DNA of 64,000 nt from the IMG/VR virus record IMGVR_UViG_3300048924_000151, positions 1-64,000 of that record, one strand, 5' to 3'. This DNA is from a virus. The first letter of the stretch is position 1; every line of letters begins with the position of its first letter. The notes below the pieces were generated by a model that was not told the DNA's origin, ran no database searches, and saw nothing but the letters and a program-made list of their open reading frames with translations. Below are positions 1-64,000 of this stretch, piece by piece. The position numbers and the translations under genes were made by a program.

Positions 1-161
1 TTAGCCCCGGCAATAGCTGCGCGGAATTTAACATCGTTATTTTTTGCTTCCATTAGGATGGTCAGCCTAGCAAAAAGCTTTCGCATCGGAAGTGCAGAGA
101 AATCGAACCCAGTATGATAGCTTATACTAAGTGCGTTTCTATACACATTCCGCGCATTTAC
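1..161 (-). CDS. Tail assembly chaperone, -1 frameshift extension (partial, runs off window)
   Basis: This open frame lies in the -1 frame relative to the chaperone gene at 158-787. It has no stop codon from the slippery site at 161-167 down to base 1, so it continues outside the window. It has no ATG and no ribosome binding site near its beginning, which suggests it is translated only by frameshifting. The product would replace the last residues and stop of the short chaperone with at least 53 more residues, beginning VNARNVYRNALS. In P2 (E/E') and Mu (gp41) the long chaperone form is made the same way and works with the tape measure protein in tail assembly. The reading frame is seen directly; its use is inferred. 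Confidence 0.75.
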
Positions 162-787
162 AAAAAAGATGGCACCACATTCTGCATAATCCAGACGCCA
201 TCCTCTAGGCTTATCTGATCGATTGCCCAAGTCGGAAGAACTGTGATCGTTAGGTTCGGCCCGACCGGCGCTGCTACCCTGATAAGCGCAACTGCACGTT
301 CCAGCGATGTATCCGCCGAAACAAAATCTTCCAGATCGCCAAGATTGCGGGCGGTGAATTCCAGTTCACGAATGACTTTGTCTTCGCTACCGGTCTTGAT
401 CGGAGAGCCGAGCGAAATATGGATCGGCGTCAACATGCCGTCGCCCTTGTGCAGCATTTTGCAAGTCGAAGGCTTACCCTCTATGGGCTCGTTTGCATCG
501 CTCTGAGACAGGGCGGTCTTGATCGCCATGGCGTGTTTCAAAGGGATGCCATATGCCGCTGCATCATCGAACTTTATCGCATTGTTGGATGCATCGTAAG
601 CAGTTACCTGCCGCTTAATCCGTTCGCGGAAAATTCGATTGGTGACCTTCTTTTGGTCAGATTCACCGTCAGCAGCAATGTCGCCAACTTCGCAGAATGC
701 TACAAATCCGATCTTCGCGATCTCAAGCCGCTTGATAGCGACTTCGCCGATGAAAAATGCGGGTACTTCAGTATTGATAGTGTTCAT
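158..787 (-). CDS. Tail assembly chaperone, short form (P2 gpE / Mu gp41-like)
   Basis: A 209-residue protein whose C-terminal half resembles the P2 gpE/Mu gp41 chaperone family: a strand containing LGSPIKTG, then RELEFTARNLGDLEDF, a helix with ERAVALI, and a hydrophobic end (WIMQNVV). The family is usually about 90-120 residues; here about 110 residues precede the recognisable part. The ATG at 787 is chosen because an AAAGGAACCACA ribosome site lies just upstream; a longer frame would overlap the tape measure gene. It ends at a perfect -1 slippery site. It lies downstream of the tape measure gene in transcription order, whereas in P2 and Mu the chaperone lies upstream. Confidence 0.75.
   Translation of the reverse strand: MNTINTEVPAFFIGEVAIKRLEIAKIGFVAFCEVGDIAADGESDQKKVTNRIFRERIKRQVTAYDASNNAIKFDDAAAYGIPLKHAMAIKTALSQSDANEPIEGKPSTCKMLHKGDGMLTPIHISLGSPIKTGSEDKVIRELEFTARNLGDLEDFVSADTSLERAVALIRVAAPVGPNLTITVLPTWAIDQISLEDGVWIMQNVVPSFL
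161..167 (-). promoter_or_regulatory. Programmed -1 ribosomal frameshift site T TTT TTG
   Basis: Read on the minus strand, the zero-frame codons are TCT TTT TTG TAA, so the heptamer T TTT TTG sits in exactly the X XXY YYZ register, directly before the stop codon. P2 uses the same T6G type of slippery run for E/E'. After the slip the -1 frame stays open for at least 159 bases. Confidence 0.8.
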
Positions 788-812
788 AGTTGTGGTTCCT
801 TTGTTTCGCCGT

Positions 813-3800
813 TTACTCAACCGGGTTGCTCTTGCCGGTGTTCGCACCGCCAGTAGTGCTCTTTACATTGATGGAGATATTTTGAACTGCGGCTGTGATA
901 GCACTTCCAGCCGCCGACCCTATCGCGTTCCCGATGGAAGGCGCAAGGTCTAAGATGGCACTGCCCATTCCATTTCCTGCTTCGATAATTTTGGTAGCCC
1001 CTTGAGAGAAGCCGGAATCAAGACCTGCTGACACAATATCCTTGCCCTTGACCATCGAAGCATCGATGATTGTTCCGATCTGCATGAATTGATCGACCTT
1101 CATCGAAGAATCAAGACCAGGAACCGGAGCCGCGCCTTTATCGAATACATCGCCAGAAGTCTTCGGCGTCAGAGCATTCTTCTCCGCTTGCGCTTCCTTC
1201 ATTGCCAATTGCATTTCGCCGAGACGCGCGGTAAGCGCCTCAATTGTATTCTTCAGCAAAACCCCTTCGGCCTTAACTTCTGGCGTCTGTTCTTTCGCTT
1301 CGTTCTCTTTGAGAGCGGCTTCAGCCTTCTTGACTACTGACTCCGCATTGGCCTTGACCATGAATTGTTCAAACAGAGCCTTACCGATATCCGCAGCTTT
1401 TGTCGCATCGTCGCGCGGCTGATTGCGTCTTACTTCTTCGTCGCGCCCATCGATCAAGGCTTGGCGCGCGGCGCGAGCAGCCTTATTGCCACGGTTGTGC
1501 GCTTCGTTTCGCGGAGTATCTTTGATGCTTTCATTGAATTTGCGCGCCTCATACGATAGCGCTGCAAAGCCTGCACCGGCCGCAAGGATCGCCGCACCGG
1601 CAGCAACGATGCCGCCGACCGTAAGGCCGCCCACCGTAGCAGCCGCAGCGCCAGCAGTAGGCAGCACCGTTGCAGCAGCGGTCGCTACCTTGCCTGCGGT
1701 CGCGGCCGTCGTCAATGCAGTAGCAGCGCCATCCAGAAGTCCTGCCGATACATTCAAAGCAGTCGCAGAACCCGTAAGAGGATTCAAAGACTTCATGATA
1801 ACACTGCCAAGCCCCAAAGCGGCTTTGCCGAGAACAGCGCCACCGAGTACCCCCGCAGCGGCTTCTTTGGGGGTCACTTCTCGTTCGCCAGTAAGAATAT
1901 CAGCAACGCCCTTTAGAACTTTGTCTGCGCCAACCGCAGTCATAAAACTATCGCCAACCTTTGCAGCGGCGTCTTTCCACGCAACCCCAACCGCTTCCGC
2001 CTGTGCAACCCAAGACGACTTCAACGATTCATCGACCGGCTGCTGTAGAGCAAGATTACCTTGCTCTATTGCTACCTTATTCTGAGATGCGCCGATGATC
2101 ATCTTGGTAATGCCGTTGATAGCGGCAGCAGACATCCCCGGCAGAAGCCTTGTGATGGCTTGTACCATATCATTCTGATTAGACTTACGGCCCTGCTTCT
2201 TTGCTACTGCATCGGCATTCTTCTGTGCAGTCGGAGCTATGTTCTGGAGAAGCCATGCGGACGGGTCCGCGCCGAGCAACGCTTCATCTTTAATAGTACC
2301 AGTGCCAGCGATAACGTTGTTCTTATCATTTCGCTTTGCATTCTTAAGAAGGTTCAATCCGTTAGGATCGGCAAGCGCGTTGTTTAGTGTCTTGTTATCG
2401 GTCGTACCAGTCAGAGATTTTTGCGAACGGAAGGCCTCATTCGCAACTCGCACGCCATCGTTGCCAGCGTTAACAAGAACCTGCGCAAGAGCAGTCGTGT
2501 CCAACTGGAAGGCCGAAGTCTTCAAATTGGCCATGGTCGATTTAATCAATCGATTATTAAGCTCAGGATCGACCGCCTTGGCCAATGCAATCGCATCAAC
2601 TACTCGTTTGCCATCTGCACTAAGTTCGCCCGTCTTGGCATCGGTAAGATCAGAACTGCCGATGTTAGCAGCTTTGATGATTTCGCGAAGACCTTCAAGG
2701 TTTTGCTCACGACTTTTCCCGGGATTGGCCGCAAAAAAGCGCGGCACAAAGTCTTTTTCAAGAGACTTTGTTATGCTCATAGCGGCAGTCGCGCGTTCCT
2801 TTGCATCTCCCTGCACGTCACCAAGCAACGATGCCGCAAGCTGGCTTCGTTCATCCTGTGAGAAGCCGATAGGGCCAGCGCCTGCTGGCTTTTTATTTCC
2901 AGCATTGATGATATCGCGCTGCTCTTTAGAGGAAACGGCTTGAAGCTGAAGCTTAGACCGGTCGCGAGATGCCGCATTCTCTCCAACGGATCGCAAAGCC
3001 TTTGCCGCGATGTATGCAGCAGATGTAATGGCGACTAAAGATGCATCGAAGCTTGAAAGCGATGTGGAAAGACCGGCTATCCCACTGCCTTGCGCAAGAC
3101 CGCGCACTCCGGCGATTGCCGGATTGCCGTTTGCGCCCGCCCGACGCCCTCCGGAAGGCCTCGCTAGCCTAGCAGCGGAGGGCAAGGGCGCGTTTGCAGC
3201 GCGCGAGGCTATCGCAGCCGCCCGAGCCTGCGCTACCGTAGCCGCTGCCTGCGCCTTGCCGATCGCAACGGCATTTGCAGACTGCGTAGCAGCCGCAGCT
3301 TTCGCACTTGCGACCGTCGCCGCAGCAGCGGCCTTAGCGCTGGCGGCTTGAATCGCCGCCGCAGCCCTTGCGCCTGCGATGGTCGCTGCGGCAGCGGCCT
3401 TAGCGTTAATAACATTGCTTTGTGCAGTTGCAATCGCGGGGCCTGCGCTTCTAACCGCAGTAGCCTTTGCACGGGCAGTCGTTCCAATGGCCTTTGCACG
3501 CGCGGCAACGATGGCAGGATCGGCCACCTTCGGCGATTTAGCAGTAGCACGATTGAGCTTGTTAGTGAGAGATAGCGCGCTCTTAACCTGCGAACTATCA
3601 ACATTCAGAGTAACACGCTTTGCTGACAGCGCAGCCAAAGCGCCGGAAATGCCCTTGATCTTATTCCGAACTTCGTTCGAATTGATCCGAATATCAATCG
3701 CCTTAGAAGACGACTTAAACGACTTCGCTGTAGCAAACAGCGCCTTCAATTCTTTGTTGATTTTTTTCGCGTTGCCACTCGTTTCATCAACGAGCTTAAG

Positions 3801-3827
3801 GGTGGCCTTCTCGACAAAATTGGCCAT
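813..3827 (-). CDS. Tape measure protein
   Basis: At 1004 residues this is the longest virion gene seen and follows the tube gene, as expected for the protein that sets tail length. The N-terminus is charged and helical. Residues of roughly 100-220 are an Ala-rich low-complexity tract with repeating units such as SAKAAAAATVASAKAA. Around residues 650-760 are hydrophobic Gly/Ala-rich segments (LGGAVLGKAALGLGS, VGGIVAAGAAILAAGAG) typical of tape measures that thread the inner membrane. A long charged helical stretch follows. Start ATG has TAAGGAAGTAAC just upstream. Tail length cannot be read reliably because the low-complexity part may not be helical throughout. Confidence 0.85.
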   Translation of the reverse strand: MANFVEKATLKLVDETSGNAKKINKELKALFATAKSFKSSSKAIDIRINSNEVRNKIKGISGALAALSAKRVTLNVDSSQVKSALSLTNKLNRATAKSPKVADPAIVAARAKAIGTTARAKATAVRSAGPAIATAQSNVINAKAAAAATIAGARAAAAIQAASAKAAAAATVASAKAAAATQSANAVAIGKAQAAATVAQARAAAIASRAANAPLPSAARLARPSGGRRAGANGNPAIAGVRGLAQGSGIAGLSTSLSSFDASLVAITSAAYIAAKALRSVGENAASRDRSKLQLQAVSSKEQRDIINAGNKKPAGAGPIGFSQDERSQLAASLLGDVQGDAKERATAAMSITKSLEKDFVPRFFAANPGKSREQNLEGLREIIKAANIGSSDLTDAKTGELSADGKRVVDAIALAKAVDPELNNRLIKSTMANLKTSAFQLDTTALAQVLVNAGNDGVRVANEAFRSQKSLTGTTDNKTLNNALADPNGLNLLKNAKRNDKNNVIAGTGTIKDEALLGADPSAWLLQNIAPTAQKNADAVAKKQGRKSNQNDMVQAITRLLPGMSAAAINGITKMIIGASQNKVAIEQGNLALQQPVDESLKSSWVAQAEAVGVAWKDAAAKVGDSFMTAVGADKVLKGVADILTGEREVTPKEAAAGVLGGAVLGKAALGLGSVIMKSLNPLTGSATALNVSAGLLDGAATALTTAATAGKVATAAATVLPTAGAAAATVGGLTVGGIVAAGAAILAAGAGFAALSYEARKFNESIKDTPRNEAHNRGNKAARAARQALIDGRDEEVRRNQPRDDATKAADIGKALFEQFMVKANAESVVKKAEAALKENEAKEQTPEVKAEGVLLKNTIEALTARLGEMQLAMKEAQAEKNALTPKTSGDVFDKGAAPVPGLDSSMKVDQFMQIGTIIDASMVKGKDIVSAGLDSGFSQGATKIIEAGNGMGSAILDLAPSIGNAIGSAAGSAITAAVQNISINVKSTTGGANTGKSNPVE

Positions 3828-3853
3828 GTTACTTCCTTAAGAGATGGTATCAA

Positions 3854-3884
3854 CCGCCCCCTGCACGCGAGATACAGGGGGCGG
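3854..3884 (-). terminator. GC-rich hairpin between tube and tape measure genes
   Basis: Perfect inverted repeat CCGCCCCCTG/CAGGGGGCGG, 10-bp stem with an 11-base loop, in the 99-base gap. There is no strong T run, so it may cut transcription only in part or protect the 3' end of tube mRNA. Similar hairpins follow the capsid and sheath genes. Confidence 0.5.
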
Positions 3885-3926
3885 GATCAACAGAGCCGCT
3901 ACCGGCGAAATAGCGGACCTGAGCCT

Positions 3927-4337
3927 TTAAGCAGCCTGGAGAACGCCAGCAGGCAGCAATTCATCGATTTCGCGATAGACCAGAGTCATCGCGACTTCGT
4001 GGGTATCGGACTTGTCATCGCCGGTGCCGGTTCCCTGCACTGCCGAGTAGACGAGGCCGTTGTAGTATTCGATCTGGATGCCGATTTCAGAGCAGCCCTG
4101 ATACATGGCGAGCGGGATGCGCAGGTCGCGTACCACAGACACTTCGATTTCCGCATTGGACAGAATGCGCTTGACATAGCCGCCCGGCAACGGCTCATTG
4201 CTGTAGGCGCAAGCGCGGATTGTCGGAAGTTCTTCCGTCGCAAGCTGGTGTGAGATCGGGCCATAGACACGATCAGTTTCACAGTCATGGAACGTCAGCA
4301 TGATATTCTTCACGCCGACTTGATTGCCGCAGGTCAT
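3927..4337 (-). CDS. Tail tube protein (Mu gpM-like position)
   Basis: A 136-residue protein directly downstream of the sheath gene, the place of the tube gene in Mu-like phages. It is mostly beta-strand in character (IRACAYSNEPLPGGYVKRI, EIEVSVVRDLRIPL) and carries four cysteines. AGGAG lies 8 bases before the ATG, one of the best ribosome sites in the window, fitting a protein needed in many copies. Hairpins flank the gene on both sides. The call rests on size, order and expression signals more than on a sequence motif. Confidence 0.7.
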   Translation of the reverse strand: MTCGNQVGVKNIMLTFHDCETDRVYGPISHQLATEELPTIRACAYSNEPLPGGYVKRILSNAEIEVSVVRDLRIPLAMYQGCSEIGIQIEYYNGLVYSAVQGTGTGDDKSDTHEVAMTLVYREIDELLPAGVLQAA

Positions 4338-4376
4338 CTTGATATCTCCTGATCTAGGTTAGCTCTATTGAAAGGG

Positions 4377-4403
4377 ATAGGGCAGGCGGGATGCCTGCCC
4401 TAT
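4377..4403 (-). terminator. Hairpin after the sheath gene
   Basis: Perfect 11-bp inverted repeat ATAGGGCAGGC/GCCTGCCCTAT with loop of 5, lying 8 bases past the sheath stop codon. On the minus strand it is followed by CCCTTTC, a poor T tract, so full termination is uncertain. Confidence 0.55.
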
Positions 4404-4410
4404 TATCGGA

Positions 4411-5922
4411 TCAGCAGTTGTCCAGCAGCTTGGGCTGAAGGTTCGAGACGATCTGGCCGACACGTACAGGCGGCCGATATACCATGTTCAGGAACAACTT
4501 GTCCGGAACGCCCTGGCACTTCGGAGCCAATTCGAAGTCCGTTTGGAGAGTGATATCCGCATCGATATCATCGAACTCGCTGAAGATCACTCCCACCTGC
4601 GTCTTGGCCCAGGCACGAATGCCGCCGAGCATGAGGCGCGGGTTCGTTCCCTTTACGCCGGGACGGATGTCCGTATTTCTCGTAAACAAGCCCAGACCGT
4701 TGTAGGTCTGAAGCTGGGTCGCGAGAGCCACGGCCGTTGCAGCGGCGAGACGGCGCGAGGATACATCGCGGAATGTAGAGTTGAAACGACCTTCCGCATC
4801 GTATCGGTTGTTCGTGATATCATTCGCAATGACCGGCGATGTCAGAGCGCCCTGGCCGCCGTTCAGCGGAGTGGTATACACGAAGCCGCGATCCTTCAGC
4901 TGCATCTGCTCATCGTAAGTGAAGCATTCGGAGCAGCTTTCCGGAGCGGCGAGGCAGGTAAGCACACCGTATACCGGACCCTGAACGCTGATCTCCGGGT
5001 TATCGACCGTTGAGCAGCAGGACTTGGCGGCATAGGCAGCGACCTTCAGCCAAGGAAAGATTGGATCGGTCGGGCAGTGCGCGAGGCGGGAGATGACCGC
5101 ATCGTTGGTATCGCGAGCGAGGATGGTGCCGAGCGAACCGGCGTTGTAGGTATATCCCTGACCAAAGCACTGCGGCTTCGCACAAGACCACGCATCGTTC
5201 AGATACGCGATCATCGCCGCCTGCAATACCGGGCTTTCCGAAAGCACAGCGGCGCAGCAATAGCAGCATTCGCCGAGGATCGTGATCAGATCGAGCGGTG
5301 TAGGATCGACAGAGCCGACGACCGTATGAGCCCATGCATAGATCAGGCCCGGCGGATAGTAGTCAAGACGGCCATGCCAGTTGACTTCCGGATTGAGGAA
5401 GTTGCCGACCGTGCCGCCGTTGATAGCAGTGTAGGTTATGACGCCTGCGACCGCTGCGGCGGTGTAGGGGAAGCCGGGCGGGGTCGCAGCAACGATTGCG
5501 GCTGCGGCCTGCGTAACGCTCATGCCAGCTGTGATGAGCACGCTGATATTGTAACGGCTGTCTCCCCAATAGATATCGAACCGGCCGTCTGCGGTCGGAG
5601 CGCCGGTGAGGGTAAGGGTGTACTTCGACTGCACGGCAGCGTCGGCGTCTTCGCGAGGGATGACCCAGATTTCATTCGCGCCGTTTGCGCAGCATGAAAA
5701 CGCGACCTTGAGACTTTCTGCAAGAACAGAGCCCTCGCCGAATTGAAGATCGACCTGACGAAGTGAAGTGACCTTCATCGGGACATCCGGAACGACGTTT
5801 CCGCCATCGTCTGTCTCGACATACTGCCCTTCGAGCAGGATACGGCATTTGCCGGAGTAGGCATTCAGAGAGGGATCGAAGCAGAGCCTCACGAAGCCGT
5901 CGCGCAGTGAATCGATGGACAT
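4411..5922 (-). CDS. Contractile tail sheath protein (Mu gpL-like)
   Basis: A 503-residue protein between a DUF2635-like gene and the tube gene, matching the Mu order gp38-sheath-tube. The C-terminal part has the sheath-type layout: an arginine/alanine helix (SSRRLAAATAVALATQL), then NGLGLFTRNTDIRPGVKGT, then a strand-rich end with DITLQTDFELAPKCQGVP. The protein carries 18 cysteines by my count, including ECCYCC, SCC and CSEC clusters, very unusual for a sheath. A strong site, AAGGAGAATACCA, precedes the ATG. It would polymerise around the tube and contract on adsorption. Confidence 0.85.
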   Translation of the reverse strand: MSIDSLRDGFVRLCFDPSLNAYSGKCRILLEGQYVETDDGGNVVPDVPMKVTSLRQVDLQFGEGSVLAESLKVAFSCCANGANEIWVIPREDADAAVQSKYTLTLTGAPTADGRFDIYWGDSRYNISVLITAGMSVTQAAAAIVAATPPGFPYTAAAVAGVITYTAINGGTVGNFLNPEVNWHGRLDYYPPGLIYAWAHTVVGSVDPTPLDLITILGECCYCCAAVLSESPVLQAAMIAYLNDAWSCAKPQCFGQGYTYNAGSLGTILARDTNDAVISRLAHCPTDPIFPWLKVAAYAAKSCCSTVDNPEISVQGPVYGVLTCLAAPESCSECFTYDEQMQLKDRGFVYTTPLNGGQGALTSPVIANDITNNRYDAEGRFNSTFRDVSSRRLAAATAVALATQLQTYNGLGLFTRNTDIRPGVKGTNPRLMLGGIRAWAKTQVGVIFSEFDDIDADITLQTDFELAPKCQGVPDKLFLNMVYRPPVRVGQIVSNLQPKLLDNC

Positions 5923-5959
5923 TGGTATTCTCCTTGATAGCTCTTGGTCGATTTCAGGA

Positions 5960-5978
5960 AGTGATACTTGGTATCACT
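5960..5978 (-). repeat. Short inverted repeat before sheath gene
   Basis: AGTGATA/TATCACT, 7-bp stem and 5-base loop, in the 63-base gap between the gp38-like gene and the sheath gene. It could be a weak terminator or a leader hairpin for sheath mRNA. Confidence 0.35.
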
Positions 5979-5985
5979 CTTTGGA

Positions 5986-6291
5986 TTACTTCGTGGTGAC
6001 GGCTTCGGACTTGCCGGACTGCTCGTTCTGCTTCGCAACGACCTTCGCAGCAACGTCCGCATTCGGCGCATTCAGCTTCGCTGCGGCGGTGTCCACCGTA
6101 ACCGGTGCAGTATCATTCACTTCGGCCTTCGAAGTATCCGGCTCGACTTCGATATCGCCATGAACGTTGATCAGGCGCTGAATCCAGCTGGTATTGACAA
6201 CCAGCTTGTATCGATTGTTCGGGATTTGTTCACCCTTGGGGCCGTCGAACGCCACGCGGCCTTCCTTGGTCTTAACGCTGATCATGCTCAT
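5986..6291 (-). CDS. DUF2635-like tail protein (Mu gp38-like)
   Basis: A 101-residue protein. Residues 1-45 match the DUF2635/Mu gp38 pattern of a short basic strand, a PKGEQIPNN turn and a WIQRLINVHGDIEV helix-strand unit. The rest is an Ala/Lys/Thr-rich tail that is probably unstructured. ATGA overlap with the upstream terminator gene implies coupled translation. The family lies next to the sheath gene in Mu-like tails; its exact role is not known to me. Confidence 0.65.
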   Translation of the reverse strand: MSMISVKTKEGRVAFDGPKGEQIPNNRYKLVVNTSWIQRLINVHGDIEVEPDTSKAEVNDTAPVTVDTAAAKLNAPNADVAAKVVAKQNEQSGKSEAVTTK

Positions 6292-6857
6292 GTCACTTCT
6301 CCGGGTTGCTCATTGCGGATATCGAATGCTGGTCCGCAATAATCGTTTCTAGGCGAACATACGCCCGTACTAATAGACTTGCCAGCATCATGGCCATCGA
6401 GAGCATCGTCAGACGATACATCATCGCACCAAATGACACGAGCCTTAAGGCGAAAGCTTATGTTGATAGAGTATTGATCGCTATCAACTTCCATCGAAAT
6501 TATTTCAATGCGCTCTCTTGAAGGGCCACTATACATCCCCAAATGCGCAAAGAACTTATTTCGAAGGGCCTCATAATCGTAAAACGCCCAAAAAGGCGTC
6601 TCGCTGCCGTCCGCACGCTTGTACCTTACCGTCTCTAGCATAAACTCTGCGATGAAGTCGTCAGCTATTTTAATAGAGCCGCGAGAATTTTGCCAGACGT
6701 GATCGATATCGGCACGCATGAGCGCCACAATGCACGTTGGCAAAGTGGGCATGTTTTCTTTCGTGATAGTTGCTTCCGATACAGCGAGCGCGCGACCCTT
6801 CAATTCCGGAAACCAGATTGCAATATTCGCTGCGAGGTCAGGGAGCAAAGCCGACAT
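6288..6857 (-). CDS. Probable tail terminator / completion protein (Mu gp37-like position)
   Basis: A 189-residue protein between the neck genes and the gp38-like gene, where Mu-like phages have gp37-type tail completion proteins. The N-terminus (MSALLPDLAANIAIWFPEL, then a strand with TCIVALMRADIDHVW) and the closing strand (YSINISFRLKARVIW) fit the alpha-beta fold of tail terminators. About 35 residues after that strand are polar and probably flexible. No catalytic residue is expected. The call is mainly by order and size. Confidence 0.55.
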   Translation of the reverse strand: MSALLPDLAANIAIWFPELKGRALAVSEATITKENMPTLPTCIVALMRADIDHVWQNSRGSIKIADDFIAEFMLETVRYKRADGSETPFWAFYDYEALRNKFFAHLGMYSGPSRERIEIISMEVDSDQYSINISFRLKARVIWCDDVSSDDALDGHDAGKSISTGVCSPRNDYCGPAFDIRNEQPGEVT

Positions 6858-6858
6858 A

Positions 6859-7254
6859 TTACTTGAACCTCATGAAATGGCCAACGCCTTCTTTGTCCTT
6901 GTCGATTGCAAGTAACAAAGCCTCACGAGACATTTTACGCTTGGCCATCTTTGAAGTACCATCGCGCAAGAACTTAGCATAGAACATTCCACTGCCAACG
7001 TTCGCCTCTTGGCCGTTGGAAGAACTGGATACACTTGCTAGGTGAGCTCCACTATCTCGCGCGGGGAATTCTCCGGGAGCAGAGGCGCGATGGTTACGGC
7101 CCTTGCGTCGGTAAACCCGTCCCGACTTCTTCGAAGCAATCCCTTTGCGGAATTCGCTCTCCGCGTTAGACGCAATGCGATGAAGATATAGCTGCGTGAC
7201 GATCCTATCGCGATAAGCGACAAACGACTTCCAAGGATCGAACGACAATCTCAC
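6859..7254 (-). CDS. HK97 gp10-like neck / minor tail protein
   Basis: A 131-residue basic protein starting with GTG that overlaps the preceding stop (CTGTGAG). The N-terminal helix, basic middle (KSGRVYRRKGRNHRASAPGE) and a C-terminal segment (VGSGMFYAKFLRDGTSKM) resemble the HK97 gp10 family, which joins head and tail. It lies in the connector-adaptor-neck-terminator block in the usual order. Confidence 0.6.
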   Translation of the reverse strand: MRLSFDPWKSFVAYRDRIVTQLYLHRIASNAESEFRKGIASKKSGRVYRRKGRNHRASAPGEFPARDSGAHLASVSSSSNGQEANVGSGMFYAKFLRDGTSKMAKRKMSREALLLAIDKDKEGVGHFMRFK

Positions 7255-7697
7255 AGAGCTACCCCCGGAGGCAGATCGACAACCGCATTGAGCGCGTTCG
7301 GTTCTGTGGGGGGTGAAAGCACAGCCCCCCGCTCGACCAGTCGCACGTCGGCCTCAAGAAAATTCGCCGCTTCGTCATAATCCTGCCAAGCGATGACCTT
7401 GAACCAGCGTCCTGCGCTTTGCAAACGCTCTTCATAAAACCATACCGTCTGCGTAAAGTCGATGTCGCGACGGAAGCGGATCATGATTTTATGCGTCCGA
7501 ACGTCGCGAGATTGGCCAATTGAAAGGCCGTCTTTGCCGAAGTTCGAACCGATAGATACCGTGATGCGTGCCCAAGAATGGTACACATCTTTGCGCGACA
7601 ATGACATATTGCCATCGCTCTCAACGACATCCTTCATCGTGCAAACTGCTACACGATGTCGGAATTCGCCTATTGTCGGTCGCGCGCGTGCCATCAC
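7251..7697 (-). CDS. Head-tail adaptor / head closure protein (SPP1 gp16-like)
   Basis: A 148-residue protein with the usual Phage_H_T_join features: an N-terminal GEFRHRVAV strand, then WARITVSIG, a loop, a basic strand (HKIMIRFRRDIDFTQTV) and a late strand around RWFKVIAWQDYDE. Start could be GTG at 7697 or the adjacent ATG at 7694; both overlap the connector stop. It would close the portal channel and receive the tail. Confidence 0.7.
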   Translation of the reverse strand: MMARARPTIGEFRHRVAVCTMKDVVESDGNMSLSRKDVYHSWARITVSIGSNFGKDGLSIGQSRDVRTHKIMIRFRRDIDFTQTVWFYEERLQSAGRWFKVIAWQDYDEAANFLEADVRLVERGAVLSPPTEPNALNAVVDLPPGVAL

Positions 7698-8404
7698 ATC
7701 GACTCATCATCATACATGCGCCACATCTCTAGCGCGCCAGAAAGCAATGCAACGTTGTTGCTTCCGATGATGCCAACGTCGCCCTTCGATGCGCGATTGC
7801 GCACTGTCAAGATTTCATCGCCAGCATTCATGATGCTAAATGCGATGTATCTGAGAACGCCGCTTATGATGGTAGCCGGCACATCGTCTTTGCAGGAAAT
7901 TCCCGCCTTATACATGACGATAGCTTGAGGCAAAGATGGGCCGCGCCGACCGGAATGCGGTTCCGCGCAGCAAGAGGCAAGGTCCATGTGCGACGGCACC
8001 CAATCGATGCGGATTTTTCGTTCGCCTGCGCCTACTCTGATCATCTGATCGGAGATGCCGTTGACAGAGCCGTAGACGTATACTAGGCCGTCAGAAGACG
8101 GATACTTAAGGCTGTAAGTGATATAAGAGCGACGGCCTGAGCTCTTTGATACCACTTCCTCAACGCGGCGAGCCTCGCTGAGGATCATGCCAGTATATTT
8201 TTCGGCGGCTTCGAATGCTGCACGCCGATAAAACTTCAACAGTTCGTTAGTCACGGATGGCACGTCATCCGTTTTCGTATGCTGTCGAATGAGTGACAGC
8301 GCACAAATGCTTTCAAGATCAAACTTGCTTGTCTGCACGGCAGGCGGAAAAGATTCACTCGTATCCGTGACTTCCGCTTGAAGAGTTTGATATCCGAGTT
8401 TCAT
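7694..8404 (-). CDS. Head-tail connector (gp6/gp15-like)
   Basis: A 236-residue protein with the helical pattern of connector proteins under the portal: SICALSLIRQHTKTDD, then LLKFYRRAAFEAAEKYTGM, a strand-rich middle, and a C-terminal region with FSIMNAGDEILTV. The start at 8404 forms an ATGA overlap with the upstream gene; the next gene again overlaps, so connector, adaptor and neck are one coupled unit. It is longer than the roughly 110-190 residues usual in the family. Confidence 0.6.
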   Translation of the reverse strand: MKLGYQTLQAEVTDTSESFPPAVQTSKFDLESICALSLIRQHTKTDDVPSVTNELLKFYRRAAFEAAEKYTGMILSEARRVEEVVSKSSGRRSYITYSLKYPSSDGLVYVYGSVNGISDQMIRVGAGERKIRIDWVPSHMDLASCCAEPHSGRRGPSLPQAIVMYKAGISCKDDVPATIISGVLRYIAFSIMNAGDEILTVRNRASKGDVGIIGSNNVALLSGALEMWRMYDDESM

Positions 8405-9135
8405 CGGCAACGCCCGATGCTAAGATCGTAGCATGCGATATGGTTGTAATCGCTATCGCAATCGCGAGCAGGCTGATTGACTGTGATGCGGTAGATCGAT
8501 CCGACGCATGCGGTTGGCGATACGGAAACCGGCAATGCAGTCTGATGAGCGCGCTGGCTGATGGTCTGCTCACTAAGGTTATACTTCACTGGCGGCGTCA
8601 GCATGGAAGCGTTCGCAACCGGCGTCGGGGTCGCTTGGCCGACCGAAGACACTGCGATAACGCATTCCCAAATGCGAGGCGGAAGAACGCCGTTCGATAG
8701 CTCCACGAACAAGCGATCATATCCGCTGTATCCGAAGTCTGCCTTGTAGGTGAGGATGCCGTTGGTTATGGTAGCAGTGCCATGCTTCGGGCCGAACTGC
8801 GGCAGCAGTCTTGCCACTGTAGCGTTCAGAACCAGCCCGCCGAGAAGCGGGATGGGGTTCTCTGCGGAGCCATTCGAAGTGGCAGTGACAAACCATCCGC
8901 CCGCAATGACAGTCGGGCTATCGGCCCCGACCGCAGCAGCGCAGCCGCGAATTTCTTCAACACTGACCATCGTGCCGGACACCAAGCCTACGCCTCCGAG
9001 CGGTACGCTCCAAGGGGCATAGTTGATAGTCCATTTCTCCGTGACTCCTGCCCGCATCTGAACCGGAGTGCAGCAGCAGGTATCGCAGGAACCGATAAGG
9101 CCGCCATCGCGCGGATCGACAGTAAACGAATGCAT
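8401..9135 (-). CDS. Putative structural protein with beta-sandwich features
   Basis: A 244-residue protein of unknown family. It begins with a cysteine cluster (CDTCCC, residues about 17-22), continues with strand-rich segments (KWTINYAPWSVPLGGVGLV; ATITNGILTYKADFGYSGYD, then RLFVEL) that suggest an Ig/cadherin-like sandwich, and ends with more cysteines. Position among head-tail genes and a clear ribosome site (AAAGGCAGCCACC) suggest a virion component. I cannot assign a precise role; head decoration or neck appendage are possible. Confidence 0.5.
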   Translation of the reverse strand: MHSFTVDPRDGGLIGSCDTCCCTPVQMRAGVTEKWTINYAPWSVPLGGVGLVSGTMVSVEEIRGCAAAVGADSPTVIAGGWFVTATSNGSAENPIPLLGGLVLNATVARLLPQFGPKHGTATITNGILTYKADFGYSGYDRLFVELSNGVLPPRIWECVIAVSSVGQATPTPVANASMLTPPVKYNLSEQTISQRAHQTALPVSVSPTACVGSIYRITVNQPARDCDSDYNHIACYDLSIGRCR

Positions 9136-9214
9136 GGTGGCTGCCTTTCTGAAGGGGAAGGTGGCCGAGGCGTCTTAGACCCGGCCGATTTGATCAATGC
9201 CTTGCGGCATCAAA

Positions 9215-9298
9215 TCAGGTGCACTTGAAACACGGCATCGACACGAGGACGACAGCGGGGTTCGTGGCGCAACCGGGACGGCAGTTGAGAACGATCAT
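9215..9298 (-). CDS. Cysteine-containing microprotein A (CRPxCAxN motif)
   Basis: A 27-residue frame with ATG at 9298 and GGAAGGA 7 bases upstream. The protein has MIVLNCRPGCATNPAVV at the front and CFKC near the end. A second small frame at 17561-17656 begins MIILTACRPACAANVAV, so the pair share MI-x-L, CRP-x-CA-x-N and AV in the same order. The good ribosome site and the paralogue argue that it is real. Function unknown. Confidence 0.6.
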   Translation of the reverse strand: MIVLNCRPGCATNPAVVLVSMPCFKCT

Positions 9299-9320
9299 GA
9301 TCGTATCCTTCCAGTTGACC

Positions 9321-9352
9321 TAACAGATTTGCGGCAACCCGCAGGGTCTGTT
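9321..9352 (-). repeat. Hairpin at the end of the 9351-9887 gene
   Basis: Outer arms TAACAGA/TCTGTTA (7 bp) enclose an inner TGCGG/CCGCA stem. It overlaps the stop codon of the upstream gene and lies 22 bases before the microprotein start, so it may be a partial terminator or a processing site. Confidence 0.4.
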
Positions 9353-9887
9353 ATTTGCCCTTCGAGGCCGCAGCCTTATCGGCAGCGACTTTGTCGGCGG
9401 CGGCCTTGTCAGCAGCAGCCTTTTCGGCAGCGGCCTTGTTGTCGGCCGCAATCTTGTCGGCAGTTGCGGTGGCGTCGGCTTCGGTAGCGGCCTTGTCGCT
9501 CGCTTCCTTGTCGCTCGCTTCCTTGTCGGCCAAAGAAGCTTCGGCAGCGGCCTTCTGGCTTGCCGCGATTTCATCCGCAGCTTTTGACATCTCGTCAGCC
9601 TGATGCGCCAGATATGCTTCGACCGCATCATTGTATTCGGAGATGAGTGCATCGTCCGGCTGATAGGCAAAGTCCAAGCGTATCATCGTCGCCGCAACTT
9701 CCGGAGCGATGATGACGATTGGCGAACCTTCCTGCCACTCGACACGGATAGTCTGAGAAAAGACCGAAGCCTTGAACTCAAACCACGCGATCCCGTTCAC
9801 GGGCTTCTGAGAATATCGGGGACATACGGCGTAGAGACCCGAAGGCGTCTCGACATAACCGTCCGAACGCTTGTGCAATTTTTCCAC
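9351..9887 (-). CDS. Hypothetical protein with Ala/Lys/Asp-rich repeat tail
   Basis: A 178-residue protein. Residues 1-80 are a compact strand-rich domain (GYVETPSGLYAVCP, GIAWFEFKASVFS, RVEWQEGSPIVII). From about residue 95 on there is a helical repeat tract of KAAAE/DKAAAD units, also visible as repeated GCGGCCTTGTC-like DNA. GTG at 9887 with AAGGA 8 bases upstream is the likely start. It overlaps the preceding gene by 110 bases. A similar Ala/Lys tract is found in the early protein at 35953-36849. Role unknown. Confidence 0.6.
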   Translation of the reverse strand: MEKLHKRSDGYVETPSGLYAVCPRYSQKPVNGIAWFEFKASVFSQTIRVEWQEGSPIVIIAPEVAATMIRLDFAYQPDDALISEYNDAVEAYLAHQADEMSKAADEIAASQKAAAEASLADKEASDKEASDKAATEADATATADKIAADNKAAAEKAAADKAAADKVAADKAAASKGK

Positions 9888-10224
9888 GGGCCTTGATCCT
9901 TATGGTTGCTGACGTCTCGCTAACGTCATCCTTTTCCTGCTTGACGATCACGTCCATAGCTTCGTCAGCATAGAACTCAAACACATGCACTTTGCGAGCC
10001 GAGTGCAGAGTGGTGAACATCGGATGCACCATCAACGGCTTACCGTCTTTCGATACGCCGAGCAGGGCCGTGTCCGTATGGGGGGAGAACTGATAGACGC
10101 CAACACGACTATAAACCCCGATACGGGCGCGGTCGAACTCACGTGCTGACCTTGGCAGGCTTGCGGTGATGGTAACGAGGTCACCCCCCGCTACCGACTT
10201 TGGCTTGCCAAGGTCATATCGCAT
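9778..10224 (-). CDS. Hypothetical protein, probable virion component
   Basis: A 148-residue protein starting 5 bases after the stop of the 10229-10705 gene. The first 110 residues have alternating strand character (GGDLVTITASLP, RARIGVYSRVGVYQFSP, KVHVFEFYADEAMDVIV). The last 36 residues are basic and coincide with the 110-base overlap into the next gene, so they may be an extension gained by loss of an earlier stop. No family recognised; position just after capsid and decoration-type genes suggests a head component. Confidence 0.5.
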   Translation of the reverse strand: MRYDLGKPKSVAGGDLVTITASLPRSAREFDRARIGVYSRVGVYQFSPHTDTALLGVSKDGKPLMVHPMFTTLHSARKVHVFEFYADEAMDVIVKQEKDDVSETSATIRIKARGKIAQAFGRLCRDAFGSLRRMSPIFSEARERDRVV

Positions 10225-10228
10225 GATA

Positions 10229-10705
10229 TTAAAATCCGCCCGGCTCAGTGCCGTTGTTGCCGGTGACGTTGCCGGCTGGCGAAAGACCGCCGAACGAGCC
10301 GCCCATCGGGAACTGACGAAGCAGGATAGCACGAACGCTTGCAACGGTGCCGGAGACGGCCGCGAGACCGACAAAGGCGTTGGGGCGGCAGGGGATCGTT
10401 CCGGAGCACAGCGTGCCGACTGGCGTTCCTGCGGGGATCGTGAACTGGGCAAGCGTACCGGCAGGGACGGAGCCGGGGGCCTGACAGATCGCGATTGCAG
10501 AGACATCCGAAGATGCGCCGGGGACGCAAGGATCACCAGCAGACGGCGGCGCAGACACGACCTTGAAGACCGCGTCGACTGTGATTGGTGCCGTGACTTC
10601 GAACTGCCAACCGAAGTTGACATGCTTCGTGATATCGCCAAGGACAGCGGCAGCGCCGGTCCATGCCGTGGTAGCCTGCATCTGAATGCCGGGATTGTTG
10701 TTCAT
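10229..10705 (-). CDS. Putative capsid decoration / minor head protein
   Basis: A 158-residue protein directly downstream of the major capsid gene, behind a hairpin. It is strand-rich and Gly/Pro/Ala-rich (FGWQFEVTAPITVDAVFKVV, then GTLAQFTIPAGTPVGTLC), with cysteines in loops and a Gly-rich C-terminus ending GGF. The gene after the capsid gene is often a decoration protein; no motif proves this. GAAGG precedes the ATG. Confidence 0.5.
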   Translation of the reverse strand: MNNNPGIQMQATTAWTGAAAVLGDITKHVNFGWQFEVTAPITVDAVFKVVSAPPSAGDPCVPGASSDVSAIAICQAPGSVPAGTLAQFTIPAGTPVGTLCSGTIPCRPNAFVGLAAVSGTVASVRAILLRQFPMGGSFGGLSPAGNVTGNNGTEPGGF

Positions 10706-10747
10706 GGTAGCATGCCTTCTTTCAAGGACGAATTGCGGGAGCAGCTT

Positions 10748-10773
10748 ACGGGGCGATTGTTACATCGCCCCGT
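10748..10773 (-). terminator. Hairpin after the major capsid gene
   Basis: Perfect 10-bp inverted repeat ACGGGGCGAT/ATCGCCCCGT with a 6-base loop, 15 bases past the capsid stop. It lacks a clear T tract; partial termination or 3' end protection are both possible. Confidence 0.5.
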
Positions 10774-10788
10774 TCCGGCTTGCGAAAA

Positions 10789-12279
10789 TTAGGGACCGAC
10801 GACCAACGTGCGAGCGGCGGGGCAGCACATCACGAAACCGCCGTCTTCAGCGCCGAATTGGTACTTGACGCACCATGCCGACGAGCCGCCGACATACTGC
10901 TCCATGAACATCGGCTTCTTGGAGACCGCAGCGTATGCCGCATTCCAGTTGCCAGCGGCGGCGATGAAGTCGCCAGCGACGAACGGTGCGCCATCGGAGC
11001 CACGAGTGCCACCGTGCGTCGGATCAGGCAGACAGTTGCTGATCCGAAGGCGCTCACGCGTATCGTCCGGCGAGTAGGTCATCAGACCATCGCCGAAGAT
11101 GAACCGGCCGTTCGCATCCAGCGCCGATGCCAGATAGCCGAACACGTTCTGATGCATGGTAGCAACGACCTTGCCATATTCCACAGGGGCCGACGCGATG
11201 AAGCGGCGGAAGTCCTGATGGTTGAAGGTGGTCGCACCGGTCTTCAGCTTCTTGAAGCAGTCGGCACGGAGCCAGCCGAGCGGTTCGTTGAGGCCGTCGC
11301 CTGCGATCAGGGCGCGGTTCCGGTTCAGGCGATAGCTGCGTGCAGCGGCGCGGAACATGAACGACAGCAGGTCATAGTTCGCTTCCGTCAGAACCTTCTT
11401 CTGGAAGCAGAACACGCCCCGGAAGTCGTGAGTCTTGCCGTTGACGTAGCGGATGTTGCCTTCGGGTCCGAGTTCAGCATCGCACTTCGCATCGCAATCG
11501 TACTTGCCGATGGCGCCGTAGTCCACGATCTGCGGGTACATGAAGGATGACTTCGTGACCGACACGCTTGCATATAGGTCGATCAGTTCGGCGCACTCGA
11601 TGTTGCAGTCGATTTCGATGCCGAGCATTTCCGGCATGAAGAACGCACTGTCCATCGACGCCGCATCAAACGCCTTGCGCTCGCCGACATCGAACGTGCG
11701 GATGATCGCCTCGCGGGTCTCAATGCCCGCCTTCGCCAGCTTGCGAGCCGCCGAACGATAGTCCTTGGCGATGACCAAGTTCTCCATGTCCGGCTTGAAG
11801 TCGTCATCGATGCCGCCCTTGTAGAGGAAGGCGCGGCGCTGAAGCTCCACCGCATTCTTGCGGTCGGCATCGACAAGGTCCTTGCCGCCGACGATGATAG
11901 GAGCGTTGAGCTCCCTCTTGAGGCTGTCAAGAGTGGCGCCGAGGGCCTGATGCTTCTGCACCATTTCGGCGTATTCGTCCGAACGCTTCTTGACTTCCAA
12001 CTTCAGGGCCTCGTTGTCGCCCTTGAGGCCGCCGAAATGGTTCGTCAGTTCGGAATACTGCTTCTCCATCGCAGTCTTGTTCGTCGCCATCAGTTCGGTG
12101 ATGGAAGCGAGTTCGGTGGTCAGGGTCGCCAGCATCTTTTCGGCGGTCTTGTCATCGCTCGCAGGCGCTTCCTTGGTCAGAAAGACGCCGGGACGGATAT
12201 GGGAGAATGCCGAAGTGCTGCTGCCGAACAAAACGGCAGCAGCCATCGACATGATAGCAAGGTGGGAGTTCGGGCGCAT
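10789..12279 (-). CDS. Major capsid protein, HK97 fold, with N-terminal scaffold region
   Basis: A 496-residue protein downstream of the protease. Residues about 40-130 are a coiled-coil scaffold (delta-like) domain; the likely cleavage region is near residues 125-160, before the mature domain. HK97-type features follow: a strand region at SSFMYPQIVDYG, a helix with RAAARSYRLNRNRALIAGDG and the GLNEPLGWL segment. The first 25 residues are hydrophobic (SMAAAVLFGSSTSAF), like a signal peptide, odd for a capsid. Ten cysteines by my count, including CDAKCD and CCP near the end. AAGGAAA precedes the ATG. Confidence 0.85.
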   Translation of the reverse strand: MRPNSHLAIMSMAAAVLFGSSTSAFSHIRPGVFLTKEAPASDDKTAEKMLATLTTELASITELMATNKTAMEKQYSELTNHFGGLKGDNEALKLEVKKRSDEYAEMVQKHQALGATLDSLKRELNAPIIVGGKDLVDADRKNAVELQRRAFLYKGGIDDDFKPDMENLVIAKDYRSAARKLAKAGIETREAIIRTFDVGERKAFDAASMDSAFFMPEMLGIEIDCNIECAELIDLYASVSVTKSSFMYPQIVDYGAIGKYDCDAKCDAELGPEGNIRYVNGKTHDFRGVFCFQKKVLTEANYDLLSFMFRAAARSYRLNRNRALIAGDGLNEPLGWLRADCFKKLKTGATTFNHQDFRRFIASAPVEYGKVVATMHQNVFGYLASALDANGRFIFGDGLMTYSPDDTRERLRISNCLPDPTHGGTRGSDGAPFVAGDFIAAAGNWNAAYAAVSKKPMFMEQYVGGSSAWCVKYQFGAEDGGFVMCCPAARTLVVGP

Positions 12280-12315
12280 AGCCGTTTCCTTCAGTGACAG
12301 TTGCGGGGGACGCGC

Positions 12316-13098
12316 TCAAGGCGCTAAGGTAGCTTTCAGCCTTGCCATCAATTCGACAGCCGCATCAAGCCTTTCTACCGACAACAAGGTCGGGGCAATC
12401 ACGGGCGGGGTAACTACAGGAGTTACCGCCGCCTTAAAGAACAGCTTAGGATAAGATTTCACTACCTGAGTGATCTTATTCGCTGCTGCTCTTGTCTCGC
12501 AAAGTCCCTTTGCCACAAGGTACTTCTCAAAATCGGCAACGCAATTGATATCAGATTCACTTGCGTCTTTAATAAACACCATTCCGGCACTATCGTTGGC
12601 CGGGAACGGAACGATGGAGACCTCGTAAAGATCGCCCTCGTCAATCTGCAACCACTCCCCTTGCTTATCGTCCCCTTTTACCGTGTATGCAACAAGAATA
12701 AATCCGACCGAAAAAGAAATTCCCTCGTTTGCCTTAGCGGCTTCATACGCGTCACGTACATAGCTAATTGCGAGATTCATCTGAGCCTCAATCCAGAGGC
12801 CACCCGGTCGGTATTCGAGGCGCTTGATGACGCCTGCCATCTGATCCCAATTGTGACCGAGAAGCAGTTTGATGCCTTTTGGACCGGTCAACCCGCGCTT
12901 CTGGATCGACTTCGTAAACGCACCGTCCATGACGATATGCTGATACACATCCATGTCCTGTGTCGATGCCCAGCCAGCGATGTATCCATCAGGGATGTTA
13001 TCGCCGAGCGCTTTCATCTCCACATCAGTAGCAGGCTTGAACTTGACGTTCAGCGTGCGCTTCTGACCGGGTGCGAACTTCTTGAGCAGCTTGGGCAT
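12316..13098 (-). CDS. Prohead maturation protease (HK97/U35 type)
   Basis: A 260-residue protein between portal and capsid. The core matches the family: GYIAGWAST near residue 38, LLLGHNW with the likely catalytic His about residue 82, SFSVGF with the likely Ser about 128-130, and LYEVSIVPFPAN carrying the acidic residue. The ATG at 13098 has AGAGGA 9 bases upstream; a TTG three codons earlier has no room for a ribosome site. The C-terminal 70 residues are Pro/Val-rich and outside the usual domain. It would cut the capsid scaffold region during maturation. Confidence 0.85.
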   Translation of the reverse strand: MPKLLKKFAPGQKRTLNVKFKPATDVEMKALGDNIPDGYIAGWASTQDMDVYQHIVMDGAFTKSIQKRGLTGPKGIKLLLGHNWDQMAGVIKRLEYRPGGLWIEAQMNLAISYVRDAYEAAKANEGISFSVGFILVAYTVKGDDKQGEWLQIDEGDLYEVSIVPFPANDSAGMVFIKDASESDINCVADFEKYLVAKGLCETRAAANKITQVVKSYPKLFFKAAVTPVVTPPVIAPTLLSVERLDAAVELMARLKATLAP

Positions 13099-13103
13099 TG
13101 TGG

Positions 13104-14390
13104 TCAATCCTCTTTCGGTTCAGTGGGCTCGACGACGGGCTTCACCGCCGCTATGACTTCGGGGAATTTATCACTTGGTCCGTATCCGCACAACTCACGC
13201 TTCTCTGTTGTCGTGAGAAAGTTGACGGAGGTAAGGTTCTTCGCGCGCTGGATGCGGCTATCGGCAAGTGCATCGATGCTATCGCGGTCGAAGCGAATAC
13301 GCGCACCGTAAGGGCAGATCGCCGCCGTAAGGCCAACCTCTATGGGGACGAGATAGCAAGGCGTAATGGTATCCGCCCAGAACGTCATGCGGCTTTCCGC
13401 ATAGTTGCCAGCAAATTTCGCGGCATCCGCGCCGCCGATGCCGAGCAACGCAATCGGAATGCCGAATGCTCCGCCGATCATGCGCGACATATCGTCAAGC
13501 GGTATCTTCGAATGGATATCGCTAAGATCATTATCCAGCTTATCAATCTTGACGCTGGTACCATCGAGAAAAAGAACCTTGCCTGATTCTTCGCCCCCCG
13601 CCGCTCCTTCTTCGATGTGCTCTTCCATCGCCTTCTTCTGAGGCTTTGTAATAGTCTTCTCGCCGGTGATGATGTACTTCGAATTGAAATGTCCAGTGGC
13701 GGTATCAAACGCACGCTCCAGAAGCAGTTTGATAACCATTGACGGCATACCGATTGCCGCTAGAGCGTTGATGTTACGATTGTAGGAAGATGCTGTACCA
13801 ATCGAACCAGCAAGCGAGGGGGTGTAAATCTCGTGAGCATAGGGTTGATATTTGGTCTCGCTTTCCTCAGAAGATCGACGTGTCATCAGCGTCTGTTTTT
13901 CTTGCAGATTGCCATATTCAAATTGCGTCGTGACGCCACGATCATTCGGAATGGCCTTAAGAAAACGAGCGTCAAGAGGGTATAGGCCATTCGCAAATCC
14001 ACTCACAGATGATACGCCGACCTTAAAGCCAATCCGGCCGAAAACTGCATAGTTCAAAGCCATCCAGAACTTCAACTGATCCGGAGCAAGACTATCGTTC
14101 GGAGAAGCCAGGACCGAATTGATGGCCTTAATCGTGAGAGCGCCTGCGCGTTCGCCGCGCGGCACTTCTGGGTCTTCTTCACAGTACCAGCCGACCGTTT
14201 GCACACTTGATGCGATCTTATTCAAGCATCGATAGATGATAGGATGCTCTAGGGCAGCATCCGCAGCGACTACGTTCCCGTAGCTAACAACGCTGCGCGC
14301 GCCTCCGAACGTCCGCACGGGCGAACGCGGCGCGTCGTTCTTGCCTCGCGCAGGCTTTGCCTTTTCGAATAGACGGTCCAAAAAGCTCAT
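13104..14390 (-). CDS. Portal protein (HK97 family)
   Basis: A 428-residue protein between terL and the protease. Typical HK97-portal features: N-terminal MSFLDRLFEKAKPARG, ALEHPIIYRCLNKIASSV, the helix after HEIYTPSLAGS, a wing-stem region around GKVLFLDGTSVKIDKL, and FGIPIALLGIGGADAAKF followed by the C-terminal arm. GAAGGTAACGCC lies in front of the ATG. It forms the ring at one capsid vertex through which DNA enters and leaves. Confidence 0.88.
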   Translation of the reverse strand: MSFLDRLFEKAKPARGKNDAPRSPVRTFGGARSVVSYGNVVAADAALEHPIIYRCLNKIASSVQTVGWYCEEDPEVPRGERAGALTIKAINSVLASPNDSLAPDQLKFWMALNYAVFGRIGFKVGVSSVSGFANGLYPLDARFLKAIPNDRGVTTQFEYGNLQEKQTLMTRRSSEESETKYQPYAHEIYTPSLAGSIGTASSYNRNINALAAIGMPSMVIKLLLERAFDTATGHFNSKYIITGEKTITKPQKKAMEEHIEEGAAGGEESGKVLFLDGTSVKIDKLDNDLSDIHSKIPLDDMSRMIGGAFGIPIALLGIGGADAAKFAGNYAESRMTFWADTITPCYLVPIEVGLTAAICPYGARIRFDRDSIDALADSRIQRAKNLTSVNFLTTTEKRELCGYGPSDKFPEVIAAVKPVVEPTEPKED

Positions 14391-14394
14391 GGCG

Positions 14395-15681
14395 TTACCT
14401 TCTTTTCCGTCCAAAACCGAATTTGTAAACGCCACCGCCGTTATCGTTATCATTCGAAGCGCGCTGAGCATCTTCGCAGGCGTAACGGCATGCGTCCCAA
14501 TAATGGTTGTGCGCATCAACCGGTACGTTTGTCATCTTGCGAGTAAGACGATCTTTCTGCCATGTATAAAGGCGCGCTTCGTCTCGCATCTCGGAACAAT
14601 CAGGATCGATGATAATCCGAAAACCCTGCATCCACGTGATGCCGGTCTTGACGGAGCCGGGCCCTTTAACTGCGCCTTCGACGTTGTAGCCGTTAGCGGA
14701 TAGATTGTCGATAACTCCGGGCTGAGAACTATCACATTTGATGTAATCGTCTTTACTATCGACCACAAGGTCGATAAGAGCGCCCAGTTGAGAAATGGGT
14801 ACGCGACCACCAGCTTCACGAGCGATGTATATTTCCTTGGTATCATAATTGATATACATCTTAACGATAGCAGAAGGATCGGAGCCGAACCCGAAGTCCA
14901 TCCCGTAAACCGGAGTGATGTGCGCTGGCACTTCGATACGGCCAATCTCCACATTCTGGAAAATCTTGCCGTCATAATCGTTGTCGTATTCGCCTAGCCA
15001 GATGTGCTGATAGCGCTTGAAATTGCCACGCTTCATATGCTCCATTTCGGCGGGCATTTCGGTATGGTAGAACCAAGGATTATCAAGGTACGATACGTCA
15101 ATAACCTTGGTACGCGGCGGCGCATCCTCGCCCGTCGCAGAGAAGTAAGAATCAACCGGGTCTTCCGGCTTTTCCGGGTTATATGTCCAAATAATCTTGG
15201 AACCCGGCTTACGGATGGTAGGAATAAGAATTTCCATCGACCGTGTATTGATAGTACGTGCTTCTTCCACCCAGCAGATATCCGCCCCCTCTAGCGATTT
15301 CGCGCTTTCCGGGTTGCGATCTAGGCCGATAAAGGTGAATCGACTTTCAGTCTTGCGATGGATGATCTCGCGATCTGTAATCTTGAACTGCGGAGCAAGA
15401 CCATGAACCTTGATCTTATGTTCTAATAGTTCTTTCGAACTGTCCGCAATCGAATTCTGAAATTGACGTGCGCAGACGAAGCGCAGATTGCTTTTTGCGG
15501 CGATAATAGGCAGCACCGTTCCGACGCTATGCGACTTCGCGGAGCCGCGACCGCCTTTAAGAACGATGTGCCGCCAGTCTTCGAACAGCGGCAAAAACTT
15601 TTCGCCAAGGTAGATAGGGACAGCGCCTGGCGTTGCACCAAGGCTATCCATATCAAAACCTTGGCGAACTATCTCATTCAT
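14395..15681 (-). CDS. terL: Terminase large subunit
   Basis: A 428-residue packaging motor. Walker A is GGRGSAKS at residues 43-50; Walker B is ADICWVEEA at about 133-141; a C-motif-like WTYNP follows. The nuclease domain has YGMDFGFGSDPSA, CDSSQP and DAHNHYWDACRYACE with the expected acidic residues. Length and motifs fit the Terminase_3 group. It lies 4 bases upstream of the portal gene. No strong ribosome site is visible, so translation may be low. Confidence 0.93.
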   Translation of the reverse strand: MNEIVRQGFDMDSLGATPGAVPIYLGEKFLPLFEDWRHIVLKGGRGSAKSHSVGTVLPIIAAKSNLRFVCARQFQNSIADSSKELLEHKIKVHGLAPQFKITDREIIHRKTESRFTFIGLDRNPESAKSLEGADICWVEEARTINTRSMEILIPTIRKPGSKIIWTYNPEKPEDPVDSYFSATGEDAPPRTKVIDVSYLDNPWFYHTEMPAEMEHMKRGNFKRYQHIWLGEYDNDYDGKIFQNVEIGRIEVPAHITPVYGMDFGFGSDPSAIVKMYINYDTKEIYIAREAGGRVPISQLGALIDLVVDSKDDYIKCDSSQPGVIDNLSANGYNVEGAVKGPGSVKTGITWMQGFRIIIDPDCSEMRDEARLYTWQKDRLTRKMTNVPVDAHNHYWDACRYACEDAQRASNDNDNGGGVYKFGFGRKRR

Positions 15682-15686
15682 TGATA

Positions 15687-15884
15687 TCAGACAGTCGGTC
15701 GCGTCATTGAAACACGCGGCGGCTGAGTGCCGACCGCCTGCTGGTTAAGGTTCAGACCCTGCGAGCGAACGACGTTGGTCGATTGCTGCTGCGCCTGAGA
15801 CTGGAAGCCCGGCAGAGAGGCCGAGCGGGAGACCGATGGCTGAGCAGGTATTGAAAGTTTGCTTCCGCCGCATCCACAACCCAT
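15687..15884 (-). CDS. Small Gly/Cys-start protein (MGCGCGG)
   Basis: A 65-residue protein beginning MGCGCGGSK, followed by a Ser/Gln/Pro-rich chain with no clear fold (QSQAQQQSTNVV). AAGGAATGATACC precedes the ATG, and the terL start is 5 bases downstream. A metal or lipid link through the Cys-Gly head is conceivable, but I do not know the family. Confidence 0.6.
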   Translation of the reverse strand: MGCGCGGSKLSIPAQPSVSRSASLPGFQSQAQQQSTNVVRSQGLNLNQQAVGTQPPRVSMTRPTV

Positions 15885-15895
15885 GGTATCATTCC

Positions 15896-16171
15896 TTATA
15901 GTACGATCATCGCCGCGATTATAAGAACAAAAGGCACGCTCGCGACGAAAATGCCAATTGCAACGCCCCGGAAGATCAAGCAACAAGGGCAGCTGGTGAA
16001 CATGTAGCGCATAAACGCCGAAGTCCAATGCTCCGGAGTGCTGCACCAAGGGCCGAGAAACGTGAGACTGGCCCAAGCAAAGAAGTTCGAAAGCCAGTTG
16101 TCGGTCCAGTCGTGTGGAGCGGTTTCGAAAGTTGGTACATCTTCCGGACGATACTTAAAAGGATTTCGCAT
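15896..16171 (-). CDS. Small membrane protein
   Basis: A 91-residue protein with a polar N-terminus (FKYRPEDVPTFETAPHDW), a hydrophobic middle (FFAWASLTFLGPWCS), a CPCC motif, and a C-terminal membrane segment (GVAIGIFVASVPFVLIIAA). AAGGACCACACT precedes the ATG. It is one of four membrane-protein genes between terS and terL. Confidence 0.65.
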   Translation of the reverse strand: MRNPFKYRPEDVPTFETAPHDWTDNWLSNFFAWASLTFLGPWCSTPEHWTSAFMRYMFTSCPCCLIFRGVAIGIFVASVPFVLIIAAMIVL

Positions 16172-16181
16172 AGTGTGGTCC

Positions 16182-16604
16182 TTATTCCGGGGCCATACCC
16201 CTGCCACCGCCACCCGTATTCGCATCGGTAGCACCTATAGGCTGTCCGCAGCAAGGGCAAATGCCGGGATTTGTTTGGCCTTCGGGAATAGGGGGCGGCG
16301 TGTAAGGCGTGGTCACTGTAACATTCGCATTATTACCAGCACCACCAAGGCTGTTGACCGATGGACCTACGTTCTTTTGTATCAGAGCGCCCAGCGCCAT
16401 GCTGGCCATCGCAGAGAGGTTTGCGCTCCACGACGCATCGAACGTCGCCTCTACGCCGAGAAGGACCTTGACTATCACTTGAACAAAGCCAAGGGAAATC
16501 GAAGCAAATACGATCATAGCGCAGACAATAATGCCTGCGTAGTCACGTATCATTGCCGGAGAAGAAGGCCGACGATGGCGGTTGTATTTGCCGAACACGC
16601 TCAT
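16182..16604 (-). CDS. Membrane protein, holin candidate
   Basis: A 140-residue protein with a basic N-terminus, a strong membrane helix (YAGIIVCAMIVFASISL and FVQVIVKVLL), a second weaker hydrophobic helix (LSAMASMALGALI) and a polar, Gly/Pro-rich C-terminus carrying CPCCG. Two helices and a charged end are holin-like. No holin is visible beside the endolysin at 57.7 kb, so this gene or its neighbours may supply it. The zinc-knuckle-like CPCCG end is unusual for a holin. Confidence 0.55.
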   Translation of the reverse strand: MSVFGKYNRHRRPSSPAMIRDYAGIIVCAMIVFASISLGFVQVIVKVLLGVEATFDASWSANLSAMASMALGALIQKNVGPSVNSLGGAGNNANVTVTTPYTPPPIPEGQTNPGICPCCGQPIGATDANTGGGGRGMAPE

Positions 16605-17080
16605 CGCCGCACTCTGTATGGGGGATTTAGGTGAAACCTGATCTTAGGAGTTGCCTCGCAATGCGGAGCGGCAAACGTCTTCTGATATAGATTGCAGCGT
16701 GAGCAGACCATAACGCTGTAATCGACTTCTTCAGGAAGATTAGGCGGCAACTGGAAAGATCGCGGTACCACCTTGTCACCGACTTCAATGGATTGAGACA
16801 ACTCAGTAGGATCGAGCGTTGTTATCGGCGTTCCGTCTGGGTTGTCAAACATGCGCTGCAACGTCGCAGGGCAAACACGCCTTATCTCTTTAACGGCCCA
16901 ATTCGCTGTTACCATGCTCTGCTGGTCCGCAGGATCGGGATCGATAAAGCTTGCGCCGTCAGGCGGTCCTACGTCCCAAACATACGGCGAGACGTTATCG
17001 TTGACCAGATATGCAATCCAAGTGCCAGTCGATAGGCAGATCAACATCCAAACGACTGCAAATGCACGAATGAAATTCAT
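16601..17080 (-). CDS. Membrane-anchored protein with periplasmic domain
   Basis: A 159-residue protein with one N-terminal membrane helix (AFAVVWMLICLSTGTWIAYL) and a polar domain probably facing the periplasm. The domain holds RRVCPATLQRMF, a short DGTPITTLDP loop and VMVCSRCNLYQK, cysteines that could form disulfides. ATG overlaps the stop of the upstream gene (ATGA). Similar single-helix proteins with an RVC and a later Cys-Asn motif occur near lysis genes of other phages as far as I recall; the role is open. Confidence 0.6.
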   Translation of the reverse strand: MNFIRAFAVVWMLICLSTGTWIAYLVNDNVSPYVWDVGPPDGASFIDPDPADQQSMVTANWAVKEIRRVCPATLQRMFDNPDGTPITTLDPTELSQSIEVGDKVVPRSFQLPPNLPEEVDYSVMVCSRCNLYQKTFAAPHCEATPKIRFHLNPPYRVRR

Positions 17081-17490
17081 TTTATTTGTACCACTATAAA
17101 TTCCTTCAGCGCTTTCCAAAATTGAGAAACGCCGATAAATGCTCCGCCTACCATCGCGCCGCCGACCCACAGGAATTTCCATATGATCTTGGAGGCATTC
17201 ATGAAGTCTACGGTGGAATTCAGCTGCGAAATCTTTTGCTTGTCTGCTTTGAGTAGCCATCTCTTAGCCTCCGGCGAAAGATTCTGATAGAAGTCTGCCG
17301 ATGCCACAACGTTTGCAATGCGTTGTACTGTCATCATCTTCCAGAAAGCCTTTTGCGCTTCTGTCGATGGCTGCTCAAGGTGTAAGTCTTGCTGCATCCA
17401 AGCACGGACTTCTGGAGACATGGCTTCAAACGGTTCGATGACGGTGGGAGGAAAACCATCGTCATCTTCGTCTTCGACTGCGGGCTTCAT
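17077..17490 (-). CDS. Helical membrane protein
   Basis: A 137-residue protein. It has an acidic start (VEDEDDDGFPP), helical middle segments (AWMQQDLHLEQPSTEAQKAF, LSPEAKRWLLKADKQ) and one membrane helix near the C-terminus (FLWVGGAMVGGAFIGVSQF). The ATG at 17490 has AAAAGAGA 5 bases upstream; a longer frame from 17625 has no ribosome site and overlaps microprotein B. Coupled by ATGA to the next membrane gene. Confidence 0.6.
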   Translation of the reverse strand: MKPAVEDEDDDGFPPTVIEPFEAMSPEVRAWMQQDLHLEQPSTEAQKAFWKMMTVQRIANVVASADFYQNLSPEAKRWLLKADKQKISQLNSTVDFMNASKIIWKFLWVGGAMVGGAFIGVSQFWKALKEFIVVQIK

Positions 17491-17560
17491 ATCAATCTCT
17501 TTTCGCCAAGACTTAATAGTCTTGATGGAAGCCCTTAAAGCATCGAACACAATGCTTCGC

Positions 17561-17656
17561 TTATACGATTGGTTGGCCGAATTGGATTGCGAAGCCGGGC
17601 AAAGGGACTGCGACATTTGCGGCACAGGCGGGACGGCAGGCGGTGAGAATGATCAT
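17561..17656 (-). CDS. Cysteine-containing microprotein B (CRPxCAxN motif)
   Basis: A 31-residue frame with a strong ribosome site (AGAAAGGAAACGCC) before the ATG. The protein begins MIILTACRPACAANVAV and ends with a Pro/Gly/Phe-rich hydrophobic stretch. It is a paralogue of the frame at 9215-9298. Conserved order of residues and ribosome sites in two places argue against chance. Function unknown. Confidence 0.6.
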   Translation of the reverse strand: MIILTACRPACAANVAVPLPGFAIQFGQPIV

Positions 17657-17686
17657 GGCGTTTCCTTTCTGATCGAAGCTTAGTTA

Positions 17687-17725
17687 GAAGGCGCTGCTGG
17701 GGTACCACCCCCCCGCAGCGCCTTC
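17687..17725. repeat. Strong inverted repeat downstream of terS
   Basis: Perfect 11-bp arms GAAGGCGCTGC/GCAGCGCCTTC with a 17-base loop that contains GGGG and CCCCCCC runs. It lies in the 217-base gap between terS and the next gene. The gap also holds GTGGCCAC (17773-17780) and other small palindromes but no gene or tRNA. It may be a terminator or belong to a packaging site. Confidence 0.5.
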
Positions 17726-17873
17726 CGTGACATCTTCCGTTCTTCCGCTACACCGCAGCGTCTATTAGGAAGTGGCCACACGCCTTTGCTATCGTGCCAC
17801 CTCATGACTCCCACAGTGGAGTAGCCAATCGGCTAACTGCAAGCGTTGGTACACCAGCAGCAGTCGCGCTAGC

Positions 17874-18620
17874 CTAGGTATCCTTAGCAACTGTTACATG
17901 ATCGATAAGCGGCGTGCGCGCCAGAGGCGTATGCTCAACGACGGGCGCAGGCAAGAATGTGCCAGACGGCACCGGAACAATCGCAATGTTCGTGACCGAA
18001 AGGTTATTGTTTACGACAGAGGGGTTCGCCGCTTCCTCTGCAACGCCCTTGACATGCAACATTTTCAGCAGTGTATCAATCGCTGCCAGTTTGGAATGCA
18101 TGCTGAACTTGATGTTCTCATTTTGGCCGAACTGCGTTTGAGTTCGACTAATCGAAATCGACTGGATCGCGGCCAGCTTCTTCCGGTCGGTATCAGGCGA
18201 CAGCGTAAGGCGCATGTCACCTGAGCTGTCTGTATCAAAGAAGTCGCCGATGTTAGATGTCGCAATGCTGAAGAGTTCTTCTTTGAGCTCCTCAACTCGC
18301 ATCTGCGACTTGGCAGTATGATAGTTCATCACCGCTTCGATAGCGGTAAGCATCGCAGGAAGCTTCAGGAGGTTCGCTGCGGTACGGCGAGCGATGGACG
18401 GGTCAAAGCCTGCCGCGACGGCAGCCAAAGGCCCGTCCATGCCAGAAGCGAAATATTCGTCAAGGAACACTCGCTGCTTCGTCGTCAGCAGGGCACGCGC
18501 CGCCGCAAGGGCATTCGCCAGCGCAACAAGGTCAGCCCGGTAGCCCTCCGGCATAACGGGCATGTCGTGCCGCGAAGCACTAAGACCGGATAGGGGGCTG
18601 GGAATCACGGTGTCCTGCAT
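17874..18620 (-). CDS. terS: Terminase small subunit
   Basis: A 248-residue protein with Terminase_2 features: LTTKQRVFLDEYFASGMDG followed by an AAVAAGFDPSIARRTAANLL helix-turn-helix for DNA recognition, then the family's middle block (NIGDFFDTD, LSPDTDRKKLAAIQSISI) and a helix ending LLKMLHVKG. A Pro/Thr-rich tail follows. Start is uncertain: ATG at 18620 is listed, but TTG at 18656 is in frame and neither has a good ribosome site. It recognises packaging DNA and guides terL, which lies 2.2 kb downstream. Confidence 0.82.
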   Translation of the reverse strand: MQDTVIPSPLSGLSASRHDMPVMPEGYRADLVALANALAAARALLTTKQRVFLDEYFASGMDGPLAAVAAGFDPSIARRTAANLLKLPAMLTAIEAVMNYHTAKSQMRVEELKEELFSIATSNIGDFFDTDSSGDMRLTLSPDTDRKKLAAIQSISISRTQTQFGQNENIKFSMHSKLAAIDTLLKMLHVKGVAEEAANPSVVNNNLSVTNIAIVPVPSGTFLPAPVVEHTPLARTPLIDHVTVAKDT

Positions 18621-18711
18621 CTCGCGATCTAGAATGCAGTTCGGAGCAGAATGCAAGCGGAAAGCGATACAGCGCAGAAATATCGCGCATTAAATCGCGT
18701 TGATAGTTCCT

Positions 18712-18912
18712 TTACGGAGATGGTACTGCTTGGTATTCGACACCTTCGTACTCGCAGAGAAGTATCCATGTCGCAGCGTTGGGACTTGATAGTTCGCCTG
18801 CGGCTGCAACCGACAAGACGCGGATATTATCGTTGTTCAGGGCCTTAATGTGCTCGTTCAGTCTATTGCGATTGCAATTCGGAACGATAGCAACGCTCTG
18901 ATGTACCTTCAT
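18712..18912 (-). CDS. Small hypothetical protein
   Basis: A 66-residue protein with alternating strand-helix pattern (HQSVAIVPNCNRNRLNEHI, IRVLSVAAAGE, TWILLCEYEGVEY). The pattern could be a small ferredoxin-like fold. It sits between a hairpin and terS. No family recognised. AGAAAGAACTATCAG precedes the ATG. Confidence 0.55.
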   Translation of the reverse strand: MKVHQSVAIVPNCNRNRLNEHIKALNNDNIRVLSVAAAGELSSPNAATWILLCEYEGVEYQAVPSP

Positions 18913-18946
18913 CTGATAGTTCTTTCTTCGATGGTTCTTTGATAGT

Positions 18947-18975
18947 ATCGCACGGCGCGGGATGCGCCGTGCGAT
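18947..18975 (-). terminator. Hairpin after the beta-helix spike gene
   Basis: Perfect 12-bp arms ATCGCACGGCGC/GCGCCGTGCGAT with a 5-base loop, 11 bases past the stop of the spike gene. No T tract follows. Confidence 0.5.
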
Positions 18976-18986
18976 GATAGTGGTAG

Positions 18987-19751
18987 TTACTCCGGGGAGT
19001 AGTCGTGAACCGGCACCCAGCCCGGGATTTCGCAGGTGTATCCGGGATCGCCAGTGAACGCGCTTTTCTTCAGGCCTTCTTCCCACTTGCGCGGAGCACT
19101 GATGATGCCGCCGTTCCAGTTGAACCCCTGATAGGTGCCGACCGGGGTGGAACTGATAGCGATGCCGCCGTTTCCTTCGACGCCCATTGCGTGGACTTCG
19201 CAGTTGTCAAAGCCGATAGCAGACGGGGGAGCGTTCGCGTGCAGCGCGTGACCGAACGATGAAGGAAGCTGAGCGATGTTTGTCTGCCTGATACCATAGG
19301 CCGACCAGTAGTTCCAGAATTGGCAATCGCGCGCGGTGACGGAGACGGCCGACTGGAGCCAGAGCGGAGCCCAGCTCAGCGAATGAGAGAGGAAAATCTT
19401 TTCGAGATTGATCAGGTTGGTATTGAGAAACTGCCCCTGACCGATGAAGATGCCGCAGTTCGGTCGATACTGCGCAAGGTTTCGTTCGCCGAGGGTGAAA
19501 TCGGCAAGAGTGATCATCCACTGATCGAGGATTTCGATCGTGTTCATGTTATCCTGAATCGGGATAATGTTAGTAACGTTACGGCCGCGACCGCGAACGT
19601 TGACGCATGAGCGCATCTCTGCCTTTTGAATGCAGAGGTGACCGGCTTCGATCTGGATGTTGCCGCCGCCTGATGCGGAGACATCATAGATCGCCTGTTG
19701 GAAGGCGAATGTTTGGTCATTGCCCGTCGGTTGGAAAGAGACTTCTGTCAT
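18987..19751 (-). CDS. Pectate-lyase-like beta-helix protein, putative tail spike
   Basis: A 254-residue protein with the right-handed beta-helix pattern of phage spikes: an N-terminal NDQTFAFQQAIYDVSASGGG, then GHLCIQKAEM, GRNVTNIIPI and repeated strands with asparagine-rich turns (FDNCEVHAMG). This start pattern is typical of pectate-lyase-superfamily spikes that bind or degrade surface polysaccharide. It is short for a full spike and lies upstream of terS, far from the other fibre genes at 58.6-61.3 kb. Start 19751 follows a GAAGGGCAC site. Confidence 0.65.
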   Translation of the reverse strand: MTEVSFQPTGNDQTFAFQQAIYDVSASGGGNIQIEAGHLCIQKAEMRSCVNVRGRGRNVTNIIPIQDNMNTIEILDQWMITLADFTLGERNLAQYRPNCGIFIGQGQFLNTNLINLEKIFLSHSLSWAPLWLQSAVSVTARDCQFWNYWSAYGIRQTNIAQLPSSFGHALHANAPPSAIGFDNCEVHAMGVEGNGGIAISSTPVGTYQGFNWNGGIISAPRKWEEGLKKSAFTGDPGYTCEIPGWVPVHDYSPE

Positions 19752-19856
19752 AGGATGTGCCCTTCGAACGATGCACGCTGCAACCGGCATTGGTAGCAGG
19801 CGGCATCGTAAGGGCATAGCTACCCTAAGTAGAGCTCATAAGATACAAGGGAGATT

Positions 19857-20099
19857 TCAGAGCGACATCGAATTCATAACTGATAGTCGATTAGCTCTAT
19901 CCTGCAATCTCTGTTCAATGACACCTTCCAATTGTAACGCGATCAGAGCTATAAAGCAATTGCGCCGCGTCTCCGCATACAGATACACATTCTCAGGACA
20001 GCAAGTCGCCATCGCGAATTCCATCGAGTTAATGCGACGGCGCAGCGTCATCTGCCATTCATATTTGCGACGTTCGGCTCCGCCGAATTTGATCGTCAT
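19857..20099 (-). CDS. Small hypothetical protein
   Basis: An 80-residue, mostly helical basic protein (FGGAERRKYEWQMTLRRRI). It contains TCCPENVYLYAETRRNCF and LEGVIEQRLQDRANRL. Start ATG overlaps the upstream stop (ATGA). No family recognised. Confidence 0.55.
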   Translation of the reverse strand: MTIKFGGAERRKYEWQMTLRRRINSMEFAMATCCPENVYLYAETRRNCFIALIALQLEGVIEQRLQDRANRLSVMNSMSL

Positions 20100-20422
20100 G
20101 TACGTTCTCCTGTCTCTGCGCCGCCGAAGTGCACACAAAGACCATCTTCTAGAGGTTGATACAAACGGCACGTAAGTGGTCGCGTATCGTATATGCCGCA
20201 TCTGCCTGTGGGCAAAAGGGCAGGACAGCTGTAACGAACTTCGGCGTAAGGTCGGCCACTCTCTGCATCGATGTGCTCCGATACTATGCGAGAAACGCGA
20301 AATGGCATTTCTTTCTCTTTGACGAGCGTGTCGCGATCTTGGTCCGTCCATACCGTGCTTTCGTTCAACGCGAAGTCTTTACAGCAGTTGCCCGGCGCAT
20401 AGCACCTATCACAAAGGCTCAT
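20096..20422 (-). CDS. YkgJ-like zinc/iron-sulfur cysteine cluster protein
   Basis: A 108-residue protein with the CxxCxxxxxCC start (Cys 4, 7, 13, 14), a middle CPALLPTGRCGIYDTRPLTC and a final Cys near residue 98. This matches the YkgJ/CxxCxxCC family, which binds a metal cluster. Function in phages is unknown. It is coupled on both sides by ATGA overlaps. The upstream in-frame region without a ribosome site was not included. Confidence 0.75.
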   Translation of the reverse strand: MSLCDRCYAPGNCCKDFALNESTVWTDQDRDTLVKEKEMPFRVSRIVSEHIDAESGRPYAEVRYSCPALLPTGRCGIYDTRPLTCRLYQPLEDGLCVHFGGAETGERT

Positions 20423-20628
20423 GACGTTCGTACTCCACGGCAGTAGTGTATTACAAGAATGCAGCGAGGGCATGTGACCGTACTCTTGGTGGTACTTGCC
20501 ATCGGCCCATCGTCATAGCCGATGTCATCTTCGCTGATATCAAATGCATCGCCGCACAAAGTATGCTCGCCATATAGCAAGTGCACACCTTCGCTATTCT
20601 CGATGTACTCTTTGCCACCGGCCTTCAT
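20419..20628 (-). CDS. Small zinc-binding-type protein
   Basis: A 69-residue protein with HTLCG near residue 22 and a later TVTCPRC, then HYC. Many phage small proteins share the plan of a histidine, LCG, and a final TCPRC; the four ligands probably hold zinc. Function unknown. Follows the upstream gene by 2 bases. Confidence 0.6.
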   Translation of the reverse strand: MKAGGKEYIENSEGVHLLYGEHTLCGDAFDISEDDIGYDDGPMASTTKSTVTCPRCILVIHYCRGVRTS

Positions 20629-20630
20629 GA

Positions 20631-20930
20631 CTACTCCACGCGCGACGGCTTGTCGTTAAGTTCCACGCGCACGATACTGATTGATACCGACTGGTGGCCC
20701 GGCACGTTTGTATCAACGACCAGCTGGAGCGCACAAGGGCCGCTTGCTATCATCCGCGCTACGTTCTTCTCGTGTATCGCCCAGGCTGACACGAACACCC
20801 CCGGCGAGGTTTCGAGAACGGGCAGCGCCTTCGTGCCGCCGTGCCGATGCGCAAGCGGCTGCATGCCGTTCGCCGCCATCGGCTGAAGCTTGATAGGTTC
20901 GACGCGCTTCATCTTTTTTTCGAGACTCAT
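20631..20930 (-). CDS. Hypothetical protein
   Basis: A 99-residue protein. A basic start (MSLEKKMKRVEPIKLQPM) leads to a compact strand-rich domain (VLETSPGVFVSAWAIHEK, VSISIVRVEL). No cysteine cluster, unlike its neighbours, and no family recognised. ATG at 20930 has AAAGGA upstream. Confidence 0.55.
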   Translation of the reverse strand: MSLEKKMKRVEPIKLQPMAANGMQPLAHRHGGTKALPVLETSPGVFVSAWAIHEKNVARMIASGPCALQLVVDTNVPGHQSVSISIVRVELNDKPSRVE

Positions 20931-20986
20931 GACAGCAGTATCCTTTAATGTTGTGTATTCTTCTGATCCGATATCATGGCTGCATC

Positions 20987-21148
20987 CTAGCAGGACTGAT
21001 CGCATGGCGCATAGCCGCACGTCTTGCACTGAACAGGCGAATAGCCACAGCGCACGAACGCATCACCGTCTACAGTCGGCTCATCGCACGTAGGGCACTT
21101 GCCGTCGATGTCTTCATCCTTGTAATCGGTACCAGCGCAGCAGCACAT
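20987..21148 (-). CDS. Zinc-ribbon-like small protein
   Basis: A 53-residue protein with ten cysteines, beginning MCCCAGTDYKDED. It has CPTC, then RCGYSPVQCKTCGYAPC and a final C near the end. The paired CxxC sets look like one or two zinc ribbons. AAAGAACCGCAA precedes the ATG. Neither partner nor role is known. Confidence 0.65.
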   Translation of the reverse strand: MCCCAGTDYKDEDIDGKCPTCDEPTVDGDAFVRCGYSPVQCKTCGYAPCDQSC

Positions 21149-21161
21149 TTGCGGTTCTTTC

Positions 21162-21239
21162 TTATGGAATTAGCCATTTTATGAAGTAATACGCGATAAA
21201 TACCGCGCTACCATAGATCGTAATTCTCGCAAGGTCCAT
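21162..21239 (-). CDS. 25-residue membrane microprotein
   Basis: The frame runs MDLARITIYGSAVFIAYYF plus a short KWLIP-type end, nearly all one membrane helix. AAGGAAG lies 9-10 bases before the ATG. It fills the gap between two clear small genes in the same operon, which supports it. Confidence 0.55.
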   Translation of the reverse strand: MDLARITIYGSAVFIAYYFIKWLIP

Positions 21240-21244
21240 GTGTA

Positions 21245-21397
21245 TCAATCTTCCTTGGGAAGCTGAGACTGGCCCTTACTATTGATATCATGATACTCGT
21301 ATCCGAGGCGAGTGATACGATCCATGATGCTTGCGTATCCATACAGCGATAGAAGTATCAAGCATGTATACAATAGCGCTTCTGAATTCTTATTCAT
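21245..21397 (-). CDS. Small single-helix membrane protein
   Basis: A 50-residue protein with one membrane helix (ALLYTCLILLSLYGYA) and a polar C-terminus. ATGA overlap with the upstream gene. Together with the 25-residue frame downstream it forms a pair of tiny membrane proteins. Function unknown. Confidence 0.55.
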   Translation of the reverse strand: MNKNSEALLYTCLILLSLYGYASIMDRITRLGYEYHDINSKGQSQLPKED

Positions 21398-21612
21398 AGC
21401 AAGTCCTGTACTTCGTTTCGTTCTCGCCAGCCCTGCAACTGCGCGAGAAGCCGCCGAGCTATGCCTGCCTCGCGGCGCGCACGGCGCTGAAAGCGGATCG
21501 TCTGCGCGCGCATCTCCGGCATATTCGCTAGCATCTCTATCGTCGCAGCGCGATATGATATCGCAGCCTGATCCTGCCAATAGAGGATATCGGCGATGTA
21601 TTCACGATTCAT
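21394..21612 (-). CDS. Small helical protein
   Basis: A 72-residue, Arg/Ala/Gln-rich helical protein (ADILYWQDQAAISYRAATIE; RFQRRARREAGIARRLLAQL). ATG overlaps the upstream stop. Could be DNA- or RNA-binding from its basic helices, but this is only inference. Confidence 0.55.
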   Translation of the reverse strand: MNREYIADILYWQDQAAISYRAATIEMLANMPEMRAQTIRFQRRARREAGIARRLLAQLQGWRERNEVQDLL

Positions 21613-22325
21613 TTGATAGTATCCTTCTCCCTGCACGTCTCGCCCATCGCAGCGTTGCAATGCAGGCATTCGCCATTGGTAGCGATGCCGCCGCCTTCGC
21701 AGCGCTTATCGGTCGGCGGGGGCGGGTTCTCAACTTCCATCGTGCCGTCGCCGTCGCAGAACTGCTTAAGGGCTATCTTGCCTTCACCGCCGCACGTCGG
21801 GCATGCCGGACCTTGATAGTCGCCGCAAGCGTTCGCATCGTTGCACGTCGGGCAGATAACCATGTACTTATCGCCAGAGCTATCATCAGGCAGAGAATTG
21901 CCATGCGTATCGGTCCAGACCGACTTCATTTCGATATCGATCGATGTATCATCTTCGCGAATGATATTCAGCATGCCTTCAATCGACTTCGACCATTGAT
22001 AGCAGACCGCCGCCGTACTGATAGTGTGATGCCGTGCCTTGTCCATGTCGCCCTGCTTAAAGGATGCAAGGCATTTGCCCGCGAGATAGCCGACGAGCCA
22101 GAACCAGTCCTCAGGCGTCTTCGCCGCGTCCTGCGCAGCGGGCCAGCGTTCGCTCTGATGCGCGGCTTCTATTACAACCGCCTTCGTCCATTCTTCTTTG
22201 CTGGGCGAGTTGATAAGATCGCGCAAGCGTTGTATCTCATCAGCCGCTTCATGCGCGAGCGTATCATGCTCGCGAAGCTTCTTGTCGCGAAGGCGAACTA
22301 CCAAATCAGCAAGTTCATGTTTCAT
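21609..22325 (-). CDS. Phage protein with helical domain and C-terminal zinc-finger-like region
   Basis: A 238-residue protein. An N-terminal helical region (KHELADLVVRLRDKKLREH) leads to a middle segment with EDWFWLVGYLAGKCL and HHTISTAAVCYQWSKSI, a pattern I recall in many phage proteins of unknown or nucleotide-related function. The C-terminal third holds DnaJ-like cysteine pairs (CPTCNDANACG, CPTCGGEGK, CLHC), probably zinc-binding. The start at 22325 leaves 1 base after the previous stop. The role is uncertain. Confidence 0.55.
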   Translation of the reverse strand: MKHELADLVVRLRDKKLREHDTLAHEAADEIQRLRDLINSPSKEEWTKAVVIEAAHQSERWPAAQDAAKTPEDWFWLVGYLAGKCLASFKQGDMDKARHHTISTAAVCYQWSKSIEGMLNIIREDDTSIDIEMKSVWTDTHGNSLPDDSSGDKYMVICPTCNDANACGDYQGPACPTCGGEGKIALKQFCDGDGTMEVENPPPPTDKRCEGGGIATNGECLHCNAAMGETCREKDTIK

Positions 22326-22326
22326 A

Positions 22327-22539
22327 TCAATCGATCCATCGTTGTTCGCGAGCATACACAGTGATAGCACGAATGACATTTGCCACCCGCTCAGCGAAGT
22401 CGTCTTTCTCGGGACTATACTGCGACCCGGCCTGAAACGAATACTGGCCTACATCAAGCTTCACGCGCGCCATCGGAATGCCGTCGTCAGTAACAGCAGG
22501 CCATGCAGTCCAGACCGGCTTTGCTTTTGGTAGTGCCAT
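22327..22539 (-). CDS. Small hypothetical protein
   Basis: A 70-residue protein with a Pro/Trp-rich front (KAKPVWTAWPAV), a short strand, then DDFAERVANVIRAITVYARE helix. AAAGGA precedes the ATG. No family recognised. Confidence 0.5.
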   Translation of the reverse strand: MALPKAKPVWTAWPAVTDDGIPMARVKLDVGQYSFQAGSQYSPEKDDFAERVANVIRAITVYAREQRWID

Positions 22540-22543
22540 AGTA

Positions 22544-22723
22544 TCAATCCTTTCGCGGCGGTCGCGGACACATCCGCGCATCTATCTCTTTGAACGCTTC
22601 CCAGAGTGCAGCGCGCCAAGGCTTTGTTACCTCTAGCACGTCTTCTGGTAGCATCTGCTTCGCGTCGGATGTTAGCATGCTACGGAAAGCCGTGCAAAGG
22701 TCTTCGTTCGTTGGGCGGGTCAT
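22544..22723 (-). CDS. Small hypothetical protein
   Basis: A 59-residue frame that fills the space between two coupled genes. ATG overlaps the upstream stop as ATGA. It is helical (TNEDLCTAFRSMLTSDAKQM, PWRAALWEAFKEIDAR) with a basic, Pro-rich end. Position and coupling support it; no family recognised. Confidence 0.55.
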   Translation of the reverse strand: MTRPTNEDLCTAFRSMLTSDAKQMLPEDVLEVTKPWRAALWEAFKEIDARMCPRPPRKD

Positions 22724-22911
22724 GGAACTTTTCTTTCGTTCCCTTCCTCAGCCCATGCTATCAAAACACTTTCTGATAGTTCTGCAATTCGATTGACCGC
22801 AAAGTCTCCATCGCCATCTCTGCGATACTTTTCTAGCACATCACGAATTGCACTTCGATATGTGCTGGTATGTAACGGTTCAGTGCCGATGTATATTGTT
22901 TTAATCGTCAT
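22720..22911 (-). CDS. Small hypothetical protein
   Basis: A 63-residue protein starting with a strand (MTIKTIYIGTEPLHT) followed by helices (YRSAIRDVLEKYRR, AVNRIAELSESVLIAW). Coupled by ATGA overlaps on both sides, so it is made with the VRR-NUC protein. No family recognised. Confidence 0.55.
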   Translation of the reverse strand: MTIKTIYIGTEPLHTSTYRSAIRDVLEKYRRDGDGDFAVNRIAELSESVLIAWAEEGNERKVP

Positions 22912-23381
22912 TCGTGCAATTCCCCGGCCTGAACTGCTGCATTGATTTTCGCTTTGATAGCTGCGTCGGGATCGAACGGCGCATCAAAGAAGCTCTCCAG
23001 CATGCCGAGCGTATTGAAGCGAGTGCGCAGGACTGTGATACCAGTCGAATCGCTGATACAGTCGACCCCCCGGCTGTACCAGAGCTTCGTTGTACCAATC
23101 TCACCGCCGATGACGTGTACGTGAATGCGCTGCGCTGCGCACTGGCGGATGACTTGCTTCTGGCCGGGGCGAAGGTGGACGCGCAGGCCGAGGATTGTGG
23201 GCCTTGTATCAATCATCAGTTCGCCACGCTTCAACTCGCACAGATAGAAATGCTCACGGTACATGATAGTAAAGTCGGGGTAGCCGTCTGTGCCGCCCTT
23301 CGCCGATTCGACCGTCATCAACCGTGCAGGGCCGACCATCTTGCGGACCATGTCGCGTACATCGGATTCAAGCTTAATCAT
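22908..23381 (-). CDS. VRR-NUC domain nuclease
   Basis: A 157-residue protein with VRR-NUC motifs: a glutamate in the first helix (KLESDVRDMV), GYPDF at about 33-37, CELKRG at about 48-53 and RPGQKQ at about 71-76, then VHVIGG. This PD-(D/E)XK-like nuclease family acts on branched or flapped DNA and is found stand-alone in phages beside helicases. Here it lies near the primase-helicase and the putative origin. ATG at 23381 has AAAGAAAG upstream. Confidence 0.8.
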   Translation of the reverse strand: MIKLESDVRDMVRKMVGPARLMTVESAKGGTDGYPDFTIMYREHFYLCELKRGELMIDTRPTILGLRVHLRPGQKQVIRQCAAQRIHVHVIGGEIGTTKLWYSRGVDCISDSTGITVLRTRFNTLGMLESFFDAPFDPDAAIKAKINAAVQAGELHE

Positions 23382-23508
23382 TGTCGTCTTTCTTTTGATA
23401 CCAGCAGTTGCATTCGAAAGCGTTACACTTCGGATCGGTACATGAAGGCGGTGGCGCCATCCTGCGGATATCGTTGATCTGATCTTTAAGCAGTACGCGA
23501 CCGTCCAC
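23374..23508 (-). CDS. 44-residue protein with C-terminal cysteine cluster
   Basis: GTG start with GGAAGGA 7 bases upstream. The chain has a short helix (KDQINDIRRM) and a CTDPKCNAFECNC cluster, then a basic-acidic end. It overlaps the end of the upstream gene and the beginning of the VRR-NUC gene in another frame, as is common in this operon. A zinc-binding microprotein is likely. Confidence 0.5.
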   Translation of the reverse strand: MDGRVLLKDQINDIRRMAPPPSCTDPKCNAFECNCWYQKKDDND

Positions 23509-24079
23509 CGTTCGATCCTTCCACAAAGGCCTCTCTTACCGCATCCGCGCTTGCATCCGGCGTGGCGATATCGACAGCGGTGGGGAGAAGGCCAGATTTT
23601 TCGGCGCACGCGACCATTTCCTGAGCCGCCGCCATGTCTCGCAAGTATCCATGAAGGAAGGACAGCCACAGCCTGCGATAATCCTTGCTCGCCTCGGCAT
23701 GCAGCACGGCGACCCCGGCATCTGCGACGGGAGGGGTGGCGAGCCGCTTTGCCGCGTACATGAACCAGCGGTCGCCGCAGCTATTGTAGCTTTCCCACAT
23801 GCGCTTCGAGATATCGCTGTTTGAATAGCGCTCTAGGTCCATCAAGTCCGGCTGTCGTCCCACCGGCTCCGCGCCGGATGCCTTGGGCGCTGCGCGGAGG
23901 GCGGCTCGAAGCACTTTGGAGCGGCGGTCAATCTCCGCCTCGACAATCCCGATACCAATCTCTCGCTCGGACTGATTGTCGAAACCACCGCGACCACGAA
24001 TTTTATGGCGCTCGTCTGTGCACCACATGCTCAAAACCTCAAACTCTTCCGCCAGCTTCTGCTTGTCCTGCTCTATCAT
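23486..24079 (-). CDS. Hypothetical protein
   Basis: A 197-residue, mostly helical protein (KLAEEFEVLSMWCTDERHK; SKRMWESYNSCGDRWFMYAA; LWLSFLHGYLRDMAAAQEM). The start at 24079 overlaps the upstream stop as ATGA and is preceded by AGAGGAACGACG. No domain recognised; the middle is probably a four-helix unit. Confidence 0.6.
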   Translation of the reverse strand: MIEQDKQKLAEEFEVLSMWCTDERHKIRGRGGFDNQSEREIGIGIVEAEIDRRSKVLRAALRAAPKASGAEPVGRQPDLMDLERYSNSDISKRMWESYNSCGDRWFMYAAKRLATPPVADAGVAVLHAEASKDYRRLWLSFLHGYLRDMAAAQEMVACAEKSGLLPTAVDIATPDASADAVREAFVEGSNGGRSRTA

Positions 24080-24294
24080 CGTCGTTCCTCTCTCTGTTGT
24101 CTGTCCTCGGCGCATCGTCGCGCCGATGCTTCATAGTCCGGGCTCCACGACGACGGCCGCAAGCATCCGGCAAACCCTCGCTCGCCCAAAGTCGCTTCAA
24201 CACGGCCCGTCGTCTGCGAGCCTTGGCTTCCTCCACCGACGCCATATGCCATTGCAACGATGATACCAATAGTCAGCCAAAAGAATATCTGCAT
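24076..24294 (-). CDS. Small membrane-anchored protein
   Basis: A 72-residue protein with an N-terminal membrane helix (FFWLTIGIIVAMAYGVGGG) and a basic, Arg/Glu-rich remainder. GGAGAGGTAGA precedes the ATG, and the gene is coupled to its downstream neighbour. No family recognised. Confidence 0.5.
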   Translation of the reverse strand: MQIFFWLTIGIIVAMAYGVGGGSQGSQTTGRVEATLGERGFAGCLRPSSWSPDYEASARRCAEDRQQREERR

Positions 24295-24295
24295 T

Positions 24296-24517
24296 CTACC
24301 TCTCCATCTCCGCAGCAAGCTTCTCAGCTTCCTGCTGTAGATATGCCATCGTCAAAGCTATAACGGCCTTAGTCGCTACCGCTGTATCGATGTCACCAGC
24401 GAGAGCGACAACCCTATCGGTCATCTTCTCCCACGATGTACGGCTTTCAGCGATGTACTGATCAACGATACGCCGACCAGCAGCCTCCGCCAAATCGAAT
24501 GGTAGTTTGGTGCTCAT
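24296..24517 (-). CDS. Small helical protein
   Basis: A 73-residue protein, all helical by pattern (LAEAAGRRIVDQYIAESRTS; ALTMAYLQQEAEKLAAEMER). ATGA overlap with the upstream lipoprotein-like gene. No family recognised. Confidence 0.5.
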   Translation of the reverse strand: MSTKLPFDLAEAAGRRIVDQYIAESRTSWEKMTDRVVALAGDIDTAVATKAVIALTMAYLQQEAEKLAAEMER

Positions 24518-24957
24518 GACTTGCGACCTTTCACGACGTTAGGGTTCTGACGCAAACGATGATATGCACACCCCCCGCCGTCCCTAGGTTCGACGCGGCC
24601 CGGCTTCGGCGGAGTATAGTTGCGCACCGATGCAGGTAAAGCAACAACGGGGATTTCAGCAAGGCAGTTGTATGTGTGCGTTGCTCGCGGACGACGCACT
24701 CCATCGCTGTCCAATGGTACATCGAGAAAGCGGCAAGTGCGGCACCATTCAACGGGTTTTGTAGTCATGGGATCGGCCAACCAACGCCACTCGTCTCCAT
24801 CGTCGTCAACCCAACGTGCCACAGGGGCGATGGAGGCGATTGTTTCGTCCTCCGCGTACTGATACCAGTGATCGGGGTCGCAGTGGGCATGACACGATGT
24901 CACGGTGACGGCCACGACGAACGCGAGGAGGAAGGTGATCGACAGGGTGCGGATCAT
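24514..24957 (-). CDS. Putative exported protein
   Basis: A 147-residue protein with an N-terminal hydrophobic signal (LSITFLLAFVVAVTVTSCHA). VTSC could be a weak lipobox, otherwise a normal cleavage site follows. The mature part has CRTCRF, a TYNCLAEIPVV strand and several prolines. ATGA overlap with the upstream gene. It could be an envelope protein made during infection, e.g. for exclusion, but nothing proves this. Confidence 0.5.
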   Translation of the reverse strand: MIRTLSITFLLAFVVAVTVTSCHAHCDPDHWYQYAEDETIASIAPVARWVDDDGDEWRWLADPMTTKPVEWCRTCRFLDVPLDSDGVRRPRATHTYNCLAEIPVVALPASVRNYTPPKPGRVEPRDGGGCAYHRLRQNPNVVKGRKS

Positions 24958-25454
24958 GACGCGGCCTGCTTCTGCATGGCGCGCTTCGCGGCGTCGCGGA
25001 GCGCGCAGAGGCTATTGAATTGCACGCTGTCGGGCTCGCGATGTGCGGCGGCATTGGCGTCCTGGAAGATCGCGTACAACGTCGCGTGGCTGAGCCTTGT
25101 CAAAAGGTCGTCGGAATAGGTCATCGTTCTGCTCCTGTCGCGAAATGCGACGACCCGATTATGGGAACGTCGCGGTGATGGTGTCAAGCAACGCCTATGT
25201 GTATGAAACTTCGCCAGCGCTTCCGCGTCGGCAGGGAATAACTCTTTGGCACGTTCAAAAGCTACATCGGTGATGTACCAATGCGATTTGCCATATCTGC
25301 CGCTGGGCATGTACCAAGACGCATAACCGACTCGCTCCAGCGCTTTCATCGTGCGGTCGTCGCGGTCGGAATAGACGAACCGGCCACCCGCACCGTCGAA
25401 GCGCAGCGAATTTCGGAGCGTTGACTTTTGCACAGGAGTAAGTCTGATATTCAT
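24954..25454 (-). CDS. Possible fusion: winged-helix-like N part and small helical C part with internal start
   Basis: A 166-residue frame. Residues 1-90 look like a small winged helix (LTPVQKSTLRNSLRFDG, RTMKALERVGYASWYMP, HWYITDVAFERAKELFP). Residues 91-110 are basic and low in structure. At residue 111 (base 25124) an ATG has CAGGAG 7 bases upstream and would make a separate 56-residue helical protein. So one frame may give two products, or two old genes have fused by loss of a stop. The gene is the first after the putative origin. Confidence 0.55.
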   Translation of the reverse strand: MNIRLTPVQKSTLRNSLRFDGAGGRFVYSDRDDRTMKALERVGYASWYMPSGRYGKSHWYITDVAFERAKELFPADAEALAKFHTHRRCLTPSPRRSHNRVVAFRDRSRTMTYSDDLLTRLSHATLYAIFQDANAAAHREPDSVQFNSLCALRDAAKRAMQKQAAS

Positions 25455-25519
25455 TGGCGGTTCTTTCTCAACGTTTTGATAGTCGTCGCGTTCGGTTCGA
25501 AGTGATAGTACGAAACACC

Positions 25520-25842
25520 GGGGTCTAAGGCTTAAGGGCTAAACTGTGGGGCTAAACTGCCGCACGGTATAGATAGCCGTAGAAACCGCCCCCTAGGTGC
25601 CTTTCTAGGCCCTCTTTTCTCTCTTTTCTCCTATCTAATAATATAGAGATAAAAAGGACTATTAGTCCCTATTCACGAAAAGCGCAGCAATTACAGATAC
25701 ATACGATAGGGCTAACCTGGGGCTAAGTTCAAGGGCTAAATTTCCTCGTTTTTCGTTTAGCCCCACTACCTCTCCGGCAGGGGCTAAACTCGCAAAGGCT
25801 AGAAATCGCGTTTAGCCCCTACTTAGCCCCACGTTTAGCCCC
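25520..25842. other. Putative replication origin: GTTTAGCCCC iterons with AT-rich core
   Basis: The 394-base stretch 25455-25848 has no gene. It holds ten copies of GTTTAGCCCC or close variants: on one strand at 25755, 25810, 25823 and 25833; reversed (GGGGCTAAAC type) at 25536, 25548, 25709, 25719, 25733 and 25780. The space between the two groups (25590-25690) is pyrimidine- then AT-rich, with GGACT-ATT-AGTCC at 25656-25668. Reiterated sites plus an easily melted core next to the primase-helicase gene are typical of an iteron origin. Confidence 0.65.
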
Positions 25843-25848
25843 AGCATT

Positions 25849-28416
25849 TTACATCGGTTCCCCGTCGTTCGCGGTCCCCGGTTCGAAGCCCTCTCCGCTC
25901 GCAGGAACGTCATCGAGCACCGCTATGTAGTTTTCTAGTGTCTTCGTATAGTGCCGCAGAACCTTGTTCCTTACAGCGTTCTCCGCGTCCCTATGGCGTT
26001 CGGCAATCTCCCTACCGGCCTCGTTATATAGTACCAACGAGCTATTCCCCTTGGTCTTGATCTGCTCCCAGTGGCGAGCAAGACCCGCATTCTCGATGAT
26101 AGCATTTAAGGCGCGTGCGCTGATGCCTTTCTTGTTAGCAGATTGAACTACCAACTCGTCATGCAGCATGGTAGTGTTGATAACAACCGGCATCGTTTGC
26201 GCCAGCGCCCACTTCGCAAAGTTCGTAACCATATCTTCCTGAGGAGATATGTTTTCTCTCATAACCTCGCGCTTGCGTTTCGTAAAAGGCGCGTTACTAC
26301 CCGAGTTCCAGTAGTCTCCGAAGTTCTGCGCTGCATACATAATAGCCTCATAGCCGCACTTGTTATCAAGCCAATCGGCGAATGCGGTGAACTTATCCAT
26401 GCGCTGCGCAGCCGGACAGCGACATTCGGGCGGACACTTGCCTATCACTTCCTCGCAAGCAAAGCACCGCTTAGGAGGCGTCTGGAGCAGGCTAGGGATA
26501 AACCAGCGCCTATCCGTGCCGGAGAATTTCATCGCGTCGGTATGGTTGCTTGCCGCCCAGACTTGTGCGGGTGTCGGCATGAAGACCGGGTTGCCGTTCT
26601 TAACTACCACGGATTGCTCCGACTGCGTGACCGAACTCTTTAAGGCGTCGGCAGTTGCGAAGCGGTGATCTTCACTCCACAACTCGTCAATACCAACGAA
26701 CTTTGCATTCGCTAGGTAGCCGTTGTACGGTGTATTGATAATCTTGACGCTTGGGAAGCTACAGTTGCGGAAACCGACTAGAGGGGGGATCACTTTATTA
26801 ATCATGAAGCTTTTGCCGCCGCCTTCGTACACCGATAAAAGCAGCACGCCAAACGGCACCTTAATCTCAGGTCTAGCTATTAAGGTGAATAGCGACTTCT
26901 TCAAATTGTATCGGTCTTCGGCATCGATGCAGAGGAATTCTAGATACTCATCGAAAATGTCGATCGGTAGTTCGATCGGTCGGACCTTTGATGGCTTATA
27001 CACGTTCAGATAGTCGCCGCCGTTCCACTCTACAATACCAAACGGATGACCCGGTAGCGATGCTTTAGCAACAGCATGCATCTCCCCATGCTTCGCGAAC
27101 AAATCCGCAATCCGTCCGCTGCTAAAGCACCGATTGCTCAGATACCGATTCAGTGCCGGGGCTTCTTTTTCTTCTTCCGGCCGATGTATATGAACAAACT
27201 TATCCTGCGACGTCAGATAGCAAACCTGATTGCGCGCGTGTTCCTTCAAAATCTCTACTGGCTTAAAGTCCGCAATCTGCTGCGGCGTCATCCCCTTATG
27301 AGGCTTGCTCATCTCCGTCATAAAGGTTACATCGGTCAGCAGGTCTTCCAGCAGCGGCCCTTTATAGATGCGCTTGCCTCCGACTTCGATGTATAGGCTG
27401 TCCGGCATCGGGTCTTTCATGTCGTAAGACGCCGGGAAACGCTTAAGGGGATCGAGGTTCCAGTTCAGGATGAAGGTCGGCGCGTCGATGCGCCGGGCGA
27501 TATTGCGCATGTACTTAAGGCCGATGTCGTCGTTGTCGGCGGCGCAGATGACGCGCTTAAACTTCTTGGAGTTTATCTGGTCTACGTCTACGGCGTAGGG
27601 GTTAACCGCACCGCCCATGCACCCTAGATGGAAGACGCCGAATAGTTCGCCTGCGAGGCCGTTCTGCTCGCGCAAGGTATCGCCGCTGCTGTCGATATCG
27701 TTGCTCATCTTATGCGCATGCCGGGCCTTTGCAGCGCCCTCATGTATCATAAGCGTATCCTGCCCCGCATAATTCTCCCAACCCCACTGCGGCAACCCTT
27801 CGTCGGGATATCCCTGCTGCCATGTGCCGTCTGAATACGGGCTGAACTGCACATACTTCTTGTTCTTCCCTTCCTCATATTCCCCATAGGGGTCTTCGAT
27901 GAAGGTCTTAAACTCGACCATGCACACCTTGCGCTCTGCGGTGCGAAAGATCGTGATATCAGACTTCGGGATATCCATAACCCATTTCGGGAAGACGCCC
28001 CCCTGCCGGATATCTAGGAAGCCAGCGCCATCGACTACGCTTTCGTTGCCGCTCTTATCGCGGGTCTTGGCGTTCCAGATATCATCTTTATGGATCGTAT
28101 GAGGAAAGATAAGCAGCGAGAATTCTGCGCGGATTGCCTGCGCTTCGAATGCGTCGGGCAGGTATTGCGAGTTGTTCTCATTCTCTATCGCGTGGCCATT
28201 GGCGGCGAAGCGTATAATTGTATTGGAGGCTACACCTTCGTAACCGTCCGGACGCTGCACGGCTTTAATGCGCCATGTGCGAGGGCCTACGCGGTCGGCT
28301 CCAATTCGTTCGGCCCATCCGTTCGCCGCAGGCGTAGACCCAGGACCAGTATAATTCAAGCGCGGCAAGTCGGGGGGCGCGCTGGCGGGGAGTGCGGAAG
28401 ATTTAGCCTTCGCCAT
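25849..28416 (-). CDS. D5-like primase-helicase
   Basis: An 855-residue protein. A TOPRIM-like segment (VICAADNDDIGLKYM) lies near residue 292, preceded by a Gly-rich domain. The helicase part has a Walker A-like YEGGGKSF near 528, Walker B VGIDELWSED near 575, and a sensor/arginine region WAASNHTDAMKFSGTDRRWF. After it comes a CFACEEVIGKCPPECRC zinc knuckle near 659, an insertion I have not seen as standard in this family. The C-terminal domain is helical and may contact DNA. It ends next to the iteron stretch, consistent with replication start. Confidence 0.82.
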   Translation of the reverse strand: MAKAKSSALPASAPPDLPRLNYTGPGSTPAANGWAERIGADRVGPRTWRIKAVQRPDGYEGVASNTIIRFAANGHAIENENNSQYLPDAFEAQAIRAEFSLLIFPHTIHKDDIWNAKTRDKSGNESVVDGAGFLDIRQGGVFPKWVMDIPKSDITIFRTAERKVCMVEFKTFIEDPYGEYEEGKNKKYVQFSPYSDGTWQQGYPDEGLPQWGWENYAGQDTLMIHEGAAKARHAHKMSNDIDSSGDTLREQNGLAGELFGVFHLGCMGGAVNPYAVDVDQINSKKFKRVICAADNDDIGLKYMRNIARRIDAPTFILNWNLDPLKRFPASYDMKDPMPDSLYIEVGGKRIYKGPLLEDLLTDVTFMTEMSKPHKGMTPQQIADFKPVEILKEHARNQVCYLTSQDKFVHIHRPEEEKEAPALNRYLSNRCFSSGRIADLFAKHGEMHAVAKASLPGHPFGIVEWNGGDYLNVYKPSKVRPIELPIDIFDEYLEFLCIDAEDRYNLKKSLFTLIARPEIKVPFGVLLLSVYEGGGKSFMINKVIPPLVGFRNCSFPSVKIINTPYNGYLANAKFVGIDELWSEDHRFATADALKSSVTQSEQSVVVKNGNPVFMPTPAQVWAASNHTDAMKFSGTDRRWFIPSLLQTPPKRCFACEEVIGKCPPECRCPAAQRMDKFTAFADWLDNKCGYEAIMYAAQNFGDYWNSGSNAPFTKRKREVMRENISPQEDMVTNFAKWALAQTMPVVINTTMLHDELVVQSANKKGISARALNAIIENAGLARHWEQIKTKGNSSLVLYNEAGREIAERHRDAENAVRNKVLRHYTKTLENYIAVLDDVPASGEGFEPGTANDGEPM

Positions 28417-28418
28417 TA

Positions 28419-28862
28419 TTAGTTACCAGCTTTGTATTTTGTGGATTGAATAAGTTCATCGTGATAGCGTCCAGCTTCCGCGATTTCTTCATCAAGAAGC
28501 CTGCGCGCCTTTTTAATGCGCCGTCCTGCATCTGCCTTTAGTAGGATGAGGCGGTTGTGGTAGTTACGGTGTGCGCGATTGCGCAGCGCCTCAAGATCAC
28601 CTTCGAAATACTTTGCGGCGTTCGTCCGCAGTTCTTCCAGCGCTTCGTTCATTCGCCTCAACGCCTTCGCAGCGGAGGCAGAGAATTTGGCATCGCTATC
28701 TTCAATGCGCGCTTCGTACACAACGTAAGCGTCAGCGGACCGTAGCCGAATTCGCATTTCGCGAAACTGTGCATCGGACGGCTTCGTTATGCCTTCCTCA
28801 GCGAACGCCGCACAGATGCGCGCGAATTCCTTGCGTTCGTCTTCTTCATCGAACCGGTTCAC
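28419..28862 (-). CDS. Coiled-coil hypothetical protein
   Basis: A 147-residue charged protein, nearly all helix (EDERKEFARICAAFAEEG; KALRRMNEALEELRTNAAKY; DAGRRIKKARRLLDEEIAEA). It starts with GTG that overlaps the upstream stop (GTGA). Directly precedes the primase-helicase gene by 2 bases, so it may be a helper for it. No family recognised. Confidence 0.6.
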   Translation of the reverse strand: MNRFDEEDERKEFARICAAFAEEGITKPSDAQFREMRIRLRSADAYVVYEARIEDSDAKFSASAAKALRRMNEALEELRTNAAKYFEGDLEALRNRAHRNYHNRLILLKADAGRRIKKARRLLDEEIAEAGRYHDELIQSTKYKAGN

Positions 28863-29095
28863 TTGAACCTCTCAGCGAAATATTCGCCGCAGATTTTCAT
28901 CGCGGTCAAGTAACACTTCGCTCTAGTTCTAACATCCTCCGGCTGCACCTTAGCACACAGGGATCGGACTAAAATTGGCGAGACTTCCTCGCCTGATGTT
29001 TTCTTTAGGATATGTGCGATGTATTGTTCAAGCATGGCTTTCCCGTTCGCTGTCTTAAGCGTTTTTGAATCCACTGCTAAGATTGAGACCCACAT
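28859..29095 (-). CDS. Small hypothetical protein, first gene of the minus-strand block
   Basis: A 78-residue protein, helical (GKAMLEQYIAHILKKTSGEE; VRTRAKCYLTAMKICGEYF). An ATG 21 codons in (29032) has GGGAAAGCC in front and could be the real start. It faces the divergent control region and is likely among the first transcripts of the minus strand. No family recognised. Confidence 0.5.
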   Translation of the reverse strand: MWVSILAVDSKTLKTANGKAMLEQYIAHILKKTSGEEVSPILVRSLCAKVQPEDVRTRAKCYLTAMKICGEYFAERFK

Positions 29096-29374
29096 CCTTA
29101 GCCTAGCAGCGCCCCGCGAAGGCTAGTCCGCATCCCTACCCGGCGCAGAATTGCCGGATAGGGACTAGGAGGGCTAGGCTAGGCGTGGGACCGCTAGGGT
29201 ACGCCTTATATGCGGCGAAAGCGAGACCCTATATCTAGTAGGCTTATCAACGACTTAGCACTAGGTGGCCCGCTCAACCCAGAATTTGACGGATTAACCT
29301 CAGAAAGTGTTTCCTTTTCCCGTTGCGGTGGCGCTTTATATGCATACCGGAACGAACCGGAACGGAGCAAGACG
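29096..29374. promoter_or_regulatory. Divergent intergenic control region
   Basis: The 279 bases separate the two transcription blocks. There is an inverted repeat TCCCTACCCGGC/GCCGGATAGGGA at 29133-29164 (11 of 12 pairs, 8-base loop), flanked by CTAGTCC and GGACTAG that can pair in an alternative way. CTAG-containing words repeat (GGCTAGGCTAGG). A TTATATG sequence at about 29205 resembles the repeated plus-strand promoter element, a full copy of which is at 29327-29374. Confidence 0.55.
29327..29374 (+). promoter_or_regulatory. Repeated promoter/leader element, copy 1
   Basis: GGTGGCGCTTTATATGCAT is followed by CCGGAACGAACCGG, a 4-bp stem hairpin, then CGGAG and the ATG of the next gene. 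If TTTATA is the -10 box, the transcript would start at about the hairpin. Four further copies occur at 31151, 31453, 35529 and 39225. Confidence 0.6.
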
Positions 29375-29707
29375 ATGACCGACGTTAAGACCGAATTGAT
29401 GAATACCCTGCGTTCGAACATCGCGCTTTGCGCGGAATTGCAGAATTCGCTGGGTTACGTCCTTATTACCGATGATTGCAGCCTTTGCCTTATGGTCGAT
29501 GGCAACCAGTACCGTCTCGCAGGCATTAAGTTTGCCCTTGCCTTCCAGACCCGCAAGACTGCCGAACGCATCCGCGACCTGTGGAACGCACAGCCGCAAG
29601 TGCAGACAACCCCGTCCACCCGTATCGACGTTCTTACGATGGAAGCCGCTGCAATCCGGACCGCAGAGCGGGCGCAGGAATTGCTGAGCATCTTGGAAGC
29701 CGCCTAA
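29375..29707 (+). CDS. Hypothetical early protein
   Basis: A 110-residue protein with a helical start (VKTELMNTLRSNIALCAELQ), a short strand pair (YVLITDDCSLCLMVDGNQ) and a long C-terminal helix (AAAIRTAERAQELLSILEAA). It is the first gene of the plus-strand block, directly behind the repeated promoter/leader, so it is probably made early and in quantity. No family recognised. Confidence 0.65.
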   Translation: MTDVKTELMNTLRSNIALCAELQNSLGYVLITDDCSLCLMVDGNQYRLAGIKFALAFQTRKTAERIRDLWNAQPQVQTTPSTRIDVLTMEAAAIRTAERAQELLSILEAA

Positions 29708-29715
29708 GCCCCTCC

Positions 29716-29739
29716 GGCGCAGGGGCGATCCCCTGCGCC
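29716..29739 (+). terminator. Hairpin after the first early gene
   Basis: Perfect 10-bp arms GGCGCAGGGG/CCCCTGCGCC with a CGAT loop, 8 bases past the stop. TTCCCT follows, a weak T tract, so it may be a partial terminator. Confidence 0.55.
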
Positions 29740-29769
29740 TTCCCTGCCCTCGCACAAAGGACCACCGTC

Positions 29770-30213
29770 ATGCAGACCAAGCTTTTCCGTAAGACTGCCG
29801 CCGACCTTCTCCGCATGGTTATCCGCCGCGATGCGCGCGAGAAAGGGTTCCCCGGAACGAAGCGCCGCCGCATCTATCGCATGGCGTGCGAATACGCTGC
29901 GGAGGCTTCTGAGAATTGCAGCAATCCTGCCGAATACCGGATGTGGGGATTGGTCGAAACCTATTTGCACGATGCATGGACGAAAGCATGCATCCATGCG
30001 AACCGGGACACCGTTACCGTGCTGGCGTTCGCCTTCGAAGATCGCATTGAACGCATCAGGTTCAAGAACGCCGACGCGGCGCGCAACGCGGCAAAGTTCC
30101 GGTACGGTTCCGAAGTCCGCCAGATTTGGATTGAGCATACCGTCGCGGTTCCGTTCGTCCAGTGCGAACGCATACCGCAGGATTGCAGCGCACGGATGCT
30201 TAGGAGGGGTTAG
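29770..30213 (+). CDS. Hypothetical early protein
   Basis: A 147-residue basic protein. Features: KTAADLLRMVIRRDAREKGF, then a helix pair (RIYRMACEYAAEASENC, YRMWGLVETYLHDAWTKAC) and a strand-rich end with IWIEHTVAVPF. AAAGGACCACC precedes the ATG. No family recognised; basic charge could mean nucleic-acid binding. Confidence 0.6.
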   Translation: MQTKLFRKTAADLLRMVIRRDAREKGFPGTKRRRIYRMACEYAAEASENCSNPAEYRMWGLVETYLHDAWTKACIHANRDTVTVLAFAFEDRIERIRFKNADAARNAAKFRYGSEVRQIWIEHTVAVPFVQCERIPQDCSARMLRRG

Positions 30214-30223
30214 GCAGGCCGAA

Positions 30224-30257
30224 ACGGGCAATTGCCCGTCGCAGCGTAAGGCGCTGC
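30224..30257 (+). repeat. Two tandem hairpins between early genes
   Basis: ACGGGCAATTGCCCGT (30224-30239) is a perfect 16-base palindrome. GCAGCG-TAAGG-CGCTGC (30241-30257) follows at once. They lie in the 85-base gap before the next gene and may mark RNA processing or partial termination. Confidence 0.5.
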
Positions 30258-30298
30258 CTGACGATGGCCGTCGGTTATCTAGCATAGAGGTTATCGAA

Positions 30299-30703
30299 AT
30301 GTCCTATACCGATATCGCAACTGCGAACGGGATCACCATTCGCCATCTGCATTCGCCCGATAGGATGAAAACTTTCGGGTATCTTACCGGAAGGATTCAG
30401 CCGGACAATTCCCTCTCCGACGCAATTCCCCATGCCCATAGGCTCCAAGCAGAGCGCGCATTGGGATGCTATTCGGTCGTGGACCGGATCAACGATTTTG
30501 AAATCCGCAAGCTTCGCGGCATCTCCGGCGTGCTGGGGTATGCGGCGGCTCATCCTGACGGGACCACGGTTTACCACTCTACACTTCTCGCCGCACGGCA
30601 GGCGGCAGGCTGGAAGCCGGTTCCGAGCAAGTCGCTGACTTTGCCCAAGACCGCATATATCCAGAATACGCCCGGCTATCGCGCGGACGCGCAGCGAAAA
30701 TGA
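30299..30703 (+). CDS. Hypothetical early protein
   Basis: A 134-residue protein starting MSYTDIATANGITIRHLH. The middle (GYLTGRIQPDNSL, AHRLQAERALGCYSVVDRI) and end (TVYHSTLLAARQAAGWKPVP) have mixed alpha-beta pattern. Start follows a GAGGTTATCGAA ribosome site. Ends in an ATGA overlap. No family recognised. Confidence 0.6.
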   Translation: MSYTDIATANGITIRHLHSPDRMKTFGYLTGRIQPDNSLSDAIPHAHRLQAERALGCYSVVDRINDFEIRKLRGISGVLGYAAAHPDGTTVYHSTLLAARQAAGWKPVPSKSLTLPKTAYIQNTPGYRADAQRK

Positions 30704-30918
30704 AGAAGGGAAGCGGCAAGTTCCCTAAGACCAACGAGGGGGGTGGACTGACTTCCGCCCCCTCTACGGAACCGGAGGAAACGGTTCAGCAGCGCATCGC
30801 CCGCCAGCGCGCCGCACGGGAAGCGCGGGACGGTAGCCCCGAAGAAATCCGGGTGGCTAAAAAGGATTTCTGGAAGACCAACGAAGGGATGAAGAAGTTT
30901 TGGCCGCGTAGCCGCTAG
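30700..30918 (+). CDS. Small charged protein with repeated KTNEG motif
   Basis: A 72-residue charged protein. FPKTNEGGG near the front and FWKTNEGMKKFW near the end are an internal repeat, with a helix rich in Gln/Arg/Ala between (QQRIARQRAAREARDG). Coupled to the previous gene. Function unknown; disordered or nucleic-acid-binding in character. Confidence 0.55.
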   Translation: MKKGSGKFPKTNEGGGLTSAPSTEPEETVQQRIARQRAAREARDGSPEEIRVAKKDFWKTNEGMKKFWPRSR

Positions 30919-30931
30919 ATCGCCCTAGGAA

Positions 30932-31000
30932 GGCCGCAGGCGCGTTTTACCCCGGAGAGGCATCTTAGATCATCTTTCGGAAAATAACGCGCCTGCGGCC
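30932..31000 (+). ncRNA. Covarying 69-nt hairpin, copy 1
   Basis: Perfect 15-bp arms GGCCGCAGGCGCGTT (30932-30946) and AACGCGCCTGCGGCC (30986-31000) around a 39-base loop, with a short inner pair (CCGGA with TTCGG). Copy 2 at 39009-39077 has the same total and loop length and two compensated base-pair changes. A promoter follows in both. Whether it acts as RNA or DNA is unknown; a Rho-independent terminator is unlikely as no T run follows. Confidence 0.65.
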
Positions 31001-31038
31001 ATTTCACAGATTTTACTATCATAACTACACTTTCTGGG

Positions 31039-31068
31039 TTTACTTACCCAAATTGGCCATGCTAAGAT
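31039..31068 (+). promoter_or_regulatory. Sigma70-like promoter after hairpin copy 1
   Basis: -35 TTTACT (31039-31044), 18-base spacer, extended -10 TGC-TAAGAT with hexamer at 31063-31068. The same arrangement, with identical spacing, follows hairpin copy 2 at 39103-39132. Start of transcription would be near 31075. Confidence 0.6.
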
Positions 31069-31150
31069 AGGGCGATGCCTAACTGACAAGAATGCCTTCC
31101 TACAGATAAGTGATTAATTGCCTCAGATTTTTGTACCCGGTTCGATGCAA

Positions 31151-31199
31151 AGTGGCGCTTTATACGTCTACCGGCGCATGGCCGGAACGGAGACGGAAG
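31151..31199 (+). promoter_or_regulatory. Repeated promoter/leader element, copy 2
   Basis: AGTGGCGCTTTATACGTCTA, then the hairpin CCGGC-GCATG-GCCGG (31171-31185), then GGAACGGAGACGG and the ATG. The loop differs from copy 1 while the arms stay able to pair. Confidence 0.6.
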
Positions 31200-31424
31200 A
31201 TGATTAAAGTTTGCACGATTTCTTACGAAGAACGCCACGGCAAGCTTCCTCGTGGGGCTTGGACGCAGGGCTGGACGTTCGAATTCCGCGCTTTCTCTAC
31301 CGCCTCCGCGCGAACCTTCCCCGGCACCTATAGCGAGGCCCGCAAGTCGGCAATCGCTTATGCAAAGTCCAACGGATTTAGCGACGTCATCCTTTATCCT
31401 GCGACCCATCCTATTCAGAAATAA
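31200..31424 (+). CDS. Small hypothetical early protein
   Basis: A 74-residue protein: short strand (MIKVCTISYEERHGKL), a GWTFEFRAF strand, a helix (SEARKSAIAYAKSNGFSD) and a final VILYPATH strand. The plan resembles the 52-residue protein encoded next (31501-31659), which also ends in a helix and short strand. Sits directly behind promoter/leader copy 2. Function unknown. Confidence 0.6.
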   Translation: MIKVCTISYEERHGKLPRGAWTQGWTFEFRAFSTASARTFPGTYSEARKSAIAYAKSNGFSDVILYPATHPIQK

Positions 31425-31452
31425 TTCAAATAACTGTTTTAATTCTCATCCC

Positions 31453-31500
31453 GGTGGCGCTTTATATCGCTACCGGGATTAGCCGGAACGGAGACGGACG
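31453..31500 (+). promoter_or_regulatory. Repeated promoter/leader element, copy 3
   Basis: GGTGGCGCTTTATATCGCTA, hairpin CCGG-GATTAG-CCGG (31473-31486), GGAACGGAGACGGACG, then ATG. It lies only 29 bases past the previous stop, so it drives the following small gene separately. Confidence 0.6.
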
Positions 31501-31659
31501 ATGACCTATACGGTCTGGAGCAATGGCGGACGCCACGAATATATCGCCCGCGTCGATGGGCAGATTGTGGCCCGTTCCGGCATGATTTATTCCAGCCGCA
31601 AGCAGGCAATCGCCGCGCTCATGCGCGATCCCGCAGTCGTCGCATTTCAGAAAGCATAA
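31501..31659 (+). CDS. 52-residue hypothetical early protein
   Basis: The frame begins MTYTVWSNGGRHEYIARVD and continues with a helix (SSRKQAIAALMRDPAVV). It has its own promoter/leader and a good CGGAG site. The strand-strand-helix plan is like that of its upstream neighbour. Function unknown. Confidence 0.6.
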   Translation: MTYTVWSNGGRHEYIARVDGQIVARSGMIYSSRKQAIAALMRDPAVVAFQKA

Positions 31660-31663
31660 GCAG

Positions 31664-31924
31664 ATGGCCAAGATCACAGCACGCCGCATTCACCCGCTTA
31701 AGCGTATGCCGATGTACCCGACAAACGGCCTTATGCCTACGCTGCACATGGTCAAGCTTGAGGGCAGCAAATGCTGGCGGCGCGTTTATGAGCGATATGA
31801 AACGAAGGCACATTGGCCTGCCGGTTCGAAGCAGGGATTTATTCCAGTCGTTAAAGACGACAACGAGATGCGCGACCTCACCGCTGTAGAGCGCAGGCAC
31901 ATCGGATACCGGCTCGATGTTTAA
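31664..31924 (+). CDS. Small basic early protein
   Basis: An 86-residue basic protein (MAKITARRIHPLKRMPMYP; KCWRRVYERYETKAHW; ERRHIGYRLDV). Starts 4 bases after the previous stop. Its last codons overlap the start of a broken MFNISYRK frame at 31917. No family recognised. Confidence 0.55.
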   Translation: MAKITARRIHPLKRMPMYPTNGLMPTLHMVKLEGSKCWRRVYERYETKAHWPAGSKQGFIPVVKDDNEMRDLTAVERRHIGYRLDV

Positions 31925-31946
31925 TATCTCTTATCGCAAGGAATAA
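31917..31946 (+). pseudogene. Truncated copy of the MFNISYRK gene start
   Basis: The first 24 bases of this 30-base frame, including the flanking GATGTTTAA overlap, match the start of the gene at 32168 except for one silent change; then a stop follows (MFNISYRKE). It looks like the left edge of a duplication or of an insertion of the 31951-32175 gene. Confidence 0.5.
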
Positions 31947-31950
31947 GATC

Positions 31951-32175
31951 ATGGCAGGGCTTCCAAATAAATTGCAAATTCAAAAACTCATCGCTACTGG
32001 CAAAGTAGCAGACGTTGAAGACGAAGGCATGGACGAAGGCCGATTTTTTGTCCATCTCAAGCCTCCATATTCTTATGATGAAGGGAATGGAACGCAACGG
32101 ACCAAATCGTTTGGTAATTATCGCGATGCCATTTCACTTATCAAAAAAGTAGTAGCTGAGAAAGACGATGTTTAA
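31951..32175 (+). CDS. Small hypothetical protein
   Basis: A 74-residue protein (NKLQIQKLIATGKVADVEDE; RFFVHLKPPYSYDEG; NYRDAISLIKKVVAEKDDV). Strand-helix pattern. AAGGAATAAGATC precedes the ATG. It sits between a broken and an intact copy of the MFNISYRK start, so it may be a recent insertion. No family recognised. Confidence 0.6.
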   Translation: MAGLPNKLQIQKLIATGKVADVEDEGMDEGRFFVHLKPPYSYDEGNGTQRTKSFGNYRDAISLIKKVVAEKDDV

Positions 32176-32278
32176 CATCTCTTATCGCAAGGTCGGTGGC
32201 CTCCGGTTCCTTAAGATTGGACGCCTCAATTTCTGCTTTTCCGTTAGCAGCGAATTCCGCCCGATAAAGGGGACATAA
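32168..32278 (+). CDS. 36-residue conserved-type microprotein (MFNISYRK)
   Basis: The protein runs MFNISYRKVGGLRFLKIGR, then LNFCFSVSSEFRPIKG. I recall proteins of this kind with an IGRLNFCFSVS core in many phages; its function is not known to me. The start overlaps the previous stop. Copies of its first codons are at 31917. Confidence 0.6.
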   Translation: MFNISYRKVGGLRFLKIGRLNFCFSVSSEFRPIKGT

Positions 32279-32343
32279 ATCTGCGCTTGCGGTCTACTTA
32301 GCGGTGGACTACGTTAGGCAGCATTAAGGCATTGGAGACTGCG

Positions 32344-32535
32344 ATGACAGGTAACAGCGAAGCATACCACCGGCATTATGCCGATCTTGATTTGATTAAC
32401 GGCGAGCCGCACCGCTTCGACAATCCTGAGTATATGCGTAAGCTGCATGAATTGTGCAGCGAGACGCTTGCGAAGGCCGTAGAGGCGCGTAAGTCGATTG
32501 CCCAGCATTCGCTGCCGGGGGATATGAAGTGGTAG
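32344..32535 (+). CDS. Small hypothetical protein
   Basis: A 63-residue helical protein (SEAYHRHYADLDLINGEPHR; YMRKLHELCSETLAKAVEAR). TTGGAG lies 7 bases upstream of the ATG. No family recognised. Confidence 0.6.
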   Translation: MTGNSEAYHRHYADLDLINGEPHRFDNPEYMRKLHELCSETLAKAVEARKSIAQHSLPGDMKW

Positions 32536-32924
32536 CATATAGGCTCACTACGGCCGCCGCATTCGGTCTTATCGCATGCGTCGTTGCCTCTCCGCTTGCT
32601 GCCGTTCTCGCGCCGGAGAGCACCACCCCCGGCTATGCGGTTTCCTGTGGCAGGCTGTCGTCTGCGGAATGCGATGCGACGTTGCGCACGGCTGCGACGG
32701 CAGGCTACCTAGCGGCACTCTCTGCGCCGTCGCGGTGCGGACGGTGGTACGAATATAGCGGGGCTGCGCTTGCCGCCTATGCCCTAGCAGGCGACATCAA
32801 TCGCATTGGGCTTGCATCCTTTAACCTAGCGTTTACGCAAGTGGCGCTATTGTCCGAGACGGCGCTAATCCGCGCTTGCGCTGGTGCCGCCAGCGCAATC
32901 CCTTCCGCAATCAAGAGGAAATAG
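32529..32924 (+). CDS. Small membrane or exported protein
   Basis: A 131-residue protein with a hydrophobic N-terminus (TTAAAFGLIACVVASPLAAV), then Cys 40, Cys 48 and a later Cys, and Ala-rich hydrophobic helices (AALAAYALAGDINRIGLAS). GTG start overlaps the preceding stop. Topology is uncertain; could be an exported protein with disulfides. Confidence 0.5.
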   Translation: MVAYRLTTAAAFGLIACVVASPLAAVLAPESTTPGYAVSCGRLSSAECDATLRTAATAGYLAALSAPSRCGRWYEYSGAALAAYALAGDINRIGLASFNLAFTQVALLSETALIRACAGAASAIPSAIKRK

Positions 32925-32928
32925 AATC

Positions 32929-33063
32929 ATGTTTCGTAAGAAGATGGTACGCACAGAGCTCAGCTACGCCATTTCGATGTTCGCGCTGAAGGTATTCGAT
33001 TATACCTGCTTCTCGATTTTCATCTATACCTGCTATCAACTCTGGAAGGTTCTTCCGAAATGA
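32929..33063 (+). CDS. 44-residue membrane protein
   Basis: The chain has a basic start (MFRKKMVRTELSY) and a hydrophobic Tyr/Phe-rich helix (ISMFALKVFDYTCFSIFIY), ending in a short polar tail. GAGGAAA precedes the ATG, and its stop overlaps the next start. One membrane pass. Confidence 0.6.
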   Translation: MFRKKMVRTELSYAISMFALKVFDYTCFSIFIYTCYQLWKVLPK

Positions 33064-33401
33064 GCATTTGGAAGCGCGCCCTTGCGCTGCTATCGAAAGA
33101 GCCGACGCAATGGGCAGTGCCGAGCCTGCTACATGCGCCTCTAGACATGCAGTGGCTTATCGATACGATGGGCGAAAATGTTGAACGCCCGCGCGTCGGT
33201 GATCTTATAATTGAGCTGGTCGCAGACAGCATGGCGGTTTGTGTAAAGCATGATATCCGTTATCGCGTTGTACAGAGCAATTCGCCATATCCCAATTCGG
33301 TTTGCGCCGAGAACTGCGATAGCGCCCGTGCGCATATCCTGCATATCTTCTATATGCGGCGACATAAGACGTTGCCGCGCGTCTGGTTTCTTGCGTCATG
33401 A
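33060..33401 (+). CDS. Hypothetical protein
   Basis: A 113-residue protein (MSIWKRALALLSKEPTQWAV; DMQWLIDTMGENVERPRVGD; LIIELVADSMAVCVKHD). Mixed alpha-beta. Coupled to both neighbours by short overlaps. No family recognised. Confidence 0.55.
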   Translation: MSIWKRALALLSKEPTQWAVPSLLHAPLDMQWLIDTMGENVERPRVGDLIIELVADSMAVCVKHDIRYRVVQSNSPYPNSVCAENCDSARAHILHIFYMRRHKTLPRVWFLAS

Positions 33402-33628
33402 TCGGCCTAGGGAAAGCGACTGTAACGTTCAGGGTCCAATGCACTTGCGACGACTGCGGAACGCATGCACCTAGCTCGCAGAGCAACGTTATCGATACAG
33501 GAACAATCGCGATTAGCGATCTTGGATCGATGATTGTTGTTCTTATGGAAGCGGCGTTCGTGCAGCCTCCGGTCGGATGGGCGGTCTATGGCCGCTATAG
33601 CTACAAATGCGACAAGTGTTTGACATGA
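33398..33628 (+). CDS. Small zinc-ribbon-like protein
   Basis: A 76-residue protein with CTCDDC near the front and CDKC at the end, the two halves of a zinc ribbon, and a hydrophobic strand-helix between (SMIVVLMEAAFVQPPVGWAV). ATGA coupled. Function unknown. Confidence 0.6.
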   Translation: MIGLGKATVTFRVQCTCDDCGTHAPSSQSNVIDTGTIAISDLGSMIVVLMEAAFVQPPVGWAVYGRYSYKCDKCLT

Positions 33629-33807
33629 AAATAGACCTAAACGACAACGATGCCAGAATGCTTATGCTGCACATTGACTATGTGCTTACTAGCAATGCCG
33701 CATCTGAAGATTGGTCTATCCGCTTAGTAGAAGGGCAATTTGAAGTTCTTCTAAACGTATTAGACCAAATAAACTATCAACTTCCAAACAAGAAAGAGCT
33801 ATCATGA
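33625..33807 (+). CDS. Small hypothetical protein
   Basis: A 60-residue protein (MKIDLNDNDARMLMLHIDYV; FEVLLNVLDQINYQLPNKK), helical. ATGA overlap at both ends. No family recognised. Confidence 0.55.
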   Translation: MKIDLNDNDARMLMLHIDYVLTSNAASEDWSIRLVEGQFEVLLNVLDQINYQLPNKKELS

Positions 33808-34226
33808 GCATCTCTTATCAAGGCAATATCGATCTGCGCGAAGTCGCTGACCAGTTGGTCGGTTCGGAGCAACTAGATGAATTCTTCAACGTGCTTGGCG
33901 ATGCATGCAATGAGAATGCATTTCTGCCGGAAGATGTCGCAGAGTTCTTTGGCGACAATATCGGTAGGCGGCTGGACGACGATGGGCGCATGTTCCTCAT
34001 CGCGCTCGCCAAGTACACCATGCAACAATTCCCGACCGACTTTGTGCCGACTATCGACGCGATGCCCGGCATGACGTCAGTAGTCAACGCCATCGCTGCG
34101 GTCGAAAAAGTGCAGGAATGGACTAGCAGCGAAAGCGGCACGATGTTCCACGTTGACGGGAAGACGCATGAGGGGGGCTGGTACGCTACCCGCGATGTCG
34201 TTAAAGCGCTTACGGACCTCGCATGA
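33804..34226 (+). CDS. Hypothetical acidic protein
   Basis: A 140-residue acidic helical protein. Its first residues MSISYQGN echo the MFNISYRK start seen at 32168, maybe a shared translation-initiation segment. ATGA overlaps on both sides. No family recognised. Confidence 0.55.
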   Translation: MSISYQGNIDLREVADQLVGSEQLDEFFNVLGDACNENAFLPEDVAEFFGDNIGRRLDDDGRMFLIALAKYTMQQFPTDFVPTIDAMPGMTSVVNAIAAVEKVQEWTSSESGTMFHVDGKTHEGGWYATRDVVKALTDLA

Positions 34227-34702
34227 TCCCCCGGCAGGCTATCGGCCCTTTCCACCAAATCTATACATGGGTCCGCGACGACGGCAAGAACTTCAACATA
34301 TCCACTCATCATCTGATCGAGTGGATTAATAAGACGAAACCGGCGCACGATTTCTTGCCAATCGATAAATCTTTGGTCGATGGGTTTATCGCTAGTAACT
34401 CGATCAGCGTTGATCGTATACGGCAGATGATGATGATGGATAACCCCCCTTCTGATCCGATTATCATGTGCCTTACCGGACGGCAGAATATCAACGGCAT
34501 CCCGGGGCCGGAGGGGATGTTGGTAGATGGTCGGCATCGATATGCGCTGTATGCCGCTTGCGGTTTAAAGCTCATCCCCTGCTACGTCATCAAGAAGCTA
34601 GACTGGCAGCCGTTCCGCATATCCGGAATGCCAAGGTTGACGAAACAAGGGCTGGTTGAAGTGCCTGTTTTAAACCATATCATGAGCAAGTTTCAGTCAT
34701 GA
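34223..34702 (+). CDS. ParB/sulfiredoxin-like fold protein
   Basis: A 159-residue protein. The segment DPIIMCLTG...LVDGRHRYALYAACGLKLIPCYVI has the ParB/Srx signature: a strand, a Gly-rich loop, DGRHR and a helix, then a closing strand. Such folds include nucleases, CTP-dependent ParB and sulfiredoxin. Stand-alone copies occur in phages. The N-terminal half (FNISTHHLIEWINKTKP) is not recognised. Coupled on both sides. Confidence 0.65.
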   Translation: MIPRQAIGPFHQIYTWVRDDGKNFNISTHHLIEWINKTKPAHDFLPIDKSLVDGFIASNSISVDRIRQMMMMDNPPSDPIIMCLTGRQNINGIPGPEGMLVDGRHRYALYAACGLKLIPCYVIKKLDWQPFRISGMPRLTKQGLVEVPVLNHIMSKFQS

Positions 34703-34893
34703 TTATAGATCGCCCGCATCGTCTTGCGCGTAGGACTAAGCCAAAGCTGAATGTTCTCCATTACAATCGCGCCAAAGTCGTCACCTGCCCATACTGCGGA
34801 GCAGTCCCGAATAACAGTTGCATCCGTATCGATGGCAAGCCAAGCAGGCCACATCGTGAACGGGTGATTGAATATGAAAGGAAACTGCCGTGA
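34699..34893 (+). CDS. Small zinc-finger protein
   Basis: A 64-residue basic protein with CPYCGAVPNNSCIRIDGK followed by PHRERV. The pattern C-x2-C, then C, then H with a following Arg matches phage zinc fingers thought to bind DNA. ATGA overlaps at both ends. Confidence 0.65.
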   Translation: MIIDRPHRLARRTKPKLNVLHYNRAKVVTCPYCGAVPNNSCIRIDGKPSRPHRERVIEYERKLP

Positions 34894-35270
34894 CATATTG
34901 TCTAGAGCTTCGCAGCACTGCGAATTGGGAGGGCGATATCCGATATCGCGCTTATACGAAGTCTCTTAAGACCGTTGAGCGATTCAAAACTATAAGCAAA
35001 ATTCAATTCAGCGATAGTGGTCACGGTATCGTTCCAGTAGTTAGCGAAGACAAGTTCAATCGTAAGCCGACTATCCGAACCCTTTGGGAATATGTCGAAG
35101 CGCATTATGAACAGTGCGATGCGAAAGCGAAGCGCGATAAGCGCGCAATTCAGTCCGCCACTCGATCTGCGTTGCAGATGCAATTGGACTTGGCGCGCGA
35201 GGAAATCGCACGACTGACGGAAGAACTTGAGCGGTACAAGAAGTTTGGGCCGGGCAGCAAGGATTATTGA
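34890..35270 (+). CDS. Hypothetical protein with C-terminal coiled coil
   Basis: A 126-residue protein. Residues 1-75 look alpha-beta; the end is a charged coiled coil (LQMQLDLAREEIARLTEELE). The next gene product is also a coiled coil of similar length, so the two may pair. ATGA coupled to the zinc finger gene. Confidence 0.55.
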   Translation: MTYCLELRSTANWEGDIRYRAYTKSLKTVERFKTISKIQFSDSGHGIVPVVSEDKFNRKPTIRTLWEYVEAHYEQCDAKAKRDKRAIQSATRSALQMQLDLAREEIARLTEELERYKKFGPGSKDY

Positions 35271-35271
35271 T

Positions 35272-35469
35272 GTGATACAGCGTAGTCGGATTGCATTGCG
35301 GATCGAGGCGCAGGAGGCCCGCGAAGAATTGATAGCATCTCGCGCCTTGCTACTTGCTACAATTGACGAACTAACAAAAGACAACGTCGCTTTAATGGCG
35401 ACGATAAAGAAGTTGACGCTGGATAATTCGCGCCTGCTCCGAGCGCGACGTGTAGGAAAGAAGGCCTAA
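35272..35469 (+). CDS. Small coiled-coil protein
   Basis: A 65-residue protein starting with GTG at 35272, AAGGA 8 bases upstream. Almost all one charged helix (RIEAQEAREELIASRALLLA; LMATIKKLTLDNSRLL) with a basic end. Follows the previous stop by 1 base. No family recognised. Confidence 0.55.
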   Translation: MIQRSRIALRIEAQEAREELIASRALLLATIDELTKDNVALMATIKKLTLDNSRLLRARRVGKKA

Positions 35470-35500
35470 GTTATTTCTAGATCACTTAGGTTTATGATCC

Positions 35501-35579
35501 TACAAATAGTTGTTCTAATCATTTTTGAAGTGGCGCTTTATATGCATACCGGAACGAACCGGCGCAACGGAGAACGACG
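35501..35579 (+). promoter_or_regulatory. Repeated promoter/leader element, copy 4, with upstream 14-mer
   Basis: AGTGGCGCTTTATATGCAT (from 35529) with hairpin CCGGAACGAACCGG (35549-35562), CAACGGAGAACGACG, then ATG. Upstream is TACAAATAGTTGTT (35501-35514), which recurs at 35863-35876 before the next gene at almost the same distance from GTGGC. Confidence 0.6.
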
Positions 35580-35819
35580 ATGAAGAACGAGTTTAAAGGC
35601 ATGTACGTCGTGGCGACTGTCACGACCAACGAGCGCAAGATGGGCACTCACGGACGCAAAGTCGTCGGCGCAATCCTGCGCGCAGGCCCGGCCGGTATCA
35701 AGGTTGACGATCTCAAGCCGGACCCGAACGGCAATCTGAACAAGCATATCGCTTGGGAGCTTGCGCGCGGCCGGGTTAAAGTGCTGGCCCGCGCGCCGCG
35801 CGCAGCGAGGCAGGGTTGA
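35580..35819 (+). CDS. Small basic protein related to the following H1-like protein
   Basis: A 79-residue basic protein. Its end (GAILRAGPAGIKVDDL; LNKHIAWELARGRVKVLARA) resembles the N-terminal domain of the next gene product (DKIIAHGKNGASYEVLLKEG; SGDIAWDVLHGKVIASI), pointing to shared ancestry. Behind promoter/leader copy 4 and followed by a terminator, so it is a one-gene unit. DNA binding is likely but not shown. Confidence 0.6.
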   Translation: MKNEFKGMYVVATVTTNERKMGTHGRKVVGAILRAGPAGIKVDDLKPDPNGNLNKHIAWELARGRVKVLARAPRAARQG

Positions 35820-35824
35820 TAGCA

Positions 35825-35855
35825 GGTGGCAGACTGCCAAGTCTGCCACCCTTTT
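35825..35855 (+). terminator. Rho-independent terminator
   Basis: Perfect 11-bp arms GGTGGCAGACT/AGTCTGCCACC, GCCA loop, followed by CTTTTC, 5 bases past the stop of the 79-residue gene. The best intrinsic terminator in this part. Confidence 0.7.
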
Positions 35856-35862
35856 CTGCGAA

Positions 35863-35902
35863 TACAAATAGTTGTTGCCGCATATCCTGCGTGGCCTATA
35901 AA
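35863..35902 (+). promoter_or_regulatory. Promoter before the H1-like gene
   Basis: TACAAATAGTTGTT (35863-35876) as at 35501, then GTGGCC and TATAAA (35897-35902). TTGCCG (35875-35880) with a 16-base spacer could serve as -35. A divergent relative of the repeated element without the CCGG hairpin. Confidence 0.5.
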
Positions 35903-35952
35903 AGCGGGACTTAGTTTAAGGCGAACCCCTGAAAAGCCCGAAAGGCAAAATC

Positions 35953-36849
35953 ATGACAACCGCTACCAATACCACTCCCACGACTTCCGCCGCAACGGTG
36001 GGCCGCAAGTCGAATTTCTCCGGCCACATCATCGCCGCTGTCGAACTCAAGAACCACCGTCGTCCCGGTTCGTTCGGCTACTTCTCGATGGACAAGATCA
36101 TCGCGCACGGCAAGAATGGCGCCAGCTATGAAGTCCTTCTCAAGGAAGGCGTTCGGTCCGGCGATATCGCCTGGGACGTTCTGCACGGCAAGGTCATCGC
36201 ATCAATCGACGCGGAAGCCCAAGCCAAGGCTATGGCGGCCGCTGCCGAGAAGGTCGCTGCCGAGAACGCTGCGAAGGAAGCGAAGGTGAAGGAGAAATCC
36301 GACGCTGTCGCCGCGAAGGTCGCTGCGAAGGCTGCGCAGAGCGCGGAGAAGGAAGCCGCGAAGGCCGCGAAGATCGAAGCAACGGCTGCTGCGAAGGCCG
36401 CGAAGCTGGAAGCTGGCGGCGCGAAGGCTGCTGAGCTTGCCGCTGCGAAGGCCGCGAAGGCCGAGGCCCTTGCCGCAACGAAGGCTGCGAAGGCCGAGGC
36501 CGCTGCGGCGAAGAAGGCAGAAGCCGAAGCCACCAAGGCCGCGAAGGCCGCCGCTGCCGCTGCCGAGAAGGCTGCGAAGGCCGAGGCCGCTGCGGCGAAG
36601 AAGGCAGAGACCGAAGCCGCCAAGGCTGCGAAGGCCGCTGCGGAAGCCACTGCGAAGGCGGAGAAGCTTGCCGCCGACAAGGCCGCTGCCGATCAGGCCG
36701 CTGCCGATTTGAAGGCCAAGATCAAGGCCGACAAGGAAGCTGCCGACGCCATCGCCAAGGCCGACAAGGACGCCAAGGCCCGTGTCGCTGCCGAGAGCAA
36801 GGCCGCGAAGGACAAGCAGAAGGCTGACGCTGCCGCGAAAAAGAAGTAA
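35953..36849 (+). CDS. Ala/Lys-rich H1-like protein with N-terminal domain
   Basis: A 298-residue protein. Residues about 15-80 are a compact domain (GHIIAAVELKNHRRPGSFGY; SGDIAWDVLHGKVIASI). From about residue 85 to the end it is a lysine/alanine/glutamate repeat (units such as KAAKAEAAAAKKAEAEA), similar to TolA helices or bacterial H1-like proteins. The repeat is visible in DNA as GCGAAGGCCGAG-like words. Such proteins can bind DNA or form a long rigid helix. Own promoter and terminator suggest high expression. Function not proven. Confidence 0.6.
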   Translation: MTTATNTTPTTSAATVGRKSNFSGHIIAAVELKNHRRPGSFGYFSMDKIIAHGKNGASYEVLLKEGVRSGDIAWDVLHGKVIASIDAEAQAKAMAAAAEKVAAENAAKEAKVKEKSDAVAAKVAAKAAQSAEKEAAKAAKIEATAAAKAAKLEAGGAKAAELAAAKAAKAEALAATKAAKAEAAAAKKAEAEATKAAKAAAAAAEKAAKAEAAAAKKAETEAAKAAKAAAEATAKAEKLAADKAAADQAAADLKAKIKADKEAADAIAKADKDAKARVAAESKAAKDKQKADAAAKKK

Positions 36850-36858
36850 CAACGAATA

Positions 36859-36883
36859 GCTGATCACGGATGTACTGATCAGC
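36859..36883 (+). repeat. Hairpin downstream of the H1-like gene
   Basis: GCTGATCA/TGATCAGC, 8-bp stem and 9-base loop, just past the stop codon and before the terminator at 36892. Confidence 0.45.
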
Positions 36884-36891
36884 GAGACGAA

Positions 36892-36919
36892 GGGCAGGCT
36901 TAATACACCTGCCCTTTTT
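36892..36919 (+). terminator. Rho-independent terminator
   Basis: GGGCAGG/CCTGCCC arms with a 9-base loop followed by TTTTTC. Ends the H1-like transcription unit. Confidence 0.75.
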
Positions 36920-36993
36920 CTTACCCATCTTAAAGTAAACCAGTATCAACAGAACTGGTTCCCTTTGCGATGCAAACCTCAACCGGGGGCGAT

Positions 36994-37194
36994 ATGATTA
37001 GAGTGTGGATAGTGCCGAAGTCCACCCCCAATGCGGATGCGACTGCGCATTCGATTGAGGTGGACGTGCCGAACGAAACCCGGTTCAGCGATGCGGTCGA
37101 TGTGCTTATGCCGCATGTGCCGGATGGATACTACATCGTCAAAATCGAAAGGAACGGAGACTATGAATCTAAAGGTAGAGCTAACGGAAGCTGA
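36994..37194 (+). CDS. Small hypothetical protein
   Basis: A 66-residue protein (MIRVWIVPKSTPNADATAHS; EVDVPNETRFSDAVDVLMPH; YYIVKIERNG), a small alpha-beta unit. GGGGGCG lies just ahead of the ATG. An in-frame ATG 8 codons upstream is possible. Its end overlaps the next gene by 32 bases. Confidence 0.5.
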   Translation: MIRVWIVPKSTPNADATAHSIEVDVPNETRFSDAVDVLMPHVPDGYYIVKIERNGDYESKGRANGS

Positions 37195-37348
37195 GATCAT
37201 GCTTGCTATCGCGGCATGGATCGAAGCTCAGACCGGAGTTGCTGTCCCTGTCAAGGGCCTCTTTGTTGAGACCAAGTCCAAGCAGAATTACAAGAGCGAG
37301 TGGGAGGTAGCGGCCATTCGCGTTTCTTGCAATGTGCAAAGGCCGTGA
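37163..37348 (+). CDS. Small hypothetical protein
   Basis: A 61-residue protein starting MNLKVELTEAEIMLAIAAWI and ending with a strand (EWEVAAIRVSC). AAAGGAACGGAGACT precedes the ATG. The pattern of a helix after EAEI and a later strand recurs in many small phage proteins; no name known. Confidence 0.6.
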   Translation: MNLKVELTEAEIMLAIAAWIEAQTGVAVPVKGLFVETKSKQNYKSEWEVAAIRVSCNVQRP

Positions 37349-37438
37349 ACTGGTTGCATAGCGATAGCCCGCGCTGGGCAAGCCTCCGCTTCGTCCTGCG
37401 CTCCATCTTCACCCCGAAACGATTAGGAACCACCAGCG

Positions 37439-38428
37439 ATGGCATACGGCAAGGAATACGAAGCGAAGTCGAATCACCAGATGATTCGCGACGGAGTTGA
37501 ACAGCCGATATATAAGATCGGCAAGTACAACGTCCAGATCAATTATAGCAAACGGATTGTGTATGTATCGGAGCCGGATCGGCCCGAACGTATCGATCAG
37601 AGCATTTCGCTTATGGATGGCGTACTCAACGTTGATTTTTCTTTCATAGTGGAAGAAGTCCTGCGTAAATGCGATCCAATCGAGATTGCACGCGGCATGT
37701 GCGAAGATGCCGATGTTCGTGAGCACTTCATTGAATCGCTCGCTGAACGCTGGTCGCAGGATAACGTTGGCGATGCAGAGCGCCGCAAGTTCCTGACCAA
37801 GGTAGGCTGCGCCGTCAACGAAATCACAGTTGACCGACTTGCCGATACAATGCGAAAGTGGGAATACGAATTCTGCCGACGCGCATATGTCGATGAGCAT
37901 GTCAGCAATATCAACCGCACGCTGCGCGAGTTGAATGTAATGGTACAGGGGCCTAGCACTTATAGCTCTAGCGTACCGGGCGAATGGGAGCGCGGTCCTG
38001 ACGTTCTGTTGCAGATGCGACGGCTGGACGAACGGACGACTGATGCCGATGGCAAGTCTATCCCCGGCCCTGTTGCTATTACTGGGCAGGCTTGGGAGCA
38101 GGCGCGCACTTACTGGCGTGACGAGATCGGCAGGCTATTCCCGCCGCCGCTTGCACCGATGCCGGTGGCGTTCGATGCATTCGCAATTATTCAGGGTGAT
38201 ATCGATACCCTGCGCAACGAGCGAAGCGGCAGCACGGGAAGCGAGTTTGTTACCGTATCGCAGAAAGCGCTGGACGCTGTACTCTCCAAGATCGATGACA
38301 TGCGCGGCATGAAGCCGCCGAAGCCTCCTGTATCGTTCGGGGAATTCGCTGGCGGCGCTGATGCTATATTGGATAGCGCAGAGACGCCCGCTGCTTCGAT
38401 TGACTCCGGCGATGATATCCCGTTCTGA
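37439..38428 (+). CDS. Unknown protein with an SSB-type C-terminal tip (DDIPF)
   Basis: A 329-residue protein. N-terminal half: strand-rich start (YKIGKYNVQINYSKRIVYVS) then helices. Middle: helices with FCRRAYVDEHVSNINRTLRE. C-terminus: a flexible acidic stretch (SIDSGDDIPF) ending in the same residues as bacterial SSB tails, which dock helicases, polymerase subunits and repair proteins. No OB-fold was recognised. AGGAACCACCAGCG precedes the ATG. It may act at replication forks. Confidence 0.6.
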   Translation: MAYGKEYEAKSNHQMIRDGVEQPIYKIGKYNVQINYSKRIVYVSEPDRPERIDQSISLMDGVLNVDFSFIVEEVLRKCDPIEIARGMCEDADVREHFIESLAERWSQDNVGDAERRKFLTKVGCAVNEITVDRLADTMRKWEYEFCRRAYVDEHVSNINRTLRELNVMVQGPSTYSSSVPGEWERGPDVLLQMRRLDERTTDADGKSIPGPVAITGQAWEQARTYWRDEIGRLFPPPLAPMPVAFDAFAIIQGDIDTLRNERSGSTGSEFVTVSQKALDAVLSKIDDMRGMKPPKPPVSFGEFAGGADAILDSAETPAASIDSGDDIPF

Positions 38429-38643
38429 TGGCACGCTCAGCAGAATATAACCTTGTCGAAAACATCCTGAGTGCGACAAGCGTTAGCAAAACGCCATTCT
38501 CAGGATCGCTCGATGAGCGCGCGGTATCGCGCCTAATCAAGGCGTGCAAAGACCGGCAGAAAGTCGCCGCCATCAAGGAAGTCCGCGCCCTCGCATGCTG
38601 CGGACTTCGCGAAGCCAAAGACCTCTATGAGAAGTATTTCTGA
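38428..38643 (+). CDS. Small protein with ribosomal L7/L12-like C-terminal motif
   Basis: A 71-residue protein. Residues about 45-71 read KVAAIKEVRALACCGLREAK then DLYEKYF; ribosomal L7/L12 has the same K-V-x-x-I-K-x-V-R, G-L-x-E-A-K-D-L pattern in its factor-binding domain. The N-terminal half is different. Coupled to its neighbours (TGATG overlaps). It may mimic or bind to translation factors, or be a fold without that role. Confidence 0.6.
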   Translation: MARSAEYNLVENILSATSVSKTPFSGSLDERAVSRLIKACKDRQKVAAIKEVRALACCGLREAKDLYEKYF

Positions 38644-38795
38644 TGAACATCGAACTGCTCACGCTTGCCGACGAAGCAAAAGAGATGCTCAAACATGCTA
38701 ACACGGAGAACTTCGTGATTTGGCAGGCAGAGCAGTTCATAAAGAAAGTTGAACCCATACTTCGGCAACTGGCATGGAAGGAAGACGACGAATGA
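38643..38795 (+). CDS. 50-residue helical protein
   Basis: A helical, charged protein (NIELLTLADEAKEMLKHANT; QAEQFIKKVEPILRQLAWKE). Overlaps both neighbours by a few bases. No family recognised. Confidence 0.6.
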   Translation: MNIELLTLADEAKEMLKHANTENFVIWQAEQFIKKVEPILRQLAWKEDDE

Positions 38796-39016
38796 GCGCG
38801 ACGATTACAAGCGACGAATGCGATGCCGTGCTAGCGCAGGGCAGAGCAGCACGCCGGGCGAATGCCAACCTGAAAATCCCGCCCCCGGAGTTGGATGCTT
38901 TCCTCGCGAACTACTGGCGCGTTGGCTGGATGCGGGAACACGACGAAATCGCCCTGACGGGGGGTCGAACGCCAGCGGCTCACGATAGCCCATTGCTGGG
39001 CCTGCGGAGGCCGTAA
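38792..39016 (+). CDS. Small hypothetical protein
   Basis: A 74-residue protein (ITSDECDAVLAQGRAARRAN; LDAFLANYWRVGWMREHDE). Its last bases run into the left arm of hairpin copy 2 (39009-39077). ATGA coupled. No family recognised. Confidence 0.55.
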   Translation: MSATITSDECDAVLAQGRAARRANANLKIPPPELDAFLANYWRVGWMREHDEIALTGGRTPAAHDSPLLGLRRP

Positions 39017-39077
39017 GCGCGTTTTAATCGTTCCGGGTACTATGCCCCATAATTCCGGAAATAACGCGCTTACGGCC
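39009..39077 (+). ncRNA. Covarying 69-nt hairpin, copy 2
   Basis: Perfect 15-bp arms GGCCGTAAGCGCGTT (39009-39023) and AACGCGCTTACGGCC (39063-39077), 39-base loop with an inner TTCCGG/CCGGAA pair. Against copy 1 (30932-31000), two base pairs differ and both are compensated on the other arm. A promoter of the same type follows 26 bases later. Confidence 0.65.
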
Positions 39078-39102
39078 ATTTTCACTTTCTTCAAGTTGTG
39101 GG

Positions 39103-39132
39103 TTTACTCGTGTCAATTTTTCATGCTAAAAT
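39103..39132 (+). promoter_or_regulatory. Sigma70-like promoter after hairpin copy 2
   Basis: -35 TTTACT (39103-39108), 18-base spacer, extended -10 TGC-TAAAAT with hexamer at 39127-39132. Same layout as 31039-31068, also followed by GGGCGATGCCTAA in both. Confidence 0.6.
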
Positions 39133-39156
39133 CGGGCGATGCCTAAATGAAGGATA

Positions 39157-39172
39157 TCAATCCTAGGATTGA
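39157..39172. promoter_or_regulatory. Perfect 16-base palindrome, possible operator
   Basis: TCAATCCTAGGATTGA lies about 25 bases after the -10 box of the preceding promoter and before leader copy 5. A dimeric repressor or another regulator could bind; no second copy was seen. Confidence 0.4.
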
Positions 39173-39224
39173 GCGGGCCAAAAAGAAACCAAATCCGTTC
39201 AAATAATGCTTCCTTATTCGGATT

Positions 39225-39284
39225 GGTTGGCGCCTTATATGCCTACCGGAACGAACCGGTTGGGTCCTTTGAAGGAATTAGATC
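39225..39284 (+). promoter_or_regulatory. Repeated promoter/leader element, copy 5
   Basis: GGTTGGCGCCTTATATGCCT, hairpin ACCGG-AACGAA-CCGGT (39245-39260), then GAAGGAATTAGATC and the ATG. Here the arms pair over 5 bp. Confidence 0.6.
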
Positions 39285-40244
39285 ATGTCGCACGAAGTCG
39301 AAACGATTGCATACGTTGGCGAAACCCCTTGGCACGGTATCGGCACGCGCTGCGCCGATGGCATCTCCACCGACGATATGCTGGTGGCCGCCGGTCTGGA
39401 CTGGACCGTTAAGCAATACCCCATGCAGGTAACGCTGGAGGATGGCAAGTCCATCGATGTAGAAGGCAAGCGCGCCCTGATCCGTTCGAAGGATCATAAG
39501 GTGATGAACGTTTCGTCCGATAGCTGGACGCCCGTGCAGAATGCCGATCTCATCGGCTTTATGCGCTCTTACGTCGAAAGCGGCGGCGCGAAGCTGGAGA
39601 CGGCCGGAAGCCTGCGCGACGGTTCGGTTATCTGGGGCCTCGCGAAACTGGATCGCTCCTTCGAAGTATCAAAGAAGGACAAGGTTCAGGGCTACCTCCT
39701 GATCACCGGCTCGCACATCGTCGGCGTATCGACCAAAATCCGCACCGTTGCAACCCGCGTCGTCTGCATGAATACAATGCGGATGGCGGAACGCGAAGTC
39801 GGCAGTGTCTGCTACAAGCAGAACCACCTTGCCGAATTCGATGTGAATGCGGCCAAGATTGCGGTCGCAACTGCGAACGAAGAATTGGCGCAGGCGGAAA
39901 GCCGCTACAAGAAGATCAAGAAGCTGAAACTCAGCATCGAAGATGCGGTCCAGAAGCTTTACTGGAAGGTTCTTCCGGACAACGTCTATTCGACCGAAAG
40001 CGTCAAGAAGCTTCTCGCCGCGCCGGAAACTCAGTCGGCTCGCATGCAGGCCCTCATCGATAGCTACAAGACCGCGCCGGGCGCTGACGTCGGAACCGGC
40101 TGGGGCGCGCTGAACGGCTTCACGCACTGGACTGATCATAAGTTCGGCAACAGCGGCGAGGCTCGCATGCATCGCGTTACGTTCGGTGACTTCTCGCGCG
40201 AGAAGGATGCGATGGAGAAGACCCTTCTGGAATTGGCGGAGTAA
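39285..40244 (+). CDS. DUF932 phage/plasmid-like protein
   Basis: A 319-residue protein with the DUF932/TIGR03299 features: AYVGETPWHGIGTRC at the front, MLVAAGLDWTVKQYPMQV, an RSDHKVMNVSSD-type loop, FVVSKKDK-like and LLITGSHIVGVSTKIRTVAT strands, and VVCMNT. This family is common in phages and plasmids; its biochemical role is not settled. It is driven by promoter copy 5 and hence may be made strongly. Confidence 0.8.
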   Translation: MSHEVETIAYVGETPWHGIGTRCADGISTDDMLVAAGLDWTVKQYPMQVTLEDGKSIDVEGKRALIRSKDHKVMNVSSDSWTPVQNADLIGFMRSYVESGGAKLETAGSLRDGSVIWGLAKLDRSFEVSKKDKVQGYLLITGSHIVGVSTKIRTVATRVVCMNTMRMAEREVGSVCYKQNHLAEFDVNAAKIAVATANEELAQAESRYKKIKKLKLSIEDAVQKLYWKVLPDNVYSTESVKKLLAAPETQSARMQALIDSYKTAPGADVGTGWGALNGFTHWTDHKFGNSGEARMHRVTFGDFSREKDAMEKTLLELAE

Positions 40245-40326
40245 TGTTGCCACTGCACTCTGCCGATGTGGTCGCCCGGCAACTCCCCCTTGCCGGGCGA
40301 CTTCCTCCAACCTAGAAAGAACCACA

Positions 40327-40980
40327 ATGCCAATCTCAGAAAAGTCCGATCCGAACCAGTGGCCCGACCGCTTCCTTGTGATACTTGCGCATGCGATGCA
40401 TCGCGCTGAGCTCGCAGAGAACGCTGGCGAGACGCCCGATTACAACATCCTTCCTCCGCCGCCTGAGGCTGACAAACGCGGAGATGTGGATATATCTATC
40501 AACGCTATGTTACACATCGCCGTTTTGGAATTGGTACCCGGCGACGAAGGCGATGCATATTTTCGCGGCAAGCAAAAGGCCGTTATAACGAAGCTTGCGC
40601 AGCAACTGATGAACGGTGAATTTCGCGGCATGGACCCGACGCCGGATATTCCTTTCGCAGCGCGCGATAGCGCAGCGCCGGGACGCGTTGCATCCTACAG
40701 CGAGCCGCGCGCCCCGAAGGCCCCGCGCGAGCCTAGAGCAGAGCGCCCGGCGAGCGACGGCCCGAAGGCCCCGCGCGCATCCGCCCTAGGCGGCAAGACC
40801 CTGCACAGCCTATGCGCCCCCGGCGTTAACCCGCGCGCTGCGGGATCGCATGGGCATAAGTCATTCCAGATTATTCTGGATAGCCCCGGCATCGAACACA
40901 GCGCATACCTCGCAGCCGGGGGGCGACAGGCCGATCTGGCCTATAACGTAACCAAGGGCTTCGTTGAAATCCGCGACTAA
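40327..40980 (+). CDS. Hypothetical protein with Pro/Arg/Ala linker
   Basis: A 217-residue protein. Residues 1-115 are helical (FLVILAHAMHRAELAENAGE; INAMLHIAVLELVPGD). A linker rich in PKAPREPR-type repeats follows, then a small C-terminal domain (SFQIILDSPGIEHSAYLAAG; AYNVTKGFVEIRD). AAAGAACCACA precedes the ATG. No family recognised; two-domain layout with a flexible linker suggests a tether. Confidence 0.6.
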   Translation: MPISEKSDPNQWPDRFLVILAHAMHRAELAENAGETPDYNILPPPPEADKRGDVDISINAMLHIAVLELVPGDEGDAYFRGKQKAVITKLAQQLMNGEFRGMDPTPDIPFAARDSAAPGRVASYSEPRAPKAPREPRAERPASDGPKAPRASALGGKTLHSLCAPGVNPRAAGSHGHKSFQIILDSPGIEHSAYLAAGGRQADLAYNVTKGFVEIRD

Positions 40981-40993
40981 AGGAACCACACTC

Positions 40994-41530
40994 ATGAAGA
41001 AGATGCGATTTGATACAAGCAAGCCGATTGCGACCTCGCTTGAGTTCTTCAACGCGGCAATGAACAGGGAGGTAAAACCCCCCAATCCGATAGGGGAGAA
41101 GGTCGGCGGGTTGTACCTGAACATCGGCGCAGGGACGAAGGAATTCCCGTGGGCAGTATCGATGCAACGACCGCAATGGAACGCGCCGGACCCGTTGCCC
41201 TACAGCGATAATGTTATCGATGGTATCGTGGCTCTGCATTTCTTTGAGCATCTCAGCGGGCGAGATGTACCGATCGTTCTCGCGGAATGCGCCCGCGTGC
41301 TTAAGTCGGGTGGCCTGATCAACATCGCCGTTCCGCATCGTGCAGGCGGAATGTCCGTGCAGGACTTGGATCATAAGTCGTTCTTCATGGAACGAACTTG
41401 GGACACATTGCTGAACAACGAATACTATCAGACGTTCGGCAATGAAATCCCGCTCTACATAAATTACAACTTGATCATGGGCGACGAAGAACGTACCCTT
41501 ACGGTATTCACCCAGATGCGAAAGCCTTGA
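40994..41530 (+). CDS. SAM-dependent methyltransferase-like protein
   Basis: A 178-residue protein with class I features: GLYLNIGAGTKEFP (motif I), WNAPDPLPYSDNVIDGIVAL then FFEHL (motif IV area), and ECARVLKSGGLINIAVPH. No DNA-methylase catalytic motif (NPPY/DPPY) is visible, so the substrate could be sugar, protein or small molecule. AAAGGAACCACACTC precedes the ATG. Confidence 0.7.
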   Translation: MKKMRFDTSKPIATSLEFFNAAMNREVKPPNPIGEKVGGLYLNIGAGTKEFPWAVSMQRPQWNAPDPLPYSDNVIDGIVALHFFEHLSGRDVPIVLAECARVLKSGGLINIAVPHRAGGMSVQDLDHKSFFMERTWDTLLNNEYYQTFGNEIPLYINYNLIMGDEERTLTVFTQMRKP

Positions 41531-41598
41531 TAGATACACGCCTCAGATTGTTAGCGCCCGGCGCGGCGAACGTGCTATAAACTAACGTATCCTGCGGA

Positions 41599-43347
41599 AT
41601 GTATCAAATGATCGAATGTAAAATCGTCGGGGACCGCGCTACTGTCGCGGTCCCGCAAAGTATCAAAATGCTACTTCTTAGCACGTCGCTAGAGGGCAGG
41701 CGCGTCTGGCTTAAAGGCGGTGGCCTTAGCATCGATGCGACACGCCATAACCTTGATAAGCTCAAGGCAGGTATTCCCGGTCTATTCGTCACGGAAGAAC
41801 TGAAGCCGACGCATGTTACAAGCCGTCGCAGGTTTACGTATGAGCCCGTGTTCCCGCCAATGCAGCATCAACATCGTTGTCTAGATAAGATGTGGGGCCT
41901 TGGGCAGGGAGAAGATCAGGGCGCACGTTCGGACGGCAATCCCGTTACCGCCTTTGCGGTTTTCGCAGACGTAGGAACCGGCAAGTCAAAGATCAGTATC
42001 GACTTCGCAGGGCAACTATTCTCCAAAGGAATCATCGATGCGATGATCGTGATCGCTCCAAAGGGAGTGCATGAGCAGTGGGTGTACGAGCAGTTGCCCA
42101 CTCACTATCAGTATCCTATCAATACAATTTTGTGGCCGTTCAAAGGCGATTTCAATTACACCACGCTCAATCCTAACAACCTTACCGCGCTCTGCATAAA
42201 TTGGGAGGCCGTTCGGACTGAGCGAGGGATCGAGGCGATGAATAATTTCATCGCGTATTTCAAAGGCCGCATCCTGTTAGTCGCAGACGAAAGCCACCGC
42301 ATCAAGAACAAAGAAAGTGCGACGTGGGACGCTGCCGAGAAGTTGGGCAACAAATGCTCACATAAGATCGCGATGACCGGTACGCCGATTGGTACAAACC
42401 TGCTGGACGAGTGGGCGCAGATTTGCTGGCTTGATGAAGACATCATCGGCATTCGGTACAAGAAGTCTTTTACCAACGAGTATCTGATACTTGGTGGATA
42501 CGACGGGGATCAAATCGTCGGCGTGCAGAACATGGACCGATTTCGCAAGCTGGTCGATCCTCATACGTTCAGCATTACGCGCGAAGGCATGGGGCATCCG
42601 CCTCCGGTAAGAGAGCGTTGGAGCTTCCATATGACGAAGCGACAGCGCGAGATGATCCGTGAGATCAAGGAAGACCTCGTCACACAAATCGATACAGGCG
42701 AGTTGATGATGGCAGCTAATGCTGCTGTCGCATTCTTGCGTATGCAGCAGATCAGTAACGGCTTCATCGTGGAGAAGATCGATGTCGAAACGCAAATCGT
42801 CCATCCTATATTTCCTAAGCTTATGGACAATCCGCGAATTGCTGCCATGGGTGATTATGTTGACAACCACCCCGGCAAGCTAATAATCTGGGCACGTTTC
42901 CGAGACGATATTAAATTCATCGCAGAGTTTTACCGGTTGACCGGTCGCAAGTTCGTTGAGTATCACGGCGGGATAGATAGCGACGGCAGACGTGCAGCGG
43001 TACAGGGCTTTATGCAGGGTGACGCGCAGGGCTTCCTAGCGACAACTGCGACGGGCGGCACGGGCCTTAACTTGCAAGGCGCGTGCAACTATGATCTGTT
43101 CTACAGCAGCGATGATAATTTTATCACTCGCACTCAGGCTGAAGGCCGCATTGATCGTATCGGTTCGAAGGGGCTTATAACCCACACCGACCTATTCGCC
43201 CGCGCCTCTATGGACGGTCGCATCCTAAGCAGGCATCGGACTAAGGCGCTGCTTACTGAAATGAGCATCGGGGACTTGCGCACTATGCTAGTCACCGATG
43301 ACGAAGAATTCGAAAAGCCTATCATCACTGCCGATAACTGGAGCTAA
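41599..43347 (+). CDS. SNF2-type DEAD/H helicase
   Basis: A 582-residue SF2 ATPase. Walker A ADVGTGKSK near residue 127, Walker B ADESHR (DESH) near 229, KIAMTGTP (motif III) after it, the C-terminal core with ATTATGGTGLNLQG (motif V), and RTQAEGRIDRIGSKG (motif VI) near 513. About 85 residues precede the core. In phages such proteins remodel DNA or start replication and recombination. ATG at 41608 is an alternative start. A TATAAA box at 41576-41581 may be a promoter. Confidence 0.85.
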   Translation: MYQMIECKIVGDRATVAVPQSIKMLLLSTSLEGRRVWLKGGGLSIDATRHNLDKLKAGIPGLFVTEELKPTHVTSRRRFTYEPVFPPMQHQHRCLDKMWGLGQGEDQGARSDGNPVTAFAVFADVGTGKSKISIDFAGQLFSKGIIDAMIVIAPKGVHEQWVYEQLPTHYQYPINTILWPFKGDFNYTTLNPNNLTALCINWEAVRTERGIEAMNNFIAYFKGRILLVADESHRIKNKESATWDAAEKLGNKCSHKIAMTGTPIGTNLLDEWAQICWLDEDIIGIRYKKSFTNEYLILGGYDGDQIVGVQNMDRFRKLVDPHTFSITREGMGHPPPVRERWSFHMTKRQREMIREIKEDLVTQIDTGELMMAANAAVAFLRMQQISNGFIVEKIDVETQIVHPIFPKLMDNPRIAAMGDYVDNHPGKLIIWARFRDDIKFIAEFYRLTGRKFVEYHGGIDSDGRRAAVQGFMQGDAQGFLATTATGGTGLNLQGACNYDLFYSSDDNFITRTQAEGRIDRIGSKGLITHTDLFARASMDGRILSRHRTKALLTEMSIGDLRTMLVTDDEEFEKPIITADNWS

Positions 43348-43348
43348 C

Positions 43349-43636
43349 ATGTCGCGGAATATACTGAGCAAACAGGAAATGAAACTCTATGCGATGCTTA
43401 TGGCCCGCGCGGATGATATCGTCCGTGTGGAAGAAATCTGCGCGCACATGTTTGGAACTCCACTGCTGCTTGTCTGTCAAGAAGACATCGATCAGATTAA
43501 CCGGATGATTCGAAAGATCAACGGTAAGATTGATGGCAAGATTAAGCGGACCTCCGGCCTAGGCCCCGGTCAAAAGGCGATGTACCGCGTGGATCGGCCG
43601 ATCCCGATGAAAGCGATAGAGGATAATCATGCATAG
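43349..43636 (+). CDS. Small winged-helix-like protein
   Basis: A 95-residue protein. LSKQEMKLYAMLMARADDIV then VEEICAHMFGT and KRTSGLGPGQKAMYRVD fit the helix-turn-helix and wing of an OmpR-C-like winged helix. It follows the helicase gene at once (1 base), so it may be a DNA-binding partner. The assignment is by pattern only. Confidence 0.5.
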   Translation: MSRNILSKQEMKLYAMLMARADDIVRVEEICAHMFGTPLLLVCQEDIDQINRMIRKINGKIDGKIKRTSGLGPGQKAMYRVDRPIPMKAIEDNHA

Positions 43637-43760
43637 CGTCTATCAATTCCCTTCGGGCCTAGATATTCTGACGATTGTCTTCTCGCTTGCTGCAATCGCC
43701 ATATCTGTATACACAATAATTAAAGACCGCAGGAAAGATCGCAAAAATGGAAAGCGTTAA
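43629..43760 (+). CDS. 43-residue membrane protein
   Basis: A short polar start (MHSVYQFPSG), one membrane helix (ILTIVFSLAAIAISVYTII) and a strongly basic tail (KDRRKDRKNGKR). Overlaps both neighbours by 8-14 bases. Function unknown. Confidence 0.6.
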   Translation: MHSVYQFPSGLDILTIVFSLAAIAISVYTIIKDRRKDRKNGKR

Positions 43761-43998
43761 GCCTCCGCGACTAAGTCGAAGCATCGGTGAATCGCAAGGG
43801 TACAGGCCTCTGCACATCAGCGACCGTACCTACAATTGTAACGTCAACGGACCCGATACGCCGATGATGGTTACGCACTGGAGGCCCAGCCCGAAAGAGT
43901 TGGAAGCCCTCGTTCAGGGGGCGGTCATCGAGCTATCGATAACTGGCAACCAACACCCCCCTTTGCTGCTCGCAGTTTGGCCGAGTGAACATTCATGA
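43747..43998 (+). CDS. Small hypothetical protein
   Basis: An 83-residue protein (RSIGESQGYRPLHISDRTYN; MMVTHWRPSPKELEALVQGA; VIELSITGNQHPPLLLAVWP). The pattern with a Trp-Arg-Pro-Ser-Pro then Leu-rich helix is recurrent in small phage proteins; no name known. Its start lies within the previous gene. Confidence 0.6.
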   Translation: MESVKPPRLSRSIGESQGYRPLHISDRTYNCNVNGPDTPMMVTHWRPSPKELEALVQGAVIELSITGNQHPPLLLAVWPSEHS

Positions 43999-44405
43999 GC
44001 AGGGTGGCTTTGTACAGGCCTAGCGATAAGACCGACTATGCCGCTTTGCGAAGGATCGCCGATGAGGTTGAGAGAATACGTTCTCCATCTCGATTTGTCG
44101 ATGTAGACATAATGCTTTCGATGGCTGGACTTCCTCGCGATACCTTGTATATCGATATGGGAGAAGGAAAAAAGAAGCGCGTTGTACACGCTGCTCCATT
44201 CTATACGATTGGATTCAACCCTGCGCGAGCGCTAGGCGGGACGATTGTGTTCGCTTCGGATATAGGTGCAGATGGATTGCCTATAGTTAAGGTGGTGTTT
44301 GATACGTCTACATCTCCTGTTGTTGAGCATACCGGGATTGCGCGCCGGTTGGAATTCGCGCTATTGTCGGCGACGTTGAGAGGAATTAGTCATGGCAAGT
44401 GCTGA
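43995..44405 (+). CDS. Hypothetical protein
   Basis: A 136-residue protein (MSRVALYRPSDKTDYAALRR; RVVHAAPFYTIGFNPARALG; GTIVFASDIGADGLPIVKVV). Mixed alpha-beta. ATGA coupled, and overlaps the MazG-like gene by 14 bases. No family recognised. Confidence 0.55.
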   Translation: MSRVALYRPSDKTDYAALRRIADEVERIRSPSRFVDVDIMLSMAGLPRDTLYIDMGEGKKKRVVHAAPFYTIGFNPARALGGTIVFASDIGADGLPIVKVVFDTSTSPVVEHTGIARRLEFALLSATLRGISHGKC

Positions 44406-45078
44406 AATGAACGAGACAGAGCAGGCGCTGTTCGCAGAGAACGAAAGCTTGCGCACGAAGCTTGCGAACGTCGAAGCAGAAAGTCTGCGGCGCGGCAAGA
44501 TGCTTCTGCGATATCGTGATGTCATCGCTAACATCAACGACACACTGCAAGACGAAGGTGACCGCGCGTATCTAGGATCGACCAACGACGTATACTCTAT
44601 CAAAGAGATTTCAACCGCGTTGGAAGACTTTGGATGGGATCAAATTCGCATAGAGAGCGGCAAGCGCGACGTGTTCGCTGACCTGCGCAATGCCAATGCT
44701 TATATTCGGCTGCTCGAAGAAAACGGCGACCTTGCCCGGCTGGGCAATGCGAATGAAAAGCGCGCATTGCTTTGGGACCCTGATAGTAAGCTGGACAGCA
44801 GCTTCCATTCGAACGAATTTGCCGGTGAGCTTGCTGAGCTTGCCATCGTATGCAATGTAATTAAAAAGCTTGAACGAGAGAGGCTTGGAATTAAAGGTTC
44901 GCGAGATACCGTTGAGCATCTTGGAAGTGAACTTGCTGATGTTGTTATTTGCGCAAGTAAGATTGCTGTGAGATATAAGATCAGTCTATGGAGTTATATT
45001 GTCGGCAAATTTAATGCGACATCAGAAGCACAAGGCTTTGATTGCTTTTTGCTGAGCAGTGCTAAAGAAGCCATCTAG
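44392..45078 (+). CDS. MazG-like nucleotide pyrophosphohydrolase
   Basis: A 228-residue protein. The N-terminus is a coiled coil (ALFAENESLRTKLANVEAES). From about residue 140 a MazG-like region follows: FAGELAELAIVCNVIKKLER, a loop, SRDTVEHLGSELADVVICAS and a third helix (KISLWSYIVGKFNATSEAQG). The ExxE and later ExxD acidic pairs are the metal ligands of the family, which hydrolyses NTPs/dNTPs to monophosphates. It may clear unmodified or host nucleotides for the modification genes downstream. Confidence 0.65.
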   Translation: MASAEMNETEQALFAENESLRTKLANVEAESLRRGKMLLRYRDVIANINDTLQDEGDRAYLGSTNDVYSIKEISTALEDFGWDQIRIESGKRDVFADLRNANAYIRLLEENGDLARLGNANEKRALLWDPDSKLDSSFHSNEFAGELAELAIVCNVIKKLERERLGIKGSRDTVEHLGSELADVVICASKIAVRYKISLWSYIVGKFNATSEAQGFDCFLLSSAKEAI

Positions 45079-45171
45079 AACAAAAAGCTTTCCTTTTAGG
45101 TACAAAGCTAGTACCGTTCGAATGCCGGTATAGCAGCGGCGAAAAACTGCTTTTAACCAGAGAGAGAAACT

Positions 45172-46143
45172 ATGAAGAAGCCATCCGAATACAAGGCCGG
45201 TGATAAGATCACCAAGGCTGCACCTACCAAGGCAGAGATTGCCGCAGCCGCTGCAAAGATCGCATCCGACAAGAAGGCCGCCGAAGAAGCCGCCGCGAAG
45301 GAAGCCAGCAAGGCAGTCGCAGTCGTTAATTCCGGCGCAACCGACCTCGTTACTCATGACGACTTCGGCGACTTCGCAGGGATGGGCACCGAGAATGTCA
45401 CCGCCAAAGACCTTCTCATTCCCCGTCTTACGATCCTGCAAGACCTTTCCCCGCAGGTGAAGAAAAACAAGCCGGAATTCATCGAAGGCGCTGAGATCGG
45501 TCAAATCTGCGATGTCGGCATGGGCACGGTCTTCGAAGGTCCGATCATTTTTCTGCCGGTCTTGTTCCGGAAAGACTATCTGGAATGGGCGCCGCGCGCA
45601 TCCGGCAAGGGCCTCATTGCGATCCACGACAACGACCGCATTCTGAGCAAGTGCACGAAGGACGAAAAGGGCCGTCCCTTCCTGCCGAACGGCAACTACA
45701 TCGCCGAGACGGCTCAGTTCTACGGCTTCAACGTCACGGACGGAATGCGCAAGTGTTTTATCCCGATGGCTTCGACCGGGCTGAAAAAGGCGCGGCAGTG
45801 GATGACGCTCGCTACCGGTGAAGTTCTGCGGCGCACGGACGGCAGCAGCTTCATGCCGCCGTTGTTCTATCGCGTCTATGAACTGGACACGGTCGAAGAC
45901 AGCAACAACGAAGGCACATGGTTCACGTGGAAGATCACTCGTGGCATGAGCCTTCCGGAACTTCCGGCTGAGCTTTCCGGCGACAGCAACTGGCATGCAC
46001 TCCGCGACCGCTGCATGGAATTCCACAAGAGCCTCGTCACCGGCGTGGACAAGGCAGACTTCGAAGAACCCGGCGAGCACGATTTGCGAACCGGCGAGGT
46101 TTCCGGCGATCAGTCCGGCGACGACACCGAAAGCAAGATGTAA
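45172..46143 (+). CDS. Conserved-type phage protein, possible ssDNA-binding or recombination protein
   Basis: A 323-residue protein. Residues 15-50 are Ala/Lys/Glu-rich. The core holds LLIPRLTILQDLSPQVKKN, EGAEIGQICDVGMGTVF and IIFLPVLFRKDYLEWAPRAS, a combination I recall in many lytic phages near replication genes. I do not know a proven function; DNA binding is often guessed. A downstream charged tail ends DDTESKM. The ATG has AGAGAGAAACT upstream. Confidence 0.6.
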   Translation: MKKPSEYKAGDKITKAAPTKAEIAAAAAKIASDKKAAEEAAAKEASKAVAVVNSGATDLVTHDDFGDFAGMGTENVTAKDLLIPRLTILQDLSPQVKKNKPEFIEGAEIGQICDVGMGTVFEGPIIFLPVLFRKDYLEWAPRASGKGLIAIHDNDRILSKCTKDEKGRPFLPNGNYIAETAQFYGFNVTDGMRKCFIPMASTGLKKARQWMTLATGEVLRRTDGSSFMPPLFYRVYELDTVEDSNNEGTWFTWKITRGMSLPELPAELSGDSNWHALRDRCMEFHKSLVTGVDKADFEEPGEHDLRTGEVSGDQSGDDTESKM

Positions 46144-46164
46144 CATACCTCCTGTCTATCAATA

Positions 46165-46190
46165 CCCCGTGCGCAATAACGCGCACGGGG
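46165..46190 (+). terminator. Hairpin after the 323-residue gene
   Basis: CCCCGTGCGC/GCGCACGGGG, perfect 10-bp arms with an AATAAC loop, 21 bases past the stop and 27 bases before the next start. No T tract follows, so it may act on mRNA stability rather than stop transcription. Confidence 0.5.
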
Positions 46191-46217
46191 AACGACGGAA
46201 CATAAGTGGAGATTGTT

Positions 46218-46805
46218 ATGTCAAATGCAGACGACTTTGACGTCGGCGCAGAATTGGCCCCGGCAGGACCGTTAGCCGCACTCAGGGCACTAGCCGACGA
46301 AGCATCGGCTTTGGATGAAGAAATCGAAGCCATCGAAAGCCTTCTGGAGATTAAGAAGGCTGAGATGACTGAGATCAAAACTATAAAGATGCCGAAAATC
46401 ATGATCGAGTCAGGCGTTCCATTGCTTGATGTCGGCCTCCGGCGTTTCGAATTGCAGAAATTCGTTTCCGGCAAATTACCGGAAGAAGAACCGCAGCGGA
46501 CTACAGCAATTGAAAAGCTGATGGAATACGAAGGAGGTGGTATCATTACCGCAGACGTTACCGTTCAGTTCGGTCGCGGAGATCACAACGCTTTCGTTTC
46601 TCTCCGTGAAGAACTGAAAGAACGCGGCTTTGCGGTGACAGCAGATACCGAAAAGGTCCATGCGTCATCTTACTGCGCATTCTTGCGAAGGCGTCTGGAA
46701 GACGGGAAAGATATCGATGCTGATATCATGAACGTCCACTTCGGAGATATCGTGAAAATAAACAAAGTGCCGAAAGCATTGCTCAAGAAAAGAGGATTGG
46801 CATAA
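46218..46805 (+). CDS. Coiled-coil conserved-type phage protein
   Basis: A 195-residue protein: N-terminal coiled coil (LRALADEASALDEEIEAIES), then a strand region (PLLDVGLRRFELQKFVSGKL), ITADVTVQFGRGDHNAF and a helix with EKVHASSYCAFLRRRLEDGK. I recall this combination in many phages beside the previous gene; the function is unknown to me. Start has GGAG 6 bases upstream. Confidence 0.6.
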   Translation: MSNADDFDVGAELAPAGPLAALRALADEASALDEEIEAIESLLEIKKAEMTEIKTIKMPKIMIESGVPLLDVGLRRFELQKFVSGKLPEEEPQRTTAIEKLMEYEGGGIITADVTVQFGRGDHNAFVSLREELKERGFAVTADTEKVHASSYCAFLRRRLEDGKDIDADIMNVHFGDIVKINKVPKALLKKRGLA

Positions 46806-47449
46806 TGTCTACTATCAACGACATCGCGAAGATGGAAGAAGAACTGGCGTCGCTTCGTCTCGCTCGCCAGACCGACCAGCATATGCTCTCCATGCAGGAC
46901 TTCGAACTCCGAAGCCTCCGAAGCGACAACATCACGCTTCGCGGAAGGATTGAAGAAGAACTCATGCGGGGTCGGGAGCTTGACACCCTGCTCCGGACCC
47001 TCTCTGCGGGCCTCGTTTCCGGCCTTGCGATCTATGCGAACGGCCGGAATGCCGCCGCAGCCGCAAGGCAGGGCGCGTTAGAACCGGAGCCGGGGGCCGA
47101 AGCCTGCCCGGAGCCGGAACCCCTCTCTACGGCCTTCTCCGCAGGGGCGGAACCGGAGGGAACCCCCCGTTTGGGTTCCGTCATTCCGGACCCGGACCAG
47201 AGGGTTGTTCCGGAGGCCGTAGAGAGGTTTGCGCCCCGCAGGGTACTAGGCCCGCCTATGACGGCTATGGACGTTGCTACGGGCCTTCCTAGCCGCACCG
47301 TGCCCAGGCAAGTGGTCCAGCATCCTCTTGAAGAACGGTTGGCATTGGCAGCGGACGGCATCGGCAGGCCGCACCGTACCCCGATACCGGGCGGACCGGA
47401 ATTCGTTGATCAGGAATTGCCTCCTATGTTCCTGAGGAATTCGAAGTGA
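46805..47449 (+). CDS. Coiled-coil and Pro-rich hypothetical protein
   Basis: A 214-residue protein. Residues 1-60 form a coiled coil (IAKMEEELASLRLARQTDQH; FELRSLRSDNITLRGRIEEE). The rest is Pro/Glu/Arg-rich and probably disordered. DNA of the disordered part is more GC-rich than its neighbours. Start overlaps the preceding stop by one base (TAATG). No family recognised. Confidence 0.55.
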   Translation: MSTINDIAKMEEELASLRLARQTDQHMLSMQDFELRSLRSDNITLRGRIEEELMRGRELDTLLRTLSAGLVSGLAIYANGRNAAAAARQGALEPEPGAEACPEPEPLSTAFSAGAEPEGTPRLGSVIPDPDQRVVPEAVERFAPRRVLGPPMTAMDVATGLPSRTVPRQVVQHPLEERLALAADGIGRPHRTPIPGGPEFVDQELPPMFLRNSK

Positions 47450-48351
47450 GTTTTGTTGTCATCGGCGCAGGCATGGCGGGGCTTTTAGCTTCCGCCATGC
47501 TGAGAGGGGAATGCACAGGCGTCTATGAACGCGCGCCTTGCCTTCCTAATAATCACAGCGCGGTCCTTCGGTTTCGTTCCGCAGTCGTCGGAGATACCCT
47601 AGGCATCCCATTCAAGAAAGTGCGCGTCATCAAGGCCGTCCATCCTTATATAAATCCCATCGCTGAGGCGATTGCCTATTCTATCAAGACCAATGGAACG
47701 GCATCTCTGCGCAGCAGCATCTCAGCGCGCGGTGAAGTCGATGATCGATATATCGCTCCAACTGATTTGGTAATGCAGATGGGCAGGATGTCGGTAGATA
47801 AGATCGTGTTCAGCGTCGATTTCAAGAACCAATTCGAAGGCCCGGTCATCAGCACTATGCCAATGCCGGTCCTTATGGAAGTTCTGGAGTATAAGCAGCG
47901 CGAGGCGTTTGATTTCGGTAGCTATAGCGGCACGAACATTATCGTCAAGCTTCGTAACTGTGACATTTATTCGACGCTGTATGTTCCCGACCCGGAAGTG
48001 CGTTACAACCGGGTATCTATAACCGGCGATGAAATGATCATCGAAATGCGCGGCACTATCGATGCGAGCGAAGTGCAAAAAATAATCATCGATGCAATGC
48101 TAGGCTGTGGCTTTACAGAACCGGACTTTGCATTGTCTTACTCAGTGCGTGAGCAGCGTTACGCAAAGATACTTCCCATCGAGGATGCAGCGCGCAAGCG
48201 CTTTATACAATGGGCATCTCGCGAGCGCGGTGTATTCTCTCTTGGTCGTTATGCGACTTGGAGGCCCGGATTGCTTATGGACGATATAGTGAACGACGTT
48301 CGCGTCATTCAGAGAATAGCGCGCGACAACCACTCATACGATCACACTTAG
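47446..48351 (+). CDS. FAD-dependent oxidoreductase-like protein
   Basis: A 301-residue protein with an N-terminal dinucleotide-binding motif VVIGAGMAGLLASAML, an acidic residue after it (VYERAP) and a C-terminal FAD-type segment SLGRYATWRPGLLMDDIVND. These flank a strand-rich middle, as in amine-oxidase/UDP-galactopyranose-mutase-like flavoproteins, but the chain is shorter than usual. It lies directly in front of the ThyX-like gene, in a cluster with a carbamoyltransferase, so a role in making a modified base is plausible but not proven. Confidence 0.65.
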   Translation: MSFVVIGAGMAGLLASAMLRGECTGVYERAPCLPNNHSAVLRFRSAVVGDTLGIPFKKVRVIKAVHPYINPIAEAIAYSIKTNGTASLRSSISARGEVDDRYIAPTDLVMQMGRMSVDKIVFSVDFKNQFEGPVISTMPMPVLMEVLEYKQREAFDFGSYSGTNIIVKLRNCDIYSTLYVPDPEVRYNRVSITGDEMIIEMRGTIDASEVQKIIIDAMLGCGFTEPDFALSYSVREQRYAKILPIEDAARKRFIQWASRERGVFSLGRYATWRPGLLMDDIVNDVRVIQRIARDNHSYDHT

Positions 48352-48360
48352 GGAGCTATC

Positions 48361-49098
48361 ATGAACGTTCAGCTTATCGACTATACTGGATACGGCTCGC
48401 GCCATCCCGCAGACCACGCAGCCAATGTTCTTATCTTCACGAAGAACACCCGACTCAAGATGGAGCCGGACGGCGCAGCGCAGATCGAACGATGGGACGC
48501 GGCTCGCAAGCTGGAAGAACTTACGTACATGGCGGCTACAATCCCGTCGTCGCACGAATTCGTCCATTATACGTTCTGCATTACCGGCGTGTCGCGCGCT
48601 TTCACTCATCAATTCGTTCGCACGCGAACCGGTAGTTATGCACAGCAGACCATGCGCGTTCTCGATGTGTCCGGCTGGAGCTATACAACCGGTCCGACGT
48701 TGCACAATTTCGAAGGAACGTTTGAGCTTTGGGAGGATACGATGAAGACCATCGATCTTGCCTATCAAGAGCTCATTGCGAAAGGCGTATCAATCGAAGA
48801 TGCGCGCGGCATCCTGCCGACGAATATCCAAACCAATATCGTCGCAGGCTTTAACCTTCGCACTCTCTGCGAACTTGTGCAGAAGCGTTCGTCTTCTCGC
48901 GTGCAGGGCGAATATCGCGATGTGCTTAACGGCATGCGCGCAGAGGCGATCCGTGTTCACCCGTTCGTGGAACTGTTTCTCAATTCGACGCCGGTTAAAG
49001 CCGCTGACGATCTGGAGGCGCTTGTCCTTCAGCATATGCCTGCGGAGTTGCGCATCACGGCAGTCAAGCTTATCGACAAGTTGCGGAGCGCAGTCTAA
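48361..49098 (+). CDS. thyX: ThyX-like flavin-dependent pyrimidine-modifying enzyme
   Basis: A 245-residue protein of the ThyX fold: HEFVHYTFCITGVSRAFTHQ, the signature region around residues 85-99 (FVRTRTGSYAQQTMR), the NIQTNIVAGFNLRTLCELVQ helix and a C-terminal RAEAIRVHPFVELFL. In ordinary ThyX the signature is RHR, Ser, Ser, RY/RF; here His is Thr, the second Ser is Thr and the aromatic is Val. This could be a deviating thymidylate synthase or a dUMP/dCMP hydroxymethylase-like enzyme. GGGAGCTATC precedes the ATG. Confidence 0.72.
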   Translation: MNVQLIDYTGYGSRHPADHAANVLIFTKNTRLKMEPDGAAQIERWDAARKLEELTYMAATIPSSHEFVHYTFCITGVSRAFTHQFVRTRTGSYAQQTMRVLDVSGWSYTTGPTLHNFEGTFELWEDTMKTIDLAYQELIAKGVSIEDARGILPTNIQTNIVAGFNLRTLCELVQKRSSSRVQGEYRDVLNGMRAEAIRVHPFVELFLNSTPVKAADDLEALVLQHMPAELRITAVKLIDKLRSAV

Positions 49099-49589
49099 TG
49101 CCTGCAATCGTCGTTGATCTTGATGGCACGCTGAGCGATCATTCTCACCGTGCCCACCTCGCTATCAAGAGAGACTGGAACGCTTACAATGCTGCGGCGT
49201 ATCTAGACCCGCCGCATAAAGAGGTCATCGAATTCCTAAAGGATGCGCGCGTTGGGTGCCCGGAATGCGAGCACATTCTGCTTACGGCTCGCAGCGATGC
49301 GTGGTATATCCAGACCGGCGATTGGCTCAAGAACATCGGGGCAACGTCTCTGTTCGATACGCTGTTGATGCGCCCAAAAGATGACATGCGCAGCGATGCG
49401 ATCATAAAGCCACTTATGCTCATCGAGCATTTCGGCGGCAACATTGCACGGGCAAAAAGCGAAGTGCGGATGATACTTGAAGACCGCACTACGGTTGTCA
49501 ACGCTTGGCGCGAGATTGGCTTTAAGTGCTGGCAGGTCCGTGCAGATATCATGCACGAAGAAACGATTTACACTCAAGGCGGAGATTGA
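49098..49589 (+). CDS. HAD-family phosphatase, polynucleotide-kinase-phosphatase-like
   Basis: A 163-residue protein with HAD motif I VDLDGTLSD (D7, D9), motif II HILLTARSD, Lys in DAIIKPLML and motif IV MILEDRTTVVNAWREIGFK. The arrangement matches the 3'-phosphatase domain of phage polynucleotide kinases, found alone in many phages. The substrate could be a nucleotide or DNA 3'-phosphate. Start overlaps the ThyX-like stop (TAATG), showing a shared operon. Confidence 0.75.
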   Translation: MPAIVVDLDGTLSDHSHRAHLAIKRDWNAYNAAAYLDPPHKEVIEFLKDARVGCPECEHILLTARSDAWYIQTGDWLKNIGATSLFDTLLMRPKDDMRSDAIIKPLMLIEHFGGNIARAKSEVRMILEDRTTVVNAWREIGFKCWQVRADIMHEETIYTQGGD

Positions 49590-49590
49590 A

Positions 49591-51210
49591 ATGTTAGTTC
49601 TTGGTTTGAAACTTACGCATGACGGCGCTGTCGCGATTATGGACGGCAGGCGTCTAGTCGGCGCAATTGAGATGGAGAAGGTGGAGAACCGCCCCCGCCA
49701 CTCGCATTGCAGGGGGATGGCTGACGTTGAGCAGGCCGTTCGTATGTTCGGCTATGAGGTGGGAGATTTTGATATCATATCTATCGATGGTTGGTCATCT
49801 GGCATTATCCCCGGATGGAACGACCTGCAAGTCAATGAATACGTTGATAATGAAAATTGCGAACGATATATCGAATGCAAAGGGTTCGCAGGTTTTGGAC
49901 ATGATTATATTTCCTACACTCATGTGCAGAACCATATATCGTCGGCCTTCCGCACTCACCCCGATGCGCCGGAAGAAGCCTATTGTATTGTATGGGATGG
50001 CGGAATTGGACCCACAGTATTCAAAGTCACGAACTACGGGACTGTATACATCGGCCGCATTCATGATTTCGTCGGTTCCGTCTACTCGATTATGGCCCGA
50101 TACTATGGGCCGTTCAAGGATCAAGCGTACATCGATGCTACGCCGGATCAGATCGTAATGGATCGCATGAAGGGCGGATACGATGTGCCCGGAAAGCTTA
50201 TGGCTTGGATCGCGAACGGAAAGCCCGACTACGGCGTTGTTCATGCAATCAATAAAGAGCTCATCGATCATGCGATGCCTAGCAGGCTGCCTCAGCCTTT
50301 GGCAGAGCATGGGTTCGCAAGGGCGCTTGGCTCTTACAACTACGGCACCGATGCCGATCTAATGCTCAACGCGCATCTTGCTTTGCAGCAGTCTTTGGTC
50401 GAAGGCGCTACGCAATTGATCCCAAAAGGATCACATCTTATGTTTGTTGGCGGAAGCGCGCTTAATATCAAATGGAATTCTGCGCTTCGAAATACGGGAC
50501 GCTTTGCAAGTGTATGGGTCCCACCTTTCCCGAATGATGCGGGCTCGGCTATCGGCGCTGCGATGTCGGTCGTCGGGCCGACGATGGGCAATGCATCGTG
50601 GAACGTGTTCAGCGGACCCGGTGTGAACTTCACGATGGAGCGCGGGACGCAATTAGGATGGGAATGCCGAGATGCTACGCCTTCTGAGGTAGCAGCCATC
50701 CTAGAAGATAATGCCTCAGTCGTTCTGGTGATGGACGGCAGGGCAGAGTTGGGTCCACGCGCACTAGGAAACCGTAGCTTGATTTCATCGGCAGTCGAAG
50801 CCGGCATGAAGGATCGATTGAATTACATGAAGAAGCGCGAGGGCTACAGACCGGTATCTCCGATCTGTATTGAAGACGAAGCGAAAAGCTGGTTTTCTCC
50901 GGGGACCCCTGATCCATACATGCTGTTCGAGCACGTAGCGAAAAATCTGGCGGTCAAGAATTGTCCGGCTATTGTGCATACGGATGGAACGTCTCGTTTA
51001 CAGACTATCGGAATTGATGTAGACACGACGGCCGCAAAAATTCTTCGAGCCTATCACAAGCGCACCGGCCTGCCGATCCTTTGCAATACGTCGGCAAACG
51101 ATCTAGGCTGCGGCTTCTTTGCTGATACCGCGACCGCACTTGCATGGTGCCAGAAGAACGATTGCGATCATATGTATAGTAGCGGATTGCTATTCACGAG
51201 AAAAGTATGA
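49591..51210 (+). CDS. NodU/TobZ-family carbamoyltransferase
   Basis: A 539-residue protein. N-terminal ASKHA-type domain: LKLTHDGAVAIMDGRRLVGA, VEQAVRMFGY, the histidine pair YTHVQNHISSAF near 109-120, WDGG and GSVYSIMARYYGPF. Middle: VGGSALNIKWNSAL and PPFPNDAGSAIGAAMS. C-terminal: GRAELGPRALGNRS (near 382), LNYMKKREGYRPVSPI and NTSANDLG. These match carbamoyl-phosphate-dependent O-carbamoyltransferases acting on sugars, antibiotics or, as I recall, hydroxymethylated bases in phages. GGAGATTGAA precedes the ATG. Confidence 0.85.
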   Translation: MLVLGLKLTHDGAVAIMDGRRLVGAIEMEKVENRPRHSHCRGMADVEQAVRMFGYEVGDFDIISIDGWSSGIIPGWNDLQVNEYVDNENCERYIECKGFAGFGHDYISYTHVQNHISSAFRTHPDAPEEAYCIVWDGGIGPTVFKVTNYGTVYIGRIHDFVGSVYSIMARYYGPFKDQAYIDATPDQIVMDRMKGGYDVPGKLMAWIANGKPDYGVVHAINKELIDHAMPSRLPQPLAEHGFARALGSYNYGTDADLMLNAHLALQQSLVEGATQLIPKGSHLMFVGGSALNIKWNSALRNTGRFASVWVPPFPNDAGSAIGAAMSVVGPTMGNASWNVFSGPGVNFTMERGTQLGWECRDATPSEVAAILEDNASVVLVMDGRAELGPRALGNRSLISSAVEAGMKDRLNYMKKREGYRPVSPICIEDEAKSWFSPGTPDPYMLFEHVAKNLAVKNCPAIVHTDGTSRLQTIGIDVDTTAAKILRAYHKRTGLPILCNTSANDLGCGFFADTATALAWCQKNDCDHMYSSGLLFTRKV

Positions 51211-51608
51211 AGTCAGTTCCCGAAATGCTAGAGACGGCAGCGGAGACCTATCGGGATCGCAACGCCGTCTACGGTGACGACTATAAAAAGATTGGCGCGA
51301 TGTATGTCGCGCTTTTCCCGAATGGCCTGACAGTAAAAACCGCAGACGACTGGCAGCGCCTCGCGCTGCTTATGGCCGCAGTCGGCAAGATGCGACGCTA
51401 CACGAACAACTTCGAAAGCGGGGGGCATGCTGACAGCCTGCTTGACCTCGCCGTATATTCGACTATGCTAAAGGAATTGGACGAATGCGCGCTATCATCT
51501 TCGACACAGAAACGACAGGCCTCCTCAAAAAGAAAGCAGCGCCGCTCAACACGCAACCAAGTGTCATCGAGTTTTACGGATGTGCGGTTGATCATACCGG
51601 TGAAGTAA
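51207..51608 (+). CDS. DUF6378-like protein
   Basis: A 133-residue protein. Residues 1-92 show the family pattern: MLETAAETYRDRNAVYGDDY, ADDWQRLALLMAAVGKMRRY and ADSLLDLAVYSTMLKELDE. The remaining 41 residues are basic, of low complexity and coincide with a 124-base overlap into the exonuclease gene, so the original stop was probably lost near 51485. The family often lies near nucleotide enzymes; its role is not settled. Confidence 0.65.
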   Translation: MKSVPEMLETAAETYRDRNAVYGDDYKKIGAMYVALFPNGLTVKTADDWQRLALLMAAVGKMRRYTNNFESGGHADSLLDLAVYSTMLKELDECALSSSTQKRQASSKRKQRRSTRNQVSSSFTDVRLIIPVK

Positions 51609-52018
51609 TCGACGTTTACGAAACGCTGATAAAACCACCGGAAAAGATCGCGCCTATCATCACGCAAATCACAGGCATCACGAACGAGATGCTGGAAGAC
51701 GCACCCCCCTTCTCGTTCGTTGCGCCAAAGATCAAGAAGTTTTTGGAAGGCGGAGAGCGCGTTGTCGCTCACAATCTTTCATTCGATGTGGGTATGATCG
51801 ATAACGAATTCGAAAGGCTTACGCAAGCACTTGCGTGGCCGAAGGTTAGAACTTGTACGGTCGAGCAGTTGGAGTTCATCAAGGGGCATCGGATGAAGCT
51901 GGCTGACTTATACAACTACTTTTTCCCCGGAGAGACTTACGGCGCGCATAGGGCGAAGGCAGACGTTGTTGCGCTTACCCGGATTTATCGTGAATGCTTG
52001 GTGCGCAATTGGCTCTAG
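51485..52018 (+). CDS. dnaQ: DnaQ-like 3'-5' exonuclease
   Basis: A 177-residue DEDDh exonuclease: IIFDTETTGLL (D7, E9), ITGITNEMLEDA, VAHNLSFDVGMID (Exo II), and YGAHRAKADVVAL with the catalytic His and Asp. It is the expected proofreading partner of the DnaE-like polymerase encoded 430 bases downstream. The start overlaps the DUF6378-like gene by 124 bases. Confidence 0.85.
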   Translation: MRAIIFDTETTGLLKKKAAPLNTQPSVIEFYGCAVDHTGEVIDVYETLIKPPEKIAPIITQITGITNEMLEDAPPFSFVAPKIKKFLEGGERVVAHNLSFDVGMIDNEFERLTQALAWPKVRTCTVEQLEFIKGHRMKLADLYNYFFPGETYGAHRAKADVVALTRIYRECLVRNWL

Positions 52019-52452
52019 CGTTTCCTCCTAGGCGCGGGTTTAAGCTGGCAGACCCGGAAGACCCTGACCACCCCGGCGTCGATGAGCATACGTATCGCAT
52101 ATTGCTCACCGACGATCCAAACGGCCTTTGCGCGATAGTCGATGCGATAGACTACTGGTGGGCATGCCAATGGCGCTGGCATAATCATCCGAGCAATCCG
52201 AACGGCAACAGGGTAGTTAAGAACTATGCGAGGCGCGCGCCTAGAGGCAGTCGAGATAGCAACGAAGGCGGCGCGCCAACTCAAATATACCTGCACAAAG
52301 CCATCTTAATTCGGATGGGTGCGCCGCAGCCGACCGAGTATCATACAATAGGAGATCACCAAGACGGGGATAGCCTAAACTGCCGACGATATAACCTAGA
52401 GTGGAATACTCTCTCTGGTAATGCGCAAACTGCGAAGCGAAAGAAACGATGA
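51994..52452 (+). CDS. HNH endonuclease
   Basis: A 152-residue protein with IYLHKAILIRMGAPQPTEY, then HTIGDHQDGDSLNCRRYNL and WNTLSGNAQ, the HNH/AP2-type homing endonuclease pattern. It lies between the exonuclease and polymerase genes, overlapping both, and has no good ribosome site. Free-standing HNH genes often sit between replication genes. Could also be a packaging-type HNH, but context favours homing. Confidence 0.7.
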   Translation: MLGAQLALAFPPRRGFKLADPEDPDHPGVDEHTYRILLTDDPNGLCAIVDAIDYWWACQWRWHNHPSNPNGNRVVKNYARRAPRGSRDSNEGGAPTQIYLHKAILIRMGAPQPTEYHTIGDHQDGDSLNCRRYNLEWNTLSGNAQTAKRKKR

Positions 52453-55391
52453 CCTTTCAGAGCATTCGATACCGTACTGGCTTTAGCTTCCGAGCCGCGA
52501 CCGGGCACATCGATGAAGTGCTCAATCGCATCATCGAGACCGGCGCGAAGGTCGCGCCTATAACGGATCGATCCAGCACATTCGGATTTAACAAATGGTC
52601 GAAGGCTTGCAAGAAAAAGGGCATTCGTCCCGTATACGGGATCGAACTTGCTGTTAGCGTTGATCCTGTAGCAAAGAAGCCTGTGATCGATTATTGGACT
52701 TTTATTTCATATAGTGACATCAAAGAAATCAATCGTCTTCTAGCCGTAGCGACTGCTCAGTTTAGGTATACAAACGTACTATCGTATGAGCAGGCTCTGG
52801 AAGCTGATTGCTTTAAAATCGTCGGGCATCGCAGCGACGTTGCGAGGATCGTTACAGCGAGCGGCCCTAAAGGCCCCCTTAACACCTACTATGCCCTAGG
52901 GCCTGCCGTAAGCAGGGGCTACGTTGCGCAGATGCGGGAAGCAGGGATAAACCCCGCCGCATCCGGAGACAACATCTATCCGACGAAGCGCCGAGAGGCG
53001 CAGGCTGAAATCATTCTAGGTCGCGGCTTTAGCTCGCAATCGTACCCCCAGCATATATTGAGCGAAGACGAATGGCTGGATAGTATTGCGCATTTAGATA
53101 TGAGTGCAGAGGAAATCGCAGCGGCCATTTATAACACAGAAGACATCCTAGAGCATAGCACTTCTCATATGGTGCTATCTGAATTTATGATACCTGAAAA
53201 GCCGGAGACCTTGCGCGCGATGTGCGAGAGGGGGGCGGCCAAGCTAGGTGTCGATCTTACGAATGAAGTATACAAGGAACGATTAGATCGCGAGCTTATG
53301 CTTATCGATGTAAAAGGATATGACAACTACTTCTATATCGTTGCCGATCTTGTATCATGGGCTCGCGAAAGAATGCTAGTCGGCCCAGCGCGCGGTTCTA
53401 GCTGCGGCTCACTGGTATGCTATCTGCTGGGCATAACGATGGTAGACCCTATCCCTTACGGACTTCTGTTTGAGCGTTTCGTCGATATCAATCGTATGGA
53501 TATGCCAGATATCGACATCGACTTTGCCGATCAAAAACGGCATCTCGTTGAAGAATATGCAGCAGATAAATACGGCATCGATCACGTTGCGCGCCTAGGC
53601 ACCGTCAATATGTTCAAGGCCCGTTCAGCTTTGCAAACTACTTGCATGGAATTAAACGTGCCTCGTTGGAAGGCAGATAAGGCTCTGGACGCGCTCGTCA
53701 AGCGTTCGTCAGCAGACGCCCGCGCGATGGATACTCTTATCGATACCCTATCTCTTACGGATGCAGGCAAAGAGCTTGTCAGTGAGCATCCTGAAATTGT
53801 ACCGGTGTTGGAAGGGTTCGAAGGCCACCCCCGCCATGCAGGCCAGCACGCGGCAGGTATCGTTATTTCAAAGACGCCAATTCGTGATACCGTCGCAATC
53901 GATAGCAGGACCGGCGCAACGCAATGTGATAAGAAGGATGCGGAAGAACTGAACCTGCTTAAGATAGACGCCCTTGGTCTCGTTCAGCTATCGATCTTTG
54001 AAGACTGCCTTGCGCTCGCCGGATTGCCTAAGAAACATCTTGATACAATTTCATATGATGATCCTGCTGCATATGCAGTGCTAAACAATTCTCAGTTCGC
54101 AGGCATCTTTCAGTACAACGGGAAGGCGCTGCAATACCTCGCCAATTATATCAAGTCTGATAACCTTGAAGACATCATCTCTGTTACAGCCCTTGCGCGC
54201 CCCGGCCCTCTAGCATCTGGCGGCGCAAACGAGTGGGCACGGCGACGGATCGGAGCAGACCCGGTAACGTATCCGCATCCCGTATTCGAAAGCCATCTCA
54301 AGAATTCTCTAGGGGTTATCATCTATCAAGAGCAGGTGATGACCATCGGCCGCGACATCGGAGATATGAACTGGGAGGAAGTGACCCAAGTTCGTAAGGC
54401 TATGGCTAAGTCGATGGGCAAGGAATACTTTAACCAATTCGGAGATAAGTGGAAGATCGGTGCCATGAAAAAAGGCATCAGCAAAGAAGTAGCTGACACA
54501 GTATGGGATCAGCTTTGCGCATACGGCGCATGGTCGTTCAACCGTTCGCATTCGGTCGCATACGGAATGATCAGCTATCAATGCTGCTGGCTTAAGGCGC
54601 ACTATCCTCTAGAGTTCGCAGCAGCGACTTTGCAACATGCGCACGATACAGAACTGCAACTGAAGCTCCTCCGTGAGATCGTGAGTGAAGGCCACAACTA
54701 CATCCCCGTAGATGCCGAGCAATCGACTAACAGATGGACTGTCGGCGTTCGTGGGCCGAACAAGATGCGCGTTCTAGTCGGCCCGTTGCAGAACGTTAAA
54801 GGCATTGGCCCGAAAGGCGTAGTCAAAGTTATATCGGCGCGTGCATCCGGAAAGAAGTTGACTGGCCGTGAAGCAAAGCTATTAGAGAACCCAGTTACTC
54901 CTCTGGACAGCCTGTTCCCTATCCGCGATGCATTCCGCAAGTATCTTCCGGACCCGAAAGCGCGTAACATATTCACCGAGCCGACGAAGATAATCGACAT
55001 CCAATGTGTGCCGAAGAACAAGGCCGACGAAGAACATCTAGTCTTTTGCGTATTGGCTCGCATCGCACCGCGCGACGAAAACGATTTGCAGAACGTCGCA
55101 AAGCGCGGATACGAATTGCGCGGACCAACGCAAGCGTTGAACTTGCGCATCATGGATGATACAGACGTCTTATTCGCAAAGATTAATCGCATGGACTATG
55201 AAAGGATCGGCGCAGAAATCGTAGAGCGGGGGGTTCCACTTAAACATCTGTACGTTCTAAAGGGCACTGTGCGTAGCGGTCTTGATTTTAGAATGTTCAA
55301 TGTTAAAGCGGCACGCTATATCTGCCCTATCGGCGGCGTCGAAGAACCGAAGCCTGTGAAGGTGAAAAAGACTAAGCAGCAAGACGACTAG
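52449..55391 (+). CDS. dnaE: DNA polymerase III alpha-like polymerase with degenerate PHP domain
   Basis: A 980-residue protein. N-terminal PHP-like region (1-75) keeps the fold pattern (APITDRSSTFGFNKW, GIRPVYGIE) but lacks the His residues and the TDH of active PHP domains. The polymerase core is intact: GPARGSSCGSLVCYLLGI (about 311), PDIDIDFAD (about 352, two catalytic Asp), HAGQHAAGIVIS, GIFQYNGKALQYL, and SFNRSHSVAYGMI. The C-terminus is shorter than in bacterial DnaE. It would replicate the phage genome, with DnaQ supplying proofreading. Confidence 0.88.
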   Translation: MTFQSIRYRTGFSFRAATGHIDEVLNRIIETGAKVAPITDRSSTFGFNKWSKACKKKGIRPVYGIELAVSVDPVAKKPVIDYWTFISYSDIKEINRLLAVATAQFRYTNVLSYEQALEADCFKIVGHRSDVARIVTASGPKGPLNTYYALGPAVSRGYVAQMREAGINPAASGDNIYPTKRREAQAEIILGRGFSSQSYPQHILSEDEWLDSIAHLDMSAEEIAAAIYNTEDILEHSTSHMVLSEFMIPEKPETLRAMCERGAAKLGVDLTNEVYKERLDRELMLIDVKGYDNYFYIVADLVSWARERMLVGPARGSSCGSLVCYLLGITMVDPIPYGLLFERFVDINRMDMPDIDIDFADQKRHLVEEYAADKYGIDHVARLGTVNMFKARSALQTTCMELNVPRWKADKALDALVKRSSADARAMDTLIDTLSLTDAGKELVSEHPEIVPVLEGFEGHPRHAGQHAAGIVISKTPIRDTVAIDSRTGATQCDKKDAEELNLLKIDALGLVQLSIFEDCLALAGLPKKHLDTISYDDPAAYAVLNNSQFAGIFQYNGKALQYLANYIKSDNLEDIISVTALARPGPLASGGANEWARRRIGADPVTYPHPVFESHLKNSLGVIIYQEQVMTIGRDIGDMNWEEVTQVRKAMAKSMGKEYFNQFGDKWKIGAMKKGISKEVADTVWDQLCAYGAWSFNRSHSVAYGMISYQCCWLKAHYPLEFAAATLQHAHDTELQLKLLREIVSEGHNYIPVDAEQSTNRWTVGVRGPNKMRVLVGPLQNVKGIGPKGVVKVISARASGKKLTGREAKLLENPVTPLDSLFPIRDAFRKYLPDPKARNIFTEPTKIIDIQCVPKNKADEEHLVFCVLARIAPRDENDLQNVAKRGYELRGPTQALNLRIMDDTDVLFAKINRMDYERIGAEIVERGVPLKHLYVLKGTVRSGLDFRMFNVKAARYICPIGGVEEPKPVKVKKTKQQDD

Positions 55392-55459
55392 AGCGCGGAA
55401 CTACCCGACCGCGAAGAACGAATACAGGGTGAAAAACCGCCCCCTACCGGAGACTTAAA

Positions 55460-55585
55460 ATGGCACCCTCTATATGCTCGCACTGCGGAAATCTCATACC
55501 GCCCGGCGAAGATGAATGCCCTATCTGCGAAGCGGATATTGATGAGCCACTATTCGAAGACGAGGAATTCCCAGATGAGGAATAG
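55460..55585 (+). CDS. 41-residue zinc-ribbon-like protein
   Basis: CSHCGN near the front and CPICEA in the middle make a CxxC...CxxC zinc ribbon; the tail is acidic (DEPLFEDEEFPDEE). CCGGAGACTTAAA precedes the ATG. Such ribbons with acidic tails occur as small adapters. Function unknown. Confidence 0.6.
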   Translation: MAPSICSHCGNLIPPGEDECPICEADIDEPLFEDEEFPDEE

Positions 55586-55766
55586 CAACATCATGTTCTA
55601 CTTTGCTCGATCAACCGCAGCGGCAGTAATGTACCTGGTCGTTTTCTTTACGTATCGCGCGTGGAAAGCGATTGAGGTTCGATCTAGCTGGAGAGAGGCG
55701 ACTATAATCATGGTCGCCGTATATGCTGCAATCTGGTTTTTTTTGGTAGGGCAAGGAGTGCATTAA
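55575..55766 (+). CDS. Small two-helix membrane protein
   Basis: A 63-residue protein with two membrane helices (AAAVMYLVVFFTYRAW; ATIIMVAVYAAIWFFLVG). Overlaps the preceding gene by 11 bases. The layout would suit a small holin-like or superinfection protein, but the gene is far from the lysis genes. Confidence 0.6.
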   Translation: MRNSNIMFYFARSTAAAVMYLVVFFTYRAWKAIEVRSSWREATIIMVAVYAAIWFFLVGQGVH

Positions 55767-55883
55767 ATGTGGATGTTTAAGCATCCTGACGGAAGGCCCG
55801 ACAAGTTAGGCATTTCAATTGCAGTAGTATGGACCTGTAGCCTTGTAGGCTATTTAATCTATTGGGCGATTAATGTCCATTGA
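55767..55883 (+). CDS. 38-residue membrane protein
   Basis: A short polar start (MWMFKHPDGRPDKLG) and one membrane helix (ISIAVVWTCSLVGYLIYWAI). GGAGTGCATTAA precedes the ATG directly after the previous stop. One membrane pass. Confidence 0.6.
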   Translation: MWMFKHPDGRPDKLGISIAVVWTCSLVGYLIYWAINVH

Positions 55884-56550
55884 TAACCTGCGATTGATGC
55901 TGGAGCGTACCGACGCAATCGATATGCGCGAGGGGAAGCTAGCCTATGAGCGATACAACGAAGTCATGCGGCAAATCGCAGACCTGTATCAATTCGAGAT
56001 ATCAAAAGTCATTGCTGCTTTCGTCTCGCTATCTCCCAATTCGGACTATGCGGGAAATTTGCGATCAACGATATCCGTACTTGATGGTATACGAAGCGGA
56101 ACGCCCTGCGAGTATATCAATGTCAGCACCTATAAGCATTGTCGAAATAGAGCGTTTGCATATGCAACGGGAGCAAGAGTTTTCTTGGAGGAAACTAAAG
56201 GTCCAAAGATCACCAACTTCTACCACAACCTCTTGGACCCGCAGGACAGTCGTTTCGTTACTATCGATGGACATATGGTAGCTGCATGGAAAGCGCAGAA
56301 CCTAACGATGAAAGAGGCGCTGGTATCTGCTCGCGGCTATCGCGAAATAGCGGGAGAGGTTAAGCGCCTCGCATTCGAAAACTACATGCTTCCTAATCAA
56401 TTGCAAGCCGTGCTATGGTTTACTCACAAGCGGCTTGCGAATTCGAAATACGATCCACAAGGATCGTTGTTTAACTCACCCGACGATCTATGGAATACTT
56501 CCGTGGACGTTTCGAGCCTAAGACCATACCGAACGAGGAAAGAACCATGA
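55873..56550 (+). CDS. DUF7178-like helical protein
   Basis: A 225-residue protein (ISKVIAAFVSLSPNSDYAGN; NRAFAYATGARVFLEETKGP; TNFYHNLLDPQDSRFVTIDG; MLPNQLQAVLWFTHKRLAN). The order SP-N, a lysine/arginine-rich helix, GPK then VTIDGHM resembles helix-hairpin-helix DNA glycosylase-like phage proteins. No catalytic pair was identified. Its start overlaps the previous gene. Confidence 0.6.
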   Translation: MSIDNLRLMLERTDAIDMREGKLAYERYNEVMRQIADLYQFEISKVIAAFVSLSPNSDYAGNLRSTISVLDGIRSGTPCEYINVSTYKHCRNRAFAYATGARVFLEETKGPKITNFYHNLLDPQDSRFVTIDGHMVAAWKAQNLTMKEALVSARGYREIAGEVKRLAFENYMLPNQLQAVLWFTHKRLANSKYDPQGSLFNSPDDLWNTSVDVSSLRPYRTRKEP

Positions 56551-57041
56551 TACCAGAAAACGAACGAAGCGCAATTGAGATCATGCGGGATGAACTCGTC
56601 GCAATTGAAAACATGGAACTAGTGAATCGCAACCGTGCGCGGCAATCGGCCCTAGACCAGCTGGGAATGCGAATGGCAGAGATTAGCGACGAAGTTAAAA
56701 ACATCGTCTCAACGCAAGCGCTGATCTTGAAGCAGTCAGAAGATGACATAGCAGAGACTAACAAAAAGACATTGCGCATAATCAACAAGTGCGAAGTAGG
56801 CATGGGCCGCAAAGTGCTAACGATGCAGCAAGCTCTGGAAAGGTTTGCGCCCGGCAGGGCGGCTACGGAGGCGCAGGGCGCGTCGGCGCAGATCGAGGAC
56901 CCGACGCCCGGCGAAACGACGGCCGCGAACGAGGCCCCTGCGGCTTCTCCGGCGATCGATACGAAAACGCCGCCCGAAGGCGGCGAATACGGTATCGAAT
57001 ACATCGAAGGCGTTGCCTTTAACAAGGCTCAGCCGCACTAG
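56547..57041 (+). CDS. Hypothetical protein with Ala/Pro/Glu-rich C-terminus
   Basis: A 164-residue protein. Residues 1-95 are a charged coiled coil (ERSAIEIMRDELVAIENMEL; LGMRMAEISDEVKNIVSTQA). The rest is Ala/Pro/Glu-rich and more GC-rich than the front. ATGA coupled to the previous gene. It is the last gene of the plus-strand block and runs convergently into the o-spanin gene. Confidence 0.55.
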   Translation: MIPENERSAIEIMRDELVAIENMELVNRNRARQSALDQLGMRMAEISDEVKNIVSTQALILKQSEDDIAETNKKTLRIINKCEVGMGRKVLTMQQALERFAPGRAATEAQGASAQIEDPTPGETTAANEAPAASPAIDTKTPPEGGEYGIEYIEGVAFNKAQPH

Positions 57042-57042
57042 G

Positions 57043-57381
57043 TCAACGCGGGGGGACGATTGTAGGAGCGGCCCCCCGACCGGAGATTTCGGCAGAAAGT
57101 TCACGGTACCATGAGGTGCAGTTCACTTTGTCGAGGTTTCCTTTGTCGATGGTGCGGTTTCCGTTTTTGATGGCAACGATGGCTTCGTAGCCTTCGCGAA
57201 CCTTGATGTGCGGGTATTGTCGAGTACACTCTGTTGGGTACTCAGGGAGCGTGACGCGGGCATTTGACGTTCCGATGGTTGTACCGGCTTCATCGAGCAG
57301 TTCCTTATTTTTTGCGCAGCCAATCAATGTCAGCGCCAGTAAGAGGACAAGAGCGTTTGTCGGCCTTGAGCTTCGCGGCAT
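57043..57381 (-). CDS. o-spanin (Rz1-like outer-membrane lipoprotein)
   Basis: A 112-residue lipoprotein: signal peptide MPRSSRPTNALVLLLALTL and lipobox LIGC (Cys 22), followed by a periplasmic domain rich in charged residues. It overlaps the end of the i-spanin gene in another frame by 77 bases, the classic Rz/Rz1 layout. With the i-spanin it would fuse inner and outer membranes at the last step of lysis. It is longer than lambda Rz1 (60 residues). Confidence 0.75.
   Translation of the reverse strand: MPRSSRPTNALVLLLALTLIGCAKNKELLDEAGTTIGTSNARVTLPEYPTECTRQYPHIKVREGYEAIVAIKNGNRTIDKGNLDKVNCTSWYRELSAEISGRGAAPTIVPPR
57049..57078. terminator. Hairpin at the convergence point
   Basis: CGGGGGG/CCCCCCG arms with a 16-base loop at the meeting point of the plus-strand early block and the minus-strand lysis operon; it overlaps the 3' end of the o-spanin gene. 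It could stop both transcripts, though no T run is seen. Confidence 0.5.
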
Positions 57382-57691
57382 AGTCCTGCAAATCCTTTCT
57401 TTTGGCATCCAACGTCGCGTCGTCTTCAGCCTTCTGTTTATCGATGGTAGCCTTGAGCATGTTAGTGGCTAGGATTGCAGCGTTCGCCTGCCGCATTCGT
57501 TCGTCTAGTTCGGCTTTCGCCGCGACCGCAGAGACTTCCAAAACATATCCGCCACGGGCCTCTTCACGAATACGCGGATTTTCGATCCACATATTCCACA
57601 TCGTAAACAGCACCGCAACTAGTGCGATGTAAGACCACGCGGCAAGTGCGCCGACAAGAAAGTTCTTGATAACAGTAAGTGCAACTAGCAT
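57305..57691 (-). CDS. i-spanin (Rz-like)
   Basis: A 128-residue protein: one N-terminal membrane helix (LVGALAAWSYIALVAVLFTM), a long periplasmic coiled coil (KAELDERMRQANAAILATNM) and the usual end CPLTGADIDWLRKK, close to the Rz C-terminus. Directly follows the endolysin by one base and overlaps the o-spanin. Confidence 0.8.
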   Translation of the reverse strand: MLVALTVIKNFLVGALAAWSYIALVAVLFTMWNMWIENPRIREEARGGYVLEVSAVAAKAELDERMRQANAAILATNMLKATIDKQKAEDDATLDAKRKDLQDYAAKLKADKRSCPLTGADIDWLRKK

Positions 57692-57692
57692 A

Positions 57693-58586
57693 TTACACCA
57701 TGCCTAGTTTTGCAAGACCGCGCTCAAACAGGCGCGCTTCAGTCTCGCGACGTGCAAGCAAGCCGTCCAAATTCTTGCCGACCCAAAGCCGCTTCATGGA
57801 TCGGAATTCGGCAGGCACCCGTTCGGGGTGTCCATCGCGAAGATGGTTCCGAATGTTGAGCATTTCAATACGACTGTTGCCGCCTTTTGGATCGACTAAC
57901 GCTAGGCCGCGATTGAACCCGACAGACACCAACGAACCTTCGCAGTCAGGGCCAAGCGCTTGAGTATTCGGGAATACCTTGCGGACCTTGCTGACCCAAC
58001 GAGGAAGCTCCACATTGATAAAATGCTCGATTGCAACCGGCCACGGAATGCTGATACCGCTGTATCGACCTGAAGCAACGAGGCCGTGCGCGCGCTCGCC
58101 GGTAGCCCCTGCGCATTGCTGCATCAGAGATACCATAGCAGCCGGGAGCCGCGTTCCCCAGTCTTCCGCGATACTCTCCGCCGTCGCATATCCGAGATCA
58201 ATACCAACTGCGACCGTCACCCCGGACGAGCCGCCCGGCCAAGTCGGTCGCATGTAGCTCTGAATATACTTCGCAGGGCTGGTCACTTCGCTTTCAACGA
58301 TGATATCTCCAGCCTCTTTGCCGACGTGGATGTAATCGTCTGGCAGAGAGTTACGCACGACTGGCGCAGGACGCGGCGCAGAAGGATCGGCAGCAATTGC
58401 ATTGCCGGAGAACAAGACCGCCTCTGTCATCATTCCGTAGCCATCTGTCGTAAGGTTGTTGCGTTTTTGAAACTCAACGGCCGCAGCTTTGAACATCGGT
58501 CCTTGCGTATTTGACGCGGCACCAGCATTGTAGCCTAGCTGATTAAGGCGTTCGGTCGCTTGCGAAATTGAATACTTAAGTGGCAT
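57693..58586 (-). CDS. Endolysin: peptidoglycan-binding and lysozyme-like domains
   Basis: A 297-residue protein. Residues 5-62 form a PG_binding_1-type domain (ATERLNQLGYNAGAASN, AAVEFQKRNNL). The catalytic part from about residue 90 has VESEVTSP with candidate catalytic Glu (98 or 100), GVTVAVGIDLGYAT, and a C-terminal SVGFNRGLALV and MKRLWVGKNLDGLLARRETE. This is the lysozyme-like fold used by many phages. No signal peptide is seen, so a holin is needed; none is visible next to it. Confidence 0.82.
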   Translation of the reverse strand: MPLKYSISQATERLNQLGYNAGAASNTQGPMFKAAAVEFQKRNNLTTDGYGMMTEAVLFSGNAIAADPSAPRPAPVVRNSLPDDYIHVGKEAGDIIVESEVTSPAKYIQSYMRPTWPGGSSGVTVAVGIDLGYATAESIAEDWGTRLPAAMVSLMQQCAGATGERAHGLVASGRYSGISIPWPVAIEHFINVELPRWVSKVRKVFPNTQALGPDCEGSLVSVGFNRGLALVDPKGGNSRIEMLNIRNHLRDGHPERVPAEFRSMKRLWVGKNLDGLLARRETEARLFERGLAKLGMV

Positions 58587-58610
58587 AATTTTATTCCTTA
58601 GGGTTGATGA

Positions 58611-59693
58611 CTACGGACCCGATACGTACCTTGCGCAGATGCATGTTGCTCTGTTAGCGAGGCCTGAAATGCCAGTCGCTATGACGAAACCCGCACCTGT
58701 GCTTCTATTTCGTGCGCCTAGGGTGAAGTTCGTCGGCCCTGTGAGAACCGCCTTGTACACCATACCTGCGGAGATTTCAAATCCTGCGGCCGGGATGGTG
58801 TCTGAAATCTGAACGACTGATGTTCCGCCAACGTGTATCCTGAATAAGATACTTGCTGCCGAACTTGCATCAACCGCCCCGACGACGGCCGATATCTCCC
58901 ACGTCTCGCCTGCGGCACCTATTGCGCCAGTCGCGACGATATCTATATCGGTATTCAATGCCAACGCAATGGCAACGTTAAGGAAGACTTGGATCATCTG
59001 TCCTTCACGAGCAGCGCCGATATTTGCGCGACCCTGAGTTTTCTGCGGGGCAGTTAAAGCCTGCGCGACATTCCACGCAACGCTTCCCGCCGCGATGATG
59101 TTAGTAAGGTTCGATCCGTCAAGGGTTGGAAGCTTACCCCCCGCGATGACTTCTACGAGGTTCCCGACCGCGATGCCGACGTTACGATCAACAGCAGTGC
59201 CGAATTGCTGATTTGAGCGAACCATAGCCAACTGAGGCCCCGTCAATATCTGAGCGACGTTTAGGCGCAGATAGTCGGTCGCGTTTGTATAGGCGGCACT
59301 GCCCAATCCGAGGGCAGCGGCCATTGCCACTGCGCTAACCGTCCATGGGGATGCGGTCGTCCCTGCGCCGACGATGGTGTTGTTATCTACGATCTTGTTT
59401 TCCGCGCTCCATGCCGCGAAGAAATCAGAAAGATTAGTTAGCGTTGCGCAATTCCAATTGCCATCCGGATTGAGTACGTAAGCAAACCGGACGATTTCGC
59501 TGACGATGGCGTTGATCTGCGCGGCCGAGATGCGAGCCGTACAATCCGATGGCAGTGCGGTAAGCTGGCATGACGACGTAAACGAAGCGGGGGGACAGTA
59601 CGCGCTTGGCACGCCAGACGGCGCGAGACACACACCAGCACCGTCTCGAATAACGATACCGCCATTGACGGTATCAGGAAAAATTCCGGGCAT
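58611..59693 (-). CDS. Tail fibre-like protein
   Basis: A 360-residue protein with a front (MPGIFPDTVNGGIVIRDGAG) that resembles the start of the 60262-61332 gene product (MSGIYPNSGVP). The middle has Ala/Gln-rich repeats (LNVAQILTGPQLAMVRSNQQ; NVAQALTAPQKTQGRANIG) typical of fibre shafts, then a strand-rich tip (GGTSVVQISDTIPAAGFEIS). Several cysteines lie in the front. The domain order suggests attachment by the N-terminus and host binding by the C-terminus. Confidence 0.65.
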   Translation of the reverse strand: MPGIFPDTVNGGIVIRDGAGVCLAPSGVPSAYCPPASFTSSCQLTALPSDCTARISAAQINAIVSEIVRFAYVLNPDGNWNCATLTNLSDFFAAWSAENKIVDNNTIVGAGTTASPWTVSAVAMAAALGLGSAAYTNATDYLRLNVAQILTGPQLAMVRSNQQFGTAVDRNVGIAVGNLVEVIAGGKLPTLDGSNLTNIIAAGSVAWNVAQALTAPQKTQGRANIGAAREGQMIQVFLNVAIALALNTDIDIVATGAIGAAGETWEISAVVGAVDASSAASILFRIHVGGTSVVQISDTIPAAGFEISAGMVYKAVLTGPTNFTLGARNRSTGAGFVIATGISGLANRATCICARYVSGP

Positions 59694-59704
59694 CTAATCT
59701 TTCC

Positions 59705-60265
59705 TTACATTGCATCAAATACGGCGTCGATCTCAGCCGTTGTGGTAATTTCGCCGTTCTCGATTTTTTCGAAAAGGCCAGGAAGAGCATCGAACGTTGA
59801 CTGAATAAAATCAGCAACATGCGCCGCAGCCGTTATAAAATCTTCCGACGTGATAGCGACGAATGACGTAGGTCCGACCTGCCAGTTCACCGTTGCGGGA
59901 GGATTAGGCAGTTGGATGCGAAGGGCCTTGCCATTCACGAATGCCATTGATACCGGATCGGTAGAGAATTGAATGACCTGATCGGTAAGCTGAACAGATA
60001 CGCCGCCCAACGCCTTCTTCATCTGAGACAAGTTCGCGTGAGATATCAACCCCGTTGCTGACGGGATTATAACGCCCGGAGCGAGCCTTGATAAGACTTC
60101 CGATAGCTCATCCTCGTTTGCGATGCGCGTTGCAACGCCACCGCAATCGACCCATGCCGTATATGCCTCGCTGTCCTGCCGAACGTATGCGGCAGATGCC
60201 GACGAAAAAACCATTTGTCCGACATCTCCGACGATCCAGTACCAATTAAGAGCATTAAAAGTCAT
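59705..60265 (-). CDS. Fibre-associated protein
   Basis: A 186-residue protein. Front: LNWYWIVGDVGQMVFSSASA, then AWVDCGGVATRIANEDEL. This pattern with WxVGD, SSAxxxYV and ATRI occurs next to fibre genes of many phages. The C-terminal helices (FITAAAHVADFIQSTFDALP; TTTAEIDAVFDAM) are like DUF4376-type ends. Could be a fibre assembly protein or part of the tip. ATGA overlap with the spike gene upstream. Confidence 0.55.
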   Translation of the reverse strand: MTFNALNWYWIVGDVGQMVFSSASAAYVRQDSEAYTAWVDCGGVATRIANEDELSEVLSRLAPGVIIPSATGLISHANLSQMKKALGGVSVQLTDQVIQFSTDPVSMAFVNGKALRIQLPNPPATVNWQVGPTSFVAITSEDFITAAAHVADFIQSTFDALPGLFEKIENGEITTTAEIDAVFDAM

Positions 60266-61332
60266 GTGTATTGTCCTCCGGAGCCGGTAACGCCCGCGAT
60301 AGTGCCGGGCAGGTAGCTAGTCGATTGACCGTTGGTGTCGACAACGGAATTCTGCGTGGCGCTGTACTTGTAACCGGTAACGTTACCGGCACCAGTGATC
60401 GAGGCATAGCGCGGCTGGGCAAGGGAAAGCTGTACGAGCAGGCACCATACCGCACTCGCACCGCCAACCGACGCTGTGATGTTAAGGATAGGGTTGATAC
60501 TCGTAAGATATCGCGATCCATTAATGACGACAAGGAAGTTGCCATATGATCCGCTGATAGTTTGCGTTACTGTTGCAAGAGCACCAGCCGGACCGTAAAC
60601 GAGTGTCGATCCATTTTGCAGATAAATTTGGTTCAGGGTTACGAAACCATGATCAATATTATAGATCGAGTGCGACCCGGTAACGACGGTGATGCCGTTT
60701 CCGCCTCCGGTATTCGTAACCTTGAAACCGGCGATACAGTATCCGCCGCCGCCGACCCCGTTCAAGGTGATCGCATTGCCGTTACCACCGCCGCCTGTCT
60801 GATTGATAATGCAATTCGCAGGCGTCGCAAGATCACCGAGAATATATACAGTACCGTTGCCGATAACGCCTGCGGTGTTGATAGGTCCGTAGACGCCAGA
60901 AGCAACGTGGATACGAATGCTAAACCCGTTCAGATTGAATAGGCCAGTTACAGCAAGTGCATGGTCAATAGTCGCCCAAGGGCCATGTGCTCCGCTTATG
61001 GTTGCCGTAGTTCCATCGTAAAGGGTATCGCTTCCGGTAGCGGCATTGACATAGTAGTCGAGCGATGTCGTGAGGAACGGCGGAAGAACGGGAAGCATCG
61101 AACGAATTGCACGACACAGATTGTCAAGCCTATTGCAATCATACGGCATGCTTGCGCATGCCATCACATTTAGCATTTCAGATATAACCGCGTTAGCCTG
61201 CGCAGGATCAAAGCGCGGAACACAACGAGATGTAGAATAGAAAAGCTCAGCGCAGCCTGCTACGGATGGAACGTCCACCGTATTCTTCGCGTCTGATGCG
61301 GGAACGCCGCTATTCGGATAAATGCCTGACAT
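60262..61332 (-). CDS. Tail spike/fibre with beta-helix pattern
   Basis: A 356-residue protein. Residues 1-85: attachment region with four cysteines. The middle has a right-handed beta-helix pattern: AATGSDTLYDGTTATISGAH, WATIDHALAVTGLFNLNGFS, GNGTVYILGD, GNGNAITLNGVGGGGYCIAG, and repeated Ile/Val/Asn steps. The C-terminus is Gly/Thr/Ser-rich. Probable receptor-binding protein that may degrade polysaccharide. Confidence 0.65.
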   Translation of the reverse strand: MSGIYPNSGVPASDAKNTVDVPSVAGCAELFYSTSRCVPRFDPAQANAVISEMLNVMACASMPYDCNRLDNLCRAIRSMLPVLPPFLTTSLDYYVNAATGSDTLYDGTTATISGAHGPWATIDHALAVTGLFNLNGFSIRIHVASGVYGPINTAGVIGNGTVYILGDLATPANCIINQTGGGGNGNAITLNGVGGGGYCIAGFKVTNTGGGNGITVVTGSHSIYNIDHGFVTLNQIYLQNGSTLVYGPAGALATVTQTISGSYGNFLVVINGSRYLTSINPILNITASVGGASAVWCLLVQLSLAQPRYASITGAGNVTGYKYSATQNSVVDTNGQSTSYLPGTIAGVTGSGGQYT

Positions 61333-61343
61333 TGTTTATTCCT

Positions 61344-62237
61344 TTAGCAGGTTCGGAAGATGTTGTTTGGGCATGCTACCGGTAGCATGGATCGAACGAT
61401 ACATTCTGCCGCGATGACGCCGGGCCAGATTTGGTCAGGCATTCCAGCAGGACGATTGCAAGTATTCAAATGAATGACTGCATCTACAATCCCAGCAGCG
61501 GCATCGGGACAAGCGATATCGGAAGGAAGACAGGCTTGAAGAGTGTCACCGATAGGATACAACTCAAATTCCGCCCCCTCGCATGAGCACGGATATCCCG
61601 GAAGATCGCCCCCCTCGCGCGGGCGAATACCCGCTCCGAGGGGGGCGATCACCCAGTTAAGCCACGCAAGCGTCTTAACGCCGCCATTGTTAGCACGGGT
61701 AAGCGCTTTGACGATGCCAAGTTTAACCGCGCATTCAAGTTCTTCCGGACTATCGACCGGGCAGAAAACAGGGCCGCACTCTCCCATGATTTCGAACGGC
61801 GTAAGCGTTCCGAGAAGGACCGACCGGCAAGACGTAGCATAGCAATCCTGCCAGCCGAGCCGAGCGATCCAGTCATCTAAACTCGCCTTCGTAGCTGTGT
61901 TCGGATCACTCTCACGAAGGTTCTTGGCCAATCCATTCTGCAACATGTCGCGAAAAAGAATGGAGAGATACACGGCATATGATACAAGCCCTTGGCATGT
62001 CATATCAGTAGGCTGGTAATCTAGCTCGCAAGCGTTGACGCCGTTGCCTGAGCGATAATAGCTCATGGTTTCTGCCTTCGGTCGATCCCACAAAGGGCCA
62101 GACGGAAGCAGTTGTATAAAGCTACATGCCATCCCGCATGCATCGATCTGACAAAGCGGAACCGGGCAGCAATCGTCAGATGCGATTACTCCAATTCCGT
62201 CTTGCAGACCGTCAGATGTCAATACGCTCATGTGCAA
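61344..62237 (-). CDS. Baseplate / tail protein, Mu gp48 (YmfQ, DUF2313)-like
   Basis: A 297-residue protein following the gp47-like gene, in Mu order. The motif FIQLLPSGPLWDRPKAE is close to the family's LLPPGxAW start; LSILFRDMLQNGLAKNLRES follows, then a domain that ends in a conserved-type strand. It has 20 cysteines by my count, including DDCCPVPLC and PCSC, far beyond the norm. It would form part of the baseplate wedge that carries fibres. Confidence 0.75.
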   Translation of the reverse strand: MHMSVLTSDGLQDGIGVIASDDCCPVPLCQIDACGMACSFIQLLPSGPLWDRPKAETMSYYRSGNGVNACELDYQPTDMTCQGLVSYAVYLSILFRDMLQNGLAKNLRESDPNTATKASLDDWIARLGWQDCYATSCRSVLLGTLTPFEIMGECGPVFCPVDSPEELECAVKLGIVKALTRANNGGVKTLAWLNWVIAPLGAGIRPREGGDLPGYPCSCEGAEFELYPIGDTLQACLPSDIACPDAAAGIVDAVIHLNTCNRPAGMPDQIWPGVIAAECIVRSMLPVACPNNIFRTC

Positions 62238-63433
62238 GTGCCAGTGGCAACGGCAGGGCCGGTAAAGTAAATTTCATTCAAGCACGGCATGTAATCACAC
62301 TCTGGCTCTAGATCGCCGCAAGCCGTAACATGAACTTTAGATTCATCCGGAGTAACTGGAACGAAGATAACATCGCTATCAATCGACGCGCCGATAACCC
62401 CTGCGACGACAAGAGAAATCTGCTTCGCTCGCAAAGGTTCAGACGGATTAACAAGACTCATAAGATCGGTAATGCGAGCGCGAATTGATGCGAGTTGAGC
62501 GATGGTCGGGCATCCGACGATGTCAACACGAACATCGACCATAAACGATTTCGGAAGCGCAATGCTACCGCATACGCCGATTTCAACTTGTCCTTGTCCA
62601 TATCCCTGCGTCTCTCCGAAGAACCAGCCCGACACTTCGTCAAGAACGTTTTGTGGAGCAATGCCGCAAGGGAATGAGTTGTCGAACATGACATAAAAAT
62701 CTAGGGTGCCGCCGCACGTCTGGCATTCGCAATCAGTCCCTTCTCCGCAGCGGCAGCAAGAGCCTGCGCGGGGAATGACCCGAGTGACGCAATCCCATTC
62801 GAGAAGCTTTTCAATAGCCCAGGCCTGCGTTGCACGCGGCTGATACTGCTTACGGGCGATGTATCTAGTTCGGAAAGTTTCGCAATCTTCACCGAGCTTA
62901 CCACCGCAGAGTGACCCCCCGCAGATGGTCACTGCATCGTCGATACCAACGATTGGATTAGACAGCGTTGCAGTCGTTACGACGCCAGCAGAATTTCCAT
63001 CGGGACCCGGCTGTGTATCCTGAACTCGTAGGGTTAGCGCGCCTTCCGTTCCCATTGACGTAGGAATATTGCCAATCGTCGCATAGTTGCGGCCGTTCGT
63101 TGCCGTTATCTGGATGCGCGACGGAAGGGGAGAGCCGGGAATTCCTGTGATTATAACATATCCAGTCGCATATCTTGCTGGATAAGGAACAACGCCATCG
63201 TTCGATGCCATCTTGATAAGGTTGTCGCAGCATGCGTATCTAGGATCGCGCTCTTTCCAATACTGCTCGCTGATGGCATAGAATTCTTCTGCCATCGCAT
63301 AATTTAGCGCGACAACATACCACTCGTTACTCTCCGGAACGACTGGAGCGCCGCCAAGAACGTTCGCAGAGAACATATTCTTGTACTGATCAAAAAGGAC
63401 TTGCGGGTTCGGCCGAGAGATCAAGCAGGTCAT
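62228..63433 (-). CDS. Baseplate assembly protein J-like (Mu gp47)
   Basis: A 401-residue protein. Matches the baseplate J plan: an N-terminal helix region, a strand domain (ATGYVIITGIPGSPLPSRIQ; ALTLRVQDTQPGPDGNSAGV), an ETFRTRYIARKQYQPRAT region like the family's ERLLxR and a C-terminal alpha-beta domain. It has 20 cysteines by my count, with a knuckle SCCRCGEGTDCECQTCGG. It overlaps the next gene by 10 bases and starts 2 bases after the previous stop. Confidence 0.8.
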   Translation of the reverse strand: MTCLISRPNPQVLFDQYKNMFSANVLGGAPVVPESNEWYVVALNYAMAEEFYAISEQYWKERDPRYACCDNLIKMASNDGVVPYPARYATGYVIITGIPGSPLPSRIQITATNGRNYATIGNIPTSMGTEGALTLRVQDTQPGPDGNSAGVVTTATLSNPIVGIDDAVTICGGSLCGGKLGEDCETFRTRYIARKQYQPRATQAWAIEKLLEWDCVTRVIPRAGSCCRCGEGTDCECQTCGGTLDFYVMFDNSFPCGIAPQNVLDEVSGWFFGETQGYGQGQVEIGVCGSIALPKSFMVDVRVDIVGCPTIAQLASIRARITDLMSLVNPSEPLRAKQISLVVAGVIGASIDSDVIFVPVTPDESKVHVTACGDLEPECDYMPCLNEIYFTGPAVATGTCT

Positions 63434-63434
63434 A

Positions 63435-63989
63435 TCAATTCCATACCCAAGATATTGCACTGCGTTCGCCGGTCAGTCCGACTTTAGCATCAACGCCCGC
63501 GATTGAAGTTACAACGATATCTACTTTGACCTTATTGCCGCCGATGTACGTTGCATTGACAACGACCGAGCTAGCGATTTCCATCGAGATCAATTTACTT
63601 AAATCATTCTCAAGATGCGCTTTTACGGCTGCAATGCTGTCTTTGATTGATCGCCCTGTCTTCAATTCTCTGACAAGGGTACCAGTCTTTTGGCCATCGT
63701 TACGATAGCTCTCCGACCAATGGCCTCCCTGCTGCCACGCTTCATATCCGCAGGATCGATCAGGCAATTTCGCATCAGTGCCAAGGATATTTAACAACAA
63801 GCCGCGAACCCAATCCGAAGTAACAAAAGATCGAGGCGTGCCGGGATCGCTGGTGACCGGAGTAAGCAATAGGCCGGGCCGACCGCAATCCATATTGCAC
63901 TCTGCAACAGTACCGCAGGCATTCGGCTGCGTCGTCCAAAAATGACGACGGCGCTCTGCAAAATTGGCGCTGCATGCTGCAATGGCCAT
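63435..63989 (-). CDS. Baseplate protein, Mu gp46-like
   Basis: A 184-residue protein just upstream of the gp47-like gene, as in Mu. The core AWQQGGHWSESYRNDGQK, then a helix (GRSIKDSIAAVKAHLENDLS) and C-terminal strands (VVVNATYIGGNKVKVDIVVT) fit the gp46/gp25-like wedge fold. Five cysteines in the front half. Weak ribosome site (GAAG). The upstream neighbour lies outside the window; a Mu-like gp45 (spike) is expected there. Confidence 0.7.
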   Translation of the reverse strand: MAIAACSANFAERRRHFWTTQPNACGTVAECNMDCGRPGLLLTPVTSDPGTPRSFVTSDWVRGLLLNILGTDAKLPDRSCGYEAWQQGGHWSESYRNDGQKTGTLVRELKTGRSIKDSIAAVKAHLENDLSKLISMEIASSVVVNATYIGGNKVKVDIVVTSIAGVDAKVGLTGERSAISWVWN

Positions 63990-64000
63990 TATGCTTCAAA

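Follow-up and report, generated by a model that had tools for sequence, protein, structure and literature searches.

Two homologous hairpins, each together with the promoter-like site that follows it, probably form transcription-unit boundary cassettes between co-directional early units of a contractile-tailed phage, and we put the probability of this reading at roughly 0.55. Punctuation of gene groups, a known kind of arrangement found here in an unfamiliar virus, is the most likely role. The window (the whole 64,000-nt stretch of DNA that was analysed) belongs to a phage of about 67 kb that is related by its terminase to Milano and Yong-L2-223. The features at the two sites are as follows.

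30700..30918, + strand, gene upstream of cassette 1, without a family match
30932..31000, + strand, hairpin 1, 15-bp stem and 39-nt loop, 13 nt 3' of the stop codon of gene 30700-30918
31039..31068, + strand, promoter-like site 1, TTTACT-15-TGC-TAAGAT, a consensus match only, 38 nt 3' of hairpin 1
31069..31082, + strand, block common to both copies, after promoter-like site 1, NGGGCGATGCCTAA
31200..31424, + strand, gene downstream of cassette 1, without a family match
38792..39016, + strand, gene upstream of cassette 2, with a weak, below-cut-off match to ribosome modulation factor
39009..39077, + strand, hairpin 2, 15-bp stem and 39-nt loop
39014..39016, + strand, TAA with which gene 38792-39016 ends, within the left arm of hairpin 2; hairpin 1 has CAG at these stem positions
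39103..39132, + strand, promoter-like site 2, TTTACT-15-TGC-TAAAAT, a consensus match only, 25 nt 3' of hairpin 2
39133..39146, + strand, block common to both copies, after promoter-like site 2, NGGGCGATGCCTAA
39285..40244, + strand, gene downstream of cassette 2, encoding a DUF932 protein

Recomputation bore out the two inverted repeats reported by the first-pass annotation, with perfect 15-bp stems and 39-nt loops, as well as its claim that both differences between the stems are compensated; they fall at stem positions 6 and 8. The left arms of the two copies are identical at 13 of 15 positions, and likewise the right arms (13/15). The similarity described for the loop ends stood in part: 19 of 39 loop letters are identical, many of them at the stem-proximal ends, but the other half has diverged. 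The two hairpins are the longest among the 26 perfect inverted repeats of at least 10 bp (loops of 3-80) in the 64-kb window, and the longest repeats in five first-order Markov sequences reached only 11, 11, 10, 10, and 10 bp, compared with 15 bp here; thus the hairpins exceed chance. RNA folding gave z-scores of -6.7 for hairpin 1 and -6.2 for hairpin 2, with 0 of 200 shuffles equally stable, and predicted a second, inner helix separated from the 15-bp stem by an internal loop. The whole viral record (67,284 bases) holds two copies and no more, and no third, diverged copy was found above background in the window.

Each hairpin stands where a + strand gene ends, followed by a promoter-like site and then by another + strand gene. 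The link between each hairpin and a downstream promoter-like site is supported by a consensus match for both copies, and the motif TTTACT-15-TGC-TAARAT occurs exactly twice, with 0 occurrences expected (100 shuffles). Two details of the earlier description had to be corrected. The motif had been written as TTTACT-18-TGCTAARAT, in which the 18 counts to TAARAT; no match was obtained when TGC was preceded by a spacer of 17-19 nt. The promoters had also been placed at the same distance from the hairpins, whereas the interval from the hairpin end to TTTACT is 38 nt in copy 1 and 25 nt in copy 2. If the cassette marks a unit boundary, RNA polymerase arriving from the upstream genes would transcribe the hairpin where the last gene ends, and the perfect GC-rich stem would end or pause the upstream transcript, leaving its 3' end protected. 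The next unit would then start from an extended -10 promoter of host type that lies 25-38 nt beyond the hairpin. The early genes between the cassettes span about 8 kb, and the homologous cassettes flanking them might serve as sites of gene-block exchange.

The same layout was found in the relative G008 (51% identity in the terminase), which carries three stop-hairpin-promoter cassettes whose hairpin sequences are unrelated to those of the window. In all three gaps, the stop codon is followed by 9-10 nt, the hairpin, 17 nt, and an extended -10, and the hairpins include one compensated pair. The 3' arm of the G008 hairpins overlaps the -35 position and coincides with a motif that also stands at the -35 of promoters without a hairpin. 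The G008 promoter count was limited to the reverse strands of L178, L179, and L102, so that it leaves out L177 and L102 + strand matches; the list also excludes a match at L102 10876, which falls within the terminase gene. In Agrobacterium phage Milano, hairpins of 11-12 bp precede 2 of 9 repeated promoters, and one promoter-preceding hairpin is followed in sequence by TTTTTC; hairpins are only weakly enriched there (p 0.21 at ≥9 bp, 0.034 at ≥11 bp). The search for hairpins before promoters covered 110 nt upstream at first, which missed the window's own hairpins (0/2), and was afterwards widened to 150 nt. For the window and G008, whose hairpins had been noticed beforehand, the corresponding p-values are post hoc.

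The two compensated stem differences are exactly those that convert CAG in copy 1 to TAA in copy 2. This TAA terminates the upstream gene, and the opposite, non-coding arm is altered to match. The co-change of a stop codon with a non-coding arm is a new observation that adds to the case for kept pairing, and it provides a natural example of stem pairing being retained while one arm acquires a stop codon. With the left arm changed at two positions, two random right-arm changes would have a chance of about 1 in 945 of compensating exactly, a post hoc figure. That selection for pairing is evident, as had been asserted, is too strong for two sequences, although the pairing is kept and the stop-codon difference is compensated. 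Formal covariation tests are powerless with two copies only: in a two-row shuffle control, which has no power at n=2, 142 of 500 shuffles reached the observed covariation value. Perfect stems with compensated changes could also arise without structural selection if arm-to-arm copying during replication kept the arms alike after one duplication, in which case the hairpin would have little function; the presence of two copies only suits this idea. We regard such palindrome correction as decidedly improbable, for the loop length is held at 39 nt despite the divergence of its letters, and the G008 hairpins occupy the same place relative to stop codon and promoter with a different sequence. The three G008 cassettes and the stop-codon co-change together support both kept pairing and the link to a promoter.

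A dimeric protein might bind both arms as an operator or activator site beside the promoter, or the repeat might extrude as a cruciform. The proximity to promoter-like sites would suit such a DNA site, as would the coincidence of the G008 3' arm with the -35 motif of hairpin-less promoters. However, a binding site is expected to retain its letters rather than to co-vary, and copy 2 has a stop codon in its stem. In addition, the spacing to the promoter varies by 13 nt while the hairpin size is constant, which fits an RNA element and not a fixed DNA complex. A 39-nt loop disfavours cruciform extrusion, and on this general ground the protein-binding cruciform proposed by the first-pass annotation is unlikely. 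Overall, we consider a DNA site unlikely.

If the hairpin acts as RNA, it may end transcription or shield a 3' end. The window hairpins resemble intrinsic terminators in having a GC-rich hairpin (from folding) just 3' of a stop codon, and in the early region of the window several further genes end with a hairpin directly 3' of the stop codon. They differ from intrinsic terminators in their long loop, their weak T-tracts (ATTTCACAG and ATTTTCAC, with no U run directly after the stem), and their negative d'Aubenton-Carafa scores (-33 for hairpin 1 and -26 for hairpin 2). T-tracts are nearly absent after the three G008 hairpins, which scored -57, -46, and -68. A short-loop terminator scan did not report the site. 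Tentatively, a boundary hairpin may terminate or trim early transcripts in a factor-dependent manner without a proper U-tract, its sequence changing quickly from phage to phage while its place between stop codon and promoter is kept; the stem could absorb a stop codon with compensation, yielding portable units that flank exchangeable early-gene blocks. A hairpin working in this way would represent a phage transcript ending that terminator predictors miss.

The weak T-tract also suits processing or protection without termination, in which the early transcript reads through, the stem is cut by an RNase III-like enzyme or blocks 3' exonucleases, and the promoter merely adds downstream mRNA. Phage T7 offers a parallel in its intergenic RNase III sites. 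The 15-bp stem with its second, inner helix and the location between co-directional genes point the same way, but no processing site is recognisable from the sequence here. We hold this explanation to be possible and less probable than a boundary cassette; a regulatory RNA element or an RNase target at the gene boundary is likewise possible.

The boundary cassette resembles the promoter early stem loops (PeSLs) of T4-like phages, described as composite conserved promoter-terminator motifs (Arbiol 2010; Comeau 2014). In PeSLs, as in the window, a stem-loop stands beside an early promoter between genes, occurs in more than one copy, and flanks early-gene blocks, the early-type promoter of the window being identified by consensus only. 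The PeSL stem-loop is described as a terminator, which the weak T-tract and negative scores of the window hairpins match poorly and their place after a stop codon matches well. PeSLs are dense in T4-like shuffling regions, whereas the window belongs to another lineage, a phage of about 67 kb with two copies only and a 39-nt loop. PeSLs are also reported to mediate the exchange of modules between phages, a role that the window cassettes might share. The archaeal tailed virus HGTV-1 is described as repeating, before genes of its genome, an inverted repeat with a TATA-like, promoter-like box, a motif that others have likewise compared with PeSLs. That motif, compared here by its described layout, differs in being archaeal and in preceding most genes of one genome half. 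In cluster K mycobacteriophages, extended start-associated sequences (ESAS) likewise recur within a phage genome as spacer-separated inverted repeats that precede genes. They are, however, imperfect 17-bp repeats directly upstream of a 13-bp translation-start repeat, whereas the window has perfect 15-bp stems that follow the stop codon of the upstream gene and lie about 200 nt before the next start. Some related phages carry type II hammerhead ribozyme arrays between early genes, again repeated structured RNAs at early gene boundaries. The 69-nt window hairpin has no hammerhead core, and the type II model (RF02276) gave 0 matches in the window's record, with positive controls in relatives. Taken together, the hammerhead arrays and the hairpins suggest that phages of this kind use several structured RNAs as punctuation, which cultured relatives make testable. 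The boundary reading would extend promoter-plus-stem-loop cassettes to little-studied relatives of Milano.

Four further roles are very improbable: a small RNA acting in trans, an antisense target, a packaging signal, and the end of a mobile element. The stable fold would suit some of these roles, and the homologous copies could recombine over the 8,077 bp that separate them. However, no Rfam family reached the gathering score in the window, and at E up to 10 over 28900-44500 only sub-threshold matches appeared, none on the hairpins or five leaders. The packaging signal suggested by the first-pass annotation fares poorly, as both copies lie between early genes that run in one direction, at 15-24 kb from the terminase gene. 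No mobile-element gene was found among the proteins examined between the copies.

The covariance-model search that the first-pass annotation had proposed covered 18 records and detected the hairpin in one, the window's own record; the sequence is unconserved in the searched relatives, although the layout is seen in some. A model search over 40 sources likewise placed it in no other record. These searches covered part of the loci from the protein relatives, which were the best 80 of 591 for DUF932, the best 80 of 153 for TerL, and the best 80 of 577 for the helicase. Megablast of 30000-40000 against 50,697 phage records gave no match, and 0 matches were obtained with the hairpin and leader patterns in genome contigs, with the promoter block in viral contigs, and with a primase query for relatives. 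No close relative sharing the same early region was found by these searches. Among the TerL relatives, those at 54-65% (L097-L100) are short fragments, and an early region was recognised in none of them. The sole hairpin-pattern match in viral contigs, L006, scored 15 bits (E 3.3) in the model search over 40 sources; its sequence does not form the same perfect hairpin, and the match was judged to be chance. The G008-hairpin pattern matched 97 stretches in viral contigs, of which the G008 record alone was recognised, the remaining stretches not being read singly.

Hairpins were also seen in two other phages. Yong-L2-223 has a single one between genes, a 14-bp stem closing a 27-nt loop (L008 17341-17395), which was not counted as a cassette. 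In Aminobacter phage Erebus, a 13-bp stem with a 34-nt loop lies directly before a DUF932 gene (L011 5932-5991); it adjoins the start codon and was not counted as a cassette example.

Two 69-nt inverted repeats had been marked by the first-pass annotation, and both were recovered as perfect 15-bp stems with 39-nt loops. Downstream of each hairpin lie a promoter-like site and, at a distance of about 200 nt, the start of another gene.

30932-31000, + strand, hairpin 1 (copy 1)
31039-31068, + strand, promoter-like site 1
39009-39077, + strand, hairpin 2 (copy 2)
39103-39132, + strand, promoter-like site 2

The hairpins were the longest perfect inverted repeats of the window (loops of 3-80 nt), whereas the longest inverted repeat in five simulated sequences was at most 11 bp. 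The predicted RNA folds exceeded those of shuffled sequences in stability by 6-7 standard deviations, and each loop is predicted to hold a further, weaker helix. Stems of at least 13 bp with 20-70-nt loops made up 14 rows in the other loci examined (~1.57 Mb). A model built from both copies found no further copy in the whole record.

The window, bases 1-64000 of a viral record of 67,284 bases, encodes a contractile-tailed phage, with sheath, portal, major head protein and terminase on its left side. Terminase identity was 58% with Synechococcus phages Ssp-JY38 and Yong-L2-223, falling to 43-44% with Agrobacterium phages Milano, OLIVR4 and 7-7-1. A megablast search of 50,697 phage records with bases 30000-40000 returned nothing. 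From ~29.3 kb, likely genes, many of them small, run rightward on the + strand. Hairpin 1 begins 13 nt past a stop codon and hairpin 2 has a stop codon inside it. Short-loop hairpins past a stop codon were also found at other gene ends of the region (29716, 35825, 40271 and 36890), only that at 36890 having a long T-tract.

The compensated stem changes reported earlier were confirmed: positions 6 and 8 of the stem are not the same in the two copies, each change being matched on the opposite arm. Positions 6-8 read CAG in copy 1 and TAA in copy 2, where TAA is the in-frame stop codon of a 74-aa gene (38792-39016) that starts within a four-base overlap with the preceding ORF and resembles ribosome modulation factor weakly, below the cut-off. 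Because the left arm of copy 2 is under this coding requirement, both stem changes are explained; the right arm, which carries no apparent gene, changed to match the left. As far as two sequences can speak, these right-arm changes favour kept pairing, although replication copying one arm to the other would give the same compensated pattern. Evident selection for pairing, as asserted previously, is more than two sequences can carry; a formal two-row test had no power.

The best-supported reading is that hairpin and promoter form a boundary cassette between transcription units, in which the upstream unit would end, as RNA, with the hairpin and the promoter would start the following one. A plain intrinsic terminator at the hairpin is disfavoured by the weak T-tract after both hairpins and a negative d'Aubenton-Carafa score (formula as implemented here), so the hairpin could work together with a factor, or as a pause, a 3'-end protector or an RNase III site. 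The promoter-like motif needed correction to TTTACT, 15 nt, TGC, TAARAT, and the supposedly equal hairpin-promoter distance proved to be 38 nt past hairpin 1 and 25 nt past hairpin 2, an unequal spacing that makes DNA binding with a fixed geometry less likely for the window.

Among relatives, the layout was met again and the sequence was not: the hairpin sequence was absent from the other records searched, save one chance-like match in viral contigs (L006), and the layout recurred in G008 (IMGVR_UViG_3300025759_000082), a viral relative whose terminase is 51% identical to that of the window. Three G008 gaps carry a stop codon, 9-10 nt, a hairpin (perfect stems of 13, 9 and 12 bp), 17 nt, an extended -10 (TGATATGAT, TGATATAAT and TGATATACT), a leader and a gene. 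These three hairpins show one compensated base pair and one broken pair in one copy. A DNA-level role may apply in G008, since the hairpin 3' arm coincides with a motif seen also at the -35 position of hairpin-less promoter-like sites.

L102 3350-5500 and L178-L179 (G008 loci), minus strand, promoter-like sites with shared, conserved motif CCGRGAT..ACC at -35, before extended -10 TGATAYNNT

For all promoter-like sites found by pattern, we counted hairpins of at least 9 bp within 150 nt upstream. Such hairpins preceded both window sites (2/2, vs 7% at random positions), 4 of the 13 in G008 (vs 5%) and 2/9 in Milano (vs 10%), the Milano excess at this stem length not being significant. The fourth G008 row, outside the three cassettes, may be due to chance. 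The two Milano hairpins (11-12 bp) lie 13-19 nt upstream of TTGAC of a repeated promoter.

Separately, the nine Milano promoter copies (L010 8757-20264) contain a palindrome, ACAAAT..ATTTGT, between -35 and -10, and behind several of them comes a leader hairpin with compensated changes and a likely ribosome-binding site in its 3' arm. Aminobacter phage Erebus (L011 5932-5991) has a 13-bp stem with a 34-nt loop ending 9 nt before a DUF932 gene.

Promoter early stem loops (PeSLs) of T4-like phages are described as 'composite conserved promoter-terminator motifs' with a part in shuffling genes (PMC4503421, PMC5931544), and a similar comparison has been drawn for archaeal virus HGTV-1 (PMC3950731). 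The window cassettes resemble PeSLs in how they are laid out, but their phage lineage is a different one, and loop size, T-tract and copy number are not those of PeSLs; we therefore file them as a variant of the PeSL kind, not as members. Inverted repeats linked to translation starts occur in cluster K mycobacteriophages (PMC3203893), and predicted promoters, four terminators and two stable stem-loops were reported for 7-7-1, a Milano relative (PMC3517404). The element is real, well formed and probably functional; its general kind is known already, and the phage that carries it is little known.

Other repeated elements also lie before genes. Type II hammerhead ribozymes, known from phage intergenic regions (PMC3088659), form arrays close upstream of early genes in relatives connected through DUF932 and helicase.

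L017 2246-4445, L290 6202-8441 and L182 12375-12433, related viral contigs, type II hammerhead ribozymes before early genes

Matches at E <=0.001 occurred in 4 of 17 records and exceeded the Rfam cut-off in three (five each in G001, locus L017, and G014, locus L290; one in G002); G008 had two sub-cut-off matches, and the model had none in the window's record. The window has its own five-copy leader upstream of genes, which may be a promoter or a 5' UTR element, with no Rfam match and no occurrence in the genome contigs searched by pattern.

29329, 31153, 31455, 35531 and 39228, + strand, leader TGGCGCYTTATAYNNNTACCGG..CCGG, ~45-60 nt before start codons

At 25755-25842, between minus-strand genes, the window also holds clustered copies, inverted and direct, of GTTTAGCCCC / GGGGCTAAAC.

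Follow-up and report, generated by a model that had tools for sequence, protein, structure and literature searches.

A candidate phage cassette for DNA-base hypermodification that combines a variant ThyX, an FAD enzyme and an O-carbamoyltransferase

The closest described precedent for carbamoylation of a DNA base comes from uncultured phages, wherein MetaGPA linked a ThyA-family enzyme and a carbamoyltransferase to the formation of 5-carbamoyloxymethyl-dC (5cmdC) (Yang et al. 2021, eLife, PMC8670742). The carbamoyltransferase of that system is active on 5hmdCTP and not on 5hmdUTP (PMC8670742). A second set of relevant systems generates hypermodified bases from 5hmdU, as in phages SPO1, M6, ViI and phi W-14 (PMC6449724). 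These resemble the pathway we propose below in that uracil is hydroxymethylated at the nucleotide level, is decorated later, and confers protection against type II restriction. However, M6, ViI and phi W-14 build their side chains by way of a 5hmdU DNA kinase (PMC6449724), whereas no gene of the cassette described here has a Pfam match to a kinase of this type.

The DNA analysed here (the window) comprises positions 1-64,000 of a virus contig of 67,284 bases, and all genes discussed are on its plus strand. The locus is centred on a run of five genes. These encode an FAD enzyme (core gene 1; 47446..48351; phrog_4828, 7e-51), a variant ThyX (core gene 2; 48361..49098; PF02511, 1e-30), a PNKP-type HAD phosphatase (49098..49589; PF25109 HAD_PNKP, 2e-20; phrog_415, 2e-31), an O-carbamoyltransferase of the NodU/TobZ superfamily that occupies a variable tailoring slot (49591..51210; PF02543, 5e-43; PF16861, 3e-41; phrog_1601, 5e-67), and a DUF6378-like all-alpha protein (51207..51608). 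They are joined, in this order, by a 9-nt gap, a 1-nt overlap, a 1-nt gap and a 4-nt overlap, and thus the compact run described in an initial annotation of this DNA is borne out by the measured spacing. The first four assignments made there likewise agree with Pfam or PHROG matches, that of the FAD enzyme with PHROG only. Polymerase genes follow the run, as had also been stated, with a Pol III epsilon-like 3'-5' exonuclease (51485..52018; PF00929 RNase_T, 4e-24) and then DNA polymerase III alpha (52449..55391; identified from tblastn matches to genes annotated as Pol III alpha in related phages), which closes the conserved block. A putative C5 pyrimidine-modifying enzyme is clustered with a group-transfer enzyme and DNA replication genes in the gene order of both the window and its relatives.

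Two of the original assignments required adjustment. The MazG-like dNTP pyrophosphohydrolase candidate (44392..45078) had been counted as part of the same run, but it lies upstream of the tight run and is separated from the FAD gene by three genes, encoding a Pam3 gp34-like protein (45172..46143; PF23977, 4e-50), a Pam3 gp33-like protein (DUF7307; 46206..46805; PF23984, 8e-16) and one protein without assignment. Both Pam3-like genes are frequent upstream neighbours, and the gp34 gene is found 5' of the FAD gene in many relatives. The MazG-like gene has no Pfam or PHROG match of its own; its identity is retained through a gene of relative L008, whose product is 45% identical and scores 23.6 bits against PF03819 MazG (cut-off 22). 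The DUF6378-like label is similarly indirect, given that the protein reaches only 20.8 bits against PF19905 (cut-off 27.1) and is instead matched by the C-terminal domain of phrog_4889 (4e-19). Its AlphaFold model has four helices (pLDDT 95.3) and found no PDB fold match below E 1, and therefore a MazG fold for this protein is unsupported.

Like the uncultured phages of the MetaGPA clusters, this phage combines the gene of a thymidylate synthase homologue and candidate pyrophosphohydrolase genes with that of a NodU/TobZ-type carbamoyltransferase, and a carbamoyloxymethyl pyrimidine in DNA is the product made there and proposed here. Those clusters, however, use ThyA (PF00303), whose fold is unrelated to that of ThyX, and an FAD enzyme is not mentioned for them (PMC8670742). 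Carbamoylation of 5hmC had initially been attributed to TET-containing clusters, but it was found with ThyA-family (PF00303) genes and not in a TET cluster (PMC8670742). PF00303 was absent from our record by a search that was positive in 9 of 14 control genomes. A ThyA-like dUMP hydroxymethylase is also used by M6, ViI and phi W-14.

The window ThyX scores 107 bits against PF02511 (cut-off 24.8) and 82.3 bits against NCBIfam thyX, slightly below the cut-off of 87.9. Its altered signature, recognized from the outset, reads RTRTGSYAQQTMR where the canonical enzyme has RHR..S, and Thr, Val and Ile replace canonical residues at RHR, Tyr91 and His53. Relative to the homologous ThyX of T. maritima (TM0449), the protein keeps the dUMP arginines (Arg78, Arg80, Arg147 and Arg174) and lacks His53, His79, Tyr91 and His178, and core ThyX proteins differ further from TM0449 in having an obligate FAD-enzyme neighbour. 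Among 143 core ThyX sequences (59 clusters at 70%), Tyr91 is replaced in all, His178 is replaced in all (by R in 142 and K in 1), His53 is replaced in every readable row of the alignment, and His79 is replaced in 141 and kept in 2; of the carbamoyltransferase cassettes, 14 were inspected and 2 of them also keep His79. The lost residues are those surrounding folate and flavin. As a control, RHR is intact in four phage ThyX proteins that have no FAD partner. According to published work, ThyX depends critically on Tyr91 and Ser88, and Arg174 activates dUMP by N3 deprotonation (PMC8316439). Because the critical Tyr91 is gone from 143 of 143 proteins, the core ThyX enzymes probably carry out an altered chemistry.

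The FAD enzyme has no Pfam match. It is predicted to be a compact flavoprotein with a fold of the UDP-galactopyranose mutase (UGM) or amine oxidase type, and the closest PDB fold to its AlphaFold model (pLDDT 93.4) is UGM 4dsh (Foldseek E 1e-11, TMq 0.65). The protein does not belong to the UGM sequence family, as PDB sequence matches occur only at the FAD-binding end with E values of at least 0.18, and none is a UGM. Folds of the UGM type are also common to amine oxidases and hydroxylases.

Of the ThyX loci that extend 1.2 kb or more upstream, all 131 have an FAD gene within 4 kb, directly before ThyX. Conversely, ThyX is present in 155 of 155 FAD loci that extend 5 kb or more downstream, and Pol III is located 3' of ThyX in 75 of 76 loci; all of these counts include some duplicate contigs. 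One FAD locus (L032) yielded no ThyX, even by HMM. Judged from gene order, the FAD enzyme is an obligatory partner of the variant ThyX, whether or not the phage has a carbamoyltransferase. An earlier proposal that it derivatizes the base in an optional later step was abandoned, since it stands beside ThyX in phages without the transferase as well.

Nor is the gene set as singular as it first appeared. The core is found in Pbunavirus, Wifcevirus, Kylevirus, Ss1-like podoviruses, further isolated phages and many uncultured phages, and the FAD/ThyX pair is joined by a carbamoyltransferase in uncultured phages. Core genes accompanied by differing decorating enzymes occur in hundreds of phage contigs, and a contig scan of genomes for hosts or prophages returned only four MAG contigs.

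Slot contents were tallied in 170 cassettes, using queries taken from the slot itself. By Pfam, the slot holds carbamoyltransferases, methyltransferases (class I, FkbM and CmcI-like), a sulfotransferase, radical SAM/SPASM proteins, an aldolase, R2K ATP-grasp proteins and short-chain dehydrogenase/reductase (SDR) proteins. Most slot enzymes transfer groups to hydroxyls or similar acceptors. Some slot proteins (clusters c34, c73, c185 and c437) were labelled glycosyltransferase-like by eye and have no Pfam match. In relative L008, an SDR gene and another gene sit exactly at the position of the window's carbamoyltransferase. A VOC-fold label for the gene adjoining SDR (cluster c8) was also given by eye, and neither Pfam nor PHROGs returned a match to support it. 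The replication blocks of Pbunavirus (PB1-like) and Wifcevirus share with the window the order FAD, ThyX, HAD plus DUF6378, and Pol III, but they have no carbamoyltransferase, and their HAD and DUF6378 proteins, separate in the window, are fused. The Wifcevirus slot holds SDR and another gene, whereas Pbunavirus has the core without a tailoring enzyme.

Both domains of the window carbamoyltransferase are matched, N-terminal by PF02543 and C-terminal by PF16861. The protein is homologous to TobZ (5e-25), and its PDB matches are TobZ, GdmN and related chains. The HxxxH motif (H111, H115) and D136 of Asp-Gly are shared by every enzyme in the alignment, and GPRALGNRS is intact in the window; we take their active-site roles to be those of the TobZ counterparts. 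An initial viral-contig search with the window protein alone used over-specific patterns and gave no match, whereas a profile search for the carbamoyltransferase alone found 20 loci, all adjoining core genes, of which 17 have a ThyX gene in view and 2 are cut at the 5' end. One carbamoyltransferase locus (L258) has no ThyX, even by HMM. In 98% of bootstrap trees the cassette carbamoyltransferases group as a single clade. The patterns used for the search came from members of the cassettes and so favour this clade. The survey of co-occurrence in other phages that the initial annotation had suggested thus reveals a strict ThyX-FAD pairing and a carbamoyltransferase clade confined to such cassettes. 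The nearest sequence outside the cassettes, the 'phage' record MT837218, was dropped as evidence of context, given that its neighbours look bacterial.

Given these observed gene families, carbamoyltransferase motifs, ThyX substitutions, FAD-ThyX pairing and clade restriction, we propose, with a probability of roughly 0.6, that these genes form a phage cassette for DNA-base hypermodification in which uracil is hydroxylated and then O-carbamoylated. That the cassette modifies DNA bases in some manner is very likely, and a carbamoylated base is probably present in the DNA of this phage. We infer the chemical steps, the identity of the base and the purpose as follows. The variant ThyX and the FAD enzyme would convert dUMP to a nucleotide with a hydroxyl on a C5 carbon, most simply 5-hydroxymethyl-dUMP, while the HAD phosphatase, the DUF6378-like protein and the MazG-like protein may tune the nucleotide pool. 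The carbamoyltransferase would then use carbamoyl phosphate and ATP to carbamoylate the C5-side hydroxyl, either at the nucleotide stage or in DNA. The likeliest product would be 5-(carbamoyloxymethyl)-2'-deoxyuridine, which could protect against host nucleases. Of the carbamoyloxymethyl pyrimidine postulated at the start, the idea that ThyX and the carbamoyltransferase work together on a DNA base is upheld by their strict co-occurrence in uncultured phages, and the pyrimidine can be narrowed to what is more likely uracil.

We somewhat favour uracil over cytosine because none of the 143 core ThyX proteins has lost the N3-deprotonating Arg174. Were the variant ThyX a dCMP hydroxymethylase instead, the product would be 5-carbamoyloxymethylcytosine as in the ThyA-linked system, and 5cmdC is indeed the one carbamoylated DNA base for which we found a demonstration in the literature, made by an enzyme that rejected 5hmdUTP (PMC8670742). 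However, cytosine N3 has no proton for Arg174 to remove, and Pbunavirus DNA, from phages with the core and no tailoring enzyme, is cut at C/G-only sites by SacII, MspI and HpaII (it is also cut by HindIII). Moreover, the cassette carbamoyltransferases are only ~25% identical to the 5hmC enzyme over part of its length (170 aa), and that enzyme falls outside the cassette clade, its placement being rough owing to a very long branch. A cytosine target therefore seems unlikely.

Rather unlikely, too, is a scheme in which the FAD enzyme and ThyX install a C5 group other than hydroxymethyl, such as a longer or amine-bearing side chain whose hydroxyl or amine is then carbamoylated. The UGM/amine-oxidase type fold, the aldolase, radical SAM and R2K ATP-grasp genes of some cassettes, and the loss of ThyX residues around folate and flavin would all suit such a scheme, but the window's run encodes no recognizable carbon or amine donor enzyme, and hydroxymethyl is the simplest acceptor for an O-carbamoyltransferase. 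Least probable is that the DNA is unmodified. ThyX would then be a drifted but ordinary thymidylate synthase paired with a flavoprotein, and the substrate of the carbamoyltransferase would be a surface sugar or small molecule. In favour of this reading, the NodU-type enzymes found in cyanophages and Pelagibacter phages adjoin unrelated or sugar genes, and MT837218 resembles bacterial natural-product DNA. However, the cassette clade is found only beside FAD/ThyX core genes, Tyr91 is replaced throughout, and the slot near DNA polymerase repeatedly holds enzymes that transfer sulfo, methyl or other groups.

Restriction data exist for two core-bearing genera. Pbunavirus AC20 is reported to resist 7 of 16 enzymes and AA20 10 of 16, but site counts show that absent or rare sites can explain the AC20 pattern fully and that of AA20 largely, and we consider these data weak evidence of modified DNA. 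That HindIII, MspI and SacII all cut Pbunavirus DNA counts against the proposal. A preprint by Yee et al. (2025, 10.1101/2025.03.31.646159), which concerns END nucleases and phage genomes with hypermodified DNA, suggests that Pbunavirus DNA is hypermodified. END nucleases act on modified DNA, and the genome of one Pbunavirus encodes an inhibitor of them. Part of what is described here may therefore already be known. Wifcevirus phages of E. coli resist nearly all restriction systems tested, without known protection (PMC11990801), and the genome of Wifcevirus Bas99 has 19 EcoRI and 4 EcoRV sites.

Our broadest suggestion is a tentative one, namely that the variant ThyX and FAD enzyme form a new flavin core making a hydroxylated uracil nucleotide by a chemistry unlike that of normal ThyX, ThyA or TET. 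Swappable tailoring enzymes (carbamoyl-, glycosyl-, methyl- and sulfotransferases, SDR and radical SAM) would then yield a series of unrecorded bases, of which 5-carbamoyloxymethyl-dU would be the one in this window. If uracil is indeed the target, the carbamoyltransferase would be, to our knowledge, the first known to act on a uracil base. The proposed pathway, if true, would be a second way of making hydroxylated pyrimidine nucleotides for phage DNA, one based on flavin, and several new bases are predicted from it. It would also offer a candidate explanation for the puzzling restriction resistance of Wifcevirus, and it would be relevant to the Pseudomonas phages of the genus Pbunavirus, which carry the core and are widely used in phage therapy.

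The window derives from a virus contig of 67,284 bases that carries a single ThyX gene, and no ThyA gene was found in this record. Five head-to-tail genes on the plus strand (47446-51608) encode an FAD enzyme, a variant ThyX, a HAD phosphatase, a carbamoyltransferase and a DUF6378-like protein, with Pol III epsilon and then Pol III alpha located downstream. The initial annotation described these five genes as joined by short gaps or overlaps, and the successive spacings agree (9-nt gap, 1-nt overlap, 1-nt gap, 4-nt overlap). It also placed a MazG-like gene in the cluster. A candidate for such a gene, recognized only via a homologue, resides upstream and outside the run with three genes intervening. 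The ORFs for the DUF6378-like protein (51207-51608) and Pol III epsilon (51485-52018) overlap by 124 nt in different frames, and the conserved domain of the former stops near the start of this overlap. Its C-terminal tail may be the product of a lost stop or a frameshift. Farther upstream are a DUF932 protein and a SAM methyltransferase (phrog_6636), at 39285-40244 and 40964-41530.

The FAD enzyme and ThyX form a conserved core. When used alone as tblastn queries, they matched 359 and 532 phage records, respectively, and the counts are equal within each main group (Pseudomonas 291/291, Escherichia 27/27, Serratia 9/9 and Xanthomonas 6/6). Profile and single-protein searches of IMG/VR yielded approximately 220 loci, including some repeated contigs. 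Wherever 1.2 kb or more of sequence lies before ThyX, the FAD gene precedes it (131 of 131 ThyX loci), and wherever 5 kb or more follows the FAD gene, ThyX is present (155 of 155 FAD loci). This pairing is not built in, because the ThyX search used no FAD information. Two short loci carry the FAD gene where ThyX was not found in 4.4 kb (L032) or was not detectable (L258; IMGVR 3300033143_003944); the latter retains a carbamoyltransferase and a methyltransferase. The order FAD, ThyX, HAD, Pol III epsilon and alpha is common to Pbunavirus, Wifcevirus, Kylevirus and Ss1-like podoviruses, and DUF6378 accompanies HAD in the first three. In Pbunavirus and Wifcevirus the two domains form one protein (phrog_4889), while in the window they are separate genes with the carbamoyltransferase between them.

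We aligned 143 core ThyX sequences (59 clusters at 70% identity) to Thermotoga maritima ThyX, whose numbering is used here. Arg78, Arg80, Arg147 and Arg174 are retained in all 143. The His79 position is occupied by T (111), S (16), N (14) or H (2), His53 is replaced, mostly by I, Tyr91 is V, A, I, M, L or T throughout, and His178 is R in 142 and K in one. Known ThyX enzymes activate dUMP through N3 deprotonation by Arg174 and depend critically on Ser88 and Tyr91 (PMC8316439); Tyr91 and Asn85 hold His53, which stacks against folate or flavin (PMC11940539). Judged from these residues and their published roles, the core enzymes therefore retain the uracil side and have a rebuilt folate/flavin side. 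Control ThyX proteins of phages outside the groups matched by the FAD enzyme (Moorella, HRTV-19, HCTV-1 and Kimchi1738 phages) retain RHR. Actinophages Suzy, Sadboi and Rie18 carry ThyX with RTR or RQR together with a distant FAD-enzyme homologue annotated 'oxidoreductase', a relationship supported by common motifs recognized by eye and by a Foldseek match between the window model and a mycobacteriophage oxidoreductase. Krampusvirus has an FAD-enzyme-like 'oxidoreductase' directly upstream of ThyX with RQR. This distant homologue, usually annotated as an oxidoreductase, occurs in 120 actinophage records (L163:146-2268, search matches H241-H300) from phages of Gordonia, Microbacterium, Mycobacterium, Streptomyces and other genera.

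The AlphaFold model of the FAD enzyme (pLDDT 93.4, 95 sequences) matches UDP-galactopyranose mutase (top Foldseek match, 1e-11, TMq 0.65), renalase and hydroxybenzoate hydroxylase. Sequence searches found no relative of solved structure, and only four MAG contigs represent the enzyme in cellular genomes; thus it looks like a virus family.

Between the FAD gene and Pol III is a variable tailoring slot, which we tallied in 170 complete cassettes. It holds an SDR plus the adjoining cluster c8 in 54 and a class I methyltransferase in 19, with no recognized extra enzyme in 62, an upper limit because the queries came from the slot itself. Rarer are glycosyltransferase-like (labels assigned by eye), FkbM, radical SAM, sulfotransferase, R2K ATP-grasp, aldolase and carbamoyltransferase genes. 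The closest relative in the first search (L008; FAD 50%, ThyX 56%) has the order HAD, SDR, c8, DUF6378, and the window at the same place has HAD, carbamoyltransferase, DUF6378. The cultured Vibrio phage vB_ValP_VA-RY-3 carries a sulfotransferase-family gene (PF13469; L003:7181-7936) in its slot; we know of no sulfated DNA bases. An R2K-clade ATP-grasp gene within another ThyX/FAD cassette (L023:12488-13459) suggests an amide-forming tailoring step.

The carbamoyltransferase is part of the cassette. A profile built from five cassette enzymes recovered 20 loci, some from the same or identical contigs, each of them next to Pol III or another core gene. The gene occupies the FAD-ThyX interval in nine and the HAD-DUF6378 interval in six. 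ThyX is visible in 17; of the other three, two are truncated at their 5' ends and L258 has no ThyX. The 19 cassette enzymes included in the tree group as a single clade in 98% of bootstrap trees, separate from cyanophage, Pelagibacter and MetaGPA enzymes, with outer placement rough due to long branches. Active-site motifs are intact in the window enzyme. Record L239 (MT837218), labelled bacteriophage, resembles natural-product DNA from bacteria: inspection by eye shows a carbamoyltransferase accompanied by a nitroreductase/SagB-like gene and an MFS transporter.

Wifcevirus phages carrying this core are reported to withstand almost every restriction system tried on them, although no protective mechanism is known for them (PMC11990801). 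Bas99, a Wifcevirus phage with the core, has 19 EcoRI and four EcoRV sites, and EcoRI was reportedly included in that panel. The Pbunavirus phages AA20 and AC20 resist 10 and 7 of 16 enzymes, respectively (PMC11945000). Absent or rare sites, as counted in the presumed corresponding records HTN3 and HTN4, could explain most of this resistance. SacII cuts DNA of Pbunavirus JG024 (PMC3008698), a result that speaks against a general modification of cytosine. Another Pbunavirus, Banzai, encodes ZadI-1, a reported inhibitor of END nucleases, which target modified DNA (PMC12904381). In the window (1-64000), EcoRV and EcoRI sites are over-represented (58 and 38, versus 13 expected for each), and there are zero BamHI, BglII, PstI, XhoI and SacII sites versus 13-24 expected.

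Phage DNA hypermodification and 5-carbamoyloxymethylcytosine are already known, and the Pbunavirus base may already have been reported by Yee et al. 2025. In the literature searched, we found no description of the ThyX-variant/FAD core, its tailoring slot or the linked carbamoyltransferase clade. Given that the majority of enzymes found in the slot require a hydroxyl or a comparable nucleophile, the core most likely provides one. Since ThyX retains its uracil side, the simplest product would be 5-hydroxymethyl-dUMP, to which the FAD enzyme might contribute oxidation, flavin reduction or adduct transfer. The MetaGPA enzyme, a characterized 5hmC carbamoyltransferase, takes 5hmdCTP, single-stranded DNA and RNA (PMC8670742), and therefore carbamoylation could come before or after polymerization. 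O-carbamoylation of the hydroxymethyl product would give 5-carbamoyloxymethyl-dU.
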